63,740 nt of DNA from an uncultured Clostridia bacterium (lineage in GTDB: Bacteria; Bacillota; Clostridia; Oscillospirales; Oscillospiraceae), in the NCBI GenBank assembly GCA_947170435.1, contig CAMVTO010000013.1, forward strand, positions 1 through 63,740, written 5' to 3'. Under the pieces are notes generated by a model. That model did not search any database and was not told the DNA's origin. It worked only from the letters and a program-made list of their open reading frames with translations. This document shows, piece by piece, positions 1 to 63,740 of this stretch (position 1 is the stretch's first letter; every line of letters starts with the position of its first letter). The position numbers and the translations under genes were made by a program.

Positions 1-74
1 ACCCTTTTTGGGCTCCTAACCTCTCTTTTTTTGCGCTATTTTGCAACGCGCCCTTTTTTATTTGCGAGGTTGCC

Positions 75-254
75 ATGGGCGCGCTGTTCTTTATCATGAT
101 TCTTGTTTTTGCCCTTGTGGATGCGGAAGTCAACAACCCAAGGCCGGAGAAGCGCCCTGACAAGGACGATCCGCACAGAACGATAGAGGATGATATCAGC
201 GAGTTCCTCGAAACGGTTTGGACGAAGATCAAGAGCCGAATCAAGAAAAAGTAA
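75..254 (+). CDS. small membrane-anchored protein, 59 aa, unknown function
   Basis: Short open frame beginning MGALFFIMILVFALVDAE and ending in a lysine-rich tail (KSRIKKK). The first 15 residues form one hydrophobic segment; the rest is charged and probably cytoplasmic. The ATG is preceded by a GCGAGG-like ribosome site at 64-69. The frame stays open upstream to the window edge, so a longer protein starting outside cannot be fully excluded. It ends just before the promoter of the next gene. I do not recognise a family. Confidence 0.5.
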   Translation: MGALFFIMILVFALVDAEVNNPRPEKRPDKDDPHRTIEDDISEFLETVWTKIKSRIKKK

Positions 255-256
255 CG

Positions 257-285
257 TTGCATTCGCCGGCTTCATCTGCTATTCT
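257..285 (+). promoter_or_regulatory. sigma-A type promoter for the ferritin-like gene
   Basis: TTGCAT (257-262) and TATTCT (280-285) are separated by exactly 17 bp, upstream of the start codon at 331. The -35 matches the consensus at 4 of 6 positions and the -10 at 5 of 6. Confidence 0.5.
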
Positions 286-330
286 GACACTGTAAACCAT
301 TCAATTGAACAGGCCGGGAGGAAACAGATC

Positions 331-828
331 ATGACGAGAAAACAGTTCAAGGATCTCCGCAAAGCCCAGCAAGGCGAGCTCGACGCCGTTCTCATGTACA
401 ACGCATTGGCGGACACGGTGAGCGATCCCGCGGACGCCGAAACGTTCCGCACGCTCGCGGCGGAAGAAGGCCGCCACGGTTCCGTGTTTAGAGCCTATAC
501 GGAGCAGATTGTGAAACCGCGCAGGACAAAAGCCGTTCTGCTGCCGTTCCTTTACCGCGTATTGGGCAGAAAAATCACCTATCGGCTGATCGCCAAGGGC
601 GAGTACGACGCTGCCAGCGCCTACGAGCACCTGATTCCCGCGTTCCCGGAGGTGGAGAGCATCCGTGCGGACGAGCAGCGCCACGGCGACACCGTCAAGG
701 CGCTGCTGACGCACAAGGAAGGCGGCAAAAAGCGCGTGCTCCGCGCGATCCTGTTGGCGGCGGGCGGGCTTGCCCTTGCCGGATGCGCCTATTTCGCCCT
801 ATCCCATCGGAGGTATTGCAGAAAATGA
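331..828 (+). CDS. ferritin-like / rubrerythrin-type protein with C-terminal membrane anchor
   Basis: 165-residue protein starting MTRKQFKDLRKAQQGELDAV. The helices carry ferritin-type metal ligands: E16 region (QQGELDA), EEGRH near residue 46, a GEYDAA segment near residue 90 and DEQRH near residue 111. This is the arrangement of the rubrerythrin/VIT1-like di-iron four-helix fold. A hydrophobic stretch (AILLAAGGLALAGCAYFAL) near the C terminus suggests membrane attachment. The start at 331 is chosen for GGGAGG at 316-321; the frame is open further upstream, but that part overlaps the promoter. Members of the family handle iron or peroxide; the specific reaction is not visible here. The stop overlaps the start of the next gene (ATGA), so the two are probably translationally coupled. 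Confidence 0.75.
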   Translation: MTRKQFKDLRKAQQGELDAVLMYNALADTVSDPADAETFRTLAAEEGRHGSVFRAYTEQIVKPRRTKAVLLPFLYRVLGRKITYRLIAKGEYDAASAYEHLIPAFPEVESIRADEQRHGDTVKALLTHKEGGKKRVLRAILLAAGGLALAGCAYFALSHRRYCRK

Positions 829-1373
829 CCATCGATCCCACGCAGTATACCGCGCGTCCGTCCGAACCGCGCAGCGAACAGGAGGACGCCATCTATGACA
901 AGCTGGACGCGCTCGGCATCCCGTTCCTCCGCGTCGATCATGAGCACGCGGACACCATGGAGGATTGCCGTTTGATCGAAGCCCACCTCGGCGGGAAGAT
1001 CTGCAAGAATCTGTTTCTCTGCAACCGGCAGGAGACCGAGTTCTACCTGCTGATGATGCCCGGTGAGAAGCCGTTCAAGACGAAGTATCTCTCCGCGCAG
1101 CTCGGCTGCTCCCGTTTGTCCTTCGCCTCCGCGGAGCACATGACGGAGCTTCTCCACACGATCCCCGGCTCCGCCTCCGCGCTGGAGCTGCTGTTCGACA
1201 CGGCGCATCGCGTGAAGCTGGTCATTGACCACGACCTCCTGCAAGAGGAGACCATAAGCGGGCATCCGGGCTTCTCCACGTCCACGCTGCAGCTCAAGCG
1301 CGAGGACTTGCTCCGCTATGTGGACGCCGTCGGGCATACGCCGACCATCGTTGACTTACCCGCAGAAGCGTAA
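825..1373 (+). CDS. YbaK/ProX-type prolyl-tRNA editing domain protein
   Basis: 182 residues covering the whole YbaK/aminoacyl-tRNA deacylase fold. The features are LGIPFLRVDHEHADTMEDC near the N terminus, the conserved lysine in GGKICKNLFL, and the GHPGFSTSTLQL segment near the C terminus. Free-standing members (ProXp-ala/YbaK/PrdX) hydrolyse mischarged alanyl- or cysteinyl-tRNA(Pro) in the cytoplasm, as a quality-control step for proline codons. The start codon overlaps the preceding stop (ATGA) and has GGAGG at 809-813, so it belongs to the ferritin-like operon. Which mischarged tRNA it edits cannot be read from the sequence. Confidence 0.85.
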   Translation: MTIDPTQYTARPSEPRSEQEDAIYDKLDALGIPFLRVDHEHADTMEDCRLIEAHLGGKICKNLFLCNRQETEFYLLMMPGEKPFKTKYLSAQLGCSRLSFASAEHMTELLHTIPGSASALELLFDTAHRVKLVIDHDLLQEETISGHPGFSTSTLQLKREDLLRYVDAVGHTPTIVDLPAEA

Positions 1374-1418
1374 TATACGCCGGATGCTCGTGCAACACAC
1401 GGAGGAGGGAGATTATCC

Positions 1419-1643
1419 ATGCTGTTTGGCAGAAAGAAGCAGGTCGCCAAAATCGACTATGATCCCGCGACGCAGCACCCCGCGATCCGACAGAGCATCT
1501 GCACCGGCGAGATGGTCGGCGGCATCATGGACGACCGGACGGGGAAATTCCTCGAATCCATGCTGATACGGGATCAAAGGGATCGAGAGGAGTTCGCCGC
1601 GCGCGTCGGCATGGAGCCGGACAAGCTCAAGGTCTTTTACTGA
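1419..1643 (+). CDS. conserved small protein, 74 aa, unknown function
   Basis: Starts MLFGRKKQVAKIDYDPATQ and contains a compact segment with ICTGEMVGGIMDDRTGKF followed by an acidic, helical C terminus. It has a good GGAGGGAG ribosome site just upstream. Similar small proteins occur in Clostridia as I recall, but no function is established. It lies between the editing protein and the acetyltransferase in the same direction with short gaps, so it is probably part of the same cargo operon. Confidence 0.6.
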   Translation: MLFGRKKQVAKIDYDPATQHPAIRQSICTGEMVGGIMDDRTGKFLESMLIRDQRDREEFAARVGMEPDKLKVFY

Positions 1644-1658
1644 GAGGCGTGAAAACGA

Positions 1659-2165
1659 ATGGAGAATAAGACTCTGACCATCCGTTCTGCCGAGCCGAAA
1701 GACTACCCGGATATTCTGCGCTTGAACGCCGACAATGTCTCTGTGCTTGCCCCGATGGACGGGGAGGGCATCCGGCGGTTCGCGGATTGGGCGGAGCTGT
1801 TTTGGGTGGTCGAAGCAGACGGCGTGTTCGCCGCGTTCCTGATTGCCCTGCGTGAAGGCAATCAGGAGTATTGGAGCGAGAACTATAAATGGTTCTCCGC
1901 GCACTATCCGCAATTCCTGTATATCGACCGCATCGTGGTCAAGGCCGCGTATCGCGGGTATGGAATCGGACAGCGGCTCTATGAGCTGGCCGCCGCCCAC
2001 GCCCGCAATACCGGAGTACCTGTGCTCACAGCGGAGATCGATACCGAACCCGTTTACAACGACGCAAGCCTTCGCTTCCATGCCGCGATGGGCTTCCGTG
2101 AGGTTGGAACGCAGTATGTGCGCGGCGGCACGATCAAGGTGTCTCTGCAAGCATGGGAACTGTAA
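1659..2165 (+). CDS. GNAT-family N-acetyltransferase
   Basis: 168 residues with the GNAT fold in order: N-terminal strand-helix (LTIRSAEPKDYPDILRLN), a central beta strand (LYIDRIVVKAAYRG) and the acetyl-CoA pyrophosphate loop YRGYGIGQRLYELA. A C-terminal segment (SLRFHAAMGFREVG) is typical of RimI-like and small-molecule acetyltransferases. It transfers acetyl from acetyl-CoA to an amine; the substrate is unknown. It is the last gene of the rightward run and meets the leftward polymerase operon tail to tail, with only 4 bases between the stops. No terminator is obvious in that gap. Confidence 0.85.
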   Translation: MENKTLTIRSAEPKDYPDILRLNADNVSVLAPMDGEGIRRFADWAELFWVVEADGVFAAFLIALREGNQEYWSENYKWFSAHYPQFLYIDRIVVKAAYRGYGIGQRLYELAAAHARNTGVPVLTAEIDTEPVYNDASLRFHAAMGFREVGTQYVRGGTIKVSLQAWEL

Positions 2166-2169
2166 TGCC

Positions 2170-2427
2170 TCATGCCGGGTGTCGTTTGAGCGCCACCCAC
2201 CAGCGGCCGTCGCCGAACCACAGGTATGCCTCCTGCCCTCGAATGAGGCAGGTGTAGCGGTCGCCTACGCCGCCTGCGCTCTGACAGGCGGCACGGCGGA
2301 CGTCCTTGATACGGTCAATTTGATACTTGTGCGCCTCATCGATCTCAATCTCGATGGGGCGCATCTTGCCTTCGGCGTCAAAACGCACCGTCACCGGCAC
2401 GAACTTTCTGTCGCGTATTTCTTCCAT
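2170..2427 (-). CDS. small protein co-encoded with the Y-family polymerase, 85 aa
   Basis: Starts MEEIRDRKFVPVTVRFDAEG and continues with a predicted beta-rich body (YTCLIRGQEAYLWFGDGRWWVAL). It begins 6 bases after the polymerase stop and is surely co-transcribed. Small proteins at this place in Firmicutes polymerase-Y operons, including the unrelated YolD family, are thought to be accessory to translesion synthesis. I see no YolD signature. Function is unknown; the SOS context is inferred from its position behind a LexA-like box. Confidence 0.65.
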   Translation of the reverse strand: MEEIRDRKFVPVTVRFDAEGKMRPIEIEIDEAHKYQIDRIKDVRRAACQSAGGVGDRYTCLIRGQEAYLWFGDGRWWVALKRHPA

Positions 2428-2433
2428 AGCTGA

Positions 2434-3681
2434 TTACCCCGCAAAGTATCCGACCGGATGGATCGTGTGATCGTCCACCGGATTGATCCCAGCCAGCAGC
2501 GGATCGGTGCGAACGATTGCCCGCTGGATGCTCATATACCCATAGCGATGGCGCAGATGGTCCATCGCGCTGTCGATCCGTTCCCAACGGTCGCGCTTTT
2601 TATCGTCCGAGAACAGCGAAAGCTGTGTGGCGGAGGTCGCCTCAACCAGCCCAGCGCCCCGGACGCCGATGCTGCGGATTGGCTTATCCCAGTGGTAGCT
2701 TCTCTGGAACAGGTCAAGCGCCGTCTCCGCGATCTCCGTGCTGGAGCAGGTCGGCGTTTGCAGCGTTCGCCGACGTGTGAAGGAGTAGAGGTCGGAGTCC
2801 CGAACGGAAATCTCAACCACGGTGCAGCGCGACGCCAGCTCCCGCATCCGAACCGCGACGCTCTCGGCGAGCAAAAACAGCATGATCCGCACATCGTCCT
2901 CGCAGACAAGATCCCGCGGTGTGGTGGCGCTGTTGCCGACGGACTTGATGTTCTGAATGTGGTCGCTCCGGCAGACGGGCGAGTTGTCACGCCCGTTGGC
3001 AAACATACTGAGTACCGCGCCCATCTTGCCGAGCCGACGCACAAGGAAGTCCTCCGGGCATTCCGCGAGACGCCCAATCGTGCTGATTCCGACCGAGCGC
3101 AGCTTGCGGCTGGTTGCGGGGCCGACGTACAGCAGGTCCTCCACCGGCAGCGGATACACGATCTGCTTGTAATTGTCCGCCTCAATGCGCGTGATCGCGT
3201 CCGGCTTTTTGTAGTCGCTGCCGAGCTTCGCCGTGATCTTGTTGTTGGCAACGCCGATGCTGACCGTGATGCCAAGCTCAAACTTGAACCGCTCGCTGAT
3301 CTCCTTTGCAATAGCCATCGGCGAGCCGAACAGCCCAACGCTGCCCGTCACGTCCAGCCAGCTTTCATCGAGGCCGAATGGCTCCACCTGATCGGTGTAG
3401 TCCTCATAGATCTCCCGCGCCATGCGACTAAAGCGGATATACTCCCGATAGTCGGGCGGAAGTACGATGAGGTTCGGACACTTCTGCTTTGCCTGCCAGA
3501 TCGCCATGCCGGTCTTCACGCCAAAGGGTTTGGCAATATAGTTTGCCGTCAGGACAATGCCGTGCCGCGCCTCCTGATCGCCGCAGACGGCAAGCGGCTT
3601 GTCACGCAGCTCCGGGCGTCGCTGCATCTCGACGCTTGCGTAAAAGCAGTTGCAGTCGATATGTAGAATATTGCGTGGCAT
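2434..3681 (-). CDS. Y-family DNA polymerase (DinB/UmuC-type)
   Basis: 415 residues, usual length for the family. The palm carries the metal-binding motifs HIDCNCFYASVE (D9) and FGLDESWLDVTG (D105, E106, D110). Helix-hairpin-helix sequence follows (VGPATSRKLRSVGISTIG), and the little-finger domain is at the C terminus. It copies past damaged bases with low fidelity. Start at 3681 is supported by GGAGGTGA shortly upstream. The promoter contains a LexA-like box, so it is probably DNA-damage inducible. It is divergent from the YedK-like gene, and polymerase Y cassettes of this kind are common cargo on Firmicutes mobile elements. The subtype (pol IV or pol V-like) is not settled. Confidence 0.9.
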   Translation of the reverse strand: MPRNILHIDCNCFYASVEMQRRPELRDKPLAVCGDQEARHGIVLTANYIAKPFGVKTGMAIWQAKQKCPNLIVLPPDYREYIRFSRMAREIYEDYTDQVEPFGLDESWLDVTGSVGLFGSPMAIAKEISERFKFELGITVSIGVANNKITAKLGSDYKKPDAITRIEADNYKQIVYPLPVEDLLYVGPATSRKLRSVGISTIGRLAECPEDFLVRRLGKMGAVLSMFANGRDNSPVCRSDHIQNIKSVGNSATTPRDLVCEDDVRIMLFLLAESVAVRMRELASRCTVVEISVRDSDLYSFTRRRTLQTPTCSSTEIAETALDLFQRSYHWDKPIRSIGVRGAGLVEATSATQLSLFSDDKKRDRWERIDSAMDHLRHRYGYMSIQRAIVRTDPLLAGINPVDDHTIHPVGYFAG

Positions 3682-3719
3682 ACCGCCTCACCTCCCGCGT
3701 CTGAATAACTTTATATTGT

Positions 3720-3733
3720 CGTACAACTGTTCT
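3720..3733. promoter_or_regulatory. LexA/DinR-like operator between divergent SOS genes
   Basis: Read on the minus strand this is AGAACAGTTGTACG, that is GAAC-N4-GTAC against the Firmicutes LexA core GAAC-N4-GTTC (one core mismatch). It lies in the spacer of the leftward promoter, between TTGACA (complement of 3737-3742) and GACAAT (complement of 3716-3721, 15-16 bp spacer). It is also upstream of the rightward promoter. It therefore could repress both the polymerase and the YedK-like gene. Confidence 0.55.
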
Positions 3734-3761
3734 AATTGTCAAGAGGCAATTTCTGGAGGTG

Positions 3762-3791
3762 TTGATAGCGCGGACACAAAAGTGCTATACT
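3762..3791 (+). promoter_or_regulatory. promoter of the YedK-like gene
   Basis: TTGATA (3762-3767) and TATACT (3786-3791) are 18 bp apart, 5 of 6 matches each. They lie 48 bases before the start codon chosen for the YedK-like gene. Confidence 0.6.
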
Positions 3792-3839
3792 ACATCTTGC
3801 CCCTAAGAGGGACATCAGATCATACAGGAAGTGGTTGAC

Positions 3840-4430
3840 GTGTGCGGACGCTATCAGTTCTCTCAAGAGCAGAGCAAGGAAATTCTACAGATTATACAAG
3901 AGGTGCAGGACAAGTTCGGCACGAAGGCGGCGCACGACGTGCGGCGAGGCGAGATCGTCCCCGGCTGCAAGATGCCGGTGCTGCTCGGCTCGGATGAGGG
4001 ACCGACGCCGGAGCTGCTGGTGTGGGGCTTTCGCACGTCGAGGTCGCTGATCATCAACGCAAGGGCGGAAACGGCGCTGGAGAAGCCCACCTTTGCCGAA
4101 AGCACACGGTACCAGCATTGCGTGATCCCATCCACGGGGTTCTTCGAGCGGGACGGTGACAAACGGAACTACCACTTCACGATGCCCAGTTCCACCGTGC
4201 TCTACATGGCGGGCATCCACGATGTGCGCGGAGGCATCCCGTGCTTTTGCATCCTGACCACCGCCGCCAACGACTCCATGCGCGAAGTGCATGACCGGAT
4301 GCCGCTGGTGCTCGAGCCAGAGCAGGTAGAGCCGTGGCTGTACGACATGAAAGCGACAGAAACCTTCCTGAAGATGACGCCGCCTCTGCTGGAAAAGCAG
4401 TTGCTGGACGCACAGATCGGATTGTGGTAA
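3840..4430 (+). CDS. SOS response-associated peptidase, YedK/HMCES (SRAP) family
   Basis: SRAP proteins form a covalent crosslink through a cysteine that must be residue 2, protecting abasic sites in single-stranded DNA. I therefore choose the GTG at 3840, which gives M-C-G-R-Y and has AGGAAG at 3826-3831 with an 8-base spacer. An earlier in-frame GTG at 3831 would bury the cysteine at position 5 and lies on top of the ribosome site. Other conserved residues are visible: asparagine in NARAETALEKP, glutamate in GFFERDG and histidine in EVHDRMPLVLEP. Length is 196 residues, slightly short of E. coli YedK. It is divergent from the Y-family polymerase with a LexA-like site between, fitting a shared damage response. 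A terminator follows. Confidence 0.88.
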   Translation: MCGRYQFSQEQSKEILQIIQEVQDKFGTKAAHDVRRGEIVPGCKMPVLLGSDEGPTPELLVWGFRTSRSLIINARAETALEKPTFAESTRYQHCVIPSTGFFERDGDKRNYHFTMPSSTVLYMAGIHDVRGGIPCFCILTTAANDSMREVHDRMPLVLEPEQVEPWLYDMKATETFLKMTPPLLEKQLLDAQIGLW

Positions 4431-4447
4431 TTGAATAAACCCATCGA

Positions 4448-4482
4448 CCGGGGTCTCCGCAGGAGGCCCCGGATTTCTTTTT
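4448..4482 (+). terminator. intrinsic terminator after the YedK-like gene
   Basis: CCGGGGTCTCC (4448-4458) pairs with GGAGGCCCCGG (4462-4472, one G-T wobble) around a 3-base loop, followed by ATTTCTTTTT. Confidence 0.75.
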
Positions 4483-4500
4483 ACAAGGAGGAGCCAGAAC

Positions 4501-5877
4501 ATGAAACCGATTGAATTGGAGCTTTGGAAACCCAAACAAGCTGACCCGCGCTACATGGAGCGCGCAGGCCAGCGCAGCGCCGAGGAGGTGTTTCGGGAGC
4601 TGGAGCAGCGCCTCGACAGCATGGGGATGCTGCCCGACGAATACCTCCTGCTGGACAGGGACTGGCAGGACGGTACGCTCATCCCGGAGGATGCGGACAT
4701 CTTCGTTACCACCGACTACGGTGAGAGCGAGGGCATCTACCTCGACGCATACATCAAATGGTACGAGGACGGCAAGCCCGTCACCAAGTCGTTCTTCACC
4801 GGCAAGACGCTCGGCGAGACCGGCGCGGATCTGGACAGGATGTTCCTCATCGCCTCGGCGATCACGAAGGCGTTTCACGGCTACGGCCGCCAGCCGGAGA
4901 GCGGCATGGTGCTCTGCCTCAACGCAGAGGAGAAAGAGGAACTGATCGAGGCGCTCGTAGAGAAGCGGGAGCGGACGTTGGAGCAGACTGACCGCGTCGA
5001 GAAGCTCCTGCGCCGCGCCGCGGGGAGCATCACCGCCTACATGGATACGGTCGGCGAACGCCCGCTCCGCATCAGCGACTTTGATAAGGCGGTGCTTGCC
5101 GTCCGCGACGGTGAGCTGGAAGCGTTCAAGGATATGCTTCCCAGGGTGTCGGAGCGAGCGGACGAACTGCTCATCGAGGCGGCGGGACGCGCCGGAGCGG
5201 TCGGGACAAAGATGGCGGTCTGCCTGCTTGCCGCAGCGGAGAAGATTACGGACGAGGCGTATCTCGCCGCAAGCAAACGCGCGGTGGATATCGGTGACGT
5301 CGAGCGCGTCCGCTTCCTCATGGAGCAGTATCAGGCTCACGCCGCGGCGCCGCGCCCTGAATACTACGGCGAGGTCATCGACTACGCCTGCGGCGAAAAC
5401 AAGGCGATGGGGCACCAGCTCATCGCCGTTGCGCCCAAGGAGTGGATCGCCGCGGCGCCGACCGGCCTCCATGTCCGCATGAGCTGCGGCGGCGAGCTGA
5501 TCATGTCGCAGATGCTGCTCAGCAAGGGGCTCCAGCCGGGAGCCGACACGCCGACCGTCCTCCAAAACTACACCTGCTCCAAAGACCGCCTCTGGATGGC
5601 GGAGCAACTGCTCAAGCGCGGCTGGAAGGTACGCCCGGACGATTACCTCTCCATGGATATCTGCATGAGGAACGGCGCGGCCGGAGCCGCCAAGCACCTG
5701 CTGGATCAGGGAATGGACTACGACCAATACCGGGCGTGGGCGGAGAAGCACAGCCGCTTCGACATCGACGAGCAGACCGCAAACGAGGTGCAGCAGTATT
5801 GGGACGACATCCGCCCGCAGGAGCAGAGCGAGGCAACCGAACAGGATGCGCTGCGGCTCGAAGGGATGACGTTGTGA
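4501..5877 (+). CDS. unknown 458-aa protein, first gene of the conjugation block
   Basis: Acidic, mostly helical protein starting MKPIELELWKPKQADPRYME with a strong AAGGAGGAG ribosome site. The N-terminal third has mixed strand-helix character. From about residue 190 the sequence is a run of paired helices (AVRDGELEAFKDMLPRV, AVDIGDVERVRFLMEQY, LMSQMLLSKG-like, AAKHLLDQGMDYDQY). That spacing recalls ankyrin-like solenoids, although the ankyrin consensus is not clear. No signal peptide or membrane segment is seen. It overlaps the next gene by 4 bases (GTGA) and so is co-translated with the NlpC/P60 protein. A role in conjugation is inferred from position only. Confidence 0.65.
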   Translation: MKPIELELWKPKQADPRYMERAGQRSAEEVFRELEQRLDSMGMLPDEYLLLDRDWQDGTLIPEDADIFVTTDYGESEGIYLDAYIKWYEDGKPVTKSFFTGKTLGETGADLDRMFLIASAITKAFHGYGRQPESGMVLCLNAEEKEELIEALVEKRERTLEQTDRVEKLLRRAAGSITAYMDTVGERPLRISDFDKAVLAVRDGELEAFKDMLPRVSERADELLIEAAGRAGAVGTKMAVCLLAAAEKITDEAYLAASKRAVDIGDVERVRFLMEQYQAHAAAPRPEYYGEVIDYACGENKAMGHQLIAVAPKEWIAAAPTGLHVRMSCGGELIMSQMLLSKGLQPGADTPTVLQNYTCSKDRLWMAEQLLKRGWKVRPDDYLSMDICMRNGAAGAAKHLLDQGMDYDQYRAWAEKHSRFDIDEQTANEVQQYWDDIRPQEQSEATEQDALRLEGMTL

Positions 5878-7052
5878 CAGCGCTGGCAAAGCTCGGCGCG
5901 GCGGCGCTCTCCGACAACCGCGAGACAATCGGCTGGCTGCTCGCCGCCGTGCTGTCCCCCATCATCCTCGTCACCGTCGTCCTCTGCTCTGTGGGCGAGG
6001 GCGGCGAGGATCACAACAAGGCGGCGATCTCCGCCTGCTTCTACGGCGTCAGCTATACCGAGCAGGTGCCGCGGGAGTTCCGCGAGCACATCACTGATAT
6101 GCAAACAGCCTTCTCCCGTCTGGATTCCGCGATCCAGACCGTCAACGAAAACGCAGAGGACGGTGGTCTTGACGCAACCCGCGTCAAGGCTGTTTTTTAT
6201 GCCCTCTGCTTTGGCGAGGACGCGCCGTCGCGCCGTGAGGCTGTGCAGTTCGTCGGCTGCTTCTATACCACCGAGACGCGCACGCGGACGGTGGAGGTGA
6301 CGGACGACGAAGCCGGCGAGACGACTACAGAGGAAGAAGAATACACCGTGAACGTGCCGGTATCGACGGAAGCCGCTTACGCGAACGCCGCGGCGCTGCT
6401 GGGGCGAGAGGTCACAGACGACGACCGCGGCAACGTGGAGAAGATCTACGCCATGATCGCCGGAACCGCGGACAGCGGCGGCAGCGGCGGGAGCTGGCTG
6501 CGCGGCGCCGATCCCAGCGTCGAGCTGGACGCCTCGGTGCTGACGGCTCCCGACACGAAGAACGCCGCCGACCTCGTTGCCTATGCCGAGTACGCATGGC
6601 GCTCCGGCTGGGGCTATGTGTGGGGCAGCTACGGCAACGTGCTGACGGAAGCGTCCCTGCAATCCCTGATCCGGCAGTACCCGGAGATGGTCGGCGGCTT
6701 CGAGAGCGTCATCCGTGCCAAGTGGCTGGGCGGCAGGACAACGGACTGCGTCGGCCTCATCAAGAGCTATGGCTGGTTCGATCCAGACGCGCTGACCATC
6801 CGCTACGGCACAAACGGGATGCCGGACATCACCGCGAACGCGATGTACTACGCCGCGACCGAGAGCGGCCCCGTCAGTACGATGCCGGAGATCCCCGGAC
6901 TCGCCGTCTGGAAGGACGGACACATCGGCGTGTACGTCGGCGGCGGGTATGTGATCGAGGCGAGCGGGACGAGCAAGGGCGTGGTCAAGACGAAGCTCGC
7001 CGAGCGCGGCTTCACGCACTGGCTGAAGATCCCGTACATCAGCTATGAATAA
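5874..7052 (+). CDS. membrane-anchored NlpC/P60 cell-wall hydrolase of the conjugation system
   Basis: 392 residues. The GTG at 5874 overlaps the previous stop; the frame is open much further upstream, but that part is a shadow of the preceding gene. One membrane segment lies at about residues 21-42 (WLLAAVLSPIILVTVVLCSV). A helical stalk and an acidic linker follow. The C-terminal NlpC/P60 domain shows the catalytic cysteine in GGRTTDCVGLIKSYGW, the histidine in KDGHIGVYVGGG and a following YVIEAS. Such enzymes cleave peptide stems of peptidoglycan. In Gram-positive type IV secretion systems they open the wall for the channel (VirB1/CwlT-like role). The residues and the neighbouring relaxase make that role likely. 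Confidence 0.85.
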   Translation: MTALAKLGAAALSDNRETIGWLLAAVLSPIILVTVVLCSVGEGGEDHNKAAISACFYGVSYTEQVPREFREHITDMQTAFSRLDSAIQTVNENAEDGGLDATRVKAVFYALCFGEDAPSRREAVQFVGCFYTTETRTRTVEVTDDEAGETTTEEEEYTVNVPVSTEAAYANAAALLGREVTDDDRGNVEKIYAMIAGTADSGGSGGSWLRGADPSVELDASVLTAPDTKNAADLVAYAEYAWRSGWGYVWGSYGNVLTEASLQSLIRQYPEMVGGFESVIRAKWLGGRTTDCVGLIKSYGWFDPDALTIRYGTNGMPDITANAMYYAATESGPVSTMPEIPGLAVWKDGHIGVYVGGGYVIEASGTSKGVVKTKLAERGFTHWLKIPYISYE

Positions 7053-7063
7053 CGGAGAGGAGA

Positions 7064-7348
7064 ATGAACATGGAGAAAACCGAACTGACAGTCAGCATCG
7101 AACCCGAACGGCTCGACGCGCTGAACTACTTTCTCGCGCAGGATGGCAGCAGCGCACAGAAGGAGCTGGAGAAAATGCTCGCCGAGCTGTATGAGCGGAA
7201 GGTGCCGGAGGACACCCGCGGCTACATCGAGAGTAAGATCGCTCCGACGAAGCCAAAGCGTCCCTCGCATCCCGCGCCCAAGCCGAAGCCAAACCCCTCG
7301 GCATCCCAACAGACGGAACAGAAGAAGGAGGCACATCATGAGCAGTAG
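7064..7348 (+). CDS. small mobile-element protein, DUF6103-like
   Basis: 94 residues. The first 60 are strongly helical and charged (LTVSIEPERLDALNYFLAQDG, ELEKMLAELYERKVPEDTRGYIE). The tail is proline and lysine rich (PAPKPKPNPSA). This resembles the DUF6103 proteins found beside NlpC/P60 genes of clostridial conjugative elements; that match is from memory and was not searched. GGAGAGGAG lies upstream. It overlaps the next gene by 11 bases. Confidence 0.65.
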   Translation: MNMEKTELTVSIEPERLDALNYFLAQDGSSAQKELEKMLAELYERKVPEDTRGYIESKIAPTKPKRPSHPAPKPKPNPSASQQTEQKKEAHHEQ

Positions 7349-8363
7349 AGAAATCGTGCTGTGGCTGGATGAGCGTTGGTACGACGCACTGGAGCGGCAC
7401 ATCAAGGGCGAGACGATACAGGAAAAGCTGGAGAACTACCTCGACGAGCTCTGCAACAATCTGCTCCCGGACTACGAGTACGAGCAGATCAGCAGAGAGA
7501 TTTATGAGGAGCGCATGGCGCAGGATGAGCTGCGCGAGGCCAACCGCCGCTTTGCGGTGTTCAAGGTGACGGAGCACAACGAGCAGAGCCTCTTCCTCGT
7601 GGACGAGCCGCTCGACTTCCTGCCGGTGGCTTGTGCGCTGCGCCGCTACCTGCGCGGGACGAATACCGCGACCGACTTCCGACACTACTACGCCGCCGCG
7701 CAGGAGATCACCGCGGGAGAGTTCACGCGCTATGCCAACGAGCGGCAGGAAAACACCGGGCGCGTCTGCGGCGCGTTCGAGATCGACTTCGACCGCGGTC
7801 AGATGGCGGGACTGAAAGGCGCCGAGGGCTGGGTGTGGTTCAAGCTCAAGGATGTGAGCGCAGCGGCGTACCAGGCGGAGCGCAAGAGCACGCTGTCGAG
7901 CGACAAGCGATGGGAACGCTTCCTCGCCGCGCTCGACGGCAAGGAGATCGCGCCGGACGTGTCCCTGCGTGGCAGCCGCCCGCTGCGCGTGGAGGACGTC
8001 TCATTCTCCGGCGAGATCTGCGAGGGCGACCTCCGCCTCAACTTCTATGTGGACGCCTTCGACGGAGTGGATGAGGTCTTCGGTACGCACGTCTGCACAA
8101 CGGAGAACAACGACTACGTCAACATCTACGCGGAGTACGACCTGCTCGACAGCGCGGTCTGCGACAAGCTGTCCGTCACGCTCTGCCGCGGCAACGGAAT
8201 GGACGACGAGTATGAGTACACGCTCTCCCCAAAGGAGAAGGAGCTGCTGCTCGAAAAGATGGACGCCTACTGTCAGCAAGCGTGTGGGAAAACACTCGCG
8301 GAGTACCGTGAAGCGTTGATCGTGGAGGAGCAGGAAACTGCGCTGGAGGCGCCGTCGATGTGA
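7338..8363 (+). CDS. unknown mobile-element protein, 341 aa
   Basis: Starts MSSREIVLWLDERWYDALERHIKG with GAAGGAGG upstream. The open frame extends further upstream, but only as a shadow of the preceding gene. The first 60 residues are helical and resemble the N terminus of the preceding small protein in style. The remainder is alpha/beta and acidic with many aromatic residues (FRHYYAAAQEI, GAEGWVWFKLKDVSA). No membrane segment or catalytic motif is recognised. It is the last gene before the candidate oriT and is co-directional with the conjugation block. Function unknown. Confidence 0.65.
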   Translation: MSSREIVLWLDERWYDALERHIKGETIQEKLENYLDELCNNLLPDYEYEQISREIYEERMAQDELREANRRFAVFKVTEHNEQSLFLVDEPLDFLPVACALRRYLRGTNTATDFRHYYAAAQEITAGEFTRYANERQENTGRVCGAFEIDFDRGQMAGLKGAEGWVWFKLKDVSAAAYQAERKSTLSSDKRWERFLAALDGKEIAPDVSLRGSRPLRVEDVSFSGEICEGDLRLNFYVDAFDGVDEVFGTHVCTTENNDYVNIYAEYDLLDSAVCDKLSVTLCRGNGMDDEYEYTLSPKEKELLLEKMDAYCQQACGKTLAEYREALIVEEQETALEAPSM

Positions 8364-8717
8364 GTGCGCGCACACTGAAACGCCAGCGGGCGCCTCCGGA
8401 CACAGCTCGCCGTGTCGGGCGTTTGTTGCGGCTGTGTGCGCCTCGTTCGGCGGGAGTGGCATCCGTACCCCACCGGGGGAACGTCGCGGCGTTTGCGGCA
8501 ATTTTGGACGGCAGCTACCTGTCAGCAGGAAAAAGCGCCGGGGTCGTGGGAATTCCCGGCGCGTTCACATCTGCCCGCGGTGCGGGCAGTTTCGGGCTTC
8601 GGCGCGGGGCGTTCCAAAAGGGCGCGGTTTGGCGGCGGTGATGTCGCAAAGCGGCACGAAGCCCAAGATTTCAGGAAAAACGCAGGCGTTCCTGCGCGGA
8701 TTCAAGGAGAACAGACA
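8364..8717. other. candidate origin of transfer (oriT), 354-bp gene-free stretch
   Basis: No convincing gene lies here. The stretch is packed with perfect inverted repeats: GCGCCGGG (8535-8542) with CCCGGCGC (8555-8562), the inner palindrome GGGAATTCCC, CTGCCCGC (8571-8578) with GCGGGCAG (8582-8589), and CGCAGG (8681-8686) with CCTGCG (8691-8696). It sits directly upstream of a ribbon-helix-helix gene and the relaxase, the usual place for oriT in MOBP systems. The nick site cannot be named from sequence alone. Confidence 0.55.
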
Positions 8718-9125
8718 ATGGTAAAGGCAAAAGAGAAATTCGCACTGTGGCTGACGCCCGACGCGCGGGATATGGTCGAGCAGAACTACCGCGCCGACAA
8801 CTGCGTGAGCCGCAGCGAGTACATCGAGAAAGCTGTGCGCTTCTACACCGGCTACCTCCACGCGCAGGAGGCGGGCGCGTACCTGCCGCGGATACTCGCC
8901 GAGGTGCTGGAGAGCAAGCTCATCGTGTTCGGCGAGCGCATCGACAAGCTGCTGTTCAAGCTGCTGGTGCAGGACGCGATCATGGCGAACCTCATCGCGG
9001 CGGACACGGACGTCGATCTGCAAACGCTGGAGAGCTTGACCGGCACCTGCATCAAAACCATCTCGCGCATCCATGGCGTGCTGGGATTCGAGGACGCGCT
9101 CAAGTTCCAGAAGGAGCTGACCTGA
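8718..9125 (+). CDS. ribbon-helix-helix relaxosome accessory protein (MobC-like)
   Basis: 135 residues, starting MVKAKEKFALWLTPDARDMV. The N-terminal 50 residues fit a ribbon-helix-helix DNA-binding fold (strand KFALWLT, helix, turn at NCVSRSEYIEKAVRFY). The C-terminal part is helical and probably oligomeric. AAGGAGAA lies upstream at 8704-8711. In MOBP elements such a protein binds oriT and helps the relaxase nick. The inverted-repeat region immediately upstream and the relaxase gene directly downstream (no gap) agree with this. It may also repress its own promoter. Confidence 0.75.
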   Translation: MVKAKEKFALWLTPDARDMVEQNYRADNCVSRSEYIEKAVRFYTGYLHAQEAGAYLPRILAEVLESKLIVFGERIDKLLFKLLVQDAIMANLIAADTDVDLQTLESLTGTCIKTISRIHGVLGFEDALKFQKELT

Positions 9126-11108
9126 GTGGCGCGGCTCATTCAGAAGCCGGCATACATCAAGGCGGGCAAGGCCGGAGGTTACATGAAGTACATTGCGACG
9201 CGAGAGCGCGTGGAGAAGATCGAGGGCAGCGGCCCCGCGACGGAGAAGCAACAGCAGCTCATCGCGGAACTGCTCCGCGACTATCCCGACGCGAAGGACT
9301 CGTTCGAGTACGAGGACTACACCGCCGCGCCGACTGTCACCAACGCCTCGTCGCTCATCACGATGGCGCTCGACACGCACGCAAGCGAGGTGCAGCAGCG
9401 CGACGGCTACATGAGATACATCGCCCTGCGTCCCCGTGCCGAACGCCACGGTGAACACGGACTCTTCGGCAGAAGCAAAACGGTGTCGCTTGACGCGGCG
9501 CTCAAGGAACTCGAAGCGCACGACGGGAACGTGTGGACGATCATCTACTCGCTTCGCCGTGAGGACGCCGCACGTCTCGGCTACGATCACGCAAAGGGAT
9601 GGCGCGAGCTACTCCGAAGAAGGCAGACCGATCTTGCGGCGGCGCTGAAGATCCAGCCGGATCACCTGCGCTGGTACGCCGCGTTCCATGACGAGGGCGA
9701 GCACCCGCACGTCCACGTCATGGCGTGGTCGGACAATCCCGATGAGGGCTACCTCTCGAAAGACGGGCTGCTCAACATCCAGTCCAAGCTGACCAACGAC
9801 ATCTTCCGCGGTGAGCTGCAAGCACTGTATGCCAGAAAGGACGTCAGCTACAAGGAGGTCACCGCCGCGGCGCGGGAAACCATAATGCGGCTGGCGCGGC
9901 ATCTCAACCAGACCGTGATCGACAACCCCGACATCGAGCAGAAGCTGGCGGCGCTGGCGCGGACGCTGGAAACAGTCAGGGGCAAGAAGGTGTACGGCTA
10001 CCTCAAGAAGCCGGTCAAGGAACAGGTGGACGAGATCGTCGACGCGCTCGCGGAGCTGCCGGAGGTCGCCGCGTGCTACGAGGCGTGGAACCGGCTCAAG
10101 GATGAGCTGGACGGTTACTACCGCCAACAGCCCCGTGAGCATCGCCCGCTCTCACAGCAGGCGGAGTTCCGCGCGATCAAGAACATGGTCATCCGTGAGG
10201 CGGAGAACCTGCGGCTGGGCGTCGTGACCTTCGAGGACGAGGACGCGGCCGAACCGGACGCGGACGGCGAACCGGAAATCGCTGATGACGACAAAGGCGC
10301 ACCCCGCAGCGTCTGGCGGCAAGCGCAGGAGTACCGTGAGGCGAAGTCGATCCTGTACGATGAGAACTCAACCGCAGAGGAAAAGATGGCGGCGGTGGAA
10401 ACGCTGGAACGGCTGTGGCGCGAGGGCTTCGCGGTGGCAGCGCATCAGCTCGGCAAGACACACCGCGATGGGCTCTGCGGATTGCCGAACCTGATTGCCG
10501 CAGAGGAGTGGTTCCGCCTTTCCGCCGAGGCGGACAACGACTACTCGCAGTACGCCCTCGCCGTGCTGCTGCAGGAGCAGGGGCGGCTGCGGGAGGCGGC
10601 GCCGTGGCTGGAGCGCGCGGCGGGGAACGGAAACCAATTCGCACAGTACCGCCTCGCCAAGCTGCACCTCACGGGCGACGGCGTACCGCGGGATGTGGAT
10701 CGGGCGGCGGAGCAGCTGGAAGCGTCCGCGATGCGCGGCAACCAGTGGGCGCAGTATCTGTTGGGGAAGCTGCTCCTGCAAGGCAAGCAGGTGGAGTGTG
10801 ACCGAGACGCGGCGGCTGAGTGGCTGAAGCGTTCGGCTGAGCAGGGCAACGTCTACGCGCAGTTCCTGCTGGAGCACATGGACGATCAGCGGGACCCGTC
10901 ACTCCTGCTCGCGGTCACGCGGCTCCTGCACCACATGGGGAACGTGTTCCGCACCACGCCGCCGCCAGCTAACCCCGTGGGAGCGCGCGCCGACTCCAAG
11001 CGTCGACGCAAGATCCTGCAAAAGCGGCTGGCGCTGGGGCATAAGATCGACGACCACGAGGACGAGCTCAACAACAAGTATCAACACACCACGTATCATT
11101 CAATGTGA
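9126..11108 (+). CDS. MobP3-type relaxase with C-terminal Sel1-like repeats
   Basis: 660 residues from a GTG that follows the preceding stop; AAGGAG sits about 10 bases upstream. The N terminus (KAGGYMKYIATRERVE) and the histidine cluster HDEGEHPHVHVMAW (H188, H193, H195, H197) mark the metal-binding site of MOBP relaxases. These nick oriT and stay bound to the transferred strand. A helical region follows. From about residue 430 to 585 there are Sel1-like repeats (AAHQLGKTHRDG, SQYALAVLLQEQG, AQYRLAKLHLTGDGV, AQYLLGKLLLQGKQV, AQFLLEHM). These are usually protein-binding solenoids, perhaps contacting the coupling protein. The catalytic tyrosine was not assigned; several tyrosines are near the N terminus. 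Confidence 0.88.
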   Translation: MARLIQKPAYIKAGKAGGYMKYIATRERVEKIEGSGPATEKQQQLIAELLRDYPDAKDSFEYEDYTAAPTVTNASSLITMALDTHASEVQQRDGYMRYIALRPRAERHGEHGLFGRSKTVSLDAALKELEAHDGNVWTIIYSLRREDAARLGYDHAKGWRELLRRRQTDLAAALKIQPDHLRWYAAFHDEGEHPHVHVMAWSDNPDEGYLSKDGLLNIQSKLTNDIFRGELQALYARKDVSYKEVTAAARETIMRLARHLNQTVIDNPDIEQKLAALARTLETVRGKKVYGYLKKPVKEQVDEIVDALAELPEVAACYEAWNRLKDELDGYYRQQPREHRPLSQQAEFRAIKNMVIREAENLRLGVVTFEDEDAAEPDADGEPEIADDDKGAPRSVWRQAQEYREAKSILYDENSTAEEKMAAVETLERLWREGFAVAAHQLGKTHRDGLCGLPNLIAAEEWFRLSAEADNDYSQYALAVLLQEQGRLREAAPWLERAAGNGNQFAQYRLAKLHLTGDGVPRDVDRAAEQLEASAMRGNQWAQYLLGKLLLQGKQVECDRDAAAEWLKRSAEQGNVYAQFLLEHMDDQRDPSLLLAVTRLLHHMGNVFRTTPPPANPVGARADSKRRRKILQKRLALGHKIDDHEDELNNKYQHTTYHSM

Positions 11109-11111
11109 GGG

Positions 11112-12050
11112 GTGATCCAAATCGCAAACTACGTTTATTTTTCCGAGGAGCAGAAGCTCCGCGCAAGCGCGGTAGACCTCGAAGAATTCCTGCGGCTGCG
11201 CGGCGAACGGCTCATCAGGTCCGGACGCGACAAGCGACTGGAGAGCGACCACAGCGTCACCGTGCGCGGCAGCCATTGGTACGACCATGCCGCCCAGCGC
11301 GGCGGCGGGCCAGTGTCCTTTGTCGAGCGGTTCTACCGTAAGACCTACCCGGAGGCGATGACGATGCTCCTGAACGGCGAGCAGGGAGCCGCCTACCCGA
11401 CCGCGCGGGATACGCCGGAGCCGCCGCGCAAGCCCTTCGAGCTGCCCGAGCGGAACGGCAATATGCGCCGCGTGTATGCCTACCTCATCAAGCAGCGGCA
11501 CATCGACGCGGACGTGATCTCGCACTTCGCCCACGCCGGTACGCTCTATGAGGACGCGGCGCACCACAACTGCGTGTTCGTCGGCACGGACGAGGACGGC
11601 GTGGCACGGCACGCGCACCTGCGAAGCACCAACAGCTATGGCAAGTCCTTCCGCATCAATGCGGAGAGCAGCGACCCGCGCTGCAGCTTCCACCACATCG
11701 GCACGGATGACCGACTCTTCGTGTTCGAAGCGCCCATCGATCTGCTGTCCTACATCACCATGCACCCGGAGGGCTGGCAGGAACACAGCTATGTCGCGTG
11801 CTGCGGCACGTCGCTTCTGCCGGTGGAGCAGATGACGGGCATGATGCCGCGGCCCATCGAGCGGCTGTACCTCTGCCTCGACAACGACAAGGCGGGAAGC
11901 GAAGCCTGCGCGCGCATGGCGGAGGCGGCGAAGGCGTGGGACGCGGAGGCAGTGCGGCTCCTGCCGGAGCGCAAGGACTGGAACGAGGATCTCGTCGCGC
12001 AGCGCGAGGAACAGGAGGTGCAGGGGCTATGTCAGACCTGTGGAATGTGA
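11112..12050 (+). CDS. DUF3991/TOPRIM domain protein
   Basis: 312 residues. The N-terminal part (DLEEFLRLRGERL, HWYDHAAQRGGGPVSFVERFY) resembles the DUF3991/zinc-finger-less primase module. The C-terminal TOPRIM fold shows FVFEAPIDLLS and the acidic LYLCLDNDKAGSEAC motif. Such proteins accompany relaxases in Firmicutes conjugative elements and probably prime the transferred strand, though a complete primase active site is not evident. The first possible codon is the GTG at 11112, but it lies inside a GAGGGGTGA ribosome-like sequence, so the true start could be slightly downstream at a non-standard codon. It overlaps the coupling-protein gene by 22 bases. Confidence 0.8.
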   Translation: MIQIANYVYFSEEQKLRASAVDLEEFLRLRGERLIRSGRDKRLESDHSVTVRGSHWYDHAAQRGGGPVSFVERFYRKTYPEAMTMLLNGEQGAAYPTARDTPEPPRKPFELPERNGNMRRVYAYLIKQRHIDADVISHFAHAGTLYEDAAHHNCVFVGTDEDGVARHAHLRSTNSYGKSFRINAESSDPRCSFHHIGTDDRLFVFEAPIDLLSYITMHPEGWQEHSYVACCGTSLLPVEQMTGMMPRPIERLYLCLDNDKAGSEACARMAEAAKAWDAEAVRLLPERKDWNEDLVAQREEQEVQGLCQTCGM

Positions 12051-13885
12051 TCCGCGGCATTGCGGAGACCGCGCCCTTTGCGCTCATCGGCGCGGTGATG
12101 CTGGTCGCGCTGATCCTCATCGGGACGCACCAGCAGATGTACTCGCTCAACGGCATCAAGACGCGCCCGGTTGGCGATGGACAGCACGGCACGGCACGAT
12201 GGGCGACGGCGAAGGAGATCCGCGCCACCTACACCCGCGTGCCGTTCGAGCCGGAGAAGTGGCGCAAGGGCGAGAACCTCCCAACGGACAAGCAGGGGCT
12301 GATCCTTGGCTGCGAGGGGCCAAAAAATAACGTCACCGCGCTGGTGGATACGAACGACATCCATGCGCTGGTGACGGCGGCAAGCGGCGCGGGTAAAACC
12401 GCGTTTTTCCTTTATCCCAACATCGAGTATGCCCTCGCGTCCGGGATGTCCTTCCTCTGCACCGACACCAAGGGCGACCTGTTCCGCAACTACGCGGGCA
12501 TCGCCAAGGACTGCTACGGCTACAACATCGCCATCCTCGATCTGCGCAATCCGACGCGCTCGGACGGCAACAATCTGCTGCACCTCATCAACAAGTACAT
12601 GGATATCTACAAGGTGAACCCGGACAACCTCGCGGCAAAGGCGAAGTCAGAGAAGTACGCGAAGATCCTCGCCAAGACGCTCATCAACACCAGCGGCGGC
12701 GAAGCCAACTACGGGCAAAACCAGTTCTTCTATGACGCCGCCGAGGGCTTGCTGACCGCGATGCTCCTGCTGGTGGCGGAGTACCTGCCTACCGCTGACG
12801 CAGAGGGCAATCCCATCGAGCAGCGGCACATCGTCAGCGTGTTCAAGCTGGTGCAGGAGCTGGTCGGGCCGAGCAAGACCAAGGGCAAGTCACAGTTTCA
12901 GGAATTGATGGAGAAGCTCCCGCCAAACCACAAGGCGAAATGGTTCGCGGGCTCGGCACTCAACAGCGCGGAGCAGGCCATGGCGTCCGTCCTCTCCACG
13001 GTGCTCTCGCGCCTGAACGCTTTTCTGGACTCCGAGATGGAGCAGATCCTGTGCTTCGAGACTGCCATCGACGCGGAGAAGTTCTGCAACGAGAAGTCCG
13101 CCATCTTTGTGGTGCTGCCGGAGGAGGACACGACCAAATACTTCATGGTGTCGCTCATCATCCAGAACCTGTACCGCGAAATCCTGACGGTGGCGGACGA
13201 GAACGGCGGGCGGCTCAAGAACCGCGTCGTGTTCTACGCAGATGAGCTGGGCTCCTGCCCGCCGATCCAGTCGCTGGAGCTGATGTTCTCCGCCTCCCGC
13301 TCCCGCGGTCTCATGCTGGTGCCAATCGTGCAGAGCATCACGGGTCAGCTCCAGAAGAACTACGGCAAGGAGGGCTGCGAGATCATCGTGGACAACTGCC
13401 AGGTGTCCATCTTCGGCGGCTTCGCTCCCGGCTCACAGACGGCGCAGGAGCTGTCCAGATCGCTGGGCAGCCAGACGATCCTCTCCGGCTCCGTGAGCAA
13501 GGGACGCGAGAGCTCACAGACGCTCCAGATGATGGAGCGGCCGCTCATGACGGCGGACGAGCTGAAGTCGATGCCCAAGGGCAGCTTCGTGGTCATGAAA
13601 ACCGGCGTCCACCCGATGCGGGTGCGGCTGCGGCTGTTTCTCGACTGGGGCATCCGCTTTGGCGAACCCTATCAGGTGCCGGAGAAAGCGCAGCGCCCGG
13701 TGGCATACGCGGAGAAGAAGGAGTTGGAGGCCGCCATCACGCGGCAAACGCGGACAGTCAGGACGGCAGATGCCGACGAGGGCGACGCAAAAGCGGGCGG
13801 CATCACGGATACGGGAGAGCAAACGATGGGCGTGGGCGCTGACAGGCGGAGAGCGTCCCGCGGCTCCCATGTCCGCGGCAGTTAG
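12029..13885 (+). CDS. VirD4/TraG-type conjugal coupling protein (T4CP)
   Basis: 618 residues. The ATG at 12029 is preceded by AGGAGGTGCAGGGG. An N-terminal membrane segment (FALIGAVMLVALILIG) is followed by HGTARWATAKEI, typical of TraG-type coupling proteins. The ATPase domain has a Walker A (SGAGKT, about residue 120) and a Walker B (VVFYADELGS, about residue 400). This hexameric pump hands the relaxase-DNA complex to the secretion channel. It follows relaxase and TOPRIM genes with overlap, so they form one operon. Coupling proteins normally work with VirB4 and VirB6, neither of which is in this window. Confidence 0.9.
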   Translation: MSDLWNVIRGIAETAPFALIGAVMLVALILIGTHQQMYSLNGIKTRPVGDGQHGTARWATAKEIRATYTRVPFEPEKWRKGENLPTDKQGLILGCEGPKNNVTALVDTNDIHALVTAASGAGKTAFFLYPNIEYALASGMSFLCTDTKGDLFRNYAGIAKDCYGYNIAILDLRNPTRSDGNNLLHLINKYMDIYKVNPDNLAAKAKSEKYAKILAKTLINTSGGEANYGQNQFFYDAAEGLLTAMLLLVAEYLPTADAEGNPIEQRHIVSVFKLVQELVGPSKTKGKSQFQELMEKLPPNHKAKWFAGSALNSAEQAMASVLSTVLSRLNAFLDSEMEQILCFETAIDAEKFCNEKSAIFVVLPEEDTTKYFMVSLIIQNLYREILTVADENGGRLKNRVVFYADELGSCPPIQSLELMFSASRSRGLMLVPIVQSITGQLQKNYGKEGCEIIVDNCQVSIFGGFAPGSQTAQELSRSLGSQTILSGSVSKGRESSQTLQMMERPLMTADELKSMPKGSFVVMKTGVHPMRVRLRLFLDWGIRFGEPYQVPEKAQRPVAYAEKKELEAAITRQTRTVRTADADEGDAKAGGITDTGEQTMGVGADRRRASRGSHVRGS

Positions 13886-13894
13886 GCGGCGCGC

Positions 13895-14170
13895 ATGGGA
13901 TACTTCGATTCGATCTACGCCGCCGACCTCCCGCACCGCGACGTGACGGTCTATATGTACCTGCGGAGCCGCTCCGACGCGACCGGCTCCTGTTGGCCGG
14001 GAATCAAGCGCATTGCCTCCGACCTGCACCTCTCCCGCAGCACGGTCAAGCGGGCGCTGGACGATTTGGAGCGTGCGGGCTTCCTCGAACGTCAGGCGCG
14101 GCACCGGGAGAACGGCAGCCGAACGTCCAATCTCTATACGATCCGACAGGCACCGAGAGCGCCGCCGTGA
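13895..14170 (+). CDS. helix-turn-helix protein (RepA N-like / GntR-like HTH)
   Basis: 91 residues. A winged-helix segment is clear: SCWPGIKRIASDLHLSRSTVKRALDDLERAGFLERQARH, then a charged wing. This resembles the helix-turn-helix domains that small mobile-element regulators and replication-related proteins share. It lies 9 bases after the coupling-protein stop and ends the conjugation operon. It probably binds DNA near or within the element; whether it regulates transfer or helps replication is not visible. Confidence 0.75.
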   Translation: MGYFDSIYAADLPHRDVTVYMYLRSRSDATGSCWPGIKRIASDLHLSRSTVKRALDDLERAGFLERQARHRENGSRTSNLYTIRQAPRAPP

Positions 14171-14180
14171 CTTGGCTATG

Positions 14181-14223
14181 AAAAAGCTGCATCCTCCCGC
14201 CAAGGGGAGAATGCAGCTTTTTT
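14181..14223 (+). terminator. intrinsic terminator ending the conjugation operon
   Basis: AAAAAGCTGCAT (14181-14192) pairs with ATGCAGCTTTTTT (14211-14223). The inner CTCCC/GGGGAG also pairs. The run of T follows within the stem end. Confidence 0.75.
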
Positions 14224-14326
14224 GTGGACCGAGGACGGGTTCATCATGGACCGCCTTGAAGAAATCACTCTATCGGAGAAGATATCACAGAGAAAGAAAT
14301 CTATCCCACAGGACTGATTTCGCTGG

Positions 14327-14566
14327 CTATGGTTCCAGATTATCCTCGTCAAAGAGAGGCGAATTGAAAAACTCAGGGAGATCAATGCCGAGTCCCTGAC
14401 ACATTTCGTGGATAACGCGCAATTTTACAGAGTCATAAAGGCAATTTACGACGCTGTTGATCGTTGATTTCGGCAAGCCGCTCTTCACAAAAAGCTGATA
14501 CTGCGTCATACCGCGCTCTTGGAGTAATTCCGTGATTCGCTTGCTGATTGCTTCGTTGAGTTGCAT
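14327..14566 (-). CDS. XRE-family helix-turn-helix regulator
   Basis: 79 residues. A five-helix lambda-repressor-type domain covers almost all of it: ISKRITELLQERGMTQYQLFVKSGLPKSTINSVVN with the recognition helix at SGLPKSTINSVV, then a helix LRVIHEMCQGLGIDLPEFF. It has no extra sensing domain. It is divergent from the gene at 14686, and an imperfect dyad in the intergenic region could be its operator. A TATAAT -10 (complement of 14596-14601) is available for its own transcription. Such small repressors commonly keep mobile elements quiet. Confidence 0.8.
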   Translation of the reverse strand: MQLNEAISKRITELLQERGMTQYQLFVKSGLPKSTINSVVNCLYDSVKLRVIHEMCQGLGIDLPEFFNSPLFDEDNLEP

Positions 14567-14618
14567 CTGCTCACCCTCAATGCTGATTTTACAACATTAT
14601 AGGGTTTGCAAAATATAG

Positions 14619-14662
14619 AATAGTTCATGTAGCTGGACTATTTCGCTGTTTTGTGATATAGT
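14619..14662 (+). promoter_or_regulatory. promoter with overlapping dyad, probable XRE operator
   Basis: An extended -10 element TGATATAGT (14654-14662) precedes the gene at 14686. The imperfect dyad AATAGTTC (14619-14626), N8, GGACTATT (14635-14642) has 7 of 8 paired positions and covers the -35 zone. A repressor bound there would block this promoter; the divergent XRE gene is the natural candidate. Confidence 0.5.
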
Positions 14663-14685
14663 CGAAAACAAAAGGAGGAGTCCTT

Positions 14686-15552
14686 ATGAATGATATTGAA
14701 CAGTTCCCCTATGACCTGTCCGTCTACCTCGGAACAATCCTCAAGGCGGAATACCAATGCCCCGGCGTGTGGTATGTGGCAAGTGAAGGCAGCGGGAGAT
14801 TTGCAAATGAGTATTACATAGTGGAGCGCAGCTCGCCGAGCATCAGTGCCGCGGCAAAGGAGTACGGTCTGCCGCTGCCGCACCACATGGATCTGCTCGC
14901 GTATCATCTGGAGCATCCGCAGGGCGGCAGGAGCGTCGTTGCCTATGAGGTCGCCAGATGGTGCGTTCAAAACGGCAAGCCGACGCCGGACGGCGAAACG
15001 CTCCTGACAACTGCCGCCTATGCGATGGAGAACAACCCGGAATACTTCGGCAATTTCCCCGCGCCCATTCATACGCCGCGCGGCGCCATGACGCGCTACA
15101 AGCCCATCATCAACGGCGTCTTTGCGCTGGAAACGGATCAGGGCAAGCGCATGATCGCCGTCTGCTATCCACTGTGGAGCGCGGCGCTCTCCGGCTATAC
15201 GATGAGCGTTGCGGAGCAGACAGAGTACGATCTGGCACACGGCATCGACACGACGCTGGGTTACCTGTTTTTCGCAGAGGAACACGGCTGCCTCGCGCTC
15301 TTTGAATTGCTGGAGGAGTTCCCGGAGATCCTGTCCAGCCCGCTAATCGACGCCGCCGCGCTGGGCAACGCCATCTGGCACAATCACCCGGACTATGCCG
15401 CGGTCTACAACCGCGACGAGCAGAACGGCCTGCACGACTGTCTTGCCGCGCTGCTTCGATTTCTCGGTGCGGAGGAGGTGGAACCGAACATATCGGTGGA
15501 TCATCTGATTCGGCTCACGACAGGCGTTGGTACGGACTATCTTGTGCTTTAG
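14686..15552 (+). CDS. unknown 288-aa protein
   Basis: Soluble, acidic protein starting MNDIEQFPYDLSVYLGTILKAE with AAAGGAGGAG upstream. It has no signal peptide, membrane segment or catalytic motif that I recognise. Segments such as GVWYVASEGSGRFANEYYIVE and GNAIWHNHPDYAAVYNRDEQ suggest a compact alpha/beta protein. It is divergent from an XRE repressor, sharing a probable operator region, which points to a regulated accessory function of the element. Nothing firm can be said about its activity. Confidence 0.6.
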   Translation: MNDIEQFPYDLSVYLGTILKAEYQCPGVWYVASEGSGRFANEYYIVERSSPSISAAAKEYGLPLPHHMDLLAYHLEHPQGGRSVVAYEVARWCVQNGKPTPDGETLLTTAAYAMENNPEYFGNFPAPIHTPRGAMTRYKPIINGVFALETDQGKRMIAVCYPLWSAALSGYTMSVAEQTEYDLAHGIDTTLGYLFFAEEHGCLALFELLEEFPEILSSPLIDAAALGNAIWHNHPDYAAVYNRDEQNGLHDCLAALLRFLGAEEVEPNISVDHLIRLTTGVGTDYLVL

Positions 15553-15576
15553 AAACGAGTGGTTTTGCCGTTTATA

Positions 15577-15605
15577 TTGCCTTTTTGGTGATCCTGCGCT
15601 ACAAT
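15577..15605 (+). promoter_or_regulatory. promoter of the DUF6465-like gene
   Basis: TTGCCT (15577-15582) and TACAAT (15600-15605) are 17 bp apart, located 34 bases before the start codon at 15639. Confidence 0.55.
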
Positions 15606-15638
15606 GCGTTTATCATGTATGCATTGGAGGAGAAAACC

Positions 15639-16199
15639 ATGGCAAAAGGAAAGAACAAGAAGAAACTCTCAAAGAGTGCGAAGAAGAACACCACCGTTAT
15701 GGAAAAGACGCAAGAGGCTGCTCCTGTTATGGTGGCTGAAACAGAGGGAGCGCCCGTCGCTCCGGATGAGAAACCGGCGAAGGTGGAAGCTCCGGTCGTG
15801 ACCGTCGAGGAGCCGAAAGCAGGGAAGAAAGCCCCTGCGAAGGCTGTAAAGAAAGCCGCGCCCAAGAAAGCGGTTAAGGTCGAAAAAGAAGAAAAGAAAG
15901 AAGCGGCTGCGGAAGCGAAAAAGCGCGGTCCCAAGCCCAAGACCGAGGCGCAAAAAGCGGAGGACGCCAAAAAGCGCGCGGAGTTGAAGAAGGCGGCGGC
16001 CAATATGGTACCGGAGATGTTCCTCCAGTATCAGGGCGGCGAGGTGAAGCTGGATGCGGTGGTGGAGAAGGCGAAGGACGCCTTCAAAGCGGATCACAAG
16101 CGCACGCCGATTGTGAGTTTAAAGATGTATCTTAAGCCCGAGGATAACGCGGCTTACTACGTCATTAACGAGACGAGCGCCGGAAAGGTGGATATGTAA
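15639..16199 (+). CDS. DUF6465-like protein with lysine/alanine-rich histone-like tail
   Basis: 186 residues, starting MAKGKNKKKLSKSAKK with GGAGGAG upstream. Roughly the first 120 residues are low complexity and very rich in K, A, E and P (APAKAVKKAAPKKAVKVEKE), reminiscent of histone H1-like tails. The C-terminal 65 residues are folded (MVPEMFLQYQGGEVKLDAVVEKAKDAF, SLKMYLKPEDNAAYYVINETSAG). This fits the DUF6465 family as I remember it. The basic tail suggests nucleic-acid binding; function is not known. It has its own promoter and is followed directly by the tyrosine recombinase gene. Confidence 0.7.
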   Translation: MAKGKNKKKLSKSAKKNTTVMEKTQEAAPVMVAETEGAPVAPDEKPAKVEAPVVTVEEPKAGKKAPAKAVKKAAPKKAVKVEKEEKKEAAAEAKKRGPKPKTEAQKAEDAKKRAELKKAAANMVPEMFLQYQGGEVKLDAVVEKAKDAFKADHKRTPIVSLKMYLKPEDNAAYYVINETSAGKVDM

Positions 16200-16229
16200 G
16201 GCTGGTTTCGTAAAGCCCCGATAATCACG

Positions 16230-16278
16230 CATGATATAATTTCCATTTACCCATTTTGGAAAAGGAGATTATATCATG
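16230..16278 (+). promoter_or_regulatory. 5' hairpin enclosing the recombinase ribosome site and start codon
   Basis: CATGATATAA (16230-16239) is a perfect 10-bp inverted repeat of TTATATCATG (16269-16278), whose last three bases are the recombinase ATG. An inner TTTCC/GGAAA pair (16240-16244 with 16258-16262) strengthens the stem. AAGGAG lies inside. In RNA this would hide the start codon; as DNA the dyad could be an operator. Confidence 0.55.
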
Positions 16279-17112
16279 CTTTTTATTTCAGATTCATCCA
16301 TTCAAAAGTTCGCCCTTTCCCTCGCGGAGCGGGAGTACAGTCCCGCCACGATCACCAAATACGCCCACGACCTGCGCCTGCTCATGGAGTACGCCCAGTC
16401 GGGCATCCCGGACAAGGCGGCGCTGGTGGGGTTCCGCGCTTACCTCACGGAGCGGGGCTACGCGCCGTCCAGCGTCAATTCCATCCTCGGCGCGGTCAAC
16501 CTGTTCCTTGCGTTTTCCGGCTTGGACTGGCGCCTCAAATACCTGCGGGTCCAGCACAAGACCTTTCTGCCAGCCGACCGTGAGCTGTCCCACAAGGAAT
16601 ATGAGCGCATGGCACACACCGCCGAACAGCGCGGCGATACCCGCCTTGCCCTGCTGGTGCAGACGCTCTGCGCCCTCGGATTGCGCGTGAGCGAGCTAAA
16701 GGCGGTCACCGTGGAGCGCCTGCAAAGCGGCGAAGCCACCATCCAGAACAAGGGCAAGCTGCGGACGATTCTTATGCCCGACGTGCTGTGCAAAAAGCTG
16801 CAAGCCTACTGCGAGGCGCGGGGCATCACAAGCGGCAGTGTGTTCGTCACCCGGACGGGTAAGCCCCTCGACCGCTCGAACATCTGGAAGATGCTCAAAA
16901 AGCTGGCGGAGGCGGCGCGGGTAGCGGCGAAGAAGGTCTTTCCCCACAACCTCCGCCACCTGTTCGCCCGGACGCACTACGCGAAGTTCAAGGACATTGT
17001 GCGGCTTGCCGATATTCTCGGACACAGCAGCATCGAAACGACCCGCATCTACACCGCCCGGAGTGGGCAAGAAGAAAGGCGGCAGCTCGGACAGCTCCGC
17101 CTTGTTTTGTAA
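16276..17112 (+). CDS. tyrosine recombinase (phage integrase/Xer-like), probable DNA invertase
   Basis: 278 residues, complete. An N-terminal SAM-like core-binding domain (about 5-90) precedes the catalytic domain with the full active-site set: R137 in GLRVSEL, K159/K161 in QNKGKLR, H224 and R227 in HNLRHLF, H250 in LGHSS and Y259 in TRIYT. These enzymes cut and rejoin DNA through the tyrosine. The gene ends one base before a 25-bp sequence that recurs inverted 220 bp downstream, upstream of the adhesin genes. This suggests a local inversion function rather than element integration, for which serine recombinases are present. Its start codon lies in a hairpin, hinting at tight control. AAGGAG ribosome site at 16262-16267. 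Confidence 0.9.
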   Translation: MLFISDSSIQKFALSLAEREYSPATITKYAHDLRLLMEYAQSGIPDKAALVGFRAYLTERGYAPSSVNSILGAVNLFLAFSGLDWRLKYLRVQHKTFLPADRELSHKEYERMAHTAEQRGDTRLALLVQTLCALGLRVSELKAVTVERLQSGEATIQNKGKLRTILMPDVLCKKLQAYCEARGITSGSVFVTRTGKPLDRSNIWKMLKKLAEAARVAAKKVFPHNLRHLFARTHYAKFKDIVRLADILGHSSIETTRIYTARSGQEERRQLGQLRLVL

Positions 17113-17113
17113 G

Positions 17114-17138
17114 TACAACAGACTGTGCATTATGTGGT
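17114..17138 (+). repeat. left inverted repeat (IRL) of the putative invertible segment
   Basis: 25-bp arm starting TACAACAGACTGTGCA and ending TATGTGGT. It matches the reverse complement of 17359-17383 at 24 of 25 positions, with a single A/T difference at position 17. It starts one base after the recombinase stop codon. Within the arm, imperfect inverted half-sites (ACCACATA and ACAACAGA read outward-in, 6 of 8 alike) flank an 8-bp centre, as in tyrosine-recombinase core sites. Confidence 0.85.
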
Positions 17139-17358
17139 GATTACATAGTTTAAGATACTATATAATAGCAGAAGAGCGCCAAAAAAACAACGCCGATTTT
17201 GTAAAATATTGGTGACTTCGGTGTATTTCGGGCAGATATTGTTGCCGGATTGCCTGTTTTAGCGCCATCCGGCTTTTGCCATATCCGATTGTTTCAGCAT
17301 TGTGTGGTGTTCTCTCCGGCTTTTCGTGGTCGTTCAGGCATGATGCCGCACTGCGTTT
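17139..17358. other. putative invertible DNA segment (phase-variation switch), 220 bp
   Basis: The segment between the two 25-bp arms has no convincing gene. It is AT-rich at its left end, with a TATAAT on the plus strand (17161-17166) and an overlapping minus-strand promoter. It also holds a short stem, CCGGAT (17245-17250) with ATCCGG (17267-17272). Size and position, between a recombinase gene and a surface-protein operon, match known promoter-inversion switches. Confidence 0.7.
17162..17190 (-). promoter_or_regulatory. promoter candidate inside the invertible segment, facing the recombinase in this orientation
   Basis: On the minus strand TTGTTT (complement of 17185-17190) and TATTAT (complement of 17162-17167) are 17 bp apart. 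On the plus strand the same patch holds a perfect TATAAT (17161-17166) but no good -35. As assembled, the better promoter points away from the adhesin genes; inversion would place it about 70 bases before the leader ORF, pointing at them. Direction is therefore not settled. Confidence 0.45.
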
Positions 17359-17383
17359 ACCACATATTGCACAGTCTGTTGTA
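17359..17383 (-). repeat. right inverted repeat (IRR) of the putative invertible segment
   Basis: Inverted copy of 17114-17138, 24 of 25 positions identical; ends with CTGTTGTA. The similarity stops abruptly on both sides, so the arms are exactly 25 bp. It lies 28 bases before the leader ORF. Confidence 0.85.
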
Positions 17384-17411
17384 TTGCGACAACGGCGCAG
17401 GAGGAAACCAC

Positions 17412-17552
17412 ATGAACTTCACACAAGCGAAACGCCCCAAGGCGGGCCACGCGCCCCATCCGCCGCCACACAGAGAGGCCCTCGTATTCGCATATGCGAA
17501 TACGGTTTTCGGGTTCCCGAAAACCGATGCCCTTCTGCATCTCAAACCGTAA
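17412..17552 (+). CDS. 46-aa leader ORF upstream of the adhesin operon
   Basis: ATG at 17412 with a strong AGGAGG (17399-17404) at 7 bases. The product starts MNFTQAKRPKAGHAPHPPPH and has no signal peptide or known domain. Its last half is encoded by two perfect palindromes (17483-17504 and 17504-17525), unusual for coding DNA. It may therefore be a translated leader acting on RNA structure rather than a functional protein. It lies just outside the right arm of the switch and 43 bases before the first surface-protein gene. Confidence 0.5.
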   Translation: MNFTQAKRPKAGHAPHPPPHREALVFAYANTVFGFPKTDALLHLKP

Positions 17553-17577
17553 ACAATCGCCGCCCGGACAGGCGGCG
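17483..17577 (+). promoter_or_regulatory. tandem palindromes in the adhesin-operon leader
   Basis: Three hairpins follow each other: a perfect 22-bp palindrome centred on CGCATATGCG (17483-17504), GGTTTTCGGG with CCCGAAAACC (17504-17525, 2-base loop), and CGCCGCC with GGCGGCG (17558-17577). None is followed by a T run, so simple termination is unlikely. RNA stability, attenuation or protein binding are possible. Confidence 0.6.
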
Positions 17578-17595
17578 TGAAAGGAGACCTTTTCT

Positions 17596-19512
17596 ATGAA
17601 GCACAAAACAAGAACAAAAGCCCTGAGCTGGCTGCTCAGCCTCGCCATGCTGTTTTCGGTGGTGCCGGGGTTGAGTTTGACGGCGTATGCGGATAATACC
17701 GAAACACTGCTCACCACCATTACGGCAACTGGCACAGAGCAGGCCAGCTACAGCGTAGCGAACGTAGCAACCGTTTCGTTCAGTAATTTGCCAAGCTACA
17801 GTTCATATTACATGGCTAACTGGGGATGGTGGGGAACCGGTTGGTCGGCAACCGTCACTCCTGCCGATGGATATACCATCACCAAATGCGTATTCTATGA
17901 CGATACCAATCATACTGCCACGGACAGCGAATCCCCATTTGTGGTAGAAACCACGGAGAGTGATAAGAAGCCGAAAGTAAATGGAGCTTTTATTTATGAT
18001 AGTATTGATTCTCATGGCGTAAAAAAGATTGAGGTATACGGGTATGTCCCAGTCACAGGCGTAGAGCTCTCGCAGACCGAGGTCTCGCTGGGTGTAGGTG
18101 ATTTAGAGATGCTTACTGCCACGGTTTCACCTGAAACTGCAGCAGACAAGAGAGTGAAATGGAGCGTTACCGATGGTACTGGCAAGGTAAAGCTGTATTC
18201 TGATGCAACTTGTACCACCGAAATCAGCACAGCCGCCACCGATACGATGACCGTCTATGTGAAGGCAGAAGCCGCGGGCAGTGCGACTGTCAAGGTGGAG
18301 AGCAATTCGGACAGCACAAAATCCGCCACCTGCGCTGTGACGGTGACGCCGCCTTCCACGTACACCCTCACCATCCCGTCTACGCTGACAGTGGCGAATA
18401 GCGGTTGGAACGCCACGGATGGTATCAGCGCCACGGGCGCGTTGAACAGCGGCAAGAAGCTGACTGTAACCGCCAGCTCTGACAGCGAATTTGCCCTCGT
18501 AAATCAGAACGACAGCACGCAGAAGGTCAGCTACAAGCTGGCAGCTACGTCTACGGACACGGAGGCTACCACCTCGTGGGAGTTCACAGAGCTTTCCAGC
18601 ACCGCAACGACCAAGCCTATGGGCATCATCGTGGAGGATTACAGCTCTATGCCCGCAGGCACCTATCAGGACATCGTGACCTTTACGGCGAAGGTTGAAA
18701 GTGCCGCTGTCACTATCACTGGCATTAAGCTCAATGAGAGCAAAACTACAATTGCCGTTGGCTCGACCGAAACGCTCAGCGTAGAAAACGTCACTCCTTA
18801 CAACGCTACCGACAAGTCTGTGACCTGGAGCAGCGACAACACCGCCGTTGCCACCGTCAATGCTACGACGGGAGAGGTGTCCGGCGTAACCGCAGGTACA
18901 GCAACCATCACTGCCACGGCCAACGACGGCAGCGGCGTGACAGCCACCTGCACCGTCACCGTCATTATTCCCGTTTCCAGCGTTACCATCAACAACGCCC
19001 CCACGGAAGAGCTTTTCGTCAATTCTACGGGAACGCTCACGGCAACCGTTTTGCCCAATAACGCGACGGATAAGACCGTCACATGGTCGAGCAGCGACCC
19101 TGACTATGTGAGTATCAATGCGGAAACAGGAGAATATACGATCATGGGCACAAAGGGCTACGGCTCGGCTACCATCACCGCAACGGCGGGCGATAAAACA
19201 GCAACTTGCACCATCACAGGGAAGGTCACCTATACCTCGTTGAGTGCTGGTACTGTGCTTCATGTTGGAGATACGTTCTATGCTGGGAAGGTTTATTTTG
19301 ACACTAAGATTGCCGTGAGTTTCCAAGATTCCAGTGGAGTGATCACTCTGGTTGAGAACAGTGGATACTATAAATTCAAACGCGGCAGTAATGGTTCAGT
19401 TCCAAATGTTACCAACTGTAAGATCAAGAATAATACCGACGGCATCTATATCGTAAGCGGTTCGGGCACATCCGCTGATAAGTTTACTCTTGCAGTCCAT
19501 ACGACGAATTAA
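17596..19512 (+). CDS. exported protein with Big2 immunoglobulin-like domains
   Basis: 638 residues. A signal peptide covers about residues 1-31 (KALSWLLSLAMLFSVVPGLSL, cleavage near TAYA). After an N-terminal region of unknown fold there are at least three bacterial Ig-like group 2 domains. Each begins in the style VTGVELSQTEVSLGVGD, ITGIKLNESKTTIAVGS and VSSVTINNAPTEELFVNS, and each contains a VTWSSDN-like strand. The C terminus has no SLH, LPXTG or membrane anchor, so it may be secreted or attach to a partner. AAAGGAGACC precedes the ATG. It is the first large gene behind the putative inversion switch and is followed at short spacing by a lipoprotein and the giant adhesin. Confidence 0.85.
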   Translation: MKHKTRTKALSWLLSLAMLFSVVPGLSLTAYADNTETLLTTITATGTEQASYSVANVATVSFSNLPSYSSYYMANWGWWGTGWSATVTPADGYTITKCVFYDDTNHTATDSESPFVVETTESDKKPKVNGAFIYDSIDSHGVKKIEVYGYVPVTGVELSQTEVSLGVGDLEMLTATVSPETAADKRVKWSVTDGTGKVKLYSDATCTTEISTAATDTMTVYVKAEAAGSATVKVESNSDSTKSATCAVTVTPPSTYTLTIPSTLTVANSGWNATDGISATGALNSGKKLTVTASSDSEFALVNQNDSTQKVSYKLAATSTDTEATTSWEFTELSSTATTKPMGIIVEDYSSMPAGTYQDIVTFTAKVESAAVTITGIKLNESKTTIAVGSTETLSVENVTPYNATDKSVTWSSDNTAVATVNATTGEVSGVTAGTATITATANDGSGVTATCTVTVIIPVSSVTINNAPTEELFVNSTGTLTATVLPNNATDKTVTWSSSDPDYVSINAETGEYTIMGTKGYGSATITATAGDKTATCTITGKVTYTSLSAGTVLHVGDTFYAGKVYFDTKIAVSFQDSSGVITLVENSGYYKFKRGSNGSVPNVTNCKIKNNTDGIYIVSGSGTSADKFTLAVHTTN

Positions 19513-19537
19513 GTAAAGCAAGAAAGGTCGTGAGCCT

Positions 19538-19966
19538 ATGAGCCGAAAATCGAATATCCTTGCGGCCTTTCTCGCCCTTGTCCTTGCGCTCCTGCTGACC
19601 GCCTGCAACGCGGGCGGCGACAGAGTGGAGCGGTTCGCGGAGGCCAACCCCGGCAGCGGCGAGAACATCGCCATACCGGGCTATGAGAAACTGAGCTTCG
19701 CGGCGGGCAAGACCGCGCAGACCGTGAATCTTAAAAACCCGCCGGAGAACGCCTGCACCTTCGTCCTCACCCTGACGCTGGAGGACGGCGAAACCATCTG
19801 GACGGGCAAGGCGCTTTCTCCCGGCGAGGCGTTTACCCGCATCACGCTTTCACGGGCGCTGGACGCGGGCGAGTATCCCGCGACGCTCCATTACGACTGC
19901 TTTTCTCTTAACGACAACACCCCGCTCAACGGAGCGGAAATCCAACTGACGATTGAAGTACGATAA
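19538..19966 (+). CDS. lipoprotein, 142 aa
   Basis: Signal peptide with a lipobox: hydrophobic ILAAFLALVLALLLTAC, cysteine at residue 23. The mature part (about 120 residues) looks like a beta-sandwich, with strands such as CTFVLTLTLEDGETIW and YPATLHYDCFSLND. Expected to be anchored to the outer face of the membrane. AGAAAGG lies upstream. Located between two large surface-protein genes in the same operon, so it may help display or assemble them; this is inference. No specific family recognised. Confidence 0.75.
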   Translation: MSRKSNILAAFLALVLALLLTACNAGGDRVERFAEANPGSGENIAIPGYEKLSFAAGKTAQTVNLKNPPENACTFVLTLTLEDGETIWTGKALSPGEAFTRITLSRALDAGEYPATLHYDCFSLNDNTPLNGAEIQLTIEVR

Positions 19967-19999
19967 CCCCAACTACATACAAGAGGTGTGTAAATTAAA

Positions 20000-22900
20000 A
20001 TGAAGAAATTATTGAGCTTCGCCCTTGTGCTGGCCATGCTCGCCGGAATGCTCCCCGGCATGAGCCTGACCGCCAGCGCGACAGACACCCCAACCATAAT
20101 CACGTCACCCGCTACAACGGGCAAAATGACCATTACGCTGACAATCGCCTACAATGTGTCTATCACCGCAGGCGAGAATATGACAAAGACCACGAGCTCC
20201 GGCGCGGAATCACAGGATAACGTGTCCAGTGCGATAACAGATGTGGTCTATACCGCAGACGATGGTTATTATTTTCCAACAGATTACAGCGTTGCCGCTG
20301 TCAACGGAATCTCCATAACCCGTAACGACTACACTCAGATTACGGTGTCCGGAACTCCCTCCGCTGACACGGAAATCACGCTGACCGCGCCGACGCAGAA
20401 GGCTGACATCACCATGACCACGGTTCCCGCAGCCGTCAGCGGTCTCGTCTATTCGGGTGAGGCACAGACGCTTATCACAGCCGGTGTGCCATCGTTTGGC
20501 ACCGTAGTCTATTCGCTGGACGGCGAGAGCTTCAGCGAGGGTCTGCCCCAGGGCACCGACGCCGGCATGTACACGGTGTACTACAAGGTGGAGGGCGATG
20601 ACAGCCACAATGCCTTCAATGTACAGACGTTGAGTGTGACCATCGCCACGACCAAGACCGCGCTGAACAACGCGATCACCGAGGCGGAGACCTATTACAA
20701 CAGCATCAAGGACAGCAACCCTGAGACTGCTGCCACACTCTTAGAGGCTATCAATGCAGCCAAGGCCGTGAAGGACAATTCCGATGCAACACAGGCGCAA
20801 GTGGATAGTGCTAGAACAGCACTTACCACAGCTAAATCAACGGCAGAGCAGGCAGTGCTGACAGAGACTAAGACCGCACTGAGCACCGCCATCACCGGAG
20901 CCGAGACCTATTACAACAGCATCAAGGACAGCAATCCCGAGACTGCCGATACACTCTTAGCGGCTGTCAATGCGGCCAAGTCCGTGAAGGATAATTCCGA
21001 TGCAACACAGGCGCAGGTGGATAGTGCTATAACAGCACTTGCCACAGCTAAATCAACGGCAGAGCAGGCAGTGCTGACAGAGACTAAGACCGCACTGAGC
21101 ACCGCCATCACCGGAGCCGAGACCTATTACAACAGCATCAAGGACAGCAATCCCGAGACTGCTGCTACACTCTTAGAGGCTATCAATGCAGCCAAGGCCG
21201 TGAAGGACAATGCCGACGCCACGCAGACTGAGGTAGAGAATGCTATAACAGCACTTGCATCAGCCAAGACGACGGCAGAAACGGCTGTACTCGACGCGCT
21301 GAAAGATAAAATCAACAAGGCAAGCGAGGGAGAGACCATCACGTTAAACGGTCCCGTAACCGGTCCTATCACCATTCCGACGGGCAAGAAAATCACCCTT
21401 GGCTTAAACGGTCAGACGATAACCGGCGGCGTCACCGTTGCAAACGGCGCAGACCTCACAATTAAGCCAGAAGGCACCATTACAGGTGACATTACAAATA
21501 ACGGTACGCTGACAGTAAACGGCGGCACCTTTAACGGCGATGTGACGAACAACGGAACGCTTACCGTGAACAGCGGTACCTTTGCCAGCGGCAAGACCGT
21601 TACCACCACAACCGAGAATGGCCATACCACCATAAACGGCGGTACATTTAAGGGTAATGTGGCCAGCACCGTGAGCGGAACGACCACCATCAAGGGCGGT
21701 CTGTTCGACAATATGCCTTCCGCAACCGACTCCGGCACCGTCGTATTCCAGGGCGGCTACTACAAGAGCGAGATCGCGTCTGGCGCTGTGACCACCCCGT
21801 ATAAGGCGCAGAGCAAGACGGATCAGACAAAAGCGGAAAGCGATGACAACGCTACCGAAGCCGAGAAAGCGGCATGGGCAAATGACAGCTACACTTATCG
21901 CGTGGTTTGCGTCTACACCGCGCTGACCGTGGACAACGCGCCGACGATCAGCGGCGGGCACAATCCCCCGCAGGTGGGCGACACCCTGACGGCGAACACC
22001 ACTGCTACTGATCTTATCTATCAATGGTATCGCGGGAACGAGGCCATTGAGGGTGCGACAAGTGCCTCTTACACCGCAGTTGCCGCGGATGTAGGCAAGA
22101 CCATCAAGGTCACAGTCACGCAGACCAAGGATGCGGACGGCAATGATTTAACTACGAATAAGCCCACGCAGACATCCGATCCCACGGCGGCGGTCACGCT
22201 TAAAGACAACGCCAACGACGCGCCGACGCTGGCAACCGGCGACGTTGCTCGGGCAAGCACGACCCTTACGGTGAGCACGTCCAAATTCCCGACTGATACA
22301 TACGAGTACAGCAAAGACGGCGGTACAACATGGCAGGCCGGTAACGAATTTACCGGCTTGACGGCTGGCAACTACTATCAGATCGCCGTGCGCGAAAAGG
22401 CGACGGACACCACGGCTGCGGGCGCGGCCTCCAACGTGCTGTCGGTGCGTACTGTTGTCCCGCCCAAGTCCAGCGAGGGGCTGGCGCTGATCGACTACAC
22501 AACGGAGAAGTTCAAGAGTGAAATCAAAGCGAAGGTCAACGGCACGGAGTACACCTATGAGATCAGCTCGACCAACGCTTTTAGCGCCACCATCAGCGGC
22601 GGCGCGGATGTGACTCCCGGATCTACCTACTATATCCGCTACGCGGCGGTCGCGGGCGTCAGCGAGGCCTCCTTGGCGGTTGCGTTCACCGTCCCGCAGC
22701 GCCCCAGCGCCCCTGATCCCAAGCTGTTCACGCCGGTCAATACGACCGCGGCAAGCGCAACGGACGGCAAGATCATCGGCGTGAACGACAAGATGGAATG
22801 GGCCACGACGGAAAACGGCAAATATGACGCTGTGGCAGAAAACGCGACGGAGCTGACCGGCAAGGGCGTCGGTGACTACTACATCCGTTATAAGGCTACG

Positions 22901-25900
22901 GATACGGCGTTCAGCAGCAAGGCGACGAAGGTTACAATCGAAAACGGCGCGATTGTGTTGACCGGCGTAACCATTACCGGCACGGCGAAGTACGGCGAGA
23001 CGCTGACCGCGACGATCACCCCGGCCAACGCGACGGGTACGATTGCCTATGAATGGTATCGCGGGGATACGAAAATTGCCACGACAAGCACATATCAGCT
23101 TGCCGCCGCCGACATCGGCAGTACGATCACGGTCAAAGTGACGCAGAACAGCGATACGCCAGTCGAGAGCAAGGCGACCGCCGCCGTGACCGCCGTTGAG
23201 GGAAGCCGCACAAAGCCCCTGCTGTCGGAGAAGAACATCGTCAAGACAAAGAACACGATTCAGGTCGTGGGACTTCCCGCACTGACCGGCACCAGCTATG
23301 AATACAGCAAGGACGGCGGTGTGAATTGGCAAGATAGCGCAACCTTCAGCAGCCTTACCTCAAACACCCCCTACCGCATCGCGGTACGCGAAAAGGAAGT
23401 CAAGGAAGGCGACGTTGTTGTTAAGACGGCGGGCGTTTCCTCCGACGTGCTGACCGTTCGCACTGAGGCGAATACAACAGCCCTCAACAGCGTTATGCTC
23501 ACCGGCGAGGCAAAGGTTGGAAACACCCTGACCGCAGCAGGTTATGCCGAGGACAATACGAGCCGCGCCACGGGTCTTAGCTATGCGTGGTATCGCGGCA
23601 GCGACCAGATCAGCGGCGCAACCGGCAGTACCTATACGCTGGTCAGTACGGACTATGGCAAGACGATAACAGTTAAGGTCACGCAGAATAGTACGGTGAG
23701 AGAGGCGTCAACCACCTCCGCCGTCGCACAGGCTCCAGCCGTGACGCCAACCGCAAGCAGGCTCAAAACCACCGCGACACAGACCACCGTGACGGTTTCC
23801 GGCTTTGCCAACACGACGACCCGCCATTATGAGTACGCGCTCACCACGCAAGACGGTACGCCTACCGACTCTGACTGGCAGGACGAAACCGTGTTTACCG
23901 GCCTGTCCACCGGCACGACCTATACGCTCCATGTCCGCACGGGCGGCGTTGCAAATGATTATGCGTGGCAGGAAACCGGCGACACAGCCAAGACCATAAC
24001 ATCGAACGTAACAACGAAAAGCAAGACCGATCCGTTTACCATCGCCGGTGTTCAGCCCACTGTGGTCATGCCCGATTACACCTATGGCACGACTGCTCCG
24101 ACCCCGGCGCTGACTCTTGATCCCGAAAGCGGCGCAACGGTGGAGTATTACTACTCTGTTGCCGGTTTCAAAACCAGCGACGCCTATAATGCGGGAACCA
24201 AGTGGAGCGACCAGACTTTGGCGGCAGGAACGTACTATATGCGCGCCTACGTCCCGGAGAATACGAAGAACAGCACCCAGTACGGAAGTTATCTGACCGC
24301 GCAGACGAAGTTTGTGGTCGATAAGGCCCCCGCGACCGCGCCCATCGTGACGGCACAGAATCCCGGCACAACCGTAACCGTGAGCGGCGTCGCGGCGAAC
24401 GGCACCGTCAGCTACGCGGTCGTGGCTAAGAACGCAGCGGCTCCTGCGCCAACCGCCTATCAGCTCGTTACCCTGAGCAGCGGCAAATTCACCATAACCG
24501 GCCTTGCGGCGAATTACGATTATGATGTCTATGTCTGCGCATTGGGCGATGCGAATCATACCGTTTCCGCGTCGGGCAAGGCCACAGGCAAGACCCCCGC
24601 GCAGTACACCGTCGCCTACAACGCCAACGGCGGCTCCGGCACGGTTGCGGCGCAGACCGGCACAGAGGGCGGTGCTGCGCTTACCGTCAAATCCGGCGAC
24701 GGTTTCATCCGTCCGGGTTACACGTTCAGCAAGTGGAATACACAGGCAAATGGCAGCGGCGAAGCATACGGGCCGAACGAAACAAATAAGAACATCAACA
24801 CTGGTGCGACGCTCTATGCCCAGTGGACGGCAAACAGCTATAAAATCGTGTTTGATGGTAACGGAAGCACAGGTGGATCTACGGCAGAGAAAGAGAATGT
24901 CACTTATGGCTCCAACGCTACTCTCACACTAAACGGCTTTACGAAAACCGATTATGTGTTTGTTGGCTGGGCGACCAGCGAGAACGGCCCCGTCGCCTAT
25001 GCTGACGGCCAGACGGTCAAGAATCTGACCACAACGCCAAACGGCGAAGTGAAGCTCTATGCTGTATGGGCGTTGCAGACTGCGAAGGTCACAGGCGCTG
25101 TGACAAGCGCGGAGGGCGGCACCGTGACGCTTCGGCTCAAGCGCGGCGACGTACAGATCGGGACTACGCAGAATCTGGCGCTCATCCTACAGAGCGACGG
25201 AAGCTACAAATGCGATTATAGCTTTGAGGGAATCCCGAACGGCACCTACAACGTCGTTGTTGAGCAGGAAGTGGAGCGCGTAAAAGCCGACGGCAGCCCC
25301 TATACGGAAAAGCTGACCAAGACGGCAGCGGTAACGATTACCAACGGAGCAAGTGCAAGTGCCGGTACTCTGGCGATGCCTGTCACAGATACAAGTTCCG
25401 TCGTGAACGTCACCGGCACAGACACCCCGCCCGTGGTCGTCGGCGGTCTGGACATCGAGGCCGCTAAGAACGAGGTCGAGGAGCGCAGCGTTTCCATGAC
25501 GCTCACGGTGGAAAAGCAGGAGAAGGCCGCGGAGGGCGCTTCGAACGCCGATCAGGAAACACAGGCGGCGATTTCCGAGATCGAATCGGTTTCCACCAGC
25601 GACACCGAACAGCGTGACTTCCTCAACATTGACGTGACAAAGGAGGTCACAAAGGACGGCGAGGTTGAGAGTACACAAGCTGTCACACAAACGACGGACG
25701 TTCTTGAGTTGATTATTCCTTACGACATGACGGGCAAACATGATTATCAGATCATGTTTTACCGTCACCACGGCGGCGAGGCTGCGAAACTGAATCGTCA
25801 CAGCGGAAATGGCAAGCCAGCGTCAAGTTATGGGAATGGTCACTTCTACATTGATCTCACGAACAATCTGATCTACCTCTGGACAAATCAGTTTTCGACC

Positions 25901-26806
25901 TATGCTATCGGCTACGACCCCGAAGCGACCGAGAGCGACAATCAAGGCACGACGCCGAATAGCTACACGCCCAGCGGCGGCGGCAACACTACCTACGCAC
26001 CTATCATTGCAGACACGCAGCACGGCAAGATCACGGTCAGCCCGACCTCCCCCACCAGCGGAGCAAAGGTATCGATTACCGTCAAGCCGGACGAGGGCTA
26101 CGAGGTCGATACCGTGACCGTCACCGACGCGAACGGCAAGACTGTTGCTGTGACAAAGAACGCGGATGGCACCTACACCTTCACCCAGCCCAGCGGCAAG
26201 GTTAAGGTTGATGTGACATTCAAGGCGGCAAGCGGCGTGGACGCGCTGGCGGCGTTCAGCGATGTCAATGCCTCCGACTGGTACGCCGAAGCGGTGCGCT
26301 GGGCGCTTGACAATGGCGTGATGAACGGTGTGGGCAACGGCAAGTTCAATCCCAACGGCGACACTTCCCGCGCGATGATTGTCACGATGCTCTGGCGCAT
26401 GGAAGGCAGTCCGGCCTATGTGGGTGCGAGTGAATTCTCCGATGTGGAGAACGCCGACTGGTATGGTCAGGCGGTTCGCTGGGCGAGCGCCGAGGGCATT
26501 GTTGAGGGCTACACCCAGAATGGCAGCAAGGTCTTTAACCCCAACGGCGCGGTGACGCGCGAGCAGCTTGCGGCGATTCTCTACCGCTACGCGCAGTTCA
26601 AGAAAGCCGACGTGAGTGTGGGCGAGGACACGAACATCCTCAGCTATGACGATGCGTTCAGCGTCAGCGGCTGGGCGACCTCTGCGATGCAGTGGGCGGT
26701 CGGCTCCGGCATCATCAACGGCATCGGCAGCGAGCTTGTCCCCGCAGGCAATGCGTCCCGCGCACAGGTGGCGACCATGCTCATGCGCTACAGCACCGTG
26801 AAATAA
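20000..26806 (+). CDS. giant SLH-anchored surface adhesin, 2268 aa
   Basis: Signal peptide at about 1-29 (LLSFALVLAMLAGMLPGMSLTASA). Domains in order: an MBG/Ig-like region (about 130-215); three 72-residue FIVAR-type helical repeats (219-434); a beta-helix-like stretch with repeated NGTLTVNGGTFNG motifs (about 470-560); several Ig-like domains containing the YQWYRGNEAIEGAT motif; fibronectin-like segments; two InlB/Listeria-Bacteroides repeats (YNANGGSGTV, FDGNGSTGGS; about 1535-1690); and three SLH domains at the C terminus (about 2075-2268, e.g. FSDVNASDWYAEAVRWA). SLH domains bind pyruvylated wall polymers, so the protein is displayed on the surface. Repeat-rich proteins of this sort usually mediate adhesion. 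It is the last gene behind the switch. Confidence 0.9.
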   Translation: MKKLLSFALVLAMLAGMLPGMSLTASATDTPTIITSPATTGKMTITLTIAYNVSITAGENMTKTTSSGAESQDNVSSAITDVVYTADDGYYFPTDYSVAAVNGISITRNDYTQITVSGTPSADTEITLTAPTQKADITMTTVPAAVSGLVYSGEAQTLITAGVPSFGTVVYSLDGESFSEGLPQGTDAGMYTVYYKVEGDDSHNAFNVQTLSVTIATTKTALNNAITEAETYYNSIKDSNPETAATLLEAINAAKAVKDNSDATQAQVDSARTALTTAKSTAEQAVLTETKTALSTAITGAETYYNSIKDSNPETADTLLAAVNAAKSVKDNSDATQAQVDSAITALATAKSTAEQAVLTETKTALSTAITGAETYYNSIKDSNPETAATLLEAINAAKAVKDNADATQTEVENAITALASAKTTAETAVLDALKDKINKASEGETITLNGPVTGPITIPTGKKITLGLNGQTITGGVTVANGADLTIKPEGTITGDITNNGTLTVNGGTFNGDVTNNGTLTVNSGTFASGKTVTTTTENGHTTINGGTFKGNVASTVSGTTTIKGGLFDNMPSATDSGTVVFQGGYYKSEIASGAVTTPYKAQSKTDQTKAESDDNATEAEKAAWANDSYTYRVVCVYTALTVDNAPTISGGHNPPQVGDTLTANTTATDLIYQWYRGNEAIEGATSASYTAVAADVGKTIKVTVTQTKDADGNDLTTNKPTQTSDPTAAVTLKDNANDAPTLATGDVARASTTLTVSTSKFPTDTYEYSKDGGTTWQAGNEFTGLTAGNYYQIAVREKATDTTAAGAASNVLSVRTVVPPKSSEGLALIDYTTEKFKSEIKAKVNGTEYTYEISSTNAFSATISGGADVTPGSTYYIRYAAVAGVSEASLAVAFTVPQRPSAPDPKLFTPVNTTAASATDGKIIGVNDKMEWATTENGKYDAVAENATELTGKGVGDYYIRYKATDTAFSSKATKVTIENGAIVLTGVTITGTAKYGETLTATITPANATGTIAYEWYRGDTKIATTSTYQLAAADIGSTITVKVTQNSDTPVESKATAAVTAVEGSRTKPLLSEKNIVKTKNTIQVVGLPALTGTSYEYSKDGGVNWQDSATFSSLTSNTPYRIAVREKEVKEGDVVVKTAGVSSDVLTVRTEANTTALNSVMLTGEAKVGNTLTAAGYAEDNTSRATGLSYAWYRGSDQISGATGSTYTLVSTDYGKTITVKVTQNSTVREASTTSAVAQAPAVTPTASRLKTTATQTTVTVSGFANTTTRHYEYALTTQDGTPTDSDWQDETVFTGLSTGTTYTLHVRTGGVANDYAWQETGDTAKTITSNVTTKSKTDPFTIAGVQPTVVMPDYTYGTTAPTPALTLDPESGATVEYYYSVAGFKTSDAYNAGTKWSDQTLAAGTYYMRAYVPENTKNSTQYGSYLTAQTKFVVDKAPATAPIVTAQNPGTTVTVSGVAANGTVSYAVVAKNAAAPAPTAYQLVTLSSGKFTITGLAANYDYDVYVCALGDANHTVSASGKATGKTPAQYTVAYNANGGSGTVAAQTGTEGGAALTVKSGDGFIRPGYTFSKWNTQANGSGEAYGPNETNKNINTGATLYAQWTANSYKIVFDGNGSTGGSTAEKENVTYGSNATLTLNGFTKTDYVFVGWATSENGPVAYADGQTVKNLTTTPNGEVKLYAVWALQTAKVTGAVTSAEGGTVTLRLKRGDVQIGTTQNLALILQSDGSYKCDYSFEGIPNGTYNVVVEQEVERVKADGSPYTEKLTKTAAVTITNGASASAGTLAMPVTDTSSVVNVTGTDTPPVVVGGLDIEAAKNEVEERSVSMTLTVEKQEKAAEGASNADQETQAAISEIESVSTSDTEQRDFLNIDVTKEVTKDGEVESTQAVTQTTDVLELIIPYDMTGKHDYQIMFYRHHGGEAAKLNRHSGNGKPASSYGNGHFYIDLTNNLIYLWTNQFSTYAIGYDPEATESDNQGTTPNSYTPSGGGNTTYAPIIADTQHGKITVSPTSPTSGAKVSITVKPDEGYEVDTVTVTDANGKTVAVTKNADGTYTFTQPSGKVKVDVTFKAASGVDALAAFSDVNASDWYAEAVRWALDNGVMNGVGNGKFNPNGDTSRAMIVTMLWRMEGSPAYVGASEFSDVENADWYGQAVRWASAEGIVEGYTQNGSKVFNPNGAVTREQLAAILYRYAQFKKADVSVGEDTNILSYDDAFSVSGWATSAMQWAVGSGIINGIGSELVPAGNASRAQVATMLMRYSTVK
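20654..21301 (+). repeat. three tandem 216-bp repeats encoding FIVAR-type units
   Basis: Units at 20654-20869, 20870-21085 and 21086-21301. Long stretches of units 2 and 3 are identical at the DNA level, including the part encoding AETYYNSIKDSNPET. Such identity favours slippage or recombination that changes repeat number. Confidence 0.85.
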
Positions 26807-26847
26807 GTTGAGAAAAGCCCTCTCCACTAGAGTATGGCAAATGAGAT

Positions 26848-26865
26848 AGCGGGCTTCGGCCCGCT
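26848..26865 (+). terminator. hairpin after the adhesin gene
   Basis: A 7-bp GC-rich stem with a TTCG tetraloop; flanking GAGA/TTCTC extends the pairing. The T run is weak, so it may act as an RNA 3' end rather than a classic terminator. Confidence 0.5.
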
Positions 26866-27045
26866 ATTCTCACGCAACTTCAAAAAGAAAGCATACCGGT
26901 ACGGAACGGCGCGAAGGAGAAACGTGAGGTGAAATAGCCGCGTATCGGTTCCTGACGGTATATAGGTCTACGGCGTGATAATTCAACTCTGCACAAAAAG
27001 GCGGAGGTCACGAAAAGCAAAATACCCACCCCCGCGAACAAAAAT

Positions 27046-27085
27046 GGCGCAGGCAGTTCAACCGCTGCTTGCGCCTGATTTTTTT
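27046..27085 (+). terminator. intrinsic terminator
   Basis: GGCGCAGGCAG pairs with CTGCTTGCGCC (one mismatch), ending at 27074 and followed by TGATTTTTTTT. Confidence 0.65.
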
Positions 27086-27305
27086 TCGACCGTTTTCGAC
27101 TTTATTCCCTATCGAATTTTAGGGAATTTTGTCGAAAGCGGTCGATTTTTATTTGCGGATTTTTGCCCTTTCCATCGGGAAATCGCAGAAAATGGGAAAT
27201 TTGGCAATATAACCAAGAACGGTTGTGCATTTTGCTATCTTGCCCGCGCACCACCCCGTTTCTGAAATCTGGCAACCCCAAATTTCAGAAACGGAGGACG
27301 AGACA

Positions 27306-27767
27306 ATGTCAAAGCGGGACAAGTATGCCCCTGATTACAATAAGCTGTACCCTGGTGTGGAAATCACGCCGGAGGTCAAGCGCGTACTTACCGGCAGCGA
27401 CCGGAAGATGAAATACTGTGAATTCGATCTCAAGACTGAACAGGTAAGGAAAGGGCCTGAATCGGGTAAGGTGCGAGTCTATCCGGCACGCGAGGACTCA
27501 TTGGACCGGCTGATCGACGACAACGATGAGCAATATGCATCTCAGGAGCCAACACCGGAGGAAATCGTAGCCGATCAGGACGAGCTGGTTCGCCTGAGAT
27601 GTGCGCTTAATCAACTGACACCGGACGAATGGATGCTGATTAATTCCCTCTACTATCAGAGTATGAGCGAGGCTGAAACGGGAAGTTATCTCGGTATTTC
27701 ACAACAAGCGGTTAGCAAGAAAGCTCGAAAGATCTATCGCAAACTGAAAAAAATTATGAAACTTTAA
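27306..27767 (+). CDS. sigma-70 region 4-like regulator, 153 aa
   Basis: Starts MSKRDKYAPDYNKLYPGVEI with ACGGAGGACG upstream. The N-terminal half is charged and not recognised. The C-terminal 65 residues match a sigma region 4 helix-turn-helix: LRCALNQLTPDEWMLINSLY, then SEAETGSYLGISQQAVSKKARKIYRKL. Regions 2 and 3 of true sigma factors are absent. Proteins of this kind commonly sit just upstream of serine recombinase genes at the end of clostridial conjugative elements and are thought to control excision or transfer; here that role is inferred from position. Confidence 0.75.
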   Translation: MSKRDKYAPDYNKLYPGVEITPEVKRVLTGSDRKMKYCEFDLKTEQVRKGPESGKVRVYPAREDSLDRLIDDNDEQYASQEPTPEEIVADQDELVRLRCALNQLTPDEWMLINSLYYQSMSEAETGSYLGISQQAVSKKARKIYRKLKKIMKL

Positions 27768-28312
27768 AAATTCTGGTTGTGAAACGCTCTGCTCGACGGC
27801 AAATAAGGTGAGAGGAATGAAAAGCGCCTCTTGTCGGGCTACCGACTATATATCCGGCAGCTAAATAACATCAGCGAATGAGCGAGCGACGCGGAGGGTG
27901 CGCCAAGACCACCTGCAAAGGTCTCAGAAGGTTTTTTCTTCCTTTCTTTCTCTTCTGGACTCTTTGTAAAACGACGGCCATACAAGGTGCAAAGCGTGTT
28001 CCACCCATCCAAAAGCAGCTTTGGCAAGCTGTTTCGCAACGACCTCATTCGCCTACAATGGTACCCCTGTCCAGTCACAGCTCCTGCGAGGCTTGCGTCG
28101 CAGGGATCAAGCAATGAGGGCAGCTCGGAGAGATCCTCGGAGGGGTGAGATTCCCGGAGTGCGGCGCCCGCCGCGGTTTAGCTGTACGCCTTACCGCTTG
28201 GGGGAGTAGCGACGAATACAAGCGAAGCAATACAGATTTCAGAACCGGACAATGGGTCGCTCCATGCGTGGAGCGACCCTGTCCGTAAAACAGCGCAGGG
28301 AGATGATTCAGC
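27768..28312. other. 545-bp structured non-coding stretch before the recombinase operon
   Basis: Weak open frames on both strands lack good ribosome sites. The region has a pyrimidine tract near 27935-27960, the hairpin CCTGCGA/TCGCAGG (28083-28104) and a long stem at 28246-28285 just before the next gene. It could be a leader RNA, a regulatory or attachment region, or a decayed gene. No known RNA family is recognised. Confidence 0.45.
28246..28285 (+). promoter_or_regulatory. long hairpin upstream of the recombinase operon
   Basis: CGGACA, a 2-base bulge, then GGGTCGCTCC (28254-28263) pairs with GGAGCGACCC (28270-28279) and TGTCCG. That gives 16 base pairs with a 6-base loop and no T run. 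It lies 28 bases before the next start codon. Confidence 0.6.
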
Positions 28313-28729
28313 ATGAGCGCAGTTCAAGCGATAATCGTGCAGGGCCAGATGAGCGATAAACCTCGCGCTATCATTATGTACCTTCCGGCGCGGGAGTTAT
28401 ATTACGGCATCGCGCACACGCCTCAATCACCGAAGATGCCCATAACGGATTTTGATGTCATCGAGGTGCTTGCAACACTGGATGCATGGATGTCCGCTGT
28501 CGGCTCGGAAGAAATTACCTATTATGGTACATTTGACATTGGGAACCAGTATGATGCGTGGCGCAGAGAGCTTTTGACGGAGATAGCAGGGCTTCATGGG
28601 AGGTCATGGTCATGCGTGAGGACGGAAGTGTCACATCGTTTGTTAGCAATGCCCCTCATCCGATCCAGAAGATATTTCAGAACATTCGAGCCTTTGCAGA
28701 GAGAGCCGGGGGGATTACAAAATGAATAA
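28313..28729 (+). CDS. unknown 138-aa protein preceding the recombinases
   Basis: Starts MSAVQAIIVQGQMSDKPRAI; a GCAGGGAGATG ribosome-like sequence lies upstream. The first 100 residues look like a folded alpha/beta protein (AIIMYLPARELYYGIAHT, DFDVIEVLATLDAWMSAVG). The C terminus is basic and less regular, possibly altered by a frameshift. No family recognised. It overlaps the next small gene by 8 bases, so it is part of the recombinase operon. Confidence 0.5.
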   Translation: MSAVQAIIVQGQMSDKPRAIIMYLPARELYYGIAHTPQSPKMPITDFDVIEVLATLDAWMSAVGSEEITYYGTFDIGNQYDAWRRELLTEIAGLHGRSWSCVRTEVSHRLLAMPLIRSRRYFRTFEPLQREPGGLQNE

Positions 28730-28889
28730 CGGCAATCAGAGAGGAAAAAACGCCAATGTCGATTACTGTGGTGTGATCATTTTGATCCGCGCGCTGGTTC
28801 AGGCCGGAAGCATCACAAAAAAAGAAGCCCGGCAGATCGCCGCAAGAGTTGCCGCGTGCTATGGCGCAACCATCATTTTGGACGCCTAA
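28722..28889 (+). CDS. small helical protein, 55 aa, SHOCT-like
   Basis: Encodes MNNGNQRGKNANVDYCGVII and continues with LIRALVQAGSITKKEARQIA, the loop-helix pattern of the short SHOCT-type oligomerisation module. Small proteins of this type often precede serine recombinase genes in Firmicutes elements. A GGGGGGATT sequence lies upstream. It overlaps the stop of the previous gene and is followed after 73 bases by the first recombinase. Function is not established. Confidence 0.55.
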   Translation: MNNGNQRGKNANVDYCGVIILIRALVQAGSITKKEARQIAARVAACYGATIILDA

Positions 28890-28962
28890 TTTTCATTGGT
28901 TTGGTCTATAGCTTTCATAGAACTTTTGTGGTATTGTGTCCGCTGGAAGGAGGGACAAAGAG

Positions 28963-30540
28963 ATGGCGAACAGCAAAAAAGTGAGCGGAAACAACGCGCT
29001 GGCGGACAGCCGGAACCGTGTCATAACCATCGAGGAAAGGGAGCGCCCGGAAGATATCGTGCTTCGCGTGGCCGCGTACTGCCGCGTCAGCACGGACTCC
29101 CTCGATCAGATGAACTCCTTCGCCGCACAGCTCAAATATTATACGGCGCTGATTACTGGCAAAGCCAACTGGGAGCTGGTGGATATATACGCAGATCCGG
29201 GAGTAACAGGGACGTCCACAGCGAAGCGAAAGGATTTCCAGCGTCTCCTCTCGGACTGCCGTCACGGGAAGATCGACAGGGTATTGGTCAAATCCATTTC
29301 TCGCTTCGCCCGTAACACAAAGGAGTGCCTCGAAACGGTGCGTGAGTTGAAAAGCATCGGCGTCAGCGTTCTCTTCGAGGAGCAGGGCATTGATACCGGC
29401 AAGGTAAATGGCGAGCTTCTGACATCTGTGTTTGCCTCTATCGCGCAGAAGGAGAGCGAAAGCATCTCCCGGAACCGCGCATGGGGATACGAATATCGAA
29501 TGCAGAATGGCACTTTCAATACCTATCACGCGCCCTATGGATTCCGGCTTGAAAACGGCAAACTGGTCGTCTGCGAGGATGAGGCTCAGATCATTCGGCA
29601 AATCTACGCGGACTATCTCAGCGGCGCACAGCCGCGCGAAATTGTGAAGGAACTGCAAAAAAGCGGCTCCTGTCCCTCATCTTGGAACCGAAAGACCGTG
29701 GAATACATTCTGAAGAATGAGCGGTACGCTGGCAACGCGCTTCTGCAAAAACGATATACAACGGATACCTTGCCCCGTAAAAAGCTGCGAAATCACGGTG
29801 AGAAGGCGATGTACCTCGTGCAAGGCAGCAACGAAGCCATCGTAACGCAAGAGGAATTTGACCTTGCGCAGCAGCTCCGGCTGAAGCGCGACAGGAACTC
29901 CATTCCTAACCCACGTCCGTTTTCCGGCATGGTGCTGTGTGGATGCTGCGGAAGGACGCTTCGAGCTAAGAAAGCCAACGGAAAACAGTATATGGCGTGT
30001 CGCACCCATGAGGAGGACATGGCGCTCTGCCCTGTAAAGCAGATTCCCGAAAACGAAATTGAGCAGGCCGCCCTTCGGCTTTACTACAGCCTGAAGCATC
30101 ACCGTGAAGTCCTGACCGATCTGCTCGACCGCCTCCTGAAGATCCGAGAACGCCGGATGCTCTGGCGCGTTGAAGTGATCGAACTGAACAAACAAATATC
30201 CGACCTGTCCTGTCAGAATCAGATGCTGGCCGAGCTGAAAAAGCATGGCTGTGTCGATCCTGACATTTTTATATTCAAAAGCAATGCGCTGGCCGAGCAG
30301 CTCCGCGCCGCAAAGCTCGAGAAAGAACGAATCCTGAACGCCGACGATGATAAGACGATTCCGCTCACGCGGGAGCTGATTGATGCGTTGAATGATGGCC
30401 CCGACTTTCTCGATACTTACGACGGAGAGCTGTTCGGCGAACTCATTGACCGAATCATCGCAGACAGCAGTGAGCAGCTCCGATTCCGACTGAGAAACGG
30501 GCTGGAGCTGATTGAACACATTGAAAGGATGACACGATGA
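28963..30540 (+). CDS. large serine recombinase 1 (resolvase/invertase family)
   Basis: 525 residues, start chosen at 28963 for GGAAGGAGGG upstream. The catalytic resolvase domain begins at VLRVAAYCRVSTDS, with S43 as nucleophile and the conserved FARNTKECLETVRELK and GTSTAKRKDF segments. A recombinase domain (YGFRLENGKL to about residue 270), a zinc ribbon (LCGCCGRTLRAKK, then CRTHEEDMALCP) and a coiled-coil C terminus follow. Such enzymes integrate and excise mobile elements at att sites without a transposase. First of three tandem family members; its stop overlaps the next start. Confidence 0.9.
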   Translation: MANSKKVSGNNALADSRNRVITIEERERPEDIVLRVAAYCRVSTDSLDQMNSFAAQLKYYTALITGKANWELVDIYADPGVTGTSTAKRKDFQRLLSDCRHGKIDRVLVKSISRFARNTKECLETVRELKSIGVSVLFEEQGIDTGKVNGELLTSVFASIAQKESESISRNRAWGYEYRMQNGTFNTYHAPYGFRLENGKLVVCEDEAQIIRQIYADYLSGAQPREIVKELQKSGSCPSSWNRKTVEYILKNERYAGNALLQKRYTTDTLPRKKLRNHGEKAMYLVQGSNEAIVTQEEFDLAQQLRLKRDRNSIPNPRPFSGMVLCGCCGRTLRAKKANGKQYMACRTHEEDMALCPVKQIPENEIEQAALRLYYSLKHHREVLTDLLDRLLKIRERRMLWRVEVIELNKQISDLSCQNQMLAELKKHGCVDPDIFIFKSNALAEQLRAAKLEKERILNADDDKTIPLTRELIDALNDGPDFLDTYDGELFGELIDRIIADSSEQLRFRLRNGLELIEHIERMTR

Positions 30541-31292
30541 TGGGTTATCGGAAGCAACCCTTTGGCTATCGAATGGAAACCGGCAAAATCGCTATTCATC
30601 CAGAGGAAGCGGATTTAGTTAAGATGGTATTCAACGACTATCTGAGCGGCGCGACCTACAAAGCGCTGACGGAGAAGCTGAACGCAACAGAGGTGCGGTA
30701 TTATCCAGATAAGCCTTGGAACATCAATATGGTGGATAGAATCTTGAAGGATTCACGCTATACCGGAGAACGGAGCTTTCCGTCCATCATTGAGCGAAAA
30801 GCGCTGAACGCGGTCAGCAGACTCCGCGCAGAAAAAGCCAAAGTTGCGCCAAAAACCGAGGCACAGAAAGTCCTGCGGCAAATCCTCGGCTGCCGCGTAC
30901 CCGATGATCTGGAACGCTCTGTGCTATTCCTGCTGAACCAGCTCATACGCAGCCCTGAATGCATATGCACTCCATCCACCGCCCACGAAAGGCTCGAAAG
31001 CGTCCATGAGCAAATCAGCCGGTTTGAGGAGCAGGTTAATTCCCCTGATATGGACGAAGCCGCCACCGCAAAGACAGCAATGAAAATTGCCTCCGCACGG
31101 TACGGGGGCATTGGGCGAGAAGAGTATGAAACAGAGCACCTGAGACGAATCCTCGCGAAAGCCGCGCCGATGGCGGAACTGGACGCGGTATTTTTGAAAG
31201 CCACGGTGTCGGAAATCCGTATCAGTGGCAACGGAACCATATCGCTGATACTGAAGAACGGACAAAAGTATAAAGGAAGTGATCCCACATGA
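30537..31292 (+). CDS. serine-recombinase-family protein lacking the catalytic domain
   Basis: 251 residues beginning MMGYRKQPFGYRMETGKIAI, which corresponds to the recombinase (DNA-binding) domain of large serine recombinases: EADLVKMVFNDYLSGATYKAL and NMVDRILKDSRYTGE. The resolvase domain with its serine is absent, and the zinc-ribbon cysteines are not seen. The start overlaps the preceding stop (ATGA) and the stop overlaps the next start. It is therefore a maintained middle gene of the operon, not an obvious decay product. It may help the flanking enzymes recognise att sites or form tetramers. Confidence 0.75.
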   Translation: MMGYRKQPFGYRMETGKIAIHPEEADLVKMVFNDYLSGATYKALTEKLNATEVRYYPDKPWNINMVDRILKDSRYTGERSFPSIIERKALNAVSRLRAEKAKVAPKTEAQKVLRQILGCRVPDDLERSVLFLLNQLIRSPECICTPSTAHERLESVHEQISRFEEQVNSPDMDEAATAKTAMKIASARYGGIGREEYETEHLRRILAKAAPMAELDAVFLKATVSEIRISGNGTISLILKNGQKYKGSDPT

Positions 31293-32914
31293 CCGAAAAC
31301 GCACCGCGTGTGATAACGATACCCCCGAAGCCTGAACTGACAAACAGGAATGCGGTCAAGCGTCAGCTCCGCGTCGCGGCCTACTGCCGCGTATCCACCG
31401 ATGACGAGGAGCAGCTCACCAGCTATGAGGCGCAGCGGAACTACTATACCGACAAAATCATGACAAATCCCGAATGGACCATGGCGGGCCTGTTCGCGGA
31501 CGAGGGTATCACAGGGACTTCTGCGCAGAAGCGTCCGGAGTTCCTGCGGATGATCCGCAAGTGCAGACAGAAGAAAATCGACATGATCCTGACCAAGTCC
31601 ATCTCCCGTTTTGCGAGAAACACCGTGGACTCTCTCCATTATATCCGTGCTCTCAAGGAACTGGGCATCGCCGTGGTCTTCGAGGAGCAGAACATCAATA
31701 CGCTGGATTCCGAGAGCGAGATGCTGATTACCATGCTCAGTGCCTTCGCACAATCCGAGAGTGAAAACATGAGCGCCAACGTCAGCTGGGGCAAGCGGCA
31801 GGCCATGCGGGAAGGGCGCGTGAGCGCGGTGAGCAGGAACCTGTTCGCCTACAAAAAGGACGATGACGGCATGCTGGTCATCGTTCCGGAACAGGCTGAA
31901 ATCGTCAGACAGATTTACCGACAGTTTCTTGCTGGGGCAAGCGTCCGTATGATCAAGGACAACCTGGAAAGCTGCAAAATTCCAAACGCGAAGGGCGAAA
32001 CGAAATGGACGATAAGCTCAATCCAATACATCCTCGGAAACGAAAAATACTGCGGCGACGTCTTGATGCAAAAGACCTTCCGCACAGACTGCATCAGCAG
32101 AAAGGTGCTTCGCAATACAGGGCAGCTCCCGATGTACTTTATACAGAACGATCACGAGGGTATCGTCGACAGAGAAACCTTCGATGCGGTACAGGTGGAA
32201 CTGGCAAGGCGAAAGGCTGCTAGAAGTCCGTCGAAGAACTCCTCCACGGGCCTGACCTCCTATACGAGCAAATATGCCCTGTCAGAGCGACTTGTCTGCG
32301 GTGAATGCGGTACGCTGTACCGGCGCTGCACGTGGGCAAAAAACGGGAACAAGCGTGTTGTCTGGCGCTGCGTCAGCCGGCTGGACTTCGGAACGAAATA
32401 CTGCCATGACTCCCCCACATTGGACGAGCAATCGCTCCAGCGTAGCATTCTTGCCGCCGTCAACGCCTCGATGAGCGGAAAAGCTGCGCTGATTGACGAC
32501 ATTACCGACGCAATGCGCTACGAGCTGATTCCGTCGCGCGACAGCGGACTGAGCCTCGGTGAAATCGAACGACAGATCAAAGAGCAGGAGCGGGAGTTCC
32601 ATGAGCTGTTCTCCCGTATGCAAGACAACAGTGATCTCATGTCCCATGCCGGGGACTTCCAGCGAATCACTGACAAGCTGGCGGCGCTGAAAGAGGAGCA
32701 GGCACACCATATGGAGTGCGATAAGAAGGATGCGGCGGCGATGTGGCGGCTTCGTAGTGCGACAGACATATTGGCGGAAAACTCCGGCGAGATCGCGAAG
32801 TGGGATGAAAGTATGATCCGGCAGCTTGTGGACACGGTCAAGGTACTCTCGGCAAACAAGCTGAAAATATACCTGCACGGAGGTATCGAGATCGAACAGG
32901 ATATGCTACAATAA
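31289..32914 (+). CDS. large serine recombinase 2 (resolvase/invertase family)
   Basis: 541 residues. Catalytic domain with LRVAAYCRVSTDDE (S36), GITGTSAQKRPEF and SISRFARNTVDSLHYIRALKE. Recombinase domain follows, then a zinc ribbon (LVCGECGTLYRRC, later WRCVSR and YCHDS) and a coiled coil rich in E and Q (IEAQI-like EIERQIKEQEREFHEL). GGAAGTGATCC precedes the start, which overlaps the previous gene by 4 bases. Likely acts together with recombinase 1 in integration and excision of the element. It is the last gene before a terminator, so the element boundary may lie just beyond. Confidence 0.9.
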   Translation: MTENAPRVITIPPKPELTNRNAVKRQLRVAAYCRVSTDDEEQLTSYEAQRNYYTDKIMTNPEWTMAGLFADEGITGTSAQKRPEFLRMIRKCRQKKIDMILTKSISRFARNTVDSLHYIRALKELGIAVVFEEQNINTLDSESEMLITMLSAFAQSESENMSANVSWGKRQAMREGRVSAVSRNLFAYKKDDDGMLVIVPEQAEIVRQIYRQFLAGASVRMIKDNLESCKIPNAKGETKWTISSIQYILGNEKYCGDVLMQKTFRTDCISRKVLRNTGQLPMYFIQNDHEGIVDRETFDAVQVELARRKAARSPSKNSSTGLTSYTSKYALSERLVCGECGTLYRRCTWAKNGNKRVVWRCVSRLDFGTKYCHDSPTLDEQSLQRSILAAVNASMSGKAALIDDITDAMRYELIPSRDSGLSLGEIERQIKEQEREFHELFSRMQDNSDLMSHAGDFQRITDKLAALKEEQAHHMECDKKDAAAMWRLRSATDILAENSGEIAKWDESMIRQLVDTVKVLSANKLKIYLHGGIEIEQDMLQ

Positions 32915-32997
32915 AAGACTGTACGAATGACTGATGGTCAGCGCATGACTATCAAAATCTGAACCATCGCAATATCTAAAGAAAATATGAGATACAA

Positions 32998-33039
32998 GGC
33001 AAAGAAAAGCGCGGCGGGTGTGCCGTGTTTTTCTTTGCC
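32998..33039 (+). terminator. hairpin after the recombinase operon
   Basis: GGCAAAGAAAA (32998-33008) pairs with TTTTCTTTGCC (33029-33039), and the inner CGGC/GCCG also pairs. The T run lies inside the descending arm. It may end the recombinase transcript; the element's right boundary may be nearby. Confidence 0.6.
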
Positions 33040-33085
33040 CTGCGAACACAAAACGGGCGCGCGGCGCGCCAGAAAGGAGAATTCG

Positions 33086-34024
33086 ATGAACTTCAGGAAA
33101 CGCATTGATTACAGTGACCTGTTTGCGGCAATTGATAGAGTAATGGCCGGAGACTTGGCTCAGATGGAGCTATACTGTGAGATCGGTAGGCTGATCAACG
33201 GTAGACCGGAGAAAGGCACAGCGGTCGCTGCGGCGGAATATTTGCAAGCCCACTATCCTGACGCAAGCGGATTCTCCCCGCGCAACGTGCGCAGGATGCG
33301 TGAATTCTATCACGCCTTCGAGGGCGACACTGCCGCGATGTGCGCCGCATTGGAAATCGGCTGGACACAGAATGTGGTCATTTTGGAAGCTGACCTCACA
33401 CCAGAGGAGCGAGTGTGGTACATCTGCGCAGTTCGGCAACTCGGGTGGTCGAAGCTGACGCTCGCCAAGCAGATTGCTGACCACGCCTGTGATAAAATCA
33501 CTCTCGACACGCCGTCCGATGCGTGCTATACTGACCTCGAAGAAAAGGTGGTCGATACGGATGACGCGCATCCTCTTCGTATGTCACGGGAACATATGTC
33601 GCAGCCCGATGGCGGAATTTGTCATGAAGGATATGGTGGAGAAAGCGGGACTCAGCAAGCAGATCCACATCGCGTCCGCGGCAACCACGGCCGAGGAGAT
33701 CGGCAACCCGGTCTATTCTCTGGCACGGAGGAAGCTCGCCGAACACGGAATCAGCTGCGAGGGCAAGACAGCGCGGCAGATGCGATACCCCGACTATCAG
33801 CGGTACGATCTGATCATCGGTATGGATCAGGAGAACCTTTACGATATGCGCCGTATCGGTCTCGACGACCCCGAGGGCAAGATACACCTCCTGATGGATT
33901 ACACCGATTGTCCCCGCGATGTGGCAGACCCTTGGTATACGCGGGATTTCGAGGCTACTTGGCGCGACATCGAGGAAGGCTGCCGCGGATTGCTGGCGTA
34001 CTTAACGAAGCGGCACGAGAGTAA
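33086..34024 (+). pseudogene. DUF1016 (YhcG N-terminal)-like protein, frame overrun by the next gene
   Basis: Starts MNFRKRIDYSDLFAAIDRVM with AAAGGAGAATTCG upstream. Residues 1 to about 158 match the DUF1016 N-terminal helical domain (SGFSPRNVRRMREFYHAF, GWTQNVVILEADL, LGWSKLTLAKQIADH). Beyond base 33560 the frame runs through the phosphatase gene in another register, giving arginine- and proline-rich sequence typical of a shadow. The usual C-terminal nuclease-like domain of YhcG proteins is missing. Either the gene was truncated when the phosphatase arrived, or only the N-terminal part functions. The end given is that of the open frame. Confidence 0.5.
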
Positions 34025-34034
34025 ATCACTGTGA
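33561..34034 (+). CDS. low-molecular-weight protein-tyrosine-phosphatase, copy 1
   Basis: 157 residues. The phosphate loop CHGNICRS gives C8 (nucleophile) and R14; the general acid is in DVADPWY. These small cytoplasmic enzymes remove phosphate from tyrosine (and in some cases arginine) residues; in bacteria they often regulate exopolysaccharide synthesis. Start chosen at 33561 because homology begins immediately; the region upstream in frame is a shadow of the DUF1016-like gene. It is about 80% identical by eye to copy 2 at 37084, and the two copies flank the glycosyltransferases. Confidence 0.9.
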   Translation: MTRILFVCHGNICRSPMAEFVMKDMVEKAGLSKQIHIASAATTAEEIGNPVYSLARRKLAEHGISCEGKTARQMRYPDYQRYDLIIGMDQENLYDMRRIGLDDPEGKIHLLMDYTDCPRDVADPWYTRDFEATWRDIEEGCRGLLAYLTKRHESKSL

Positions 34035-34202
34035 AAGAGCAGCTTGACTTTACGAGATACAGGGCATTCGCCTATGTGAGCGGAGCGAGTCGGCGAGTAT
34101 GGCTCTCTGCTCGACTCCTGCGTCGAATGCCGGAAAATTTGCGCGTTTGTAGGGGAAAACCTTGTGAGAATGCTGGCATCTAAAGTGACCAGTATCTCCA
34201 GA

Positions 34203-34236
34203 AGCAAGAGCACGTGCAAAACGTGCTCTTGCTTTT
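34203..34236 (+). terminator. intrinsic terminator after phosphatase copy 1
   Basis: A perfect 13-bp stem AGCAAGAGCACGT (34203-34215) with ACGTGCTCTTGCT (34221-34233), a 5-base loop and a following TTT. Confidence 0.8.
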
Positions 34237-34349
34237 AAAATTGGAGGGCGGCTTATTCGCGCGGCGCTTTTGCCTTGAGAGGGGATACTTATTATCGCAA
34301 GCCTAAAAAAACAAATCCTGCCAGTAAACGCCGAGCCAACAAAATTATG

Positions 34350-34378
34350 TTGATAATCATTGTTATTTGCTATACTAT
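34350..34378 (+). promoter_or_regulatory. promoter region with Fur-like box
   Basis: TGATAATCATTGTTA (34351-34365) matches 12 of the 14 defined positions of the 7-1-7 Fur box. It overlaps TTGATA (34350-34355) and lies just upstream of TATACT (34371-34376). A second half-site, GATTATCATTG, follows near 34406. This suggests iron-dependent repression of whatever is transcribed from here. Confidence 0.45.
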
Positions 34379-34418
34379 TAGACAATACAAATCATAGTGA
34401 ACAAGGATTATCATTGCA

Positions 34419-34693
34419 GTGACAGATGAGGTTCGGCGGTTCTCCAAGGCCACTGTGAGGGCGAGTGGCTCAAAGAGTGCAAAGCACCTGTTGCAAAACA
34501 CCTTGTTCAGGAGTGCGCCGTTATTTGGGATCGGTCAGCGATATGGCGGACTGGCACAGTATGGCGGACGCTCTTACCATTTCCAGCCGGACAACAGGGG
34601 GACCTATTGTTTTACGTCGAACCGGTACGCTCTGATTTTGTATTACCGGAAATCATGAGGGAATACCGATCCCTCGCAGACAAAAAGAGGTAG
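34419..34693 (+). pseudogene. probable gene remnant before the glycosyltransferases
   Basis: A GTG start at 34419 (MTDEVRRFSK) begins one frame. A different frame from about 34439 to 34693 gives protein-like sequence (GEWLKECKAPVAKHL, then DLLFYVEPVRSDFVLPEIM) but has no start codon of its own. A single frameshift near 34440 would join them. It follows a Fur-like promoter and ends just before the first glycosyltransferase. I cannot name the family. Confidence 0.3.
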
Positions 34694-34697
34694 TATC

Positions 34698-35813
34698 ATG
34701 AGAATTGTAATCAACGCGCTTCAGATTCGCTCCAACGGCTCCGGGATTGCTGTTTGTATGCGGGAACTGTTCACTCCTCTTGCGCGGATTTGCCACCAGA
34801 GCATACAAATTATCGTGCCAAGAGGCGGCAGCGGCTTCTTTCCAACAAGAGATGCTGAGCTGGTTGAGATGCCGTTTCGCTATAGCGAGGGGCTGAAAAG
34901 GATATTGTTTCAGAGCTTTGCGTTGGGCAATCGCTATTGCAGAAACGCTGTCCTGCTGACAGTTGATTCCAAAGTACCGCTGCTGATACCCGGCAGCTGT
35001 CGGCTGCTGCCACTCGTCACAGATTTGGCGGTTTTCAGAATGCCATCGGTGTATCTGCGCACCCGCGTGCTGCTGTGGAGAATGCAGTACAGGCTGCTGC
35101 GCCGTCGTGCAGGCCGTTTTCTCGCCGTATCGGAATTCACGAAACGAGAGATTACGGATATTCTCGGTGTTCCGGCGAGCAGAATTGATGTGATTCCCTG
35201 CGCCGCATCAGACGAGATACGGCAGGTGACCGATGTCCAGACGCTCTGTCGGGTGCGGGAAAAACACAATCTCCCGGAACGATATGTGTTGTTCGTAGGA
35301 AACTATAATCCCCGCAAGAACCTGGAGAGGCTTATTCGTGCTTTCGACCGTGTCAGGCGGAATACGGCACTGCCCCATGAACTGGTCATCGCCGGCGGGC
35401 AAGGGTGGAAGTTTGACGCCGGGCAGGCTCTGAAAAAAGTGACCGCCAAAGATGCAATCCATTTTATAGGCTATGTAGCAGACGAGGAGATGCCTGCCCT
35501 CTATAGCGGAGCCGATCTGTTCGTGTTTCCTACACTCTATGAGGGGTTCGGGATACCTGTGCTTGAGGCGCAGCAGTGCGGTGTGCCTGTCTTAACATCA
35601 GATATTTCCGCTTTGCCGGAGACGGGTGGAGATGGCGCACTGTACGTTGATCCGTACGATGAAGAAGCAATCGCTGACGGAATTGTCAAACTGCTAACGG
35701 ATGAATCACTGAGGAAGGAACTAACACAAAAGGGCTTCCGAAATGCGGAACGATACTCCTGGGAAGCTTCAGCGGAAAAGCTTGACAAGATACTAGAGAG
35801 GTATGCGGAGTAA
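34698..35813 (+). CDS. GT4-family glycosyltransferase 1
   Basis: 371 residues, GT-B fold. The N-terminal acceptor domain starts MRIVINALQIRSNGSGIAV. The C-terminal donor domain carries YVLFVGNYNPRKNLERLIRAF and the GT4 signature [21 protein letters not shown] with the EX7E-type glutamates, then LPETGGDGALYVDPYD. It transfers a sugar from a nucleotide donor with retention, acting at the cytoplasmic face. AAAGAGG precedes the start. It has about 52% G+C, lower than the conjugation block. Together with the next gene it probably adds sugars to a cell-surface glycan; the sugars are not predictable. Confidence 0.88.
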   Translation: MRIVINALQIRSNGSGIAVCMRELFTPLARICHQSIQIIVPRGGSGFFPTRDAELVEMPFRYSEGLKRILFQSFALGNRYCRNAVLLTVDSKVPLLIPGSCRLLPLVTDLAVFRMPSVYLRTRVLLWRMQYRLLRRRAGRFLAVSEFTKREITDILGVPASRIDVIPCAASDEIRQVTDVQTLCRVREKHNLPERYVLFVGNYNPRKNLERLIRAFDRVRRNTALPHELVIAGGQGWKFDAGQALKKVTAKDAIHFIGYVADEEMPALYSGADLFVFPTLYEGFGIPVLEAQQCGVPVLTSDISALPETGGDGALYVDPYDEEAIADGIVKLLTDESLRKELTQKGFRNAERYSWEASAEKLDKILERYAE

Positions 35814-35869
35814 AAAGAAATCTTATCAGAGATGCTATGAAATCAGCGACCCTCCGCGCAGGTTTATTT

Positions 35870-37006
35870 ATGAGAACACATACTATTGCATTGGAGCTTC
35901 AGCCATGCTGTGGACAATACAGCGGTATTGGCGTATATACCTATGAGCTGGCCAGCCGTATGCACGATGATGACGATCTCCGATTTTACGGAAACGTATT
36001 TAATTTCTGTGGCAGAAACAGCAACAGCGCTGTGCTGAACGGGATAGATATGCCAATCTATGAGAGCCGGGCGTTCCACTATGGCATCTACCGAAGAGTG
36101 TGGCGTTATCTGCCGGTGGATTATGAGTCGTTTTTTCACCATACGGCAGATCTGAGCGTATTTTTTAATTATGTTGTTCCCCCGCGAATCAGCGGGAAGG
36201 TGATAACCACGGTGCATGATATGACTTGTATGCGCTTTCCTGAAACGATGAATGCGCGCAATCGCCGCCGCCTTGCGGAGGGGCTGATACGAAGCGCCGC
36301 ACGCAGTGACCGGATATTGACCGTTACGGAGTTTTCCAAAAAGGAAATCTGCACGCTGCTCCATGTTCCCTGTGAGCAAATCGAAGTGATTCCCTGTGCC
36401 CCGAATTACACAGGTACAACGAATGATTGGGAAGCGGTACGCGCAAAATACGGCATCGAAGGCAGCTATATTCTGTATGTCGGAACAATAGAGCCGCGAA
36501 AAAATGTTGCGCGGCTGCTGCAGGCGTTTGATAAAGCAAAGAAAACAGCAAAAATACCGCATAAGTTGGTGCTTGCCGGCGGAATGGGCTGGAATAACGG
36601 GGAATTTGACCGTGCGCTGGCCGGCTCTGCCTATAGAGACGATATAGTACTGACAGGGTATGTGACAACAGAAGAAAAAGACTGCCTGTATCAGCATGCC
36701 GACATCTTTGTATTCCCCTCCCTGTATGAGGGCTTCGGGATTCCACCGCTGGAGGCGATGCACTTCGGCTGCCCGGTGGTGTGTGCGGATGCGGCGTCTC
36801 TCCCGGAAGTTGTGGGAGAAGCGGCTGAGAAGGTGAACCCTTACGATATTGACAGTATTGCTGAGGGGATGCTTCGCGTGCTTTTGGATGAAGAGCGAAA
36901 AGAAGAACTGCGTCGCTTCGGCTATATACAGGAAAAGAAATATACGTGGGATGCCTCTGCGGAAAAACTCAAAGCAGTGTGCCGGGAAGTTTTGAATGAA
37001 AGATGA
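35870..37006 (+). CDS. GT4-family glycosyltransferase 2
   Basis: 378 residues from the ATG at 35870, which follows GCAGG by 8 bases; an in-frame ATG at 35837 would add 11 residues with no ribosome site. N-terminal domain [22 protein letters not shown]. Donor-domain motifs are [21 protein letters not shown] and [22 protein letters not shown], with [16 protein letters not shown]. It is a clear paralogue of the preceding enzyme in fold and motif order, and both probably act on the same glycan. Its stop overlaps a possible start of the second phosphatase. Confidence 0.88.
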
Positions 37007-37083
37007 ACGATACATCATTCAGCAAGCTCGGGAGAGCATTCGGGAGGCGGGAAGTTCCCGCACCTTTTATGAATAGCGAGGAT

Positions 37084-37551
37084 ATGCAAAAAATACTTTT
37101 TGTCTGCCACGGCAATATCTGCCGCAGTCCGATGGCGGAGTTTGTGATGAAGGATATGGTGGAAAAAGCGGGCTTATCGGAGAGAATCGTGATTGCCTCG
37201 GCGGCAACTTCAACGGAGGAAATCGGAAACCCGGTCTACCCGCCGGCGCGACGCAAACTGGCGGAGCATGGCATTGACTGTGCGGGTAAAACCGCGCGGC
37301 AGATGCAAGATGCGGACTATGTGGCCTACGATCTGCTCATTGGCATGGATCAGGAGAATCTTCGCAATATGCGCCGCATCTGCCATGGAGACCCCGAGGG
37401 CAAGATCCGACTGTTGATGGACTATACTGACCGCCCCGGAGACGTTGCAGACCCGTGGTATACCCGGGATTTTGAGGCGACTTGGCGTGATGTGGACGAG
37501 GGATGCCGGGGATTGCTGGCCGATCTCAAGAAAGCAAACCGGAACAAATAA
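37084..37551 (+). CDS. low-molecular-weight protein-tyrosine-phosphatase, copy 2
   Basis: 155 residues from the ATG at 37084: phosphate loop CHGNICRS (C8, R14) and general acid in DVADPWY. An in-frame ATG at 37003 overlapping the previous stop would add 27 residues with no family similarity, so translational coupling from there is possible but less likely. Paralogue of copy 1 (about 80% identical by eye). Coming right after two glycosyltransferases, it may control their output in the manner of Wzb-type phosphatases; no partner kinase is in the window. Confidence 0.88.
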   Translation: MQKILFVCHGNICRSPMAEFVMKDMVEKAGLSERIVIASAATSTEEIGNPVYPPARRKLAEHGIDCAGKTARQMQDADYVAYDLLIGMDQENLRNMRRICHGDPEGKIRLLMDYTDRPGDVADPWYTRDFEATWRDVDEGCRGLLADLKKANRNK

Positions 37552-37583
37552 GAGGAATCGGCGGACCTTCGCCGATTCCTCTT
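37550..37583 (+). terminator. intrinsic terminator after phosphatase copy 2
   Basis: A perfect 14-bp stem AAGAGGAATCGGCG (37550-37563) with CGCCGATTCCTCTT (37570-37583). The pfkA -35 overlaps its end. Confidence 0.8.
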
Positions 37584-37610
37584 GCATTCCCGGGATATTG
37601 CGCTTATAAT
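37582..37610 (+). promoter_or_regulatory. pfkA promoter
   Basis: TTGCAT (37582-37587) and a perfect TATAAT (37605-37610) with a 17-bp spacer, 33 bases before the start codon. Confidence 0.75.
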
Positions 37611-37642
37611 CACAGCAGAATCGAGAAAGGATGGTGTTCCCC

Positions 37643-38629
37643 ATGGACAATAAAAAGATCAAGCGGATCGGTGTGCTCACCAGCGGCGGCGACGCGCCTG
37701 GCATGAACGCAGCGGTACGCGCGGTGGTGCGCACCGCTATCTCCTGTGACATGGAATGCATCGGCATCCGCCGCGGCTGGCAGGGTCTCATCAACAGCGA
37801 CTTTATGCCAATGAAGGGCGACAGCGTCAACCACATTCTCTCCCGCGGCGGGACGATCCTCTACACGGCACGCAGCGACGACTTTATGACGGAGGAGGGC
37901 CGCAAAAAAGCGGTTTCCACCTGCAAGATGCTGGGCATCGACGCTATCATTGCCATCGGCGGCGACGGTACGTTCCGCGGCGCGCTGGAGCTCTCTCGTT
38001 TGGGCGTCCCTGTGGTGGGCATTCCGGCGACCATCGACAACGACCTGGGCTGTTCCAACTACACCATCGGCTTTGATACGGCCTGCAACACCGCGATTGA
38101 GTGCATCGACCGCCTGCGTGACACGATGCAGTCCCACGAGCGCTGCTCCGTGGTGGAGGTCATGGGCCGCAACGCGGGGTTCCTCGCCCTCTACGTTGCC
38201 ATCGCCGCCGGCGCGACCGCAGTGCTGGTGCCGGAGCGCGAGCTGGACTTCCAGAAGGACGTGGTGGAGCGCATTCAGAACGCGCGCCTTGCGGGCAACA
38301 CGCATTTCATGATCGTCGTTGCCGAGGGCGTTGGCAGCGCGTTTGAGATCGGCGCGCGCATCAAGGAGGAGCTGGGCATGGACCCGCGCGTTACGGTGCT
38401 GGGCCACATTCAGCGCGGCGGCTCACCCAATGCCCGCGATCGCGAGACCGCGACCCGCATGGGCTACTTTGCGGTCAAGACCCTCGCCGAGGGACGCAGC
38501 AACTGCATCGTCGGCACGAAGCAGGGCGGCATCGTTGACATTCCCATCGAGGAGGCGCTGACGATGAAGAAACGGCTGCAAATGGAGCGCTATAACGTGC
38601 TGGAGGCCATGGGCAACTTTAGCCATTGA
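37643..38629 (+). CDS. pfkA: ATP-dependent 6-phosphofructokinase
   Basis: 328 residues, normal length for bacterial PfkA. It phosphorylates fructose 6-phosphate to fructose 1,6-bisphosphate, the committed step of glycolysis. Visible motifs: nucleotide loop VLTSGGDAPGMNAAVR, GGDGTFRG (the glycine after GGD fits ATP rather than pyrophosphate use), catalytic TIDNDLGCSNYTIGFDTA, and substrate-binding EVMGRNAGFLAL and LGHIQRGGSP. Start at 37643 chosen because AAAGG (37626-37630) lies 12 bases upstream and the sequence matches family N termini from there; an ATG at 37631 is too close to that site. Single-gene unit with its own promoter and terminator. Confidence 0.95.
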   Translation: MDNKKIKRIGVLTSGGDAPGMNAAVRAVVRTAISCDMECIGIRRGWQGLINSDFMPMKGDSVNHILSRGGTILYTARSDDFMTEEGRKKAVSTCKMLGIDAIIAIGGDGTFRGALELSRLGVPVVGIPATIDNDLGCSNYTIGFDTACNTAIECIDRLRDTMQSHERCSVVEVMGRNAGFLALYVAIAAGATAVLVPERELDFQKDVVERIQNARLAGNTHFMIVVAEGVGSAFEIGARIKEELGMDPRVTVLGHIQRGGSPNARDRETATRMGYFAVKTLAEGRSNCIVGTKQGGIVDIPIEEALTMKKRLQMERYNVLEAMGNFSH

Positions 38630-38633
38630 ACAT

Positions 38634-38669
38634 AAAAAGAGACGAAGCCAATCGGCTTCGTCTCTTTTT
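38634..38669. terminator. bidirectional terminator between pfkA and the thioesterase gene
   Basis: A perfect stem AAAAAGAGACGAAGCC with GGCTTCGTCTCTTTTT and a 4-base loop; T runs on both strands serve the two converging genes. Confidence 0.85.
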
Positions 38670-39390
38670 ATGCGCGGCTGATTCGCGCCAGCACGATGGT
38701 TGCGCCATCGGGCAGCGCAGCGCGGAGGAGCAGCTCGCTGCCTTCTTCGCGCTTTTGCCAGATGAGTGTGTTGCCCTCGTAGCAGGGGGCGCGGAACGCG
38801 ATTTCCAGTTCGCGGATGTTCATGCCCTGCCAGTCCTTGCCGGGAAACAGCCCCGCCAGCGCGCGGAGGTAAGCGGCGTTGTTCATATGCCCGCCCAGGT
38901 CGATGTCGGTGGAGCGCACCGTGTAGCGTGCAAACTCCTCCAAGGGCTCATCTTTCATGCGGGTGAACGGCTCCGGCCAGACCGTATCGGGATAGAACGT
39001 GAAGTCCGGCGCAAACACACCTGCCATGGGATGCAGCTTGCCGCTGTCCATCTCCAGAATCGTCCACTCCGTCTTGCCGGCGACGAGCAGCTCGCCGTTC
39101 TGCGTAATGGTGTAGTCGCGATCGGTGCGCAGCCTGCTCGGCTGCTCCGGCCAGGTGGACAGCGTTACGCGCTCCGCCATCTTCGGGCGGTGGAGGAAAC
39201 GCACCCGGGTGCGTACGGTCAACCAGAAGAGCCCTTGCTTCATCAGCCGCGGCGTGTCAAATTCCAACTGCTCGGCATGAATGGCGGCAAGGTCCATAAA
39301 GAGCGCAAAGGTATCGGGGATGCCGAGCTGTGCGCTGCTGTCGCAGACACTGGGCAGGACGGCAAATTCCTGTGTGTACCGGTTTTCCAT
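38668..39390 (-). CDS. acyl-ACP thioesterase (FatA/FatB family)
   Basis: 240 residues from the ATG at 39390. Two hot-dog domains: the first around GLFWLTVRTRVRFLHRPKMAE, the second around STDIDLGGHMNNAAYLRAL, with the conserved D and N/H residues of the family. It releases free fatty acids from acyl carrier protein, ending chain elongation in the cytoplasm. It follows glnA with 2 bases between stop and start and no clear ribosome site, so it is probably translated by coupling to glnA. Longer N-terminal starts are possible in frame but lie inside glnA. Confidence 0.88.
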   Translation of the reverse strand: MENRYTQEFAVLPSVCDSSAQLGIPDTFALFMDLAAIHAEQLEFDTPRLMKQGLFWLTVRTRVRFLHRPKMAERVTLSTWPEQPSRLRTDRDYTITQNGELLVAGKTEWTILEMDSGKLHPMAGVFAPDFTFYPDTVWPEPFTRMKDEPLEEFARYTVRSTDIDLGGHMNNAAYLRALAGLFPGKDWQGMNIRELEIAFRAPCYEGNTLIWQKREEGSELLLRAALPDGATIVLARISRA

Positions 39391-39392
39391 GT

Positions 39393-40724
39393 TTAATAGT
39401 TGGTGATGTACCGCTCGATCTCCCAGGAGCTGACACGAGTGCAGTAAGCGTTCCACTCGTCCTCCTTGCCCGCGATGTACTGGAGCAGGGCGTGGGTGCC
39501 GAGGACGCTGCAAATCAGCTCGTCGTCCCGCAGGGCGTTGATGGCGTCGCTGAGGGAACCGGGCAGGGAACCGACGCCCTTGGCCTTGCGCTCGGCGGGG
39601 GAGAGCTCATAGATGTTGTCCGTGATCTCGTCGGGCGGCGTAAGATTGCGCTTGATGCCGTCCAGACCCGCGGCAAGGCAGACCGCCAGCGCCAGATAGG
39701 GGTTGCAGGAGGGGTCGGGATTGCGCAGCTCCAAACGCGTGGAGGAGCCGCGGGGCGCAGGCACACGAATGAGCGCGCTGCGGTTGCCCGTGGACCAGGA
39801 GATGTAGCACGGCGCTTCATAGCCGGGCACCAGCCGCTTGTAAGAATTGACCAGCGGATTGGTCAGCGCGCAGATGGCGGGTACATGTGTGAGTACGCCG
39901 GCAATGAAGCGATAGGCGACTTCGGAAAGGCGGCGCTCGCCGCTTTCGTCGTAAAACGCGTTTTTGCCGTCCCTGAACAGCGACATGTTGATGTGCATAC
40001 CGTTGCCCGCAACGCCGAAGAGCGGCTTCGGCATGAACGTCGCGTGCAGCCCGTCCTTCTGCGCCAGCGTCTTGACCGCCAGCTTGAAGGTCATGATGTC
40101 GTCGGCGGCAGTCAGCGCGTCGGCGTATTTGAAGTCAATCTCGTGCTGACCGGCGGCGCACTCGTGGTGAGAAGCCTCAATCTCAAAGCCCATCTCCTCC
40201 AGTGCCATACAGATCCTCTGGCGCGTGAGGTTGGCAGTGTCCAGCGGGCCTGCGTCGAAGTAGCCAACCTCGTCGTTGGTTTTGGTGGTGGGCTTGCCGT
40301 GTTCGTCGGTCTTGAAGAGGAAGAACTCACACTCCGGGCCGACGTTGAAGGAATAGCCCATGTCGGCAGCCTCCTGCAACACGCGGTGCAGCACGCCGCG
40401 CGGATCGCCGGCGAACGGCGTCCCGTCGGGGTTATATACGTCGCAGATCATGCGGGCGCTGATGCCGAACTCCTGATCCCAGGGCAGCACCACGAAGGTA
40501 TCGAGATCGGGATGCAGATACTGATCGGACTCCTCAATGCGTGTGTAGCCCTCGATGGAGCTGCCGTCAAACATGATTTGGTTGTTTACGGCCTTCTCGA
40601 TCTGGGAGGCGGGCAGCGTTACGTTCTTCAGTTGACCGAAAATATCGGTGAACTGCATGCGGATGAAATGCACGTTTTTCTCGCGCACGATGCGAATGAC
40701 GTCTTCACGGGTGTACTTAGCCAT
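39393..40724 (-). CDS. glnA: glutamine synthetase type I (GSI-alpha)
   Basis: 443 residues, the length of Firmicutes GSI-alpha enzymes. Catalyses glutamate + NH3 + ATP to glutamine. Motifs: [23 protein letters not shown] (D50-type site), GPECEFFLF, the ATP/metal site [10 protein letters not shown], the glutamate flap [13 protein letters not shown] and [13 protein letters not shown]. The regulatory adenylylation tyrosine region of GSI-beta is absent. Expressed from a strong promoter; no TnrA/GlnR-type operator was recognised. GGGGGACTTTCGAT precedes the start. Confidence 0.95.
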
Positions 40725-40756
40725 ATCGAAAGTCCCCCTTTAGCAAATCTGCCTAT

Positions 40757-40785
40757 AGTATACAGGATAACTTGTGCAAGTGCAA
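40757..40785 (-). promoter_or_regulatory. glnA promoter
   Basis: On the minus strand TTGCAC (complement of 40780-40785), 17 bp, TATACT (complement of 40757-40762); 32 bases before the start codon. Confidence 0.75.
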
Positions 40786-40787
40786 CA

Positions 40788-40824
40788 AAAAATTGCGTGA
40801 AGTAACCACTTCACGCAAATTTTT
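40788..40824 (-). terminator. terminator of the SLH phosphodiester glycosidase gene
   Basis: TTGCGTGAAG and CTTCACGCAA form a 10-bp stem flanked by A and T runs. It lies just after the stop at 40831 and before the glnA promoter. Confidence 0.8.
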
Positions 40825-40830
40825 CTTTGT

Positions 40831-43830
40831 TCAGTTGATGCGCAGCAGCAGCGACGCCATTTCACCGCGGGTCAGCGGGCGAAGCGGATCAAAGGTATCT
40901 GTGACAAATTCGTCAAACGCACCCGCTGCGCCGAGAAGGGAGACGTACTCCGCCGCCCAGTCTGCGACGGACGCAGCGTCGGCATAGGGCAGCTCACTCA
41001 CGGCATACCCCTTGTCAAACAGACGACCCAGCATGGTGACCGCCTCTTGCCGTGTGATGTTGGACTGCGGCATATAATTCAGCGCGCCGGAGGCCGCTTT
41101 GCCGCCGTTGACAACGCCAAGGGCATACATCGCCCGGGCGGCATCCAGCGCCCAGTCGCCGATCTGCGCCGCATCGTCAAAGGGCAGCTTTACCGCAGTG
41201 AAATCCTGCGCGGGTGCGAGGCAGCGGTAGAGCATGGTGGCGAACTCCTGACGGGTGATATTGGAGTCGGGACGGTAGTTGCCGTTCCCGTCGCCGATGG
41301 AAAGACCGGTGCGCTTGAGGTATTCGGCGCTGGGATTGCTCCAATGACCTGCCAGATCGGGGAATGCGGGCGCAAGGGATTCATCGGCTGGGATATAGAC
41401 GCTTTTGCGAGCCAGATTGCCCGCTGTGTCGCCCGCAGTCAGTGTGACATAGTGCGCCTTGCCGTCCCGGGCGGGAAGCTCCGCAAAAATCGCGCCGGTG
41501 TATGTGTTAAAGCTGTGCGTCAGCGTTTTGCCGTCGCAGGCAAGGCGGAGCGTCGGCAGCGCCGTACCGTTAACGGCATCGAAGGCGCGGCCGGTCAGCG
41601 TATTCGTCTCGGCATCCAGCGTCAGCGTCAGCTCCGGCGCGGCAAGATCCTCTTTTCCGTTGCCCAGCGTCAGCTGATCGAGCCAGATTGCGCCATGAAC
41701 GGCTTCGCCGCCGGCCATAGCAAGGCCGGTTATCGTTTTAGCGTCGGCAGGCAGCGCAAAGGACACCTGCTGCCAGCCGGTAAAGGAGAGGGTGACCGCC
41801 GGTGCGAGACCGGCGTCCGTAATCACGGTTATCGCTGTGTTGCTGCCTTCGCCGTAAACCCAGAGAGCCAACACGCTGTATTCCGGCGCGACGGTGTAGT
41901 GTATGGGCAGCCTGACCGCGGTTTGCCCGTCAAGATCATAGTCCAGGCGCCCTGAGGCCTTACCGTTGTGCACATGGGCGGCGTCGGTGGCGCGTGAGAG
42001 GGTCAGCCGCGGCTCCGGCATCTCCGCGGAGGCGTCTTCCTCGGCAGGGGGGGTCACATCGGTGATCGGATCGAAGGCGGACTCAAAGTCGTTGAGCAGC
42101 TTCGGCGGAACAACGCCGACCGCAACAGGAATCGAAATGCTCTGATTGCCGATCGCGACGATCAATGTGCCCGCACCGGCGTCACTGCCCGCGTGGAGCG
42201 TATAGCCGTCAGAGAGGAGGGAGATGCCGTCTCCCTCATACTGCCAGGTAAAACAGCCATTGCCCCCTGCCAGCGCGAGGTGGTTGGCAATGCCGACTGC
42301 CGTGAGCGTTACATCGCTGTCCGGCGCGATGGTCAGTGCGTTGATTGTGCTGCCGTTCCGCTTGAGCACGATGGCTTCCGGCTCCAGAATCTCGATCTCC
42401 ACCGATGCGGACCTGCCGTTATAGCTTGCTGTGATCTTGGCGGTGCCGGTGGTGCTGGGCGCAGTGAACACACCGTCGGAGCTGACGCTGCCCTTGTCCG
42501 ATCGGTAGGTGATGCGGTTTGCGGACATCGGCAGATCGTTGGTGTCGATGGCGGCAGTGGTCAGGGGAATCTGCGCACCGGGCAGCGCCTTCAGCGCAGA
42601 AGCGGCGAGATAGAGGTGATCCAGACGGTTGCTGGGCGTGTTCGGCTCAACCAGAAGAATGTGATTGGAAACCGCGCGCGAGATTCCCTCCGAGGGGGCG
42701 TTCACGACGCGGGCTGCGGTTTCATTCGGCATCGTGGCGACCAGTGTGGTGGAGCCGCCGCCGTCCAGCGCCACCGCTGTGACGCAGCCCAGCTCCGCGA
42801 GTCGCATACCGACGGCGGTCAACGTCGCACCAATGCTGTAACCGGCCTGGCGGCCGTCAATGGTGTAAAAGATCAGGGAGCCGTCAGACTTCTGGCCGAT
42901 GGCAGTGCGCGGCGCACTGCCGGTAGGCAGGCCGGATTGCACTTCGCCGTCCTTGACGAGAAGCTCCGGGGCGCCGATGAGATTGACGCAGTCGTTCCAC
43001 TCGCTGCCGGCATTGGCGGTTACCAGCACGTCGATCCGGTCGCCGCTTTGCAGCGCGAGAAGCGGTGCGGTGTAGGCCTCCGATGCCTTGTGGTTTACGG
43101 AAAGGACATACATGCCCTCCGGCACTTCGGTGTCCACCGCGTCGGTCAGAATCTTGCTGACGCGCAGATGCAGCGTGCCGCCGATGGTCAGTGCGCCGCC
43201 CTCTACGCCGCAAAGCACATCAATGCCGCTCTCGCTGGTGCCGGTGGTGTGGCGAGCGTTGAAGTTGTGGTCGTAGAGAAATACGCCGTAGTTGCTCTGA
43301 CGGACATGGTTGAAGGAATAGAGCGAGAAGGTGTCGCCCTCGTTGACTGTGGCGTGGATCGCGAGCTGAGGATCGCCGATGATCGCGTTGCCGTCAGCCC
43401 GGAAACCCACCGCGTAATAGGGGTCGCAGCTGATGTTGCGCAGGGCGCCGCCGCACATGGTAGTGCCGAGTGGGATGCCGTGCTGCACACCGTAGTAGTC
43501 GCCATTGATGCCGGCGACCACGCGAAGACCGGACTCCTCCTGCTCTTTTGCGGCGCTCAGCACCGTGGTCAGGGATCGGGAGGTCTCACCGTAGGTGACG
43601 AGCGGGGTCACGCGCCCGCCCGGAGTGTAGACAACATAGTTTTCCCGCCGCAGGTCGGAGTTGGAATCGCTCCAGAACGTGCCGTCCGCCAGCCGGACAG
43701 ACTTTGCCAGCGCAGCATCCCGCGCGGCAAGGTCGTGGCCCAGCGCGTCGGACGCGCAAACGGGCAGCGGTGTAATCAGAAGCGCGGCGGTCAGCACCGA
43801 CGCGAGCAGTTTTTTCAAAATGGATCTCAC
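40831..43830 (-). CDS. SLH-anchored phosphodiester glycosidase (NAGPA-like) surface protein
   Basis: 999 residues. Signal peptide at about 1-27 (KLLASVLTAALLITPLPVCASDA). A phosphodiester glycosidase/NAGPA-like domain occupies about 40-400, with VVAGINGDYYGVQHGIPLG, PRTAIGQKSDGSLIFYTIDGR and the conserved VTAVALDGGGSTTLV. Ig-like and carbohydrate-binding-like beta domains follow (400-800). At least two SLH motifs end the protein (FPDLAGHWSNPSAEYLKRTG, WALDAARAMYALGVVNGGKA, LPYADAASVADWAAEYV). NAGPA-type enzymes remove N-acetylglucosamine from phosphodiesters; bacterial members probably act on wall polymers or exopolysaccharides. Housekeeping-region surface protein, separate from the switch-controlled adhesin. 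Confidence 0.88.
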   Translation of the reverse strand: MRSILKKLLASVLTAALLITPLPVCASDALGHDLAARDAALAKSVRLADGTFWSDSNSDLRRENYVVYTPGGRVTPLVTYGETSRSLTTVLSAAKEQEESGLRVVAGINGDYYGVQHGIPLGTTMCGGALRNISCDPYYAVGFRADGNAIIGDPQLAIHATVNEGDTFSLYSFNHVRQSNYGVFLYDHNFNARHTTGTSESGIDVLCGVEGGALTIGGTLHLRVSKILTDAVDTEVPEGMYVLSVNHKASEAYTAPLLALQSGDRIDVLVTANAGSEWNDCVNLIGAPELLVKDGEVQSGLPTGSAPRTAIGQKSDGSLIFYTIDGRQAGYSIGATLTAVGMRLAELGCVTAVALDGGGSTTLVATMPNETAARVVNAPSEGISRAVSNHILLVEPNTPSNRLDHLYLAASALKALPGAQIPLTTAAIDTNDLPMSANRITYRSDKGSVSSDGVFTAPSTTGTAKITASYNGRSASVEIEILEPEAIVLKRNGSTINALTIAPDSDVTLTAVGIANHLALAGGNGCFTWQYEGDGISLLSDGYTLHAGSDAGAGTLIVAIGNQSISIPVAVGVVPPKLLNDFESAFDPITDVTPPAEEDASAEMPEPRLTLSRATDAAHVHNGKASGRLDYDLDGQTAVRLPIHYTVAPEYSVLALWVYGEGSNTAITVITDAGLAPAVTLSFTGWQQVSFALPADAKTITGLAMAGGEAVHGAIWLDQLTLGNGKEDLAAPELTLTLDAETNTLTGRAFDAVNGTALPTLRLACDGKTLTHSFNTYTGAIFAELPARDGKAHYVTLTAGDTAGNLARKSVYIPADESLAPAFPDLAGHWSNPSAEYLKRTGLSIGDGNGNYRPDSNITRQEFATMLYRCLAPAQDFTAVKLPFDDAAQIGDWALDAARAMYALGVVNGGKAASGALNYMPQSNITRQEAVTMLGRLFDKGYAVSELPYADAASVADWAAEYVSLLGAAGAFDEFVTDTFDPLRPLTRGEMASLLLRIN

Positions 43831-43867
43831 GGTACGTCCTCCTTAGGTCTCAATCACGGATTATCAA

Positions 43868-43895
43868 ATTATACGCTTTTTGCCAAAAATGTAAA
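43868..43895 (-). promoter_or_regulatory. promoter of the SLH phosphodiester glycosidase gene
   Basis: On the minus strand TTTACA (complement of 43890-43895), 16 bp, TATAAT (complement of 43868-43873), immediately after the hemW stop. Confidence 0.65.
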
Positions 43896-43898
43896 GTC

Positions 43899-45017
43899 TC
43901 ACAGCTCCATGGCGTCCTGCACCCGCACAATCACGGCATTGGAGATGAGAAAGCCTCTTGGGGTCAGACGCCAGTTGCCGCCGCTTTGTTCCGCGAGTCC
44001 GTGCGCGGCACATGCTCTGAGCACGGACTCCGCGCCTGCCAACTCTGTTATGGGCAAGCCGCGGGCAAGCCGCAGGCCCAACATGATGCGCTCCGCCGCG
44101 CGCTCCCGCTGCATGATGGGAGCGTCCTCGCTGTAAGTCACGTTGCCGCGCAGAAACGAATCCAAATCCCGCGCAACGGCGAAGCGCCGCCCGCCAAAGT
44201 CTGAATGAGCGCCCGGCCCAAAGCCCAGATACTCGCCCAGCGTCCAGTATTTCAGATTGTGGCGGGACTCGTGTCCGCGCAGTGCAAAGTTGGAAATCTC
44301 ATATTGCGCGAATCCTTGCCCGGCAAGAAACTCCACGGTGTCGAGGTACATGTCCGCCTGTGCGTCGTCATCCGGCAGCGATATGCTGTCGCGCCGGTTA
44401 TACAGCGGCGTGCCCGGCTCCACCTTGAGACCGTAGCAGGAAAGATGCTCCGGCGCGAGCGCGACCGCCGCGGCGAGGTTTGCCCGCCAGCGTTCCCGCG
44501 TCTGGCCGGGCAGGCCGTAGATGAGGTCGAGGCTCAGGTTGTCAAAGCCGGCTTTTCGTGCGGCGGACACCGCGGCAGCGGTGTCCGCGGCGGTGTGGAT
44601 GCGCCCGACGGCGCGCAGCTCTTCGTCGTCCGCCGATTGCATCCCCAGCGAAACGCGATTGAAGCCCGCGCGGCGCAGAACACGAAGCGCGTCAACGTTG
44701 CGGGCGCTTTCCGGGTTGGCCTCGGTGGTGATCTCCGCGTCGGGCAAAACGTCAAAGCAATCAGAAATCATCTCCAGCAGCGCAGCCAGCCGCGACGCAC
44801 CGAAAAAGCTGGGTGTGCCGCCGCCGAAATACACCGTGTCGACGACATATCCCGCTGCCTTGGGCGCGGCAGTCCGCAGCGAAGTCTCGAGCGCGGCGGC
44901 GTAGGCGTCCATGGCAGGCTCGCTGCGGGCAAGAGAATAGAAGTCGCAGTAGGCGCACTTCGACTTGCAGAACGGTATGTGGATGTATAGTCCCAAATTC
45001 GGCTTCATGGCTGCCAT
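43899..45017 (-). CDS. hemW: radical SAM heme chaperone HemW (oxygen-independent coproporphyrinogen oxidase-like)
   Basis: 372 residues from the ATG at 45017 (MAAMKPNLGLYIHIPFC); a second ATG at 45008 and a longer in-frame start at 45044 are possible. The radical SAM cluster motif CKSKCAYC supplies C17, C21 and C24; TVYFGGGTPSFF and TEANPES complete the SAM domain. The HemN C-terminal domain follows. The HemN-specific extra cysteine before CxxxCxxC is not apparent, favouring the heme-chaperone HemW over a true coproporphyrinogen oxidase. It inserts heme into target proteins in the cytoplasm. Confidence 0.85.
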   Translation of the reverse strand: MAAMKPNLGLYIHIPFCKSKCAYCDFYSLARSEPAMDAYAAALETSLRTAAPKAAGYVVDTVYFGGGTPSFFGASRLAALLEMISDCFDVLPDAEITTEANPESARNVDALRVLRRAGFNRVSLGMQSADDEELRAVGRIHTAADTAAAVSAARKAGFDNLSLDLIYGLPGQTRERWRANLAAAVALAPEHLSCYGLKVEPGTPLYNRRDSISLPDDDAQADMYLDTVEFLAGQGFAQYEISNFALRGHESRHNLKYWTLGEYLGFGPGAHSDFGGRRFAVARDLDSFLRGNVTYSEDAPIMQRERAAERIMLGLRLARGLPITELAGAESVLRACAAHGLAEQSGGNWRLTPRGFLISNAVIVRVQDAMEL

Positions 45018-45101
45018 TTTACTCGCTTTTGTCCGATGGCGCAAGGCAGATTCATAAATTGTGAGGATTTGGCAAAACTAGCGGCAAAAGGAGGAATGGA
45101 T

Positions 45102-45542
45102 ATGGATATGTCACCGAAGGAGTATCAGGCGTATGTCAAGCAAAAGGCGCCCAAATCACCCATTGTGAAAAACACTCTGCTGGCGTTTCTTACCGGCGGC
45201 GCAATCTGCACAATCGGGCAGCTCCTGTTAAACGGCTACACTGGACTCGGTCTCGACAAAACGGACGCGGGCACGGCGACCTCGATCACACTGGTGTTCC
45301 TCTCCGCCGTTGCGACAGGGCTGGGGCTATACACGCGCCTTGCCCGCTTTGCGGGAGCGGGCACGCTGGTGCCGATCACCGGCTTCGCCAACGCCGTGGT
45401 GTCCCCGGCGGTGGACTTCAAGAGCGAGGGACTCATCACCGGTACGGCGGTGAAAATGTTCACAATCGCAGGGCCGGTGATTGTGTTCGGCGTGGCAGCG
45501 AGCGTGATCTACGGTGTGGCGCTGATGCTGCTGGGCGGCTGA
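45102..45542 (+). CDS. spoVAC: stage V sporulation protein AC (SpoVAC)
   Basis: 146 residues, close to the usual SpoVAC size. The start at 45102 is 7 bases after AAGGAGG (45088-45094); other in-frame ATGs are at 45096 and 45108. A soluble N terminus (MSPKEYQAYVKQKAPKSP) precedes several membrane segments (LLAFLTGGAICTIGQLLL, ITLVFLSAVATGLGLYT, GPVIVFGVAASVIYGVALMLLG). SpoVA proteins import dipicolinic acid into the forespore and release it at germination. The usual partners SpoVAD and SpoVAEb do not follow here, which is unusual: this copy is solitary in the window. Confidence 0.85.
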   Translation: MDMSPKEYQAYVKQKAPKSPIVKNTLLAFLTGGAICTIGQLLLNGYTGLGLDKTDAGTATSITLVFLSAVATGLGLYTRLARFAGAGTLVPITGFANAVVSPAVDFKSEGLITGTAVKMFTIAGPVIVFGVAASVIYGVALMLLGG

Positions 45543-45994
45543 AAGAGCCGGGCGAATCCTGCCGCGGGGATTGCGCCGGAGTTACGAGGCTTTGTGTCTG
45601 TCAAGTTGGCAAATTGACGAAATTGAGAATCTCATCCGCCGCCAGTCCCTTGTCAAATCTGAGCCAAAATTCGACATTTTTTGAGGGAAAACAGCGTTGA
45701 CATAAAGGTGTGGAAAAACCTGTGGATATTGTGGATAACCTTGATATTCGCGCATTCTGAGAGGTTGCCGCGGGTGTTATCACTTCGCCGCCGCGGGAAC
45801 TTTTCCGAGGAAAGCCGGGGGTTTTTGCCGAAAGCTGGGATTTGTGCACCTTTCCGGCGAAAACACTTGCCATTGTGGAGGAATCGCGGTATAATCTACC
45901 AAGTATTGTATTGTGAGATTTTGCGCGCTTTTATGTGAAAATTGCGTTTGGCACAAAATTTCGGCGTTTGAACAAATAGGAAACGGAGAACCAC
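45543..45994. other. 452-bp intergenic region with DnaA-box-like repeats and topoisomerase promoter
   Basis: No gene seen. It holds three DnaA-box-like 9-mers in one orientation, TGTGGAAAA (45709-45717), TGTGGATAT (45721-45729) and TGTGGATAA (45730-45738), and further on the promoter of the topoisomerase operon. Confidence 0.6.
45867..45895 (+). promoter_or_regulatory. promoter of the type II topoisomerase operon
   Basis: TTGCCA (45867-45872), 17 bp, TATAAT (45890-45895). The transcript would have a leader of about 90 bases before the start at 45995. Confidence 0.7.
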
Positions 45995-47998
45995 ATGGCG
46001 GAACGTAAGAAAACCGATTACGGCAACGAAAGCATCTCCTCGCTGCAGGGCGCAGACCGTGTCCGCAAGCGTCCGGCGGTTATTTTTGGCTCGGACGGGC
46101 TGGAGGGCTGTGAACACGCCGTCTTTGAAATTTTATCGAACTCCATTGACGAGGCCCGCGAGGGTCACGGCAAGCTCATCACTGTGACGCGCTACCTCGA
46201 CCACAGCGTGGAGGTGGAGGATCAGGGCCGCGGCTGCCCGGTTGCGTACAACGAAAAGGAGCAGCGCTGGAACTGGGAGCTGGTGTACTGTGAGCTTTAC
46301 GCCGGCGGTAAGTACGAGAACAATACGGGGGACAATTACGAGTACTCTCTCGGCCTCAACGGACTTGGCGCCTGCGCGACACAGTATTCCTCCCGTTATA
46401 TGGACGTCACGGTCTGGCGCGATGGCAACAAGTACTCACTGCACTTTGAGCGCGGTGAGGCGACGGGCAAAAAGGGCGAGGAGCTGAAGTCCGAACCCAC
46501 CGACCGCGGCCGCAAGACCGGCACACTGACCCGCTGGCTGCCCGATCTGGACGTGTTCACCGACATTGACATTCCCGCGGAGTATTTCACCGAGACGATG
46601 AAGCGTCAGGCGGTGGTGAACGCGGGCGTCACGTTCCGCTTCCGCAACGAGACCGCGCCGGGCAAATTTGAGACGGAGGACTTCGTCTACGAAAACGGCA
46701 TTGTGGACTATGTGGCGGAGCTGGCGGGGGAGGATACCCTCACGCAGCCCGTGTTCTGGGAGACGGAGCGCCGCGGCCGTGACCGTGAGGATAAGGATGA
46801 GTACAAGGTCAAGTTGTCCGTCGCGTGCTGTTTTTCCAACAAGGTGCAGCGCATCGAGCACTACCACAACTCCAGTTGGCTGGAGCATGGCGGCAGCCCG
46901 GAGAAAGCGACCAAGAGCGCGTTCGTCTCCGCCATCGACGCGTATCTCAAGCAGAACAACAAGTACCAGAAGAGTGAGGCAAAGATTACCTGGCAGGACA
47001 TTGAGGATTGCCTGGTGCTGGTGAGCAACAACTTCTCCACGCTTACGAGCTATGAGAACCAGACCAAGAAGGCCATCACAAACAAGTTTGTGCAGGAGGC
47101 CATGACGGAGTTTTTAAAGAGCCGCCTCGAGGTCTATTTCATTGAGAACCGCACCGACGCGGAGAAGATCGCCGCACAGGTGCTGGTAAACAAACGCAGC
47201 CGCGAGAGCGCCGAGCGCCAGCGCATCGGCATGAAGAAAAAGCTCTCCGGCAGCATTGACATCGCGAACCGCGTTCAGAAGTTCGTGGACTGCCGCACGA
47301 AGGATGTGAGCCGCCGCGAGATCTACATTGTGGAGGGCGATTCGGCCCTCGGCAGCGTCAAGCTTTCGCGCGACGCTGAGTTTCAGGGCATCATGCCCGT
47401 GCGCGGCAAGATTCTGAACTGCCTCAAGGCGGATTATCCGCGCATTTTTAAAAGCGAGATTATCACCGACCTTTTGAAGGTGCTGGGCTGTGGCGTGGAG
47501 GTGCCGGGCAAGTACGCCAAGGAGCTCAACGCCTTTGACCTGAACAACCTGCGCTGGAACAAGGTGGTCATCTGCACCGATGCTGACGTGGACGGTTACC
47601 AGATCCGCACGCTGATCCTGACGATGATCTATCGTCTGTGCCCGACGCTGATCCGCGAGGGCTATGTCTACATTGCGGAGACGCCGCTGTTTGAGATCAA
47701 CTGCGGCGACAAAACATGGTTTGCCTACACGGACAAGGAGAAAAACGACATCGTCAAGGAGCTGGAGGGTAAAAAGGTCAAGGTCGACCGATCCAAGGGC
47801 CTTGGCGAGAACGACCCGGAGATGATGTGGCTTACCACCATGAACCCGGAGACGCGCCGGCTGATTCGCGTGACGCCGGAGGATATGGAGCGCACCGGTC
47901 AGGTGTTTGACCTGCTGCTGGGCGACAACCTGCAAGGACGCAAGGATCATATTGCGGAAAATGGCTATAAATATCTCGAAATGATCGACGTTTCGTAA
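45995..47998 (+). CDS. type II DNA topoisomerase subunit B (ParE/GyrB-like)
   Basis: 667 residues. GHKL ATPase motifs: EILSNSIDEAREG, DQGRGCPV and GLNGLGACATQ. The transducer domain follows, then the TOPRIM domain with YIVEGDSALGSVK and CTDADVDGYQIRTL, and the C-terminal GRKDHI segment. With the next gene it forms an A2B2 enzyme that passes one duplex through another. Both genes differ from classical GyrB/GyrA in many places (for example the ADRVRKRPAVIFGSDG motif), matching the topoisomerase IV-like pair of Clostridia. A separate gyrase is presumably elsewhere on the chromosome. Confidence 0.88.
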   Translation: MAERKKTDYGNESISSLQGADRVRKRPAVIFGSDGLEGCEHAVFEILSNSIDEAREGHGKLITVTRYLDHSVEVEDQGRGCPVAYNEKEQRWNWELVYCELYAGGKYENNTGDNYEYSLGLNGLGACATQYSSRYMDVTVWRDGNKYSLHFERGEATGKKGEELKSEPTDRGRKTGTLTRWLPDLDVFTDIDIPAEYFTETMKRQAVVNAGVTFRFRNETAPGKFETEDFVYENGIVDYVAELAGEDTLTQPVFWETERRGRDREDKDEYKVKLSVACCFSNKVQRIEHYHNSSWLEHGGSPEKATKSAFVSAIDAYLKQNNKYQKSEAKITWQDIEDCLVLVSNNFSTLTSYENQTKKAITNKFVQEAMTEFLKSRLEVYFIENRTDAEKIAAQVLVNKRSRESAERQRIGMKKKLSGSIDIANRVQKFVDCRTKDVSRREIYIVEGDSALGSVKLSRDAEFQGIMPVRGKILNCLKADYPRIFKSEIITDLLKVLGCGVEVPGKYAKELNAFDLNNLRWNKVVICTDADVDGYQIRTLILTMIYRLCPTLIREGYVYIAETPLFEINCGDKTWFAYTDKEKNDIVKELEGKKVKVDRSKGLGENDPEMMWLTTMNPETRRLIRVTPEDMERTGQVFDLLLGDNLQGRKDHIAENGYKYLEMIDVS

Positions 47999-48009
47999 GC
48001 GAGGAAGCT

Positions 48010-50250
48010 ATGCCAAAGAAGAAACAACCGGAAGAAGTCAAGCATAAAAACAATCCCAACGTCCTCGGACTGCACGCGGACGTGGTCGACCAGCGGATTA
48101 CCGAGACGCTGGAGCTCAACTATATGCCCTACGCGATGTCGGTCATCGTGTCGCGCGCTATCCCGGAGATTGACGGCTTTAAGCCGTCCCACCGCAAGCT
48201 GCTCTATACCATGTACAAGATGGGGCTGCTCAATGGCGCACGCACGAAGTCCGCGAACATCGTGGGCCAGACCATGCGCTTAAATCCCCACGGCGACGCC
48301 GCCATCTACGACACGATGGTGCGCTTGTCCCGCGGTTACGGCGCGCTGCTGCACCCCTTTGTGGATTCCAAGGGCAACTTCGGCAAGGTCTACTCCCGCG
48401 ACATGGCGTGGGCGGCGAGCCGCTATACGGAGGCGAAGCTCGCGCCGATCTGCGCGGAGCTGTTTCGCGACATCGACAGCGACACGGTGGACTTTGTCGA
48501 CAACTACGACAACACGATGAAGGAACCAGCGTTGCTGCCGACGACCTTCCCGAACATCCTCGTCTCCGCCAATCAGGGCATCGCGGTCGGTATGGCGTCG
48601 CAGCTGTGCGGTTTCAACCTCGGCGAGGTCTGCGATACGACCATCGCGTATCTGAAAAACCCGGGCTGCACCATCAGTGAAACATTGCTCGCGCCTGATT
48701 TTCCGACGGGCGGCGAGGTGCTGTACGATCCCGCGACCATCGAGGAGGTCTATAACACGGGTCGCGGCGGCATCCGTGTCCGCGCCCGCTGGCGCTACAT
48801 CAAGGAAGAAAATCTCATCGAAATCTACGAGATCCCCTACACGACCACCACCGAAGCGATCATGGACAAGGTGGCGGAGTTGATCAAGGCGGGCAAGATC
48901 AAGGAAATTGCCGACATGCGCGACGAGACCGACCTTTCCGGCCTCAAGCTGACCATCGACTTAAAGCGCGGCGTCGATCCTGACAAGCTGATGCAGAAGC
49001 TCTTCAAGTCCACGACGCTGCTCGACACAATGTCCTGCAACTTCAACGTGCTGATTGCCGGTATGCCCAAGGTCATGGGCGTGCGCGAGCTGCTGGACGA
49101 GTGGTGCGCCTGGCGCACGGAGAGCGTCAAGCGCCGCGTGTTCTTTGTGCTGAACAAGCGCAAGGAGAAGCTGCACCTGCTCAAAGGCTTAAAGCGTATC
49201 CTGCTGGACATTGACAAGGCGATCCAGATCATCCGCGAGACGGAGGCCGAGGCCGATGTGGTGCCGAATCTGATGATCGGCTTCGGCATCGACGAGGTGC
49301 AGGCGGAGTATGTGGCGGAGATCAAGCTGCGCAACATCAACCGCGAGTACATCTTAAAGCGCACCCAGGAGACTGACGCGCTGAGCGAAGAAATCGAAGA
49401 TCTGGAGGACATTCTGGCCCGCCCGTCTCGCGTGAAAAAGATCATCGTGGGTGAGCTGGAGGAGGTCAAAAAGAAGTACGCCGAGCCTCGTAAGACCGGC
49501 ATTGTCTACGATTTTGAGGAGACTGCCGAGGTCGAGGAAGACGCGGCGGACGAGTACCCCGTCACCATCTTTCTCTCCCGCCATGGCTATTTCAAGAAGA
49601 TCACACCGCAGTCGCTGCGCATGAGCGGCGAGCAGAAATACAAAGAGGATGACGGCTTGAGCCAGTCCTTTGAGACAACCAGCAACGCGGAGGTGATGTT
49701 CTTCACCGACCGCGCACAGGTCTACAAGACCCGTCTCGGCGAATTCGGCGATACCAAGGCGTCGGTACTCGGCGACTTCCTGCCCGCGAAGCTGGGTATG
49801 GACGAGGGCGAGAACGTGGTCTACATGGTGCTGCCCGGCGACTACCGCGGTTATATGCTGTTCTTTTTTGAGAACGGCAAGTGCGCCAAGGTGGAGCTGT
49901 CGGCGTATCAGACGACCTCCAACCGCCGCCGCCTCACCGGCGCGTACAGTGACAAGAGTCCGCTGCGCACGGCGATGTTTCTTGCCGAGGATGCGGAGAT
50001 CGCGGTCTATTCCAACGAGCCGCGCTGCCTCGTGGTCAATACAGCGCTGCTTGGCGTCAAGTCCACCCGCTCGACGCAGGGGGTGGCGCTGTTGACGCTG
50101 AAAAAGAACAAAACGCTGGACTATGCCTGCACGTTGGAGGCGTCCGGCATCACCAATCTTGCCCGTTATCGCGGGCGCTCCATCCCCGCCACCGGTGCGC
50201 TGCTGAAGGCGGATGATTCGGAAGAGAAGCAAATGTCAATTCTGGAGTAA
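48010..50250 (+). CDS. type II DNA topoisomerase subunit A (ParC/GyrA-like)
   Basis: 746 residues. The breakage-reunion domain has NYMPYAMSVIVSRAIPEIDG, KPSHRKLLYTMYKMG, NPHGDAAIYDTMVRLS and the catalytic tyrosine in WAASRYTEAKL. A coiled-coil gate follows (LKRTQETDALSEEIEDLEDI), then a C-terminal beta-propeller (TIFLSRHGYFKKITPQSLR and similar blades). The GyrA-box (QxRxGxG) is not seen, so it should relax or decatenate rather than supercoil. It starts 11 bases after the B-subunit stop, in one operon. Confidence 0.88.
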   Translation: MPKKKQPEEVKHKNNPNVLGLHADVVDQRITETLELNYMPYAMSVIVSRAIPEIDGFKPSHRKLLYTMYKMGLLNGARTKSANIVGQTMRLNPHGDAAIYDTMVRLSRGYGALLHPFVDSKGNFGKVYSRDMAWAASRYTEAKLAPICAELFRDIDSDTVDFVDNYDNTMKEPALLPTTFPNILVSANQGIAVGMASQLCGFNLGEVCDTTIAYLKNPGCTISETLLAPDFPTGGEVLYDPATIEEVYNTGRGGIRVRARWRYIKEENLIEIYEIPYTTTTEAIMDKVAELIKAGKIKEIADMRDETDLSGLKLTIDLKRGVDPDKLMQKLFKSTTLLDTMSCNFNVLIAGMPKVMGVRELLDEWCAWRTESVKRRVFFVLNKRKEKLHLLKGLKRILLDIDKAIQIIRETEAEADVVPNLMIGFGIDEVQAEYVAEIKLRNINREYILKRTQETDALSEEIEDLEDILARPSRVKKIIVGELEEVKKKYAEPRKTGIVYDFEETAEVEEDAADEYPVTIFLSRHGYFKKITPQSLRMSGEQKYKEDDGLSQSFETTSNAEVMFFTDRAQVYKTRLGEFGDTKASVLGDFLPAKLGMDEGENVVYMVLPGDYRGYMLFFFENGKCAKVELSAYQTTSNRRRLTGAYSDKSPLRTAMFLAEDAEIAVYSNEPRCLVVNTALLGVKSTRSTQGVALLTLKKNKTLDYACTLEASGITNLARYRGRSIPATGALLKADDSEEKQMSILE

Positions 50251-50255
50251 CCCCT

Positions 50256-51119
50256 ATGAAACGTAACGAAACCCTCAAGAGTTATGCGATCATTACCCTC
50301 GGCTGCGTTCTGTACGGTCTGGCGCTGGACTGGTTCTATGTGCCGAATGACCTCACCTGCGGCGGACTGACCGGCGTTGCGCAGATCATCCACTTCTTCG
50401 CCCCCGCGCTGCCGGTGGGCATGATGGTGATTGTGATGAACGTGCCGCTGTTTGTGCTGGGCTTTCGCCAATTCGGCTTTGGCTTTCTGGTCAAGACGCT
50501 GTACGGTATGCTGGCCAGCAGCATCATGGTGGACGTCATCACATGGATTCATGTATTTCAGCCTATGGACAAGATGCTTGCCGGATTGTATGGCGGCGTG
50601 ATCATGGGCATCGGCAGTGGCATTATGATGGCGGAGGAGGCCACCACCGGCGGTACGGAGCTGGCGACGTGGCTCATTCGGCGGCACTTCCCCAATCTGT
50701 CGTTGGGCAATATCCTGCTGGGGCTGGATCTCACGGTCATCCTGATTTTTGCCGCAGTGTTCCGTGATTTCAACAATGCGCTCTACGGCGGCTTGGCGTT
50801 GTTCATTGCCACCAAGGTGGTGGATCGCATCGTCTATGGCGGCAATACCGGCAAGCTGGCTTATATCATCAGCGAGAAAGAGAACCGGATCACGCAGGAG
50901 CTGCTTGCGCTCAATGTGGGCGTGACCAAGCTCAATGCCATGGGCGCCTATACGCGCACCGAGCGGCAGATTTTGCTCTGCGCGGTACGCCGCCGCGAGA
51001 TCGTTGTGGTCAAGCGGCTGGTTAAGGAAATCGACCCCAACGCGTTTTTCATCATGTGTGATGCCGGCGAGGTGCTGGGAGAAGGCTTTGGCGAATATGA
51101 CCCGAAAGAGATCAAATAA
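50256..51119 (+). CDS. YitT family membrane protein (DUF161/DUF2179)
   Basis: 287 residues. Five or six membrane segments (YAIITLGCVLYGLALDWFY, VGMMVIVMNVPLFVLGF, ILLGLDLTVILIFAAVF and others) make up the YitT_membrane part. The last 85 residues form a cytoplasmic DUF2179 domain (YIISEKENRITQELLALNVG, VKLRVKEIDPNAFFIMCDAGEVLGEGF-like). Function of the family is unknown; transport or signalling have been suggested. It follows the topoisomerase A gene by 5 bases and is probably co-transcribed with it. Confidence 0.88.
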   Translation: MKRNETLKSYAIITLGCVLYGLALDWFYVPNDLTCGGLTGVAQIIHFFAPALPVGMMVIVMNVPLFVLGFRQFGFGFLVKTLYGMLASSIMVDVITWIHVFQPMDKMLAGLYGGVIMGIGSGIMMAEEATTGGTELATWLIRRHFPNLSLGNILLGLDLTVILIFAAVFRDFNNALYGGLALFIATKVVDRIVYGGNTGKLAYIISEKENRITQELLALNVGVTKLNAMGAYTRTERQILLCAVRRREIVVVKRLVKEIDPNAFFIMCDAGEVLGEGFGEYDPKEIK

Positions 51120-51131
51120 GGAGGTACGGAC

Positions 51132-51737
51132 ATGGACTATACCAAGATCAATGAAGCGCTGGAAGCGCGTGGCTTTGCGGTGACAGTCTGCCCGTCAAAG
51201 GACATTGCGTCGGCCTATCTCAACGAGGTGATTGACGGCACAAGCGTCGGCTTCGGCGGTTCGATGACACTCAAGGAGATGGGACTGTTTTCGTCGCTCA
51301 GCCGCCACAATAAGGTGTACAGCCATTGGAACACACCGGAGTGGCGCACGGGGGCGGAGGTGCTTGAGGACGCGGCCCATGCCGAGGTGTTTCTCACCTC
51401 TGTCAACGGCCTCGCGGAGACCGGTGAGATCATCAACATCGACGGTACGGGCAACCGCGTTGCCTCGACTCTTTACGGCCACAAGAAGGTCTACTTTGTC
51501 GTAGGCCGCAATAAGATCGCGCCAACCTATGATGAGGCGCTGTGGCGCGCCCGGAACATGGCAGGCCCGAAGAATGCCCGTCGCCTGGGCGTCAAGACTC
51601 CCTGCGCCGTAAAGGGCGACAAATGCTACGACTGCAAGAGCCCGGAGCGCATCTGCCGCGCACTGGTCGTGCTGTGGGAAGCGGTGAAGAGCTGCGAGAT
51701 GGAAGTCGTGCTCGTGGATGAGGATCTGGGCTATTGA
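51132..51737 (+). CDS. LUD domain protein (LutC/YkgG-type lactate utilization protein)
   Basis: 201 residues, beginning MDYTKINEALEARGFAVTVC with AAGGAGGT upstream. The LUD core shows GTSVGFGGSMTLKEMGLF, AHAEVFLTSVNGLAETGEIIN and VVGRNKIAPTYDEALWRAR. A cysteine pair cluster, CAVKGDKCYDCKSPERIC, occurs near the C terminus and could bind an iron-sulphur cluster. Full LutABC lactate oxidation needs partners that are absent here, so the substrate is uncertain. Part of the YitT transcript. Confidence 0.85.
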   Translation: MDYTKINEALEARGFAVTVCPSKDIASAYLNEVIDGTSVGFGGSMTLKEMGLFSSLSRHNKVYSHWNTPEWRTGAEVLEDAAHAEVFLTSVNGLAETGEIINIDGTGNRVASTLYGHKKVYFVVGRNKIAPTYDEALWRARNMAGPKNARRLGVKTPCAVKGDKCYDCKSPERICRALVVLWEAVKSCEMEVVLVDEDLGY

Positions 51738-52477
51738 GCCGCCGCTTGACAACGACATATCTGCTTGCGCTCTGCCTGCTGCTCACCGGCTGCGGGGAGC
51801 GGCTGCTGGAGCGCTCCTATTCCTCGGTTGTGCCGCACAGCGCGGCCTATCGGGAGACGGAGAGTGCCAACACGCTGCGCGCGGAAAACTATCCAGATCT
51901 TGTCAATGCGCTGCTGATGCTTCTGGGAGACCACAGCGAGGCGGGGACGGTGCGCATTTACGGCGATGCGCCGGACAAAGCGCGACTGGCAGAGGATGCC
52001 TGCGTTGAGGTGCAGAAGGAGACGGCACTGGGCGCGTACCTGCTGGACTACATCACCTATGAGGGAAAGGCGGAGAGCGACTACTACGAGCTGAAAGTGC
52101 GCTTCGGCTATCGCCGCACAGCGGAGGAACTGTCCGGCATGGTCAACGCTACCAGCGCTGAAGCACTGCCGGATCTGCTGCGTGCCGCCATTGACGAGGG
52201 ACGCAATGCTGTTACGATCCGCTTTGGCTATCTCGGCGGCGGGCGTGAGAGCGTGACAGAGCAGGTCGAAATCGTTCACCGGGAGCTTTACCCGCCGGAG
52301 CCGGAGGCAGAAGCGGCGGAAGAGCCGGCGGAAGAGCCGACGGAGACGGAGGAGCTTTCGTCTGAACCGCCGGAGGAAGCGCCCTACGATCTCTCGCCGT
52401 GGCAGGTACTGTTTTATCCCAATGATGAAAAACCGGGAATCGTGGAGGTTCTCTTACATGAAAAACCCGACGCCTGA
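51734..52477 (+). CDS. lipoprotein, 247 aa, unknown function
   Basis: Start is a TTG that overlaps the previous stop by two bases; GATGAGG lies about 10 bases upstream. Signal sequence MSRRLTTTYLLALCLLLTGC ends in a lipobox cysteine at residue 20. The mature part has a folded central region (SDYYELKVRFGYRRTAEELSG, AVTIRFGYLGGGRESVTEQ). A glutamate- and proline-rich linker (about 193-222) precedes a short C terminus. Likely membrane-tethered on the outside. No family name recognised. A terminator follows. Confidence 0.75.
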   Translation: MSRRLTTTYLLALCLLLTGCGERLLERSYSSVVPHSAAYRETESANTLRAENYPDLVNALLMLLGDHSEAGTVRIYGDAPDKARLAEDACVEVQKETALGAYLLDYITYEGKAESDYYELKVRFGYRRTAEELSGMVNATSAEALPDLLRAAIDEGRNAVTIRFGYLGGGRESVTEQVEIVHRELYPPEPEAEAAEEPAEEPTETEELSSEPPEEAPYDLSPWQVLFYPNDEKPGIVEVLLHEKPDA

Positions 52478-52492
52478 GCGTCGGGTTTTTGT
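52461..52492. terminator. terminator between the lipoprotein gene and prfC
   Basis: AAAACCCGACGC pairs with GCGTCGGGTTTT around a CTGA loop; T runs on both strands suit the two converging genes. Confidence 0.85.
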
Positions 52493-52496
52493 TTTG

Positions 52497-54077
52497 TTAT
52501 ACGCTGAGCCAGTCAATGAGCTCCAGTCCGGGGTTGTGCTTGGTGAGGAAGCCGACCGACCACTCGCCGCCAAAGGCGATGAGCTTGCGGCCCTTGAAGT
52601 CCTCCAGCACGCGGGACCCGGTGCACAGCACCAGATCCTTTGGCTCACAGGGGCATTCGCCAATGAGCCGCAGATGCTCATAGGGCAGACCGCTCATGCG
52701 GAGATCGACGCCGTACTCGCCCTTCATGCGGTACTCAAATACGTCGAACTGGAGCGTGCCGACTACGCCGACCACCACGTCCTCAAAGCCGCTGTCGGGG
52801 ATCTTGAAGATCTGGATCGCGCCCTCCTGGGCGATCTGTGTGATACCCTTGACAAACTGCTTGCGCTTCATGGTGTCCATGGGGGATACGGACATGAAGT
52901 GTTCCGGTTCAAAGGTGGGAATGCCCGAATAGCGGAACTTCTTCCCCGGAATGGTGATGGTGTCGCCGATGGAAAAGAGACCCGGATCAAACACACCGAT
53001 GATGTCGCCCGCATAGGCGGTGTCGACGATCTCGCGCTCCGCCGCCATCATGGTCTGGGGCTGGGAAAGGCGCATTTTCTTGCCGCTCTGGACGTGGAAA
53101 TACTCCGCGTCGCGCTCAAACTTGCCCGAGCAGATGCGCATAAACGCAAGACGGTCGCGGTGCGCCTTGTTCATATTCGCCTGAATCTTGAACACAAACG
53201 CTGAGAAATCCGGGGAGAACACATCCACTTCGCCCTCGTCGCTCTCACGGGAGAGCGGGGCGCTGGTCATGGCAAGGAAATGCTCCAGGAACGGCTCCAC
53301 ACCGAAGTTGGTCAGCGCTGAACCGAAGAACACAGGGGACAACGTGCCGTTGCGCACGGCCTTGAGGTCGAATTCGCGGCCCGCGCCCAGCAGCTCGATC
53401 TCGTCTGCCAGTGCGTCGCGGCGATCCTTGCCGAGCATGTCGGCGAGCATAGGATCGTCCAGCTCGATCTCGGTGACGCCGGCCTTCTTCGCGTGGCCCG
53501 CGTCGGTGAAGTGCAGAATGCAGTGCTTCTCGCGGTCGTAGACGCCTTGAAACGCTTTGCCGCTGCCGATGGGCCAGTTGACGGCATAGGTGTCAATGCC
53601 AAGCTCCCGCTCGACCTCCTCACACAGCTCCAGCGGATCGCGAGCTTCGCGATCCATCTTGTTGATGAACGTGAAGATGGGGATGTGGCGCAGGGCACAG
53701 ACCTTAAAGAGCTTGCGCGTCTGGGGCTCCACGCCCTTCGCACCGTCGATGACCATCACCGCGCTGTCGGCCGCCATCAGCGTGCGGTAAGTGTCCTCCG
53801 AAAAATCCTGGTGGCCCGGTGTGTCGAGGATGTTGATGCAATAACCGTCGTGCTGGAACTGCATGACCGACGACGTGACCGAAATGCCGCGCTGTTTCTC
53901 AATTTCCATCCAGTCTGAGGTCGCCGCACGGGCGCGCTTGCCCTTGACCTCGCCCGCCTGCGCAATGGCGCCGCCATAGAGCAGAAACTTTTCGGTGAGT
54001 GTCGTTTTACCGGCGTCCGGGTGAGAGATAATTGCAAAAGTCCTGCGCCGGGAAATCTCTTCCTGTAGAGTTGACAT
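52497..54077 (-). CDS. prfC: peptide chain release factor 3 (RF3)
   Basis: 526 residues from the ATG at 54077, with AAGGAG 8 bases upstream; the open frame continues further but without family similarity. Translational GTPase motifs: SHPDAGKTTLTEKFL (G1), RGISVTSSVMQF (G2), DTPGHQDF (G3) and FINKMDREARD (G4). RF3-type domains II and III follow (LAFMRICSGKFERD, KRKQFVKGITQIAQEGAIQIF). It recycles RF1 and RF2 from the ribosome after termination. Single gene between two terminators. Confidence 0.93.
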   Translation of the reverse strand: MSTLQEEISRRRTFAIISHPDAGKTTLTEKFLLYGGAIAQAGEVKGKRARAATSDWMEIEKQRGISVTSSVMQFQHDGYCINILDTPGHQDFSEDTYRTLMAADSAVMVIDGAKGVEPQTRKLFKVCALRHIPIFTFINKMDREARDPLELCEEVERELGIDTYAVNWPIGSGKAFQGVYDREKHCILHFTDAGHAKKAGVTEIELDDPMLADMLGKDRRDALADEIELLGAGREFDLKAVRNGTLSPVFFGSALTNFGVEPFLEHFLAMTSAPLSRESDEGEVDVFSPDFSAFVFKIQANMNKAHRDRLAFMRICSGKFERDAEYFHVQSGKKMRLSQPQTMMAAEREIVDTAYAGDIIGVFDPGLFSIGDTITIPGKKFRYSGIPTFEPEHFMSVSPMDTMKRKQFVKGITQIAQEGAIQIFKIPDSGFEDVVVGVVGTLQFDVFEYRMKGEYGVDLRMSGLPYEHLRLIGECPCEPKDLVLCTGSRVLEDFKGRKLIAFGGEWSVGFLTKHNPGLELIDWLSV

Positions 54078-54130
54078 AATACAAGCTCCTTCGTTTTGAG
54101 GCGGGCACTGATGAGATGCTGCGTCCCGCT

Positions 54131-54169
54131 CCAAAAAAAGAAACCGGCCGCAGGCCGGTTTCTTTTTTT
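54131..54169. terminator. long bidirectional terminator between prfC and tRNA-Gly
   Basis: A perfect stem of 18-19 bp: CCAAAAAAAGAAACCGGCC with its exact complement around the loop GCA. It ends transcription of the tRNA on the minus strand. Confidence 0.8.
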
Positions 54170-54244
54170 GGAGCGGGCAACGAGGCTCGAACTCGCTACC
54201 TCCACCTTGGCAAGGTGGCGCTCTACCAGATGAGCTATGCCCGC
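54169..54244 (-). tRNA. tRNA-Gly (anticodon GCC), CCA encoded
   Basis: The minus-strand transcript begins GCGGGCATAGCTCATCTGGT and ends TGCCCGCTCCA. The acceptor arm GCGGGCA/TGCCCGC, D arm, anticodon arm CCACC-TTGCCAA-GGTGG (anticodon GCC) and T arm with GTTCGAG all pair. The 3' CCA is encoded. Confidence 0.95.
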
Positions 54245-54256
54245 GGAACGAGACAA

Positions 54257-54285
54257 ACTATAGCACGTTCCGCCTGCCTTGTCAA
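54257..54285 (-). promoter_or_regulatory. tRNA-Gly promoter
   Basis: On the minus strand TTGACA (complement of 54280-54285), 17 bp, TATAGT (complement of 54257-54262), placing transcription start a few bases before the tRNA. Confidence 0.8.
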
Positions 54286-54311
54286 GGGAAAAATTTACTT
54301 TTTTGCTTTTT

Positions 54312-54752
54312 TTAGTTTTCAGCTTTCGCTTCGACCTTTTCCAGCGAAAAGCCGAGGCGGAGATGTCCTGAGGTCACGTTATAGCTGATTTTGCCGTCTT
54401 TATAGGTGAACTCCTTGGTTTCCTCACGGGAGGTGCGGTTGTAGTAATAGGACTGATCCAGTTCCTCTTTCGTATATTTGTTTTCGGAGACCCAGACATA
54501 AGGCTCCTTGCCGTCTGCCGGGGCGGTGAAGGTACCGGACCAGTAGAGGTCACGCTTGTCCTCCGAGGGCAGATACCACCAGATCTCGATGGTGTCGTCG
54601 GTGATGGTCGCGATGTGGAACCAGTCATTCTCGGTGGATTGAATCCACCCGCCGATCAGATCCGGCGGCGTTGCGGTGTCTTTTTTTGAGCAGCCTGCGA
54701 GAGTGAGGGCTGTTACGGCTGCCAACAGCAGGGCAATCCATTTCTTAGTCAT
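54312..54752 (-). CDS. lipoprotein, 146 aa, unknown function
   Basis: Signal peptide with lipobox: LLLAAVTALTLAGC, cysteine at residue 21. The mature domain (about 125 residues) is predicted beta-rich (WFHIATITDDTIEIWWYLPS, EPYVWVSENKYTKEE), like small extracellular lipoproteins that often flank phage or mobile elements. Its start overlaps the stop of the htrA-like gene by 4 bases (ATGA), so both are co-transcribed. A role in envelope quality control with the protease would be inference only. Confidence 0.7.
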   Translation of the reverse strand: MTKKWIALLLAAVTALTLAGCSKKDTATPPDLIGGWIQSTENDWFHIATITDDTIEIWWYLPSEDKRDLYWSGTFTAPADGKEPYVWVSENKYTKEELDQSYYYNRTSREETKEFTYKDGKISYNVTSGHLRLGFSLEKVEAKAEN

Positions 54753-56110
54753 TTCTCTGTGTTCTCCTTAAGAATAATACCCATGGCGGAGCGTTCGCCG
54801 TTGTGCTCAACCTCCAATGTCAGCGTTTCGCCGGCGCGGTGGCGGCGGCGCACGCGCAGCAGATCGTTGATGTCGTCGAGCGGTTCGCCGTCTGCGGTAA
54901 CGATCAGATCGCCCGGGATTAGCCCGGCGTCATCTGCCGCGCCGTGCGGCGTGACTTCGTAGATCTGCAGGGCGGTTTCGCCGCCGGGCAGCGTGACGGC
55001 ATCGCGCAGGATGGTCGCGCCCAGCACCGGTTCTCCGTGGAGTTCGCCGTATTCAATGAGGTCGTCCACCATCCACGCGGCAAAGCTGACGGGAATGGCG
55101 AAGCCGAGCCCCTCTACGTTGATCCTGCCGCCGGCACCCATTTTCATCGTGTTGATGCCGATGACCTGCCCGTAGACATTGATGAGCGGGCCGCCGGAGT
55201 TGCCGCTGTTGAGAGCGGCGTTGGTCTGGATCAATGTCAGGCGGATGCCGTCCACCGTGACGTCACGATTGATGGCGGACACGATACCGTCGGTCAGCGT
55301 GCCGCGCAGCTGCACACCCAGCGGGTTGCCGATGGCATACACCGGGTCGCCGACGGTCAGCTCATCGCTGTTGCCGAATTCTGCGGTGGGAAGGTTTTGC
55401 GCTTTGATTTTGATGACCGCAAGATCCTGCTCCGTGTCATACCCGACCAGCTTTGCGGCAAAGCTGTACCCATTGTCCAGCACGGCATAGCACTGCGTGC
55501 CGCCGGCAACCACATGGGCGTTTGTGACAATGTAGCCGTCAGGGGTGAAGATGACGCCGGTTCCGATGATGGCGCTGCCGTCAGGCATCGCGGTGGCTAC
55601 CGTGACCGTGCAGGGATTCACGCGCTCGTATATCTCCTGAATGGTCAGCTCATCGCCGTGCTCCTCGGCACAGCGAAGCCGCACGCCGCTGCTGTTGGGA
55701 TAGCGCTCGATGGTGGTTTCAGCGGGGACGTAGTCAAACGCGCTGTTGTGCCGCTCTGTCTCGAAGCGGAAGCTCTCCTGCGGTTGGGCGTGGTTTTGCG
55801 CCGCACGCCGCGCAGAGCGCACACCGAGCACACACAGCGTGATCAACAGGGCGGCGGCACAAATCAAAAAGATACGCAACCCTGTACGGGAGTGATTCGC
55901 TGCGGCTTCTTCCGGCTCATCCTCTGTATCCGCACATTCTGGCTCTGGCGGAGGAGGCACAGGCCTGCGGCGTCCCGGCAGAGGCTTCGGGGCGACGTAG
56001 CGCAGGACAATGGGCTGCGGCTCCGGCGCTTGATAGCGCAACACAACCTCCCGGGGCATTTCCAGCTCGGGAGTATCCAGTGAATGTAGAATTTCTTCAA
56101 ATCTGTCCAT
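54749..56110 (-). CDS. HtrA/DegP-type serine protease with PDZ domain
   Basis: 453 residues. A cytoplasmic N terminus with proline-rich sequence is followed by a single membrane segment (IFLICAAALLITLCVLG, about residues 80-97). The trypsin-like domain outside shows the catalytic histidine in VTNAHVVAGG, aspartate in EQDLAVIKIKA and serine in LNSGNSGGPLIN. A PDZ domain follows (GAADDAGLIPGDLIVTADGE). It degrades misfolded proteins at the membrane. Downstream of a two-component system in the same direction, so possibly envelope-stress controlled. Confidence 0.9.
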   Translation of the reverse strand: MDRFEEILHSLDTPELEMPREVVLRYQAPEPQPIVLRYVAPKPLPGRRRPVPPPPEPECADTEDEPEEAAANHSRTGLRIFLICAAALLITLCVLGVRSARRAAQNHAQPQESFRFETERHNSAFDYVPAETTIERYPNSSGVRLRCAEEHGDELTIQEIYERVNPCTVTVATAMPDGSAIIGTGVIFTPDGYIVTNAHVVAGGTQCYAVLDNGYSFAAKLVGYDTEQDLAVIKIKAQNLPTAEFGNSDELTVGDPVYAIGNPLGVQLRGTLTDGIVSAINRDVTVDGIRLTLIQTNAALNSGNSGGPLINVYGQVIGINTMKMGAGGRINVEGLGFAIPVSFAAWMVDDLIEYGELHGEPVLGATILRDAVTLPGGETALQIYEVTPHGAADDAGLIPGDLIVTADGEPLDDINDLLRVRRRHRAGETLTLEVEHNGERSAMGIILKENTEK

Positions 56111-56121
56111 AGCAGTCTCTC

Positions 56122-57561
56122 TCAGCCGCTCGCCAGGGAGACGGTGAAGGTGAAAGTGGTGATGCTGTCTTCGCTGGTGACGGCGATCTGTTCTTTGTGC
56201 TGGTCAAGAATGGTGCGCACGACGTAGAGACCGAGCCCTACACCGTCCTTATCCTCGCTGCGGGATTTATCGCTTTTATGGAAGCGCTCGAAGAGCAGTG
56301 GGATTTCATCAGCGGGAATGGTGTCGCCCTCGTTGCGGACACTGACCAACGCCTTGCCGTTGGCCACCGCGAGACCGAGGTAGAGCGTCGAGCCCGCGCG
56401 CGCGAACTTCGTCGCGTTCTCCAGCAGGTTGTAGATTACCTGCGTGATGAGGTCGTTGTCGCCCAGAACGGTCACGCTGTTGTCAGGGATGTTGGCGTCC
56501 ACGTCCAGCCCGCGGTCGGTGATCTTTTTCTCCATGGAAATCAGTACGCGGCGCATGCTCTCGCAGATGTCAAAGGGTGTTTTGTGCAGCTCACGCGACT
56601 GAAGCCGCGAGATATCCAGCATTCGCCGCACCAGGCGGGAGAGCCGGCGGCTCTCGTCGGAGATGATGCGCAGGTACTGCTTTTCCTCTTCCGGCGGAAT
56701 GGTGCCGTCCAGAATGCCGTCGGTATAGCCCGCGATGGTGGTCATCGGAGTTTTCAACTCGTGGGAGACGTTGGCAATGAACTCGCGGCGCTGGCGTTCT
56801 GTTTCCTGCAAGGAGTCTGCCATATTGTTAAAAGAGCTTGCCAGCTCGGCGATCTCCACGGGATCGTCATAGCCCCGCATGCGGATGTCAAAGTTGCCGT
56901 CGGCGAAGCGCCGCGTCGCCTCCGCCATCTCGCTGATGGGACGGGACTGGCGCATGCTGAGCCAGGCGCTGACGACAAAGGAGAGCAGCAGCGCCGTCAC
57001 GGCGGTCATAAAAAACATGCCGATGAAGCCGCGCCACATGGCGGTTAGCTCCCGCGCCTCGGTTACGGCGATCACAACGCCGACGGTCTGGCCCATGGAT
57101 TCGATGGGCACGCCGACGGCAAAGTGTTTCCCAGTGTAGATATCACCCAGCGTGGTGCGGTCAAAGTTGCCTTCGCCGTGGAGAATGCCGTCTGTCATTC
57201 CCTCCGGCAGCTTGAGCACGCGGCCCTCCAGAGTGGCGTCGGAGGTCAGCAGCACATTGCCCTGCAAATTGCAGATGAGAAAGTTCTCATCGGTGACAGA
57301 CGCCGCAAAGGAGGCCAGCTCCCGCATGCCGGACAGCGACCCGCCCGTGACATAGGAGGACACCATGCGAGAGACGACCTCAGCCTTGGTGCGCATGTCC
57401 GATTCCCGCTGATTGCGCGAATAGGTGTAGCTGAGCGCAAAGAACGACATGCCCAGCAGCACCAGCGTCAGCACCACGACAGAAGCGGTCAGCAAAAAGT
57501 TTTGCCAATAGATTGTTTGGAAGCGCCGCGGCAACGACGCTTTTTTCAGTGCGTCGCTCAT
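56122..57561 (-). CDS. HAMP-domain sensor histidine kinase
   Basis: 479 residues from the ATG at 57561, which overlaps the response regulator stop (ATGA). Membrane segment 1 (FLLTASVVVLTLVLLGMSFFAL), an extracellular sensing region of about 130 residues, segment 2 (GMFFMTAVTALLLSFVVSAW), a HAMP domain (PISEMAEATRRFADGNFDIRM), HisKA with the phospho-histidine in FIANVSHELKTPMTTIAGY, and the ATPase domain (LLENATKFARAGS, DGVGLGLYVVRTI). The extra-cytoplasmic region resembles CssS/ResE-type sensors. It phosphorylates the adjacent OmpR-type regulator. Confidence 0.92.
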   Translation of the reverse strand: MSDALKKASLPRRFQTIYWQNFLLTASVVVLTLVLLGMSFFALSYTYSRNQRESDMRTKAEVVSRMVSSYVTGGSLSGMRELASFAASVTDENFLICNLQGNVLLTSDATLEGRVLKLPEGMTDGILHGEGNFDRTTLGDIYTGKHFAVGVPIESMGQTVGVVIAVTEARELTAMWRGFIGMFFMTAVTALLLSFVVSAWLSMRQSRPISEMAEATRRFADGNFDIRMRGYDDPVEIAELASSFNNMADSLQETERQRREFIANVSHELKTPMTTIAGYTDGILDGTIPPEEEKQYLRIISDESRRLSRLVRRMLDISRLQSRELHKTPFDICESMRRVLISMEKKITDRGLDVDANIPDNSVTVLGDNDLITQVIYNLLENATKFARAGSTLYLGLAVANGKALVSVRNEGDTIPADEIPLLFERFHKSDKSRSEDKDGVGLGLYVVRTILDQHKEQIAVTSEDSITTFTFTVSLASG

Positions 57562-58241
57562 GCTTTGAGCTCGAACTTGTAGCCCACGCCCCAGACGGTC
57601 TTGAGCGCCCACTCATCGCTGACGCCTTCGACCTTTTCGCGCAGCCGCTTGACGTGAACATCCACTGTGCGGGAGTCACCGAAGTAGTCGAAGCCCCAGA
57701 CCTCGTCCAGCAGCTGATTGCGCGTGTAAACGCGGTTTGGTGTGGAGGCGAGGTGATAGAGAAGCTCCAGCTCCTTCGGCGGGGTGTCGATCTTCTTGCC
57801 GTCCACAATCAGCTCGTAGGAATCAAGGTTGATCGTCAGCTTGTCAAAGCTGAGCTTTTTCTGCGTGTCGTCCGGGATCTCCGTGCGGCGCAGCACCGCG
57901 TTGATGCGCGCCAGCAGTTCCTTCATCTCGAAGGGCTTGACCACGTAGTCGTCTGCCCCCATCTCGAGGCCGTGGATGCGGTCATCCACCTCACCCTTTG
58001 CAGTTAACATAATAACGGGGCATTTGGAATGCTCGCGGATGCGGGCCAACACGCCCCAGCCGTCCAGCACCGGCAGCATAACGTCCAACAGAACGAGATC
58101 GGGTTCCTGTGCGTGGAACTCCTCCACGGCCTTGCCGCCGTCGGGGGCGAGGCGCACTTCAAAGCCCTCCTTGTCCAAATACATTTTAATGAGGTTGGAG
58201 ATGTTGTTGTCGTCTTCCACGACCAGAATGTTGCGAGCCAT
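57558..58241 (-). CDS. OmpR/PhoB-family response regulator
   Basis: 227 residues. Receiver domain with EDD at the N terminus, phospho-acceptor aspartate in LVLLDVMLPVLDG, threonine in VIMLTAKGE and lysine in DYVVKPFEM. Winged-helix effector domain at the C terminus (KELELLYHLASTPNRVYTRNQLLDEVW, GDSRTVDVHVKRLREKV). GGAGTTTTACT lies upstream. With the overlapping kinase gene it forms one two-component system; the downstream protease is a plausible target. Regulon unknown. Confidence 0.93.
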   Translation of the reverse strand: MARNILVVEDDNNISNLIKMYLDKEGFEVRLAPDGGKAVEEFHAQEPDLVLLDVMLPVLDGWGVLARIREHSKCPVIMLTAKGEVDDRIHGLEMGADDYVVKPFEMKELLARINAVLRRTEIPDDTQKKLSFDKLTINLDSYELIVDGKKIDTPPKELELLYHLASTPNRVYTRNQLLDEVWGFDYFGDSRTVDVHVKRLREKVEGVSDEWALKTVWGVGYKFELKA

Positions 58242-58259
58242 AGTAAAACTCCTTTATCG

Positions 58260-59384
58260 TCAGGATAGAATCACTTCATTGAGCTGCGCCGGAGTGCAGT
58301 TTCCGGTGCGCAGGTTGGAGAGCAGTGCGCCCAGAATACCGACCACGCTCTCGTCGGTACCGAGAAAAGCGCAGCAGCTTCCGCCGCTTGCGTCGGCGGA
58401 ACGGGTCATGCGTGTGACCATGCGCGAGGTGGAGACGCCGCCCGCACGGAAGTCCAGCGCGTAGCGGATGGGACAGTACCCGGCCGCGGCTACCGCGTGA
58501 ATGGTGTCATCGCCGGCGTTTTCCAGCCGTACCAGACGCGTTTTGACACACGCGGCGCGCCATAGCAGCTCGTTGGCTTCATCGATCTGCACCAGCGCGG
58601 TTTCCGCTCCGGCGGAGCCGTCGACCCGCAGCGCGATTGCGCCGCCTCCCGCGCTCAACCGGCGGAGCAGATCGTCCGCGCCAATCATGCTCTGAGGGCT
58701 GAACAGGAGCGTGATGCGCCCCGAGGAGAGGTAGGAGAGTACCTGCTCGGTGCGGACGATATCCGTAGACTCGACCACAGGATAGATCGTCCGCTGTGCC
58801 TGCTCCTGAGGCTGCGTGCTGTTCTCCGGGGGTTCCGTGTCGACGTCAGGCTCTGTGTGCGCGCGCTCATATTGCGCGTAGCGCTGGGAAAAGCTTGAAC
58901 CGGCGGCGTCAATGAACGTGGCGTCGGACAAGACAACGGAATCGCTCTTGATGCGCAGCAGATAGCCGTATGTGATGCGGGTATAGGTATACTCCAGCGA
59001 GAAGAAGCGGCAGAGAATATCCAGCGGCAAAAAGACCACGTCGCCGCGGACAATGACAGAGCCGGTGTAGCGCTGCCCGCCGTTGGTTTCGACTGCGCCG
59101 GTGGCGTAGTTGAAGGTGATGGCGTTGCGCACCTTGTAAAGCACAATGGTTGTGCGCTCGTAGTTTCGATTGTAGTGGATGCCGAGGTCGTTGCCGTCGA
59201 TCGCGGTGTTGGGAACGTAGAACGTTCCGCCGGACCAGAACGGCATTGTGTCATCGCTCAGCGGCAGGAGTTGGTCGTTGACGGCGGTGAAGCAAACGCT
59301 GGGGGCTGCGTCAGCAATCGGCGCAGGCGCAAGACTGAGGAGCAGAAGCAGCGCAAACAGAAGGCATAGGACGCGCTTGGACAT
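58260..59384 (-). CDS. exported stalk-domain protein (copper amine oxidase N-terminal-like)
   Basis: 374 residues from the ATG at 59384 with GGGAGGTGATTGCC upstream. Signal peptide (LCLLFALLLLLSLAPAPIADA). The stalk-type domain spans about residues 30-150 (GGTFYVPNTAIDGNDLGI, GGQRYTGSVIVRGDVVFLPLDI). A proline- and glutamate-rich linker follows, then a C-terminal alpha/beta domain (RITLLFSPQSMIGADDLLRRL, GGAIALRVDGSAGAE) that looks like a polysaccharide-deacetylase barrel lacking catalytic residues. Probably wall-associated. The end abuts the two-component system operon in the same direction. Confidence 0.7.
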   Translation of the reverse strand: MSKRVLCLLFALLLLLSLAPAPIADAAPSVCFTAVNDQLLPLSDDTMPFWSGGTFYVPNTAIDGNDLGIHYNRNYERTTIVLYKVRNAITFNYATGAVETNGGQRYTGSVIVRGDVVFLPLDILCRFFSLEYTYTRITYGYLLRIKSDSVVLSDATFIDAAGSSFSQRYAQYERAHTEPDVDTEPPENSTQPQEQAQRTIYPVVESTDIVRTEQVLSYLSSGRITLLFSPQSMIGADDLLRRLSAGGGAIALRVDGSAGAETALVQIDEANELLWRAACVKTRLVRLENAGDDTIHAVAAAGYCPIRYALDFRAGGVSTSRMVTRMTRSADASGGSCCAFLGTDESVVGILGALLSNLRTGNCTPAQLNEVILS

Positions 59385-59454
59385 GGCAATCACCTCCCGC
59401 TGATCGCATTGCATACTTCATTATATTATAACAAGTTTTTTGCATAATGCAAGA

Positions 59455-60474
59455 TTACGATGTATATCCCTGCACCTGCGCACCGGGAAAGTAGTGCTCC
59501 AGGATCGCAGCGGCATCCATGCCCTGCATGGCGAGGGCGTTGGCGCCATACTGGCTCATGCCGACGCCGTGACCGTAGCCGGTCACATGGAACACCAATG
59601 TGTCGCCCTCGACTTTGACGGTAAAGGCCGGCGAGCGTAGTGACAGGATCGTGCGCAGCTCATTGCCCTTTACCGTTACGCCGCCGACACGCAGCGTGGT
59701 AACATAGTCCGCGTCGCTGCGGACCACATCCTGAATCCAGCCGTCCGGCGAACCGGAGAGGTTGGCGTCCGGGTGGGTGCGCAGGAAAAGTGAGCGAAAC
59801 GTTTCAGCGGAAAAGCGTACGACAGAGTAATAGTTTGGCACCAGCGTTTCGTCCTCCGGGCTGGAAACGCTCTGCAAGTAGGGAAGATCCGTCTGCCAGA
59901 CGGCACTCGCGTTCTGCGTGTGTCCGCCGGACGAGGAAAAGAATACCGCGAGGATCGGCTCGCCGCCGTAGAGGATCGCCTGCCCGTCGGTTTCCGCAAT
60001 GGCGCGCGCCAGCTTTTCTTCGTAGTACAGTGCCATGCTGCCCCAGTCTGCCGCCGCGTCCTCCGCGGTTTTATAGGCCTTGCAGCAGCTGATGTTGTCG
60101 CAGGCGTCGGCGTCGGGGTGGTTGGTGATGGGCCCGCCTTTCATCTTGTAGAGCGTATAGGTGCGCGCTGCGATAGCCTGCGCCTTGAGCGCCTCCGGCT
60201 CAAACGAGGCGGGCATCTCCGCCCGCAGGACACCTTGCAGATAGTCCCGCATGGTCATTTCCTCGACCGTTCCGCCGTGCAATACGCGCAGAATCCGATC
60301 GGCGTCCGGCGTGCCGGGTTGTTCCGGGAACGCGATGGCAATCGGCTCAGCCGGCGCGTCGTTGCTCTGTGTTGGCTGATCCTCCACCGCGGCGGCCTGT
60401 CCTGCGCTGGACCATGCCAGCGCCCAGAGCAGCACAAAGATCAGCGTCAGAATACGGATATCATGTTTCATCAT
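59455..60474 (-). CDS. SpoIID/LytB-domain protein (peptidoglycan stem-removing type)
   Basis: 339 residues; an adjacent ATG at 60471 is equally good, as GAGG lies a few bases upstream. Signal peptide/anchor at 5-28 (IRILTLIFVLLWALAWSSAG). SpoIID motifs: DYLQGVLRAEMPASFEPEALKAQAIAART (with the catalytic glutamate in AEMP), CDNISCCKAY, VFFSSSGGHTQNA and the C-terminal GYGHGVGMSQYGANALA. SpoIID is a lytic transglycosylase used in engulfment during sporulation; several paralogues exist in Clostridia, so I do not assign the symbol. Confidence 0.85.
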   Translation of the reverse strand: MMKHDIRILTLIFVLLWALAWSSAGQAAAVEDQPTQSNDAPAEPIAIAFPEQPGTPDADRILRVLHGGTVEEMTMRDYLQGVLRAEMPASFEPEALKAQAIAARTYTLYKMKGGPITNHPDADACDNISCCKAYKTAEDAAADWGSMALYYEEKLARAIAETDGQAILYGGEPILAVFFSSSGGHTQNASAVWQTDLPYLQSVSSPEDETLVPNYYSVVRFSAETFRSLFLRTHPDANLSGSPDGWIQDVVRSDADYVTTLRVGGVTVKGNELRTILSLRSPAFTVKVEGDTLVFHVTGYGHGVGMSQYGANALAMQGMDAAAILEHYFPGAQVQGYTS

Positions 60475-60522
60475 TTTTCCTCGTTTCGTAGGGATTTCAT
60501 TCCTATCCTATGAGAAAAGCCG

Positions 60523-60551
60523 TGGACAAATGAAACAGGATATGGTATACT
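60523..60551 (+). promoter_or_regulatory. promoter of the polytopic membrane protein gene
   Basis: TGGACA (60523-60528), 17 bp, TATACT (60546-60551), 31 bases before the start codon. Confidence 0.65.
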
Positions 60552-60582
60552 GCACATCGTTTTCAGGAAAGAAGGGTATGCC

Positions 60583-61332
60583 ATGAGTAAAAAGCAATGG
60601 CTGTTGCTGGCGCTGTTTGCCGCTGTCTCGGCGGGGCTGCGTGTGCGGCAGAATATGACGGGATTCGAGGATACGGGCCTTGCGGTGCGTGGCAATCTGC
60701 CCGGTTTGCTGCTGTGCGTGGTGCTGGCGATTGCCGCGGCGTGCTTCGTGCTGACCACGCGAGAGCTTCCGACGCAGCGGGAGGTGACGGGTGGACTCGC
60801 CGACTGCTTCCGATTCCGGGACATGACCGCCGTGACCTGCGCGGTCACGGGGACGTTTCTGGTGTTTGCGGGTGCTGCGGCTTCGGCGCTGGGATATGGC
60901 AGGCTCAACAATATGCTGCTGACAGCGTTTGCCATAGCGGCGGCGGCAAGTATGCTCTATGCGGTCTTTGCCCTCTACCGCGGCGGCGAGCCCCAGAGCC
61001 TTGCTGTGCTGGTGCCTGTTTGCTGCCTGGCGGTCTATCTGATTGCGCTCTACCGTACGGACGCCGCGGAGCCGGTGCTGATGCGAACCTATGTGGAGCT
61101 TTTGGCGCTGGTGGGATTGACCTTTACATCACTGGAGCGGGCTGCCTTCGCGTATCGTAACGGAGCGCCGCGGATCTACGTTCCCGCTTCCGCGATGACG
61201 GTGATTCTTTCGCTTACCGCGGCAGCGGATCGTCAGAGCCTGGTCTCCATGCTTTTCCTGATTGGCTGCGCTCTCGTGGAGCTGGGCTTCCTTGCGGCGG
61301 CGGACTTCCATCCATCGGAAAAAGCGGCGTAA
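60583..61332 (+). CDS. polytopic membrane protein, 249 aa, unknown function
   Basis: Starts MSKKQWLLLALFAAVSAGLRV with GAAAGAAGGG upstream. At least six hydrophobic segments, including LLLCVVLAIAAACFVLTT, TCAVTGTFLVFAGAAASAL, LLTAFAIAAAASMLYAVFAL and SMLFLIGCALVELGFLAAAD. No signature motif of a transporter or enzyme is seen. It is a single gene with its own promoter and terminator, divergent from the SpoIID-like gene. Function unknown. Confidence 0.75.
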   Translation: MSKKQWLLLALFAAVSAGLRVRQNMTGFEDTGLAVRGNLPGLLLCVVLAIAAACFVLTTRELPTQREVTGGLADCFRFRDMTAVTCAVTGTFLVFAGAAASALGYGRLNNMLLTAFAIAAAASMLYAVFALYRGGEPQSLAVLVPVCCLAVYLIALYRTDAAEPVLMRTYVELLALVGLTFTSLERAAFAYRNGAPRIYVPASAMTVILSLTAAADRQSLVSMLFLIGCALVELGFLAAADFHPSEKAA

Positions 61333-61344
61333 GCCGCTTTTTTT
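61319..61344 (+). terminator. terminator of the membrane protein gene
   Basis: AAAAAGCGGC pairs with GCCGCTTTTT around GTAA and continues in a T run. Confidence 0.85.
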
Positions 61345-61353
61345 CATAAAAAC

Positions 61354-61389
61354 AGAGAAAACAGATGCCATCAGGCATCTGTTTTCTCT
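61354..61389 (-). terminator. terminator of the tadA transcript
   Basis: A perfect 16-bp stem AGAGAAAACAGATGCC with GGCATCTGTTTTCTCT and a 4-base loop. On the minus strand it is followed by GTTTTT, so it suits the leftward tadA gene ending at 61514. Confidence 0.7.
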
Positions 61390-61513
61390 ATGAGATGGAA
61401 GATTGGATGAAAAGAAGCTATTGTCTCTTGCAGAAGTTAAGATACCCGGCGTATGTTAACAAAGTTCTGCATAAAATATTAAAAAAGTTTAAAGTCTATC
61501 AGATTTATGCAAC

Positions 61514-61957
61514 CTATCGAATGCTGCGGAAGAACGACTCCAATATCTTCCGGCACGCGGATTCGAGCACACCGCCGACGAGGGCGGGGGTGCTGGGAAA
61601 GCGCTCCATAAAGAGGTTCATCACGCCGCCGCAGGCGCCCATGACGCGATCTCGCGCGCCGTAATACACCCGCGGGATGCGGGCATTGATGATGGCGCCG
61701 GCGCACATGGGACAGGGCTCCAGTGTGACATAGAGGGTGCAGTCCTCCAACCGCCAGGTGCCGAGGCGGCGATTGGCATCCGCGATGGCTTCCATCTCCG
61801 CGTGCGAGACGGTGGCTTGCAGTTCCTCCCGCCGGTTGCGCCCACGCCCGACGATTTCGCCGCCGCGCACAATGACGCAGCCCACCGGCACCTCGCCCTG
61901 CGCCGCAGCTTCCCGCGCCAGCGTGAGAGCTTCGTTCATATAATCTTCATGTTCCAT
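61514..61957 (-). CDS. tadA: tRNA-specific adenosine-34 deaminase
   Basis: 147 residues, standard length. Zinc and catalytic residues: SHAEMEAI (H52, E54) and PCPMCAGAI (C82, C85). The conserved GEVPVGCVIV and RVYYGARD are present. It converts adenosine at the wobble position of tRNA-Arg(ACG) to inosine, an essential step for reading CGN codons. It lies alone, leftward, with a terminator downstream; the ribosome site (GAGGTATCCC) is about 10 bases upstream of the start. Confidence 0.93.
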   Translation of the reverse strand: MEHEDYMNEALTLAREAAAQGEVPVGCVIVRGGEIVGRGRNRREELQATVSHAEMEAIADANRRLGTWRLEDCTLYVTLEPCPMCAGAIINARIPRVYYGARDRVMGACGGVMNLFMERFPSTPALVGGVLESACRKILESFFRSIR

Positions 61958-62032
61958 GGGATACCTCGTTTAGTTTTTGGTATAAATGGCTATACTTGCC
62001 ATAAACTGATGTATGGCAAGGAGGGTCATGAA

Positions 62033-62302
62033 ATGCGTAAGGTTCATCGTTTCCGCCGCGACATTGCCCAGGATGATTCCATGCAGGAACTGTTCAACGA
62101 GCTCAGCGACATGCGCGGCACACTTGAGGACGCCTATATGCGCTTCAACCTCGCCAGTGAGCCGGAGCTGGTGGAGGCCTGCGTTTATGAAATCAACGCG
62201 GCGCAGGCGCGCTATAATTACCTCCTGCGCGTCATCAAGGAAAACGGCGGCGAAGCCGCGTTCAAGGCTTACACAGGAAAGGAGGACATTGTATGGGCCT
62301 GA
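62033..62302 (+). CDS. YaaL family protein (DUF2508)
   Basis: 89 residues from the ATG at 62033, 8 bases after AAGGAGG (62018-62024); the longer open frame upstream has no ribosome site. Almost entirely helical (QELFNELSDMRGTLEDAYMRFNLA, ACVYEINAAQARYNYLLRVI), as in DUF2508. Function of the family is unknown, but it regularly precedes bofA in Firmicutes, and here overlaps it by 10 bases. Co-transcribed with bofA. Confidence 0.85.
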   Translation: MRKVHRFRRDIAQDDSMQELFNELSDMRGTLEDAYMRFNLASEPELVEACVYEINAAQARYNYLLRVIKENGGEAAFKAYTGKEDIVWA

Positions 62303-62559
62303 CGGAGAAAATCGCGCTGGGGATGCTCTGCGCCTTTGTGGTGCTGGGGGTGATCCAGCTGTTTTCCGCGCCGTTGAAGTTGGCGCTCAAGGTGCTGCTC
62401 AATACGCTGCTTGGGTTCGCGGCGCTGTTTCTGCTCAATCTGGCAAGCGGCCTGACAGGGTTTACCCTGGGCTTGAACCTGTTCAATGCGTTGATCGTCG
62501 GGATTCTCGGCGTACCGGGGTTGGTGCTGCTGGCACTGCTGAAGCTGGTTTTTATTTAG
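62293..62559 (+). CDS. bofA: BofA-family pro-sigma-K processing inhibitor
   Basis: 88 residues, two or three membrane segments (LGMLCAFVVLGVIQLFSAP, LNTLLGFAALFLLNLASG, LNLFNALIVGILGVPGLVLLAL). The C-terminal part has the family's NxxxxxxxGxxGxPG pattern (NALIVGILGVPG). In Bacillus BofA holds back cleavage of pro-sigma-K in the mother cell during sporulation. AAAGGAGGAC precedes the start. Its pairing with the DUF2508 gene is the conserved arrangement. Confidence 0.85.
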   Translation: MGLTEKIALGMLCAFVVLGVIQLFSAPLKLALKVLLNTLLGFAALFLLNLASGLTGFTLGLNLFNALIVGILGVPGLVLLALLKLVFI

Positions 62560-62716
62560 CTTACATAATATCAATAAATGGATCAGGGATGCGGATGCTT
62601 GGCAGAGTGTCCGCATTTTATTTGCGGAAAAATGAAAATGCAAAGCTTAAAAACGGGAGATAAAAAAAGAAAAACAAAGAAAATAAAAGCATTGACCGCA
62701 GTAAATAAATTTGAGA

Positions 62717-62745
62717 TTGACAAAGAATCAACCGTGTGCTATAAA
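62717..62745 (+). promoter_or_regulatory. rplM-rpsI promoter with leader
   Basis: TTGACA (62717-62722), 17 bp, TATAAA (62740-62745). The leader of about 75 bases can form two small stems (GTTCC/GGAAC and AAAGC/GCTTT), which may be an L13-type autoregulatory leader; that is a guess. Confidence 0.75.
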
Positions 62746-62826
62746 TAGGCTCGTTCCGATTTTAGCAAGGAACCCCACAAATGTAAAGCAACAGCTTTCG
62801 ATATTACAAATGGAGGAAACACAACC

Positions 62827-63258
62827 ATGTCCACTTTTATGGCGAACAAGGGCAACATCGAGCGTAAGTGGTACGTTCTCGACGCTGCCGGACAGCCCAT
62901 GGGCAAGACCGCGGTCGTCGCCGCCGATCTGCTCCGCGGCAAGCGCAAGGTCACCTACACTCCGCACGCTGACTGCGGTGACTACGTCATCATCATCAAC
63001 GCGAAGGACGCGGTCCTGACCGGCAACAAGCTCGATCAGAAGTATTACCGTCGTCACAGCGGCTGGGTCGGCGGCCTCAAGGAGACCAAGTACCGCACTC
63101 TGATGGCTGAGAAGCCGGAGCTCGCGATGCAGCTCGCGGTCAAGGGCATGATGCCCCACAACACCATTACCAAGGATTCCCTCAAGCGTCTGCACGTCTA
63201 CGCCGGCGCTGAGCATGAGCAGCAGGCTCAGAAGCCTGAGGCTTACGAAGTGAAGTAA
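62827..63258 (+). CDS. rplM: 50S ribosomal protein L13
   Basis: 143 residues, full length for bacterial L13. Recognisable from [22 protein letters not shown] at the start, the [23 protein letters not shown] core, [18 protein letters not shown] and the conserved VKGMMPHN loop. It binds 23S rRNA early in large-subunit assembly. ATGGAGG lies upstream. First gene of the rplM-rpsI operon, the universal pairing. Confidence 0.97.
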
Positions 63259-63272
63259 GGAGGAACAGAAGA

Positions 63273-63677
63273 ATGTATCAGTCCAAGAAGCCTTATCTCT
63301 ACGGCACGGGCCGTCGCAAGTCCTCCGTCGCGCGCGTTCATCTGTTCCAGGGCGGCACTGGCAGTATCACCATCAACGGCCGCGATATCGACGATTACTT
63401 TGGCCTCGAGACCCTGAAGATGGTCGTCCGTCAGCCGCTTGCCGCCACCGAGACCCTCGGTAAGGTCGACATCGTTGCCACCGTCTCCGGCGGCGGCGTG
63501 TCCGGTCAGGCCGGCGCTCTGCGCCACGGCGTCGCCCGTGCGCTTCTGCTCGCGAGCCCTGACTATCGCCCCATCCTCAAGAAGGCCGGTTTCCTTACGC
63601 GCGATCCGCGTATGAAGGAGCGCAAGAAGTACGGTCTCAAGGCCGCCCGCCGCGCGCCTCAGTTCAGCAAGCGCTAA
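63273..63677 (+). CDS. rpsI: 30S ribosomal protein S9
   Basis: 134 residues. Motifs: [29 protein letters not shown], the [20 protein letters not shown] core and the C-terminal [24 protein letters not shown] tail, whose final KR residues reach the P-site tRNA. AAGGAGGAA lies upstream. Second gene of the operon; a terminator follows. Confidence 0.97.
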
Positions 63678-63685
63678 GATTTGCC

Positions 63686-63723
63686 AAAAGCCCTGGAATC
63701 ATGCGGGTTCCGGGGCTTTTTCC
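63686..63723 (+). terminator. terminator of the rplM-rpsI operon
   Basis: AAAAGCCCTGGAA pairs with TTCCGGGGCTTTT around a 9-base loop (one T-G wobble), with a T run. Confidence 0.8.
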
Positions 63724-63740
63724 TTTGGCGGGGTTTGAAG

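Follow-up and report, generated by a model that had tools for sequence, protein, structure and literature searches.

The window analyzed here is a stretch of 63,740 nucleotides (positions 1 to 63,740 of contig CAMVTO010000013.1, hereafter C13; GenBank assembly GCA_947170435.1) from an uncultured Clostridia bacterium (Oscillospiraceae). It carries a tyrosine recombinase gene followed, in order, by an inverted-repeat arm, a 220-bp segment, a second arm, a leader region, and genes for a Big_2 protein, a putative lipoprotein, and a 2,268-aa SLH protein, with genes of mobile-element type on either side. The features on which the analysis draws are as follows.

9126 to 11108, plus strand: MobP3/MobL relaxase (NCBIfam MobP3, 2.7e-108; Pfam MobL, 1.3e-45)
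11112 to 12050, plus strand: primase-like protein (NCBIfam dnaG domain at 8.6e-11, short of the curated cut-off)
11798 to 13885, plus strand: VirD4-like coupling protein of the CD1115 type (NCBIfam NF045973, 1.1e-72)
15585 to 16199, plus strand: DUF6465 protein (Pfam, 5.7e-25)
16276 to 17112, plus strand: tyrosine recombinase that we propose to be a dedicated invertase (Pfam matches: Phage_integrase, SAM-like N-domain)
17114 to 17138, plus strand: left inverted-repeat arm, with core CTGTGCA
17139 to 17358, no strand: putative invertible segment, reversed relative to C28 and C18
17162 to 17190, minus strand: predicted promoter TTGTTT-17-TATTAT, by homology to C28 and C18, pointing at the recombinase (OFF)
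17244 to 17277, plus strand: terminator-like hairpin GCCGGAT...ATCCGGC-TTTT, directed against the promoter
17359 to 17383, minus strand: right inverted-repeat arm, partner of the left arm
17412 to 17552, plus strand: leader ORF of 46 codons (peptide start similar in C18, C28, and G003:C40)
17483 to 17526, plus strand: tandem pair of hairpins in the leader, showing compensatory changes
17596 to 19512, plus strand: secreted-type protein with Big_2 domains (Pfam, 5.4e-29; signal peptide by eye)
19538 to 19966, plus strand: putative lipoprotein of 142 aa (lipobox of homologs, by eye)
20000 to 26806, plus strand: 2,268-aa surface protein, proposed adhesin (C-terminal SLH in three stretches, Pfam, 3.5e-31)
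27225 to 27767, plus strand: sigma-70 region 4 protein (a homologous stretch follows the adhesin in G003:C40)
28936 to 30540 and 31289 to 32914, plus strand: large serine recombinases on the right side of the element (Pfam Resolvase/Recombinase)
30537 to 31292, plus strand: partial recombinase-domain protein between the two (Pfam)

A first-pass annotation had described a complete recombinase gene ending one base before a 25-bp sequence that recurs in inverted orientation, with a surface-protein operon beyond it, and each of these points was borne out. The recombinase is an intact protein of 278 aa whose gene ends one base 5' of the left arm; the arms, of 25 nt each and separated by 220 nt, are complementary at 24 of 25 positions; and Pfam confirms the Big_2 and SLH domains, with the lipoprotein remaining putative. 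Residues R137, K161, H224, R227, H250, and Y259 of the recombinase, which we take to be of catalytic type, align with solved Xer-type structures (XerC-like and XerA). It scores 106 to 140 bits against the XerA, XerC, and XerD models and 25 to 28 bits against tyrosine-type DNA invertase models, which presumably stand for FimB/FimE-type enzymes, all of these values being below the curated cut-offs; by these model scores it is not the FimB/FimE-type recombinase of a fim-type switch. Sister recombinases next to switches are 89% and 82% identical to it.

The inverted repeat scores 22.5, against a best of 14.5 in 1,000 dinucleotide shuffles of the 520 bases 3' of the recombinase gene; the shuffles (0/1,000) rule out a chance repeat and, with the layout recurring elsewhere, leave a negligible probability for a coincidental repeat beside an integrase. 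Inverted arms lie directly 3' of the recombinase gene at 37 of the 44 related loci examined, with 155 to 279 bp between them (n = 37). The 44 comprise six of 11 matches in the host's own genome, 29 further loci, and eight of 12 plus one from other searches; the 29 are the matches returned with their locus, among more that were listed without loci, and the stronger matches were examined. Seven rows have no arms: four stop within 164 bp at the end of their contig, two are a single truncated locus fetched twice (L061/L069), and L047 is the one real exception, a related recombinase locus without arms. The reading as inversion thus passes the check that the earlier annotation had named, loss of the arms in relatives that keep the recombinase and adhesin genes. 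At least 16 is scored by 32 of the 37 arm pairs and by none of 1,000 shuffles of the window stretch. Many arms resemble two half-sites of about 10 bp around a short core, and both arms agree in the spacer of their best dyad at 31 of 37 loci, an agreement partly built in because arms were chosen by similarity; the window is one of the six exceptions if its spacer is taken as 8 bp. Searches of viral contigs recovered neither relatives nor junction sequences of either orientation, and those of plasmids gave no match. The co-occurrence at 37 of 44 loci suggests that the recombinase acts on the arms that flank the segment.

Switch loci belonging to this recombinase family number seven in the host genome (C13, C28, C48, C18, two on C2, and one on C44, whose interior is identical to one of the C2 interiors). 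In C28 and C18, which have interiors homologous to that of the window, the segment is reversed relative to the recombinase and leader, and the inner half-sites have swapped sides while the outer flanks are unchanged. The exchange point between these copies and the window lies inside the CTGTGCA core, which is common to four close copies of the genome (window, C28, C18, and C48). The window, G005, and G013 (the latter two identical to each other) show one orientation and C28, C18, and G263:C45 (as read from its remaining left part) the opposite one, these being homologous copies and not states within one strain. Opposite orientations, swapped half-sites, and a common core together make the reading as inversion strong; the first-pass proposal of a DNA-inversion switch is thus supported, and the inverted state that it suggested seeking in related genomes is present among the homologous copies, two of them in the same genome. 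Several copies are truncated, namely, C18, which retains only the last codons of its recombinase, G003:C40, G263:C45, and G003:C46. A strong hairpin over the start of the recombinase gene (16229 to 16279) was not used as a conserved regulator because C28, C48, G005, and G001 all lack its long middle stem, though C28, C48, and G005 keep the short outer one (alignments by eye).

The segment had also been called promoter-like. A strict sigma-70 scan of positions 16150 to 17650 gave no promoter, so that of the window is inferred from its sister copies C28 and C18, where TTGTTT-17-TATAAT points at the operon. Judged by its sequence, the version in the window is weak (TATTAT; P = 0.555 on its own), and a perfect TATAAT at 17161 to 17166, preceded by a poor −35 box, reads toward the operon; hence, the call that the window copy is probably OFF, with its promoter facing the recombinase, rests on homology. 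Since a promoter that is strong by itself (P ≤ 0.05) occurs in only 17 of 35 interiors, we relied on placement: in 26 of the 35, the top-scoring promoter points at an arm 15 to 60 bp away, against 21% in shuffles, so that interiors tend to hold a predicted outward promoter close to one arm. L016 and L027, with interiors identical to those of L015 and L026, had been dropped before this test and that of terminators. The hairpin running against the window promoter (−14.8 kcal/mol without its T-run) has similar counterparts in C28 and C18; its T-run is short, and terminator scanners did not pick it up. From 37 interiors, leaving out eight without a clear promoter direction, dropping L017, L046, and L049 (doubtful calls) after the data had been seen, and assigning C18 and the window by homology, we obtained the post hoc count that the opposing hairpin is stronger than the same-direction one in 19 of 26 orientation-called loci (six reverse and one tie). 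The first count, with those three loci and without C18, was 17 opposing, eight same, and three none, and several loci have strong hairpins in both directions. The segment may thus carry an opposing terminator besides its promoter.

Pairwise counts among four sequences of the leader ORF give 30, 13, and 50 differences at the three codon positions and, by codon, 23 synonymous and 40 nonsynonymous ones; we do not claim the ORF as coding. In the tandem hairpins that overlap it, five of 17 pairs are changed on both sides across five sequences; at the gathering threshold, the only RNA families in the window are tRNA and the pemK leader. The 142-aa protein has no Pfam match and is 85% identical in C48 and 94% identical over 120 residues in C18, in both cases behind a switch. 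The 2,268-aa protein additionally contains Flg_new repeats (Pfam).

Recombinase-driven inversion of a promoter segment that switches the surface operon is very probably the explanation of this layout. The recombinase would bind both 25-bp arms, and strand exchange inside the common CTGTGC(A) core would invert the 220-bp segment, which is predicted to hold a promoter of the sigma-70 type at 23 bp from one of its ends. With that end beside the right arm, transcription would cross the leader and enter the Big_2-lipoprotein-SLH operon (ON); with it beside the left arm, as in the window, transcription would return toward the recombinase gene and its 3' end (OFF), and the hairpin with the short T-run would face read-through from the recombinase side. 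The surface proteins would thereby be phase variable.

The window switch belongs with the clostridial invertible promoters, an already known kind. A study of invertons (PMC11892184) reports from read data that clostridial ones linked to tyrosine recombinases shift orientation; inverton group 139 (invertase group 35) has 32 of 33 members from Clostridia, with a tyrosine-type recombinase nearby, and is like the window, by description, in both respects; and one example, in Intestinimonas, has 14-bp arms, a 227-bp interior, and an orientation dependent on surface attachment. The main text of the study lacks the words "s-layer," "conjugative," and "mobile" and places relaxase genes near another group, 145. 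The fim switch of Escherichia coli (FimB/FimE) likewise has nearby recombinases, inverted repeats, and an invertible adhesin-operon promoter (PMC2784873), whereas the window switch has a single recombinase, nearest to Xer types, among mobile-element genes. In cwpV of Clostridioides difficile, an inverted segment of about 200 bp similarly precedes a large surface protein, and RecV is an XerC/XerD-family recombinase like the Xer-type enzyme of the window, but recV lies away from cwpV, and the segment does not include the promoter (same source). Bacteroidales also have invertible promoters with their invertase within integrative conjugative elements, though in another phylum and with antibiotic resistance genes as cargo instead of an SLH surface operon (PMC8748976).

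The cwpV precedent (21-bp repeats, 195 bp between them; PMC2784873) gives substance to the idea that the segment is mainly an invertible terminator, with a promoter outside and one orientation terminating the leader transcript, and the excess of stronger opposing hairpins agrees with it; we consider it improbable given the tendency of promoters to have a fixed place inside the segment, 26 of 35 facing an arm at 15 to 60 bp, and the TATAAT boxes directed toward the operon in C28, C18, and C48, the last with an interior different from that of the window. There is a small chance that the switch in the window, though of functional ancestry, is frozen or decaying and has ceased to invert: its −10 box departs from that of C28 and C18, its recombinase-start hairpin has a long middle stem that relatives do not keep, and other copies are plainly truncated, yet the recombinase is intact with catalytic-type residues and the arms match at 24 of 25 positions with an identical core. 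Half-site architecture, a core common to four same-genome copies, and cassettes in several contexts would also suit arms serving recombination between cassettes or elements (exchange or integration, as at dif-like Xer sites), with inversion as a by-product. This we regard as quite improbable, as 37 loci with inverted arms 155 to 279 bp apart, often with a promoter inside, suit inversion, and no rearrangement ending at arms was noticed in an unsystematic view of the loci.

Recombinase-driven promoter inversion had further been proposed as cargo of a conjugative element. The cargo part is supported: gene order is common to the window element and a related switch-bearing element in G005, and two species about 16% apart at a metabolic-gene locus carry the latter with 99.96% identity. 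As for conjugation, the coupling protein reaches 245 bits with NF045973 (cut-off, 250) and passes the Pfam T4SS-DNA_transf cut-off, but an AAA_10 (VirB4-type) match is absent from C13, though present on other contigs of the genome; with a relaxase and a VirD4-type protein, the element is better described, on present evidence, as mobilizable. The serine recombinases have XisF and Ccr as nearest NCBIfam models, below their cut-offs. In G003:C40, window position 3824 joins about 17012; we do not claim this junction as a clean empty site or element boundary, since the DinB flank is 97.7% identical against about 84 to 89% at the PFK locus, and it may be a deletion.

By gene content and order, then, the cassette belongs to a mobilizable-type element with relatives in other species. 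We suggest, tentatively and as somewhat less than an even chance, that this family of elements spreads self-flipping SLH-adhesin cassettes and that one recombinase flips several switches in trans, as the exchange core shared by four same-genome copies could allow, C18 included. The cassette so spread would consist of the recombinase, the segment with its promoter and a terminator opposing it, and a leader with RNA structure. If this is true, an acquired element would add both a new phase-variable adhesin and an invertase for resident orphan switches. It seems that a transferable element here supplies uncultured gut-type Clostridia with an entire on/off switch for a giant surface protein, and, with seven switch loci in one genome, surface diversity of the population could be gained by transfer.

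The inverted repeat that the first-pass annotation had claimed behind a recombinase gene proved to be real; its score of 22.5 compares with a best of 14.5 in 1,000 dinucleotide shuffles of the 520 bases 3' of that gene. The gene order was likewise borne out: the recombinase gene is complete, the left arm starts 1 base past its end, and beyond the right arm follow a leader ORF, a Big_2 protein, a 142-aa putative lipoprotein, and a 2,268-aa protein with three SLH stretches. The nearest models to the recombinase are Xer types, with scores below their cut-offs, and DNA-invertase models score far lower. A strong hairpin (16229 to 16279; z -7) covers its ribosome site and start; four relatives do not preserve the hairpin's long middle stem. 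The features of the switch are as follows.

16276 to 17112: tyrosine recombinase gene, 278 aa
17114 to 17138 and 17359 to 17383: inverted-repeat arms, 25 nt, 24/25 identical, 220 nt between them
17162 to 17190, minus strand: promoter equivalent, TTGTTT-17-TATTAT, aimed at the recombinase
17244 to 17277: terminator-like hairpin, -14.8 kcal/mol, short T-run
17412 to 17552: leader ORF
17483 to 17526: two tandem leader hairpins before the surface operon

The evidence for inversion comes from the window's own genome (2.8 Mb in 81 contigs), which has three close sister switches, on contigs C28, C48, and C18. The recombinases of C28 and C48 are 89% and 82% identical to that of the window, and only the last 36 residues of the C18 recombinase remain. 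Across segment and arms, C28 and C18 are 82% and 89% identical to the window, with the segment reversed relative to recombinase and leader. In both, the half-sites adjoining the interior (in the window, TTATGTGGTGATTACATA and ATATGTGGTAAACGCAG) have swapped sides, and the outer flanks are unchanged. The left flank of C18 matches the window's through CTGTGCA and thereafter the other segment end, the pattern expected from strand exchange within CTGTGCA. In other genomes, G005 and G013 show the window's orientation (91-bp match, 76%), and the G263 copy (contig C45), of which a left part remains, shows the opposite one (190-bp match, 79%). We regard the locus as a real inversion switch with good support, belonging to a known kind and lying beside mobile-element genes, whose flipping we infer from the sister copies.

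In C28 and C18, a promoter-like site (TTGTTT-17-TATAAT) points toward the operon. Its homologue in the window, not significant taken alone, faces the recombinase, so the window copy is most likely OFF (promoter away from the operon) in this assembly, a call made by homology; the base difference in TATTAT also yields a plus-strand TATAAT (17161 to 17166) behind a poor -35. The C48 interior differs from the window's, and its TATAAT box faces the operon. By eye, the first reading frame past the C48 switch, before the next large ORF, resembles a response-regulator receiver domain, so a regulator may also be under the control of this switch. A half-switch in G003 (contig C46; L080, 3895 to 4180) retains a promoter in the ON direction and a degenerate right arm, the left arm having apparently been lost (by eye); it is possibly locked ON.

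Matches to the recombinase at E<=1e-60 occur in 43 of the 149 genomes searched, own genome included. We inspected 44 loci, some from named Lachnospiraceae-type assemblies, and found an inverted repeat directly 3' of the gene in 37; of the remaining rows, four end at a contig edge within 164 bp, one truncated locus was fetched twice, and a single locus (L047) has no repeat behind the gene. Repeat scores are >=16 in 32 of the 37 and 11.5 to 15.5 in the other five, a few of which may be due to chance, since 46 of 1,000 window shuffles reach 11. Many arms consist of two inverted half-sites around a short core, in fullest form TACCACATAA / TTATGTGGTA. By best dyad, the spacer is equal between both arms at 31/37 loci, an agreement partly built in because similarity guided the choice of arms. 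The window counts as one of the six exceptions owing to the choice of an 8-bp spacer, its 7-bp CTGTGCA being identical in both arms. Many of the 15 loci with listed downstream ORFs encode a large protein whose start resembles a signal peptide (by eye, uncounted); at one exception, L055, the first downstream ORF is transporter-like.

Two pairs of loci among the 37 (L015/L016 and L026/L027) have identical interiors. Of 35 distinct interiors, 26 have their best sigma-70-like site pointing at an arm 15 to 60 bp away, versus 21% in shuffles; an individually strong promoter (p<=0.05) is present in only 17. Hairpins with T-runs set against the promoter were noticed during a check of the cwpV alternative. 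Over 26 direction-called loci, the opposing hairpin is stronger than the same-direction one in 19, weaker in 6, and tied in 1 (sign test, p=0.007; Wilcoxon, p=0.006), both the hypothesis and the removal of three doubtful loci being post hoc; with these kept and C18 left out, 17 loci are opposing, 8 same, and 3 none. Several loci have strong hairpins both ways, and in the window the terminator scanner chose a different, poorer structure than that at 17244 to 17277.

The tandem leader hairpins persist in five copies from this genus (C13, the window contig; C18; C28; and G003 contigs C40 and C46), with 97.6% of cells paired and both sides changed in 5/17 pairs (0 of 500 shuffles). A strict pattern for them matched 2 of 394 genomes from the order, missing the known copies in C28 and G003 contig C40. 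They may act in operon expression.

Truncated recombinases in two genomes (L081, 9276 to 9277, on G003 contig C40; L009, 8876, on C18) share nearly the same breakpoint (window 17010 to 17012), just before TTCTCGG at about codon 245, with different left neighbours, a DinB flank and a flagellin-like C-terminus (by eye); the break could mark a recurrent junction or attachment site. The DinB-type polymerase region of the window (2310 to 3824) is 97.7% identical to G003, against only about 84 to 89% at the PFK locus, which suggests recent transfer of this stretch.

In its mode of action, the window switch would resemble fim and other invertible promoters. Among published systems, the nearest relatives found, likened by description with no homology implied, are clostridial invertons associated with a tyrosine-type recombinase, with orientation shifts shown by reads and, in Intestinimonas, dependent on surface attachment (PMC11892184). 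Bacteroidales have invertible promoters inside integrative conjugative elements (PMC8748976). A literature search of incomplete coverage found no report of a mobilizable clostridial element carrying a switch for an SLH adhesin.

The proposal that the switch is cargo of a conjugative element held in part. The window element encodes a MobP3 relaxase, a primase-like protein, and a VirD4-type protein, with large serine recombinases at the right; AAA_10 (VirB4-type) has no match on the window contig and some on other contigs of the genome, which makes mobilization of the carrier with help plausible. A pemK RNA leader (28055 to 28158) lies behind the adhesin and sigma-like genes, and at the equivalent place G005 carries a related sequence that includes a MazF-like ORF. 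G005 contig C36 has like content, similarly arranged: relaxase, primase-like, VirD4, SRAP (other strand), recombinase, switch, and, past the switch and named by eye, a 2,132-aa SLH-type protein, sigma-like, MazF-like, and an integrase-like ORF. Over 12,331 bp, the copies in G005 and G013 share 99.96% identity, against 84.4% between these genomes at the PFK locus, and we read this as recent transfer, unless a contig is misbinned in one assembly.
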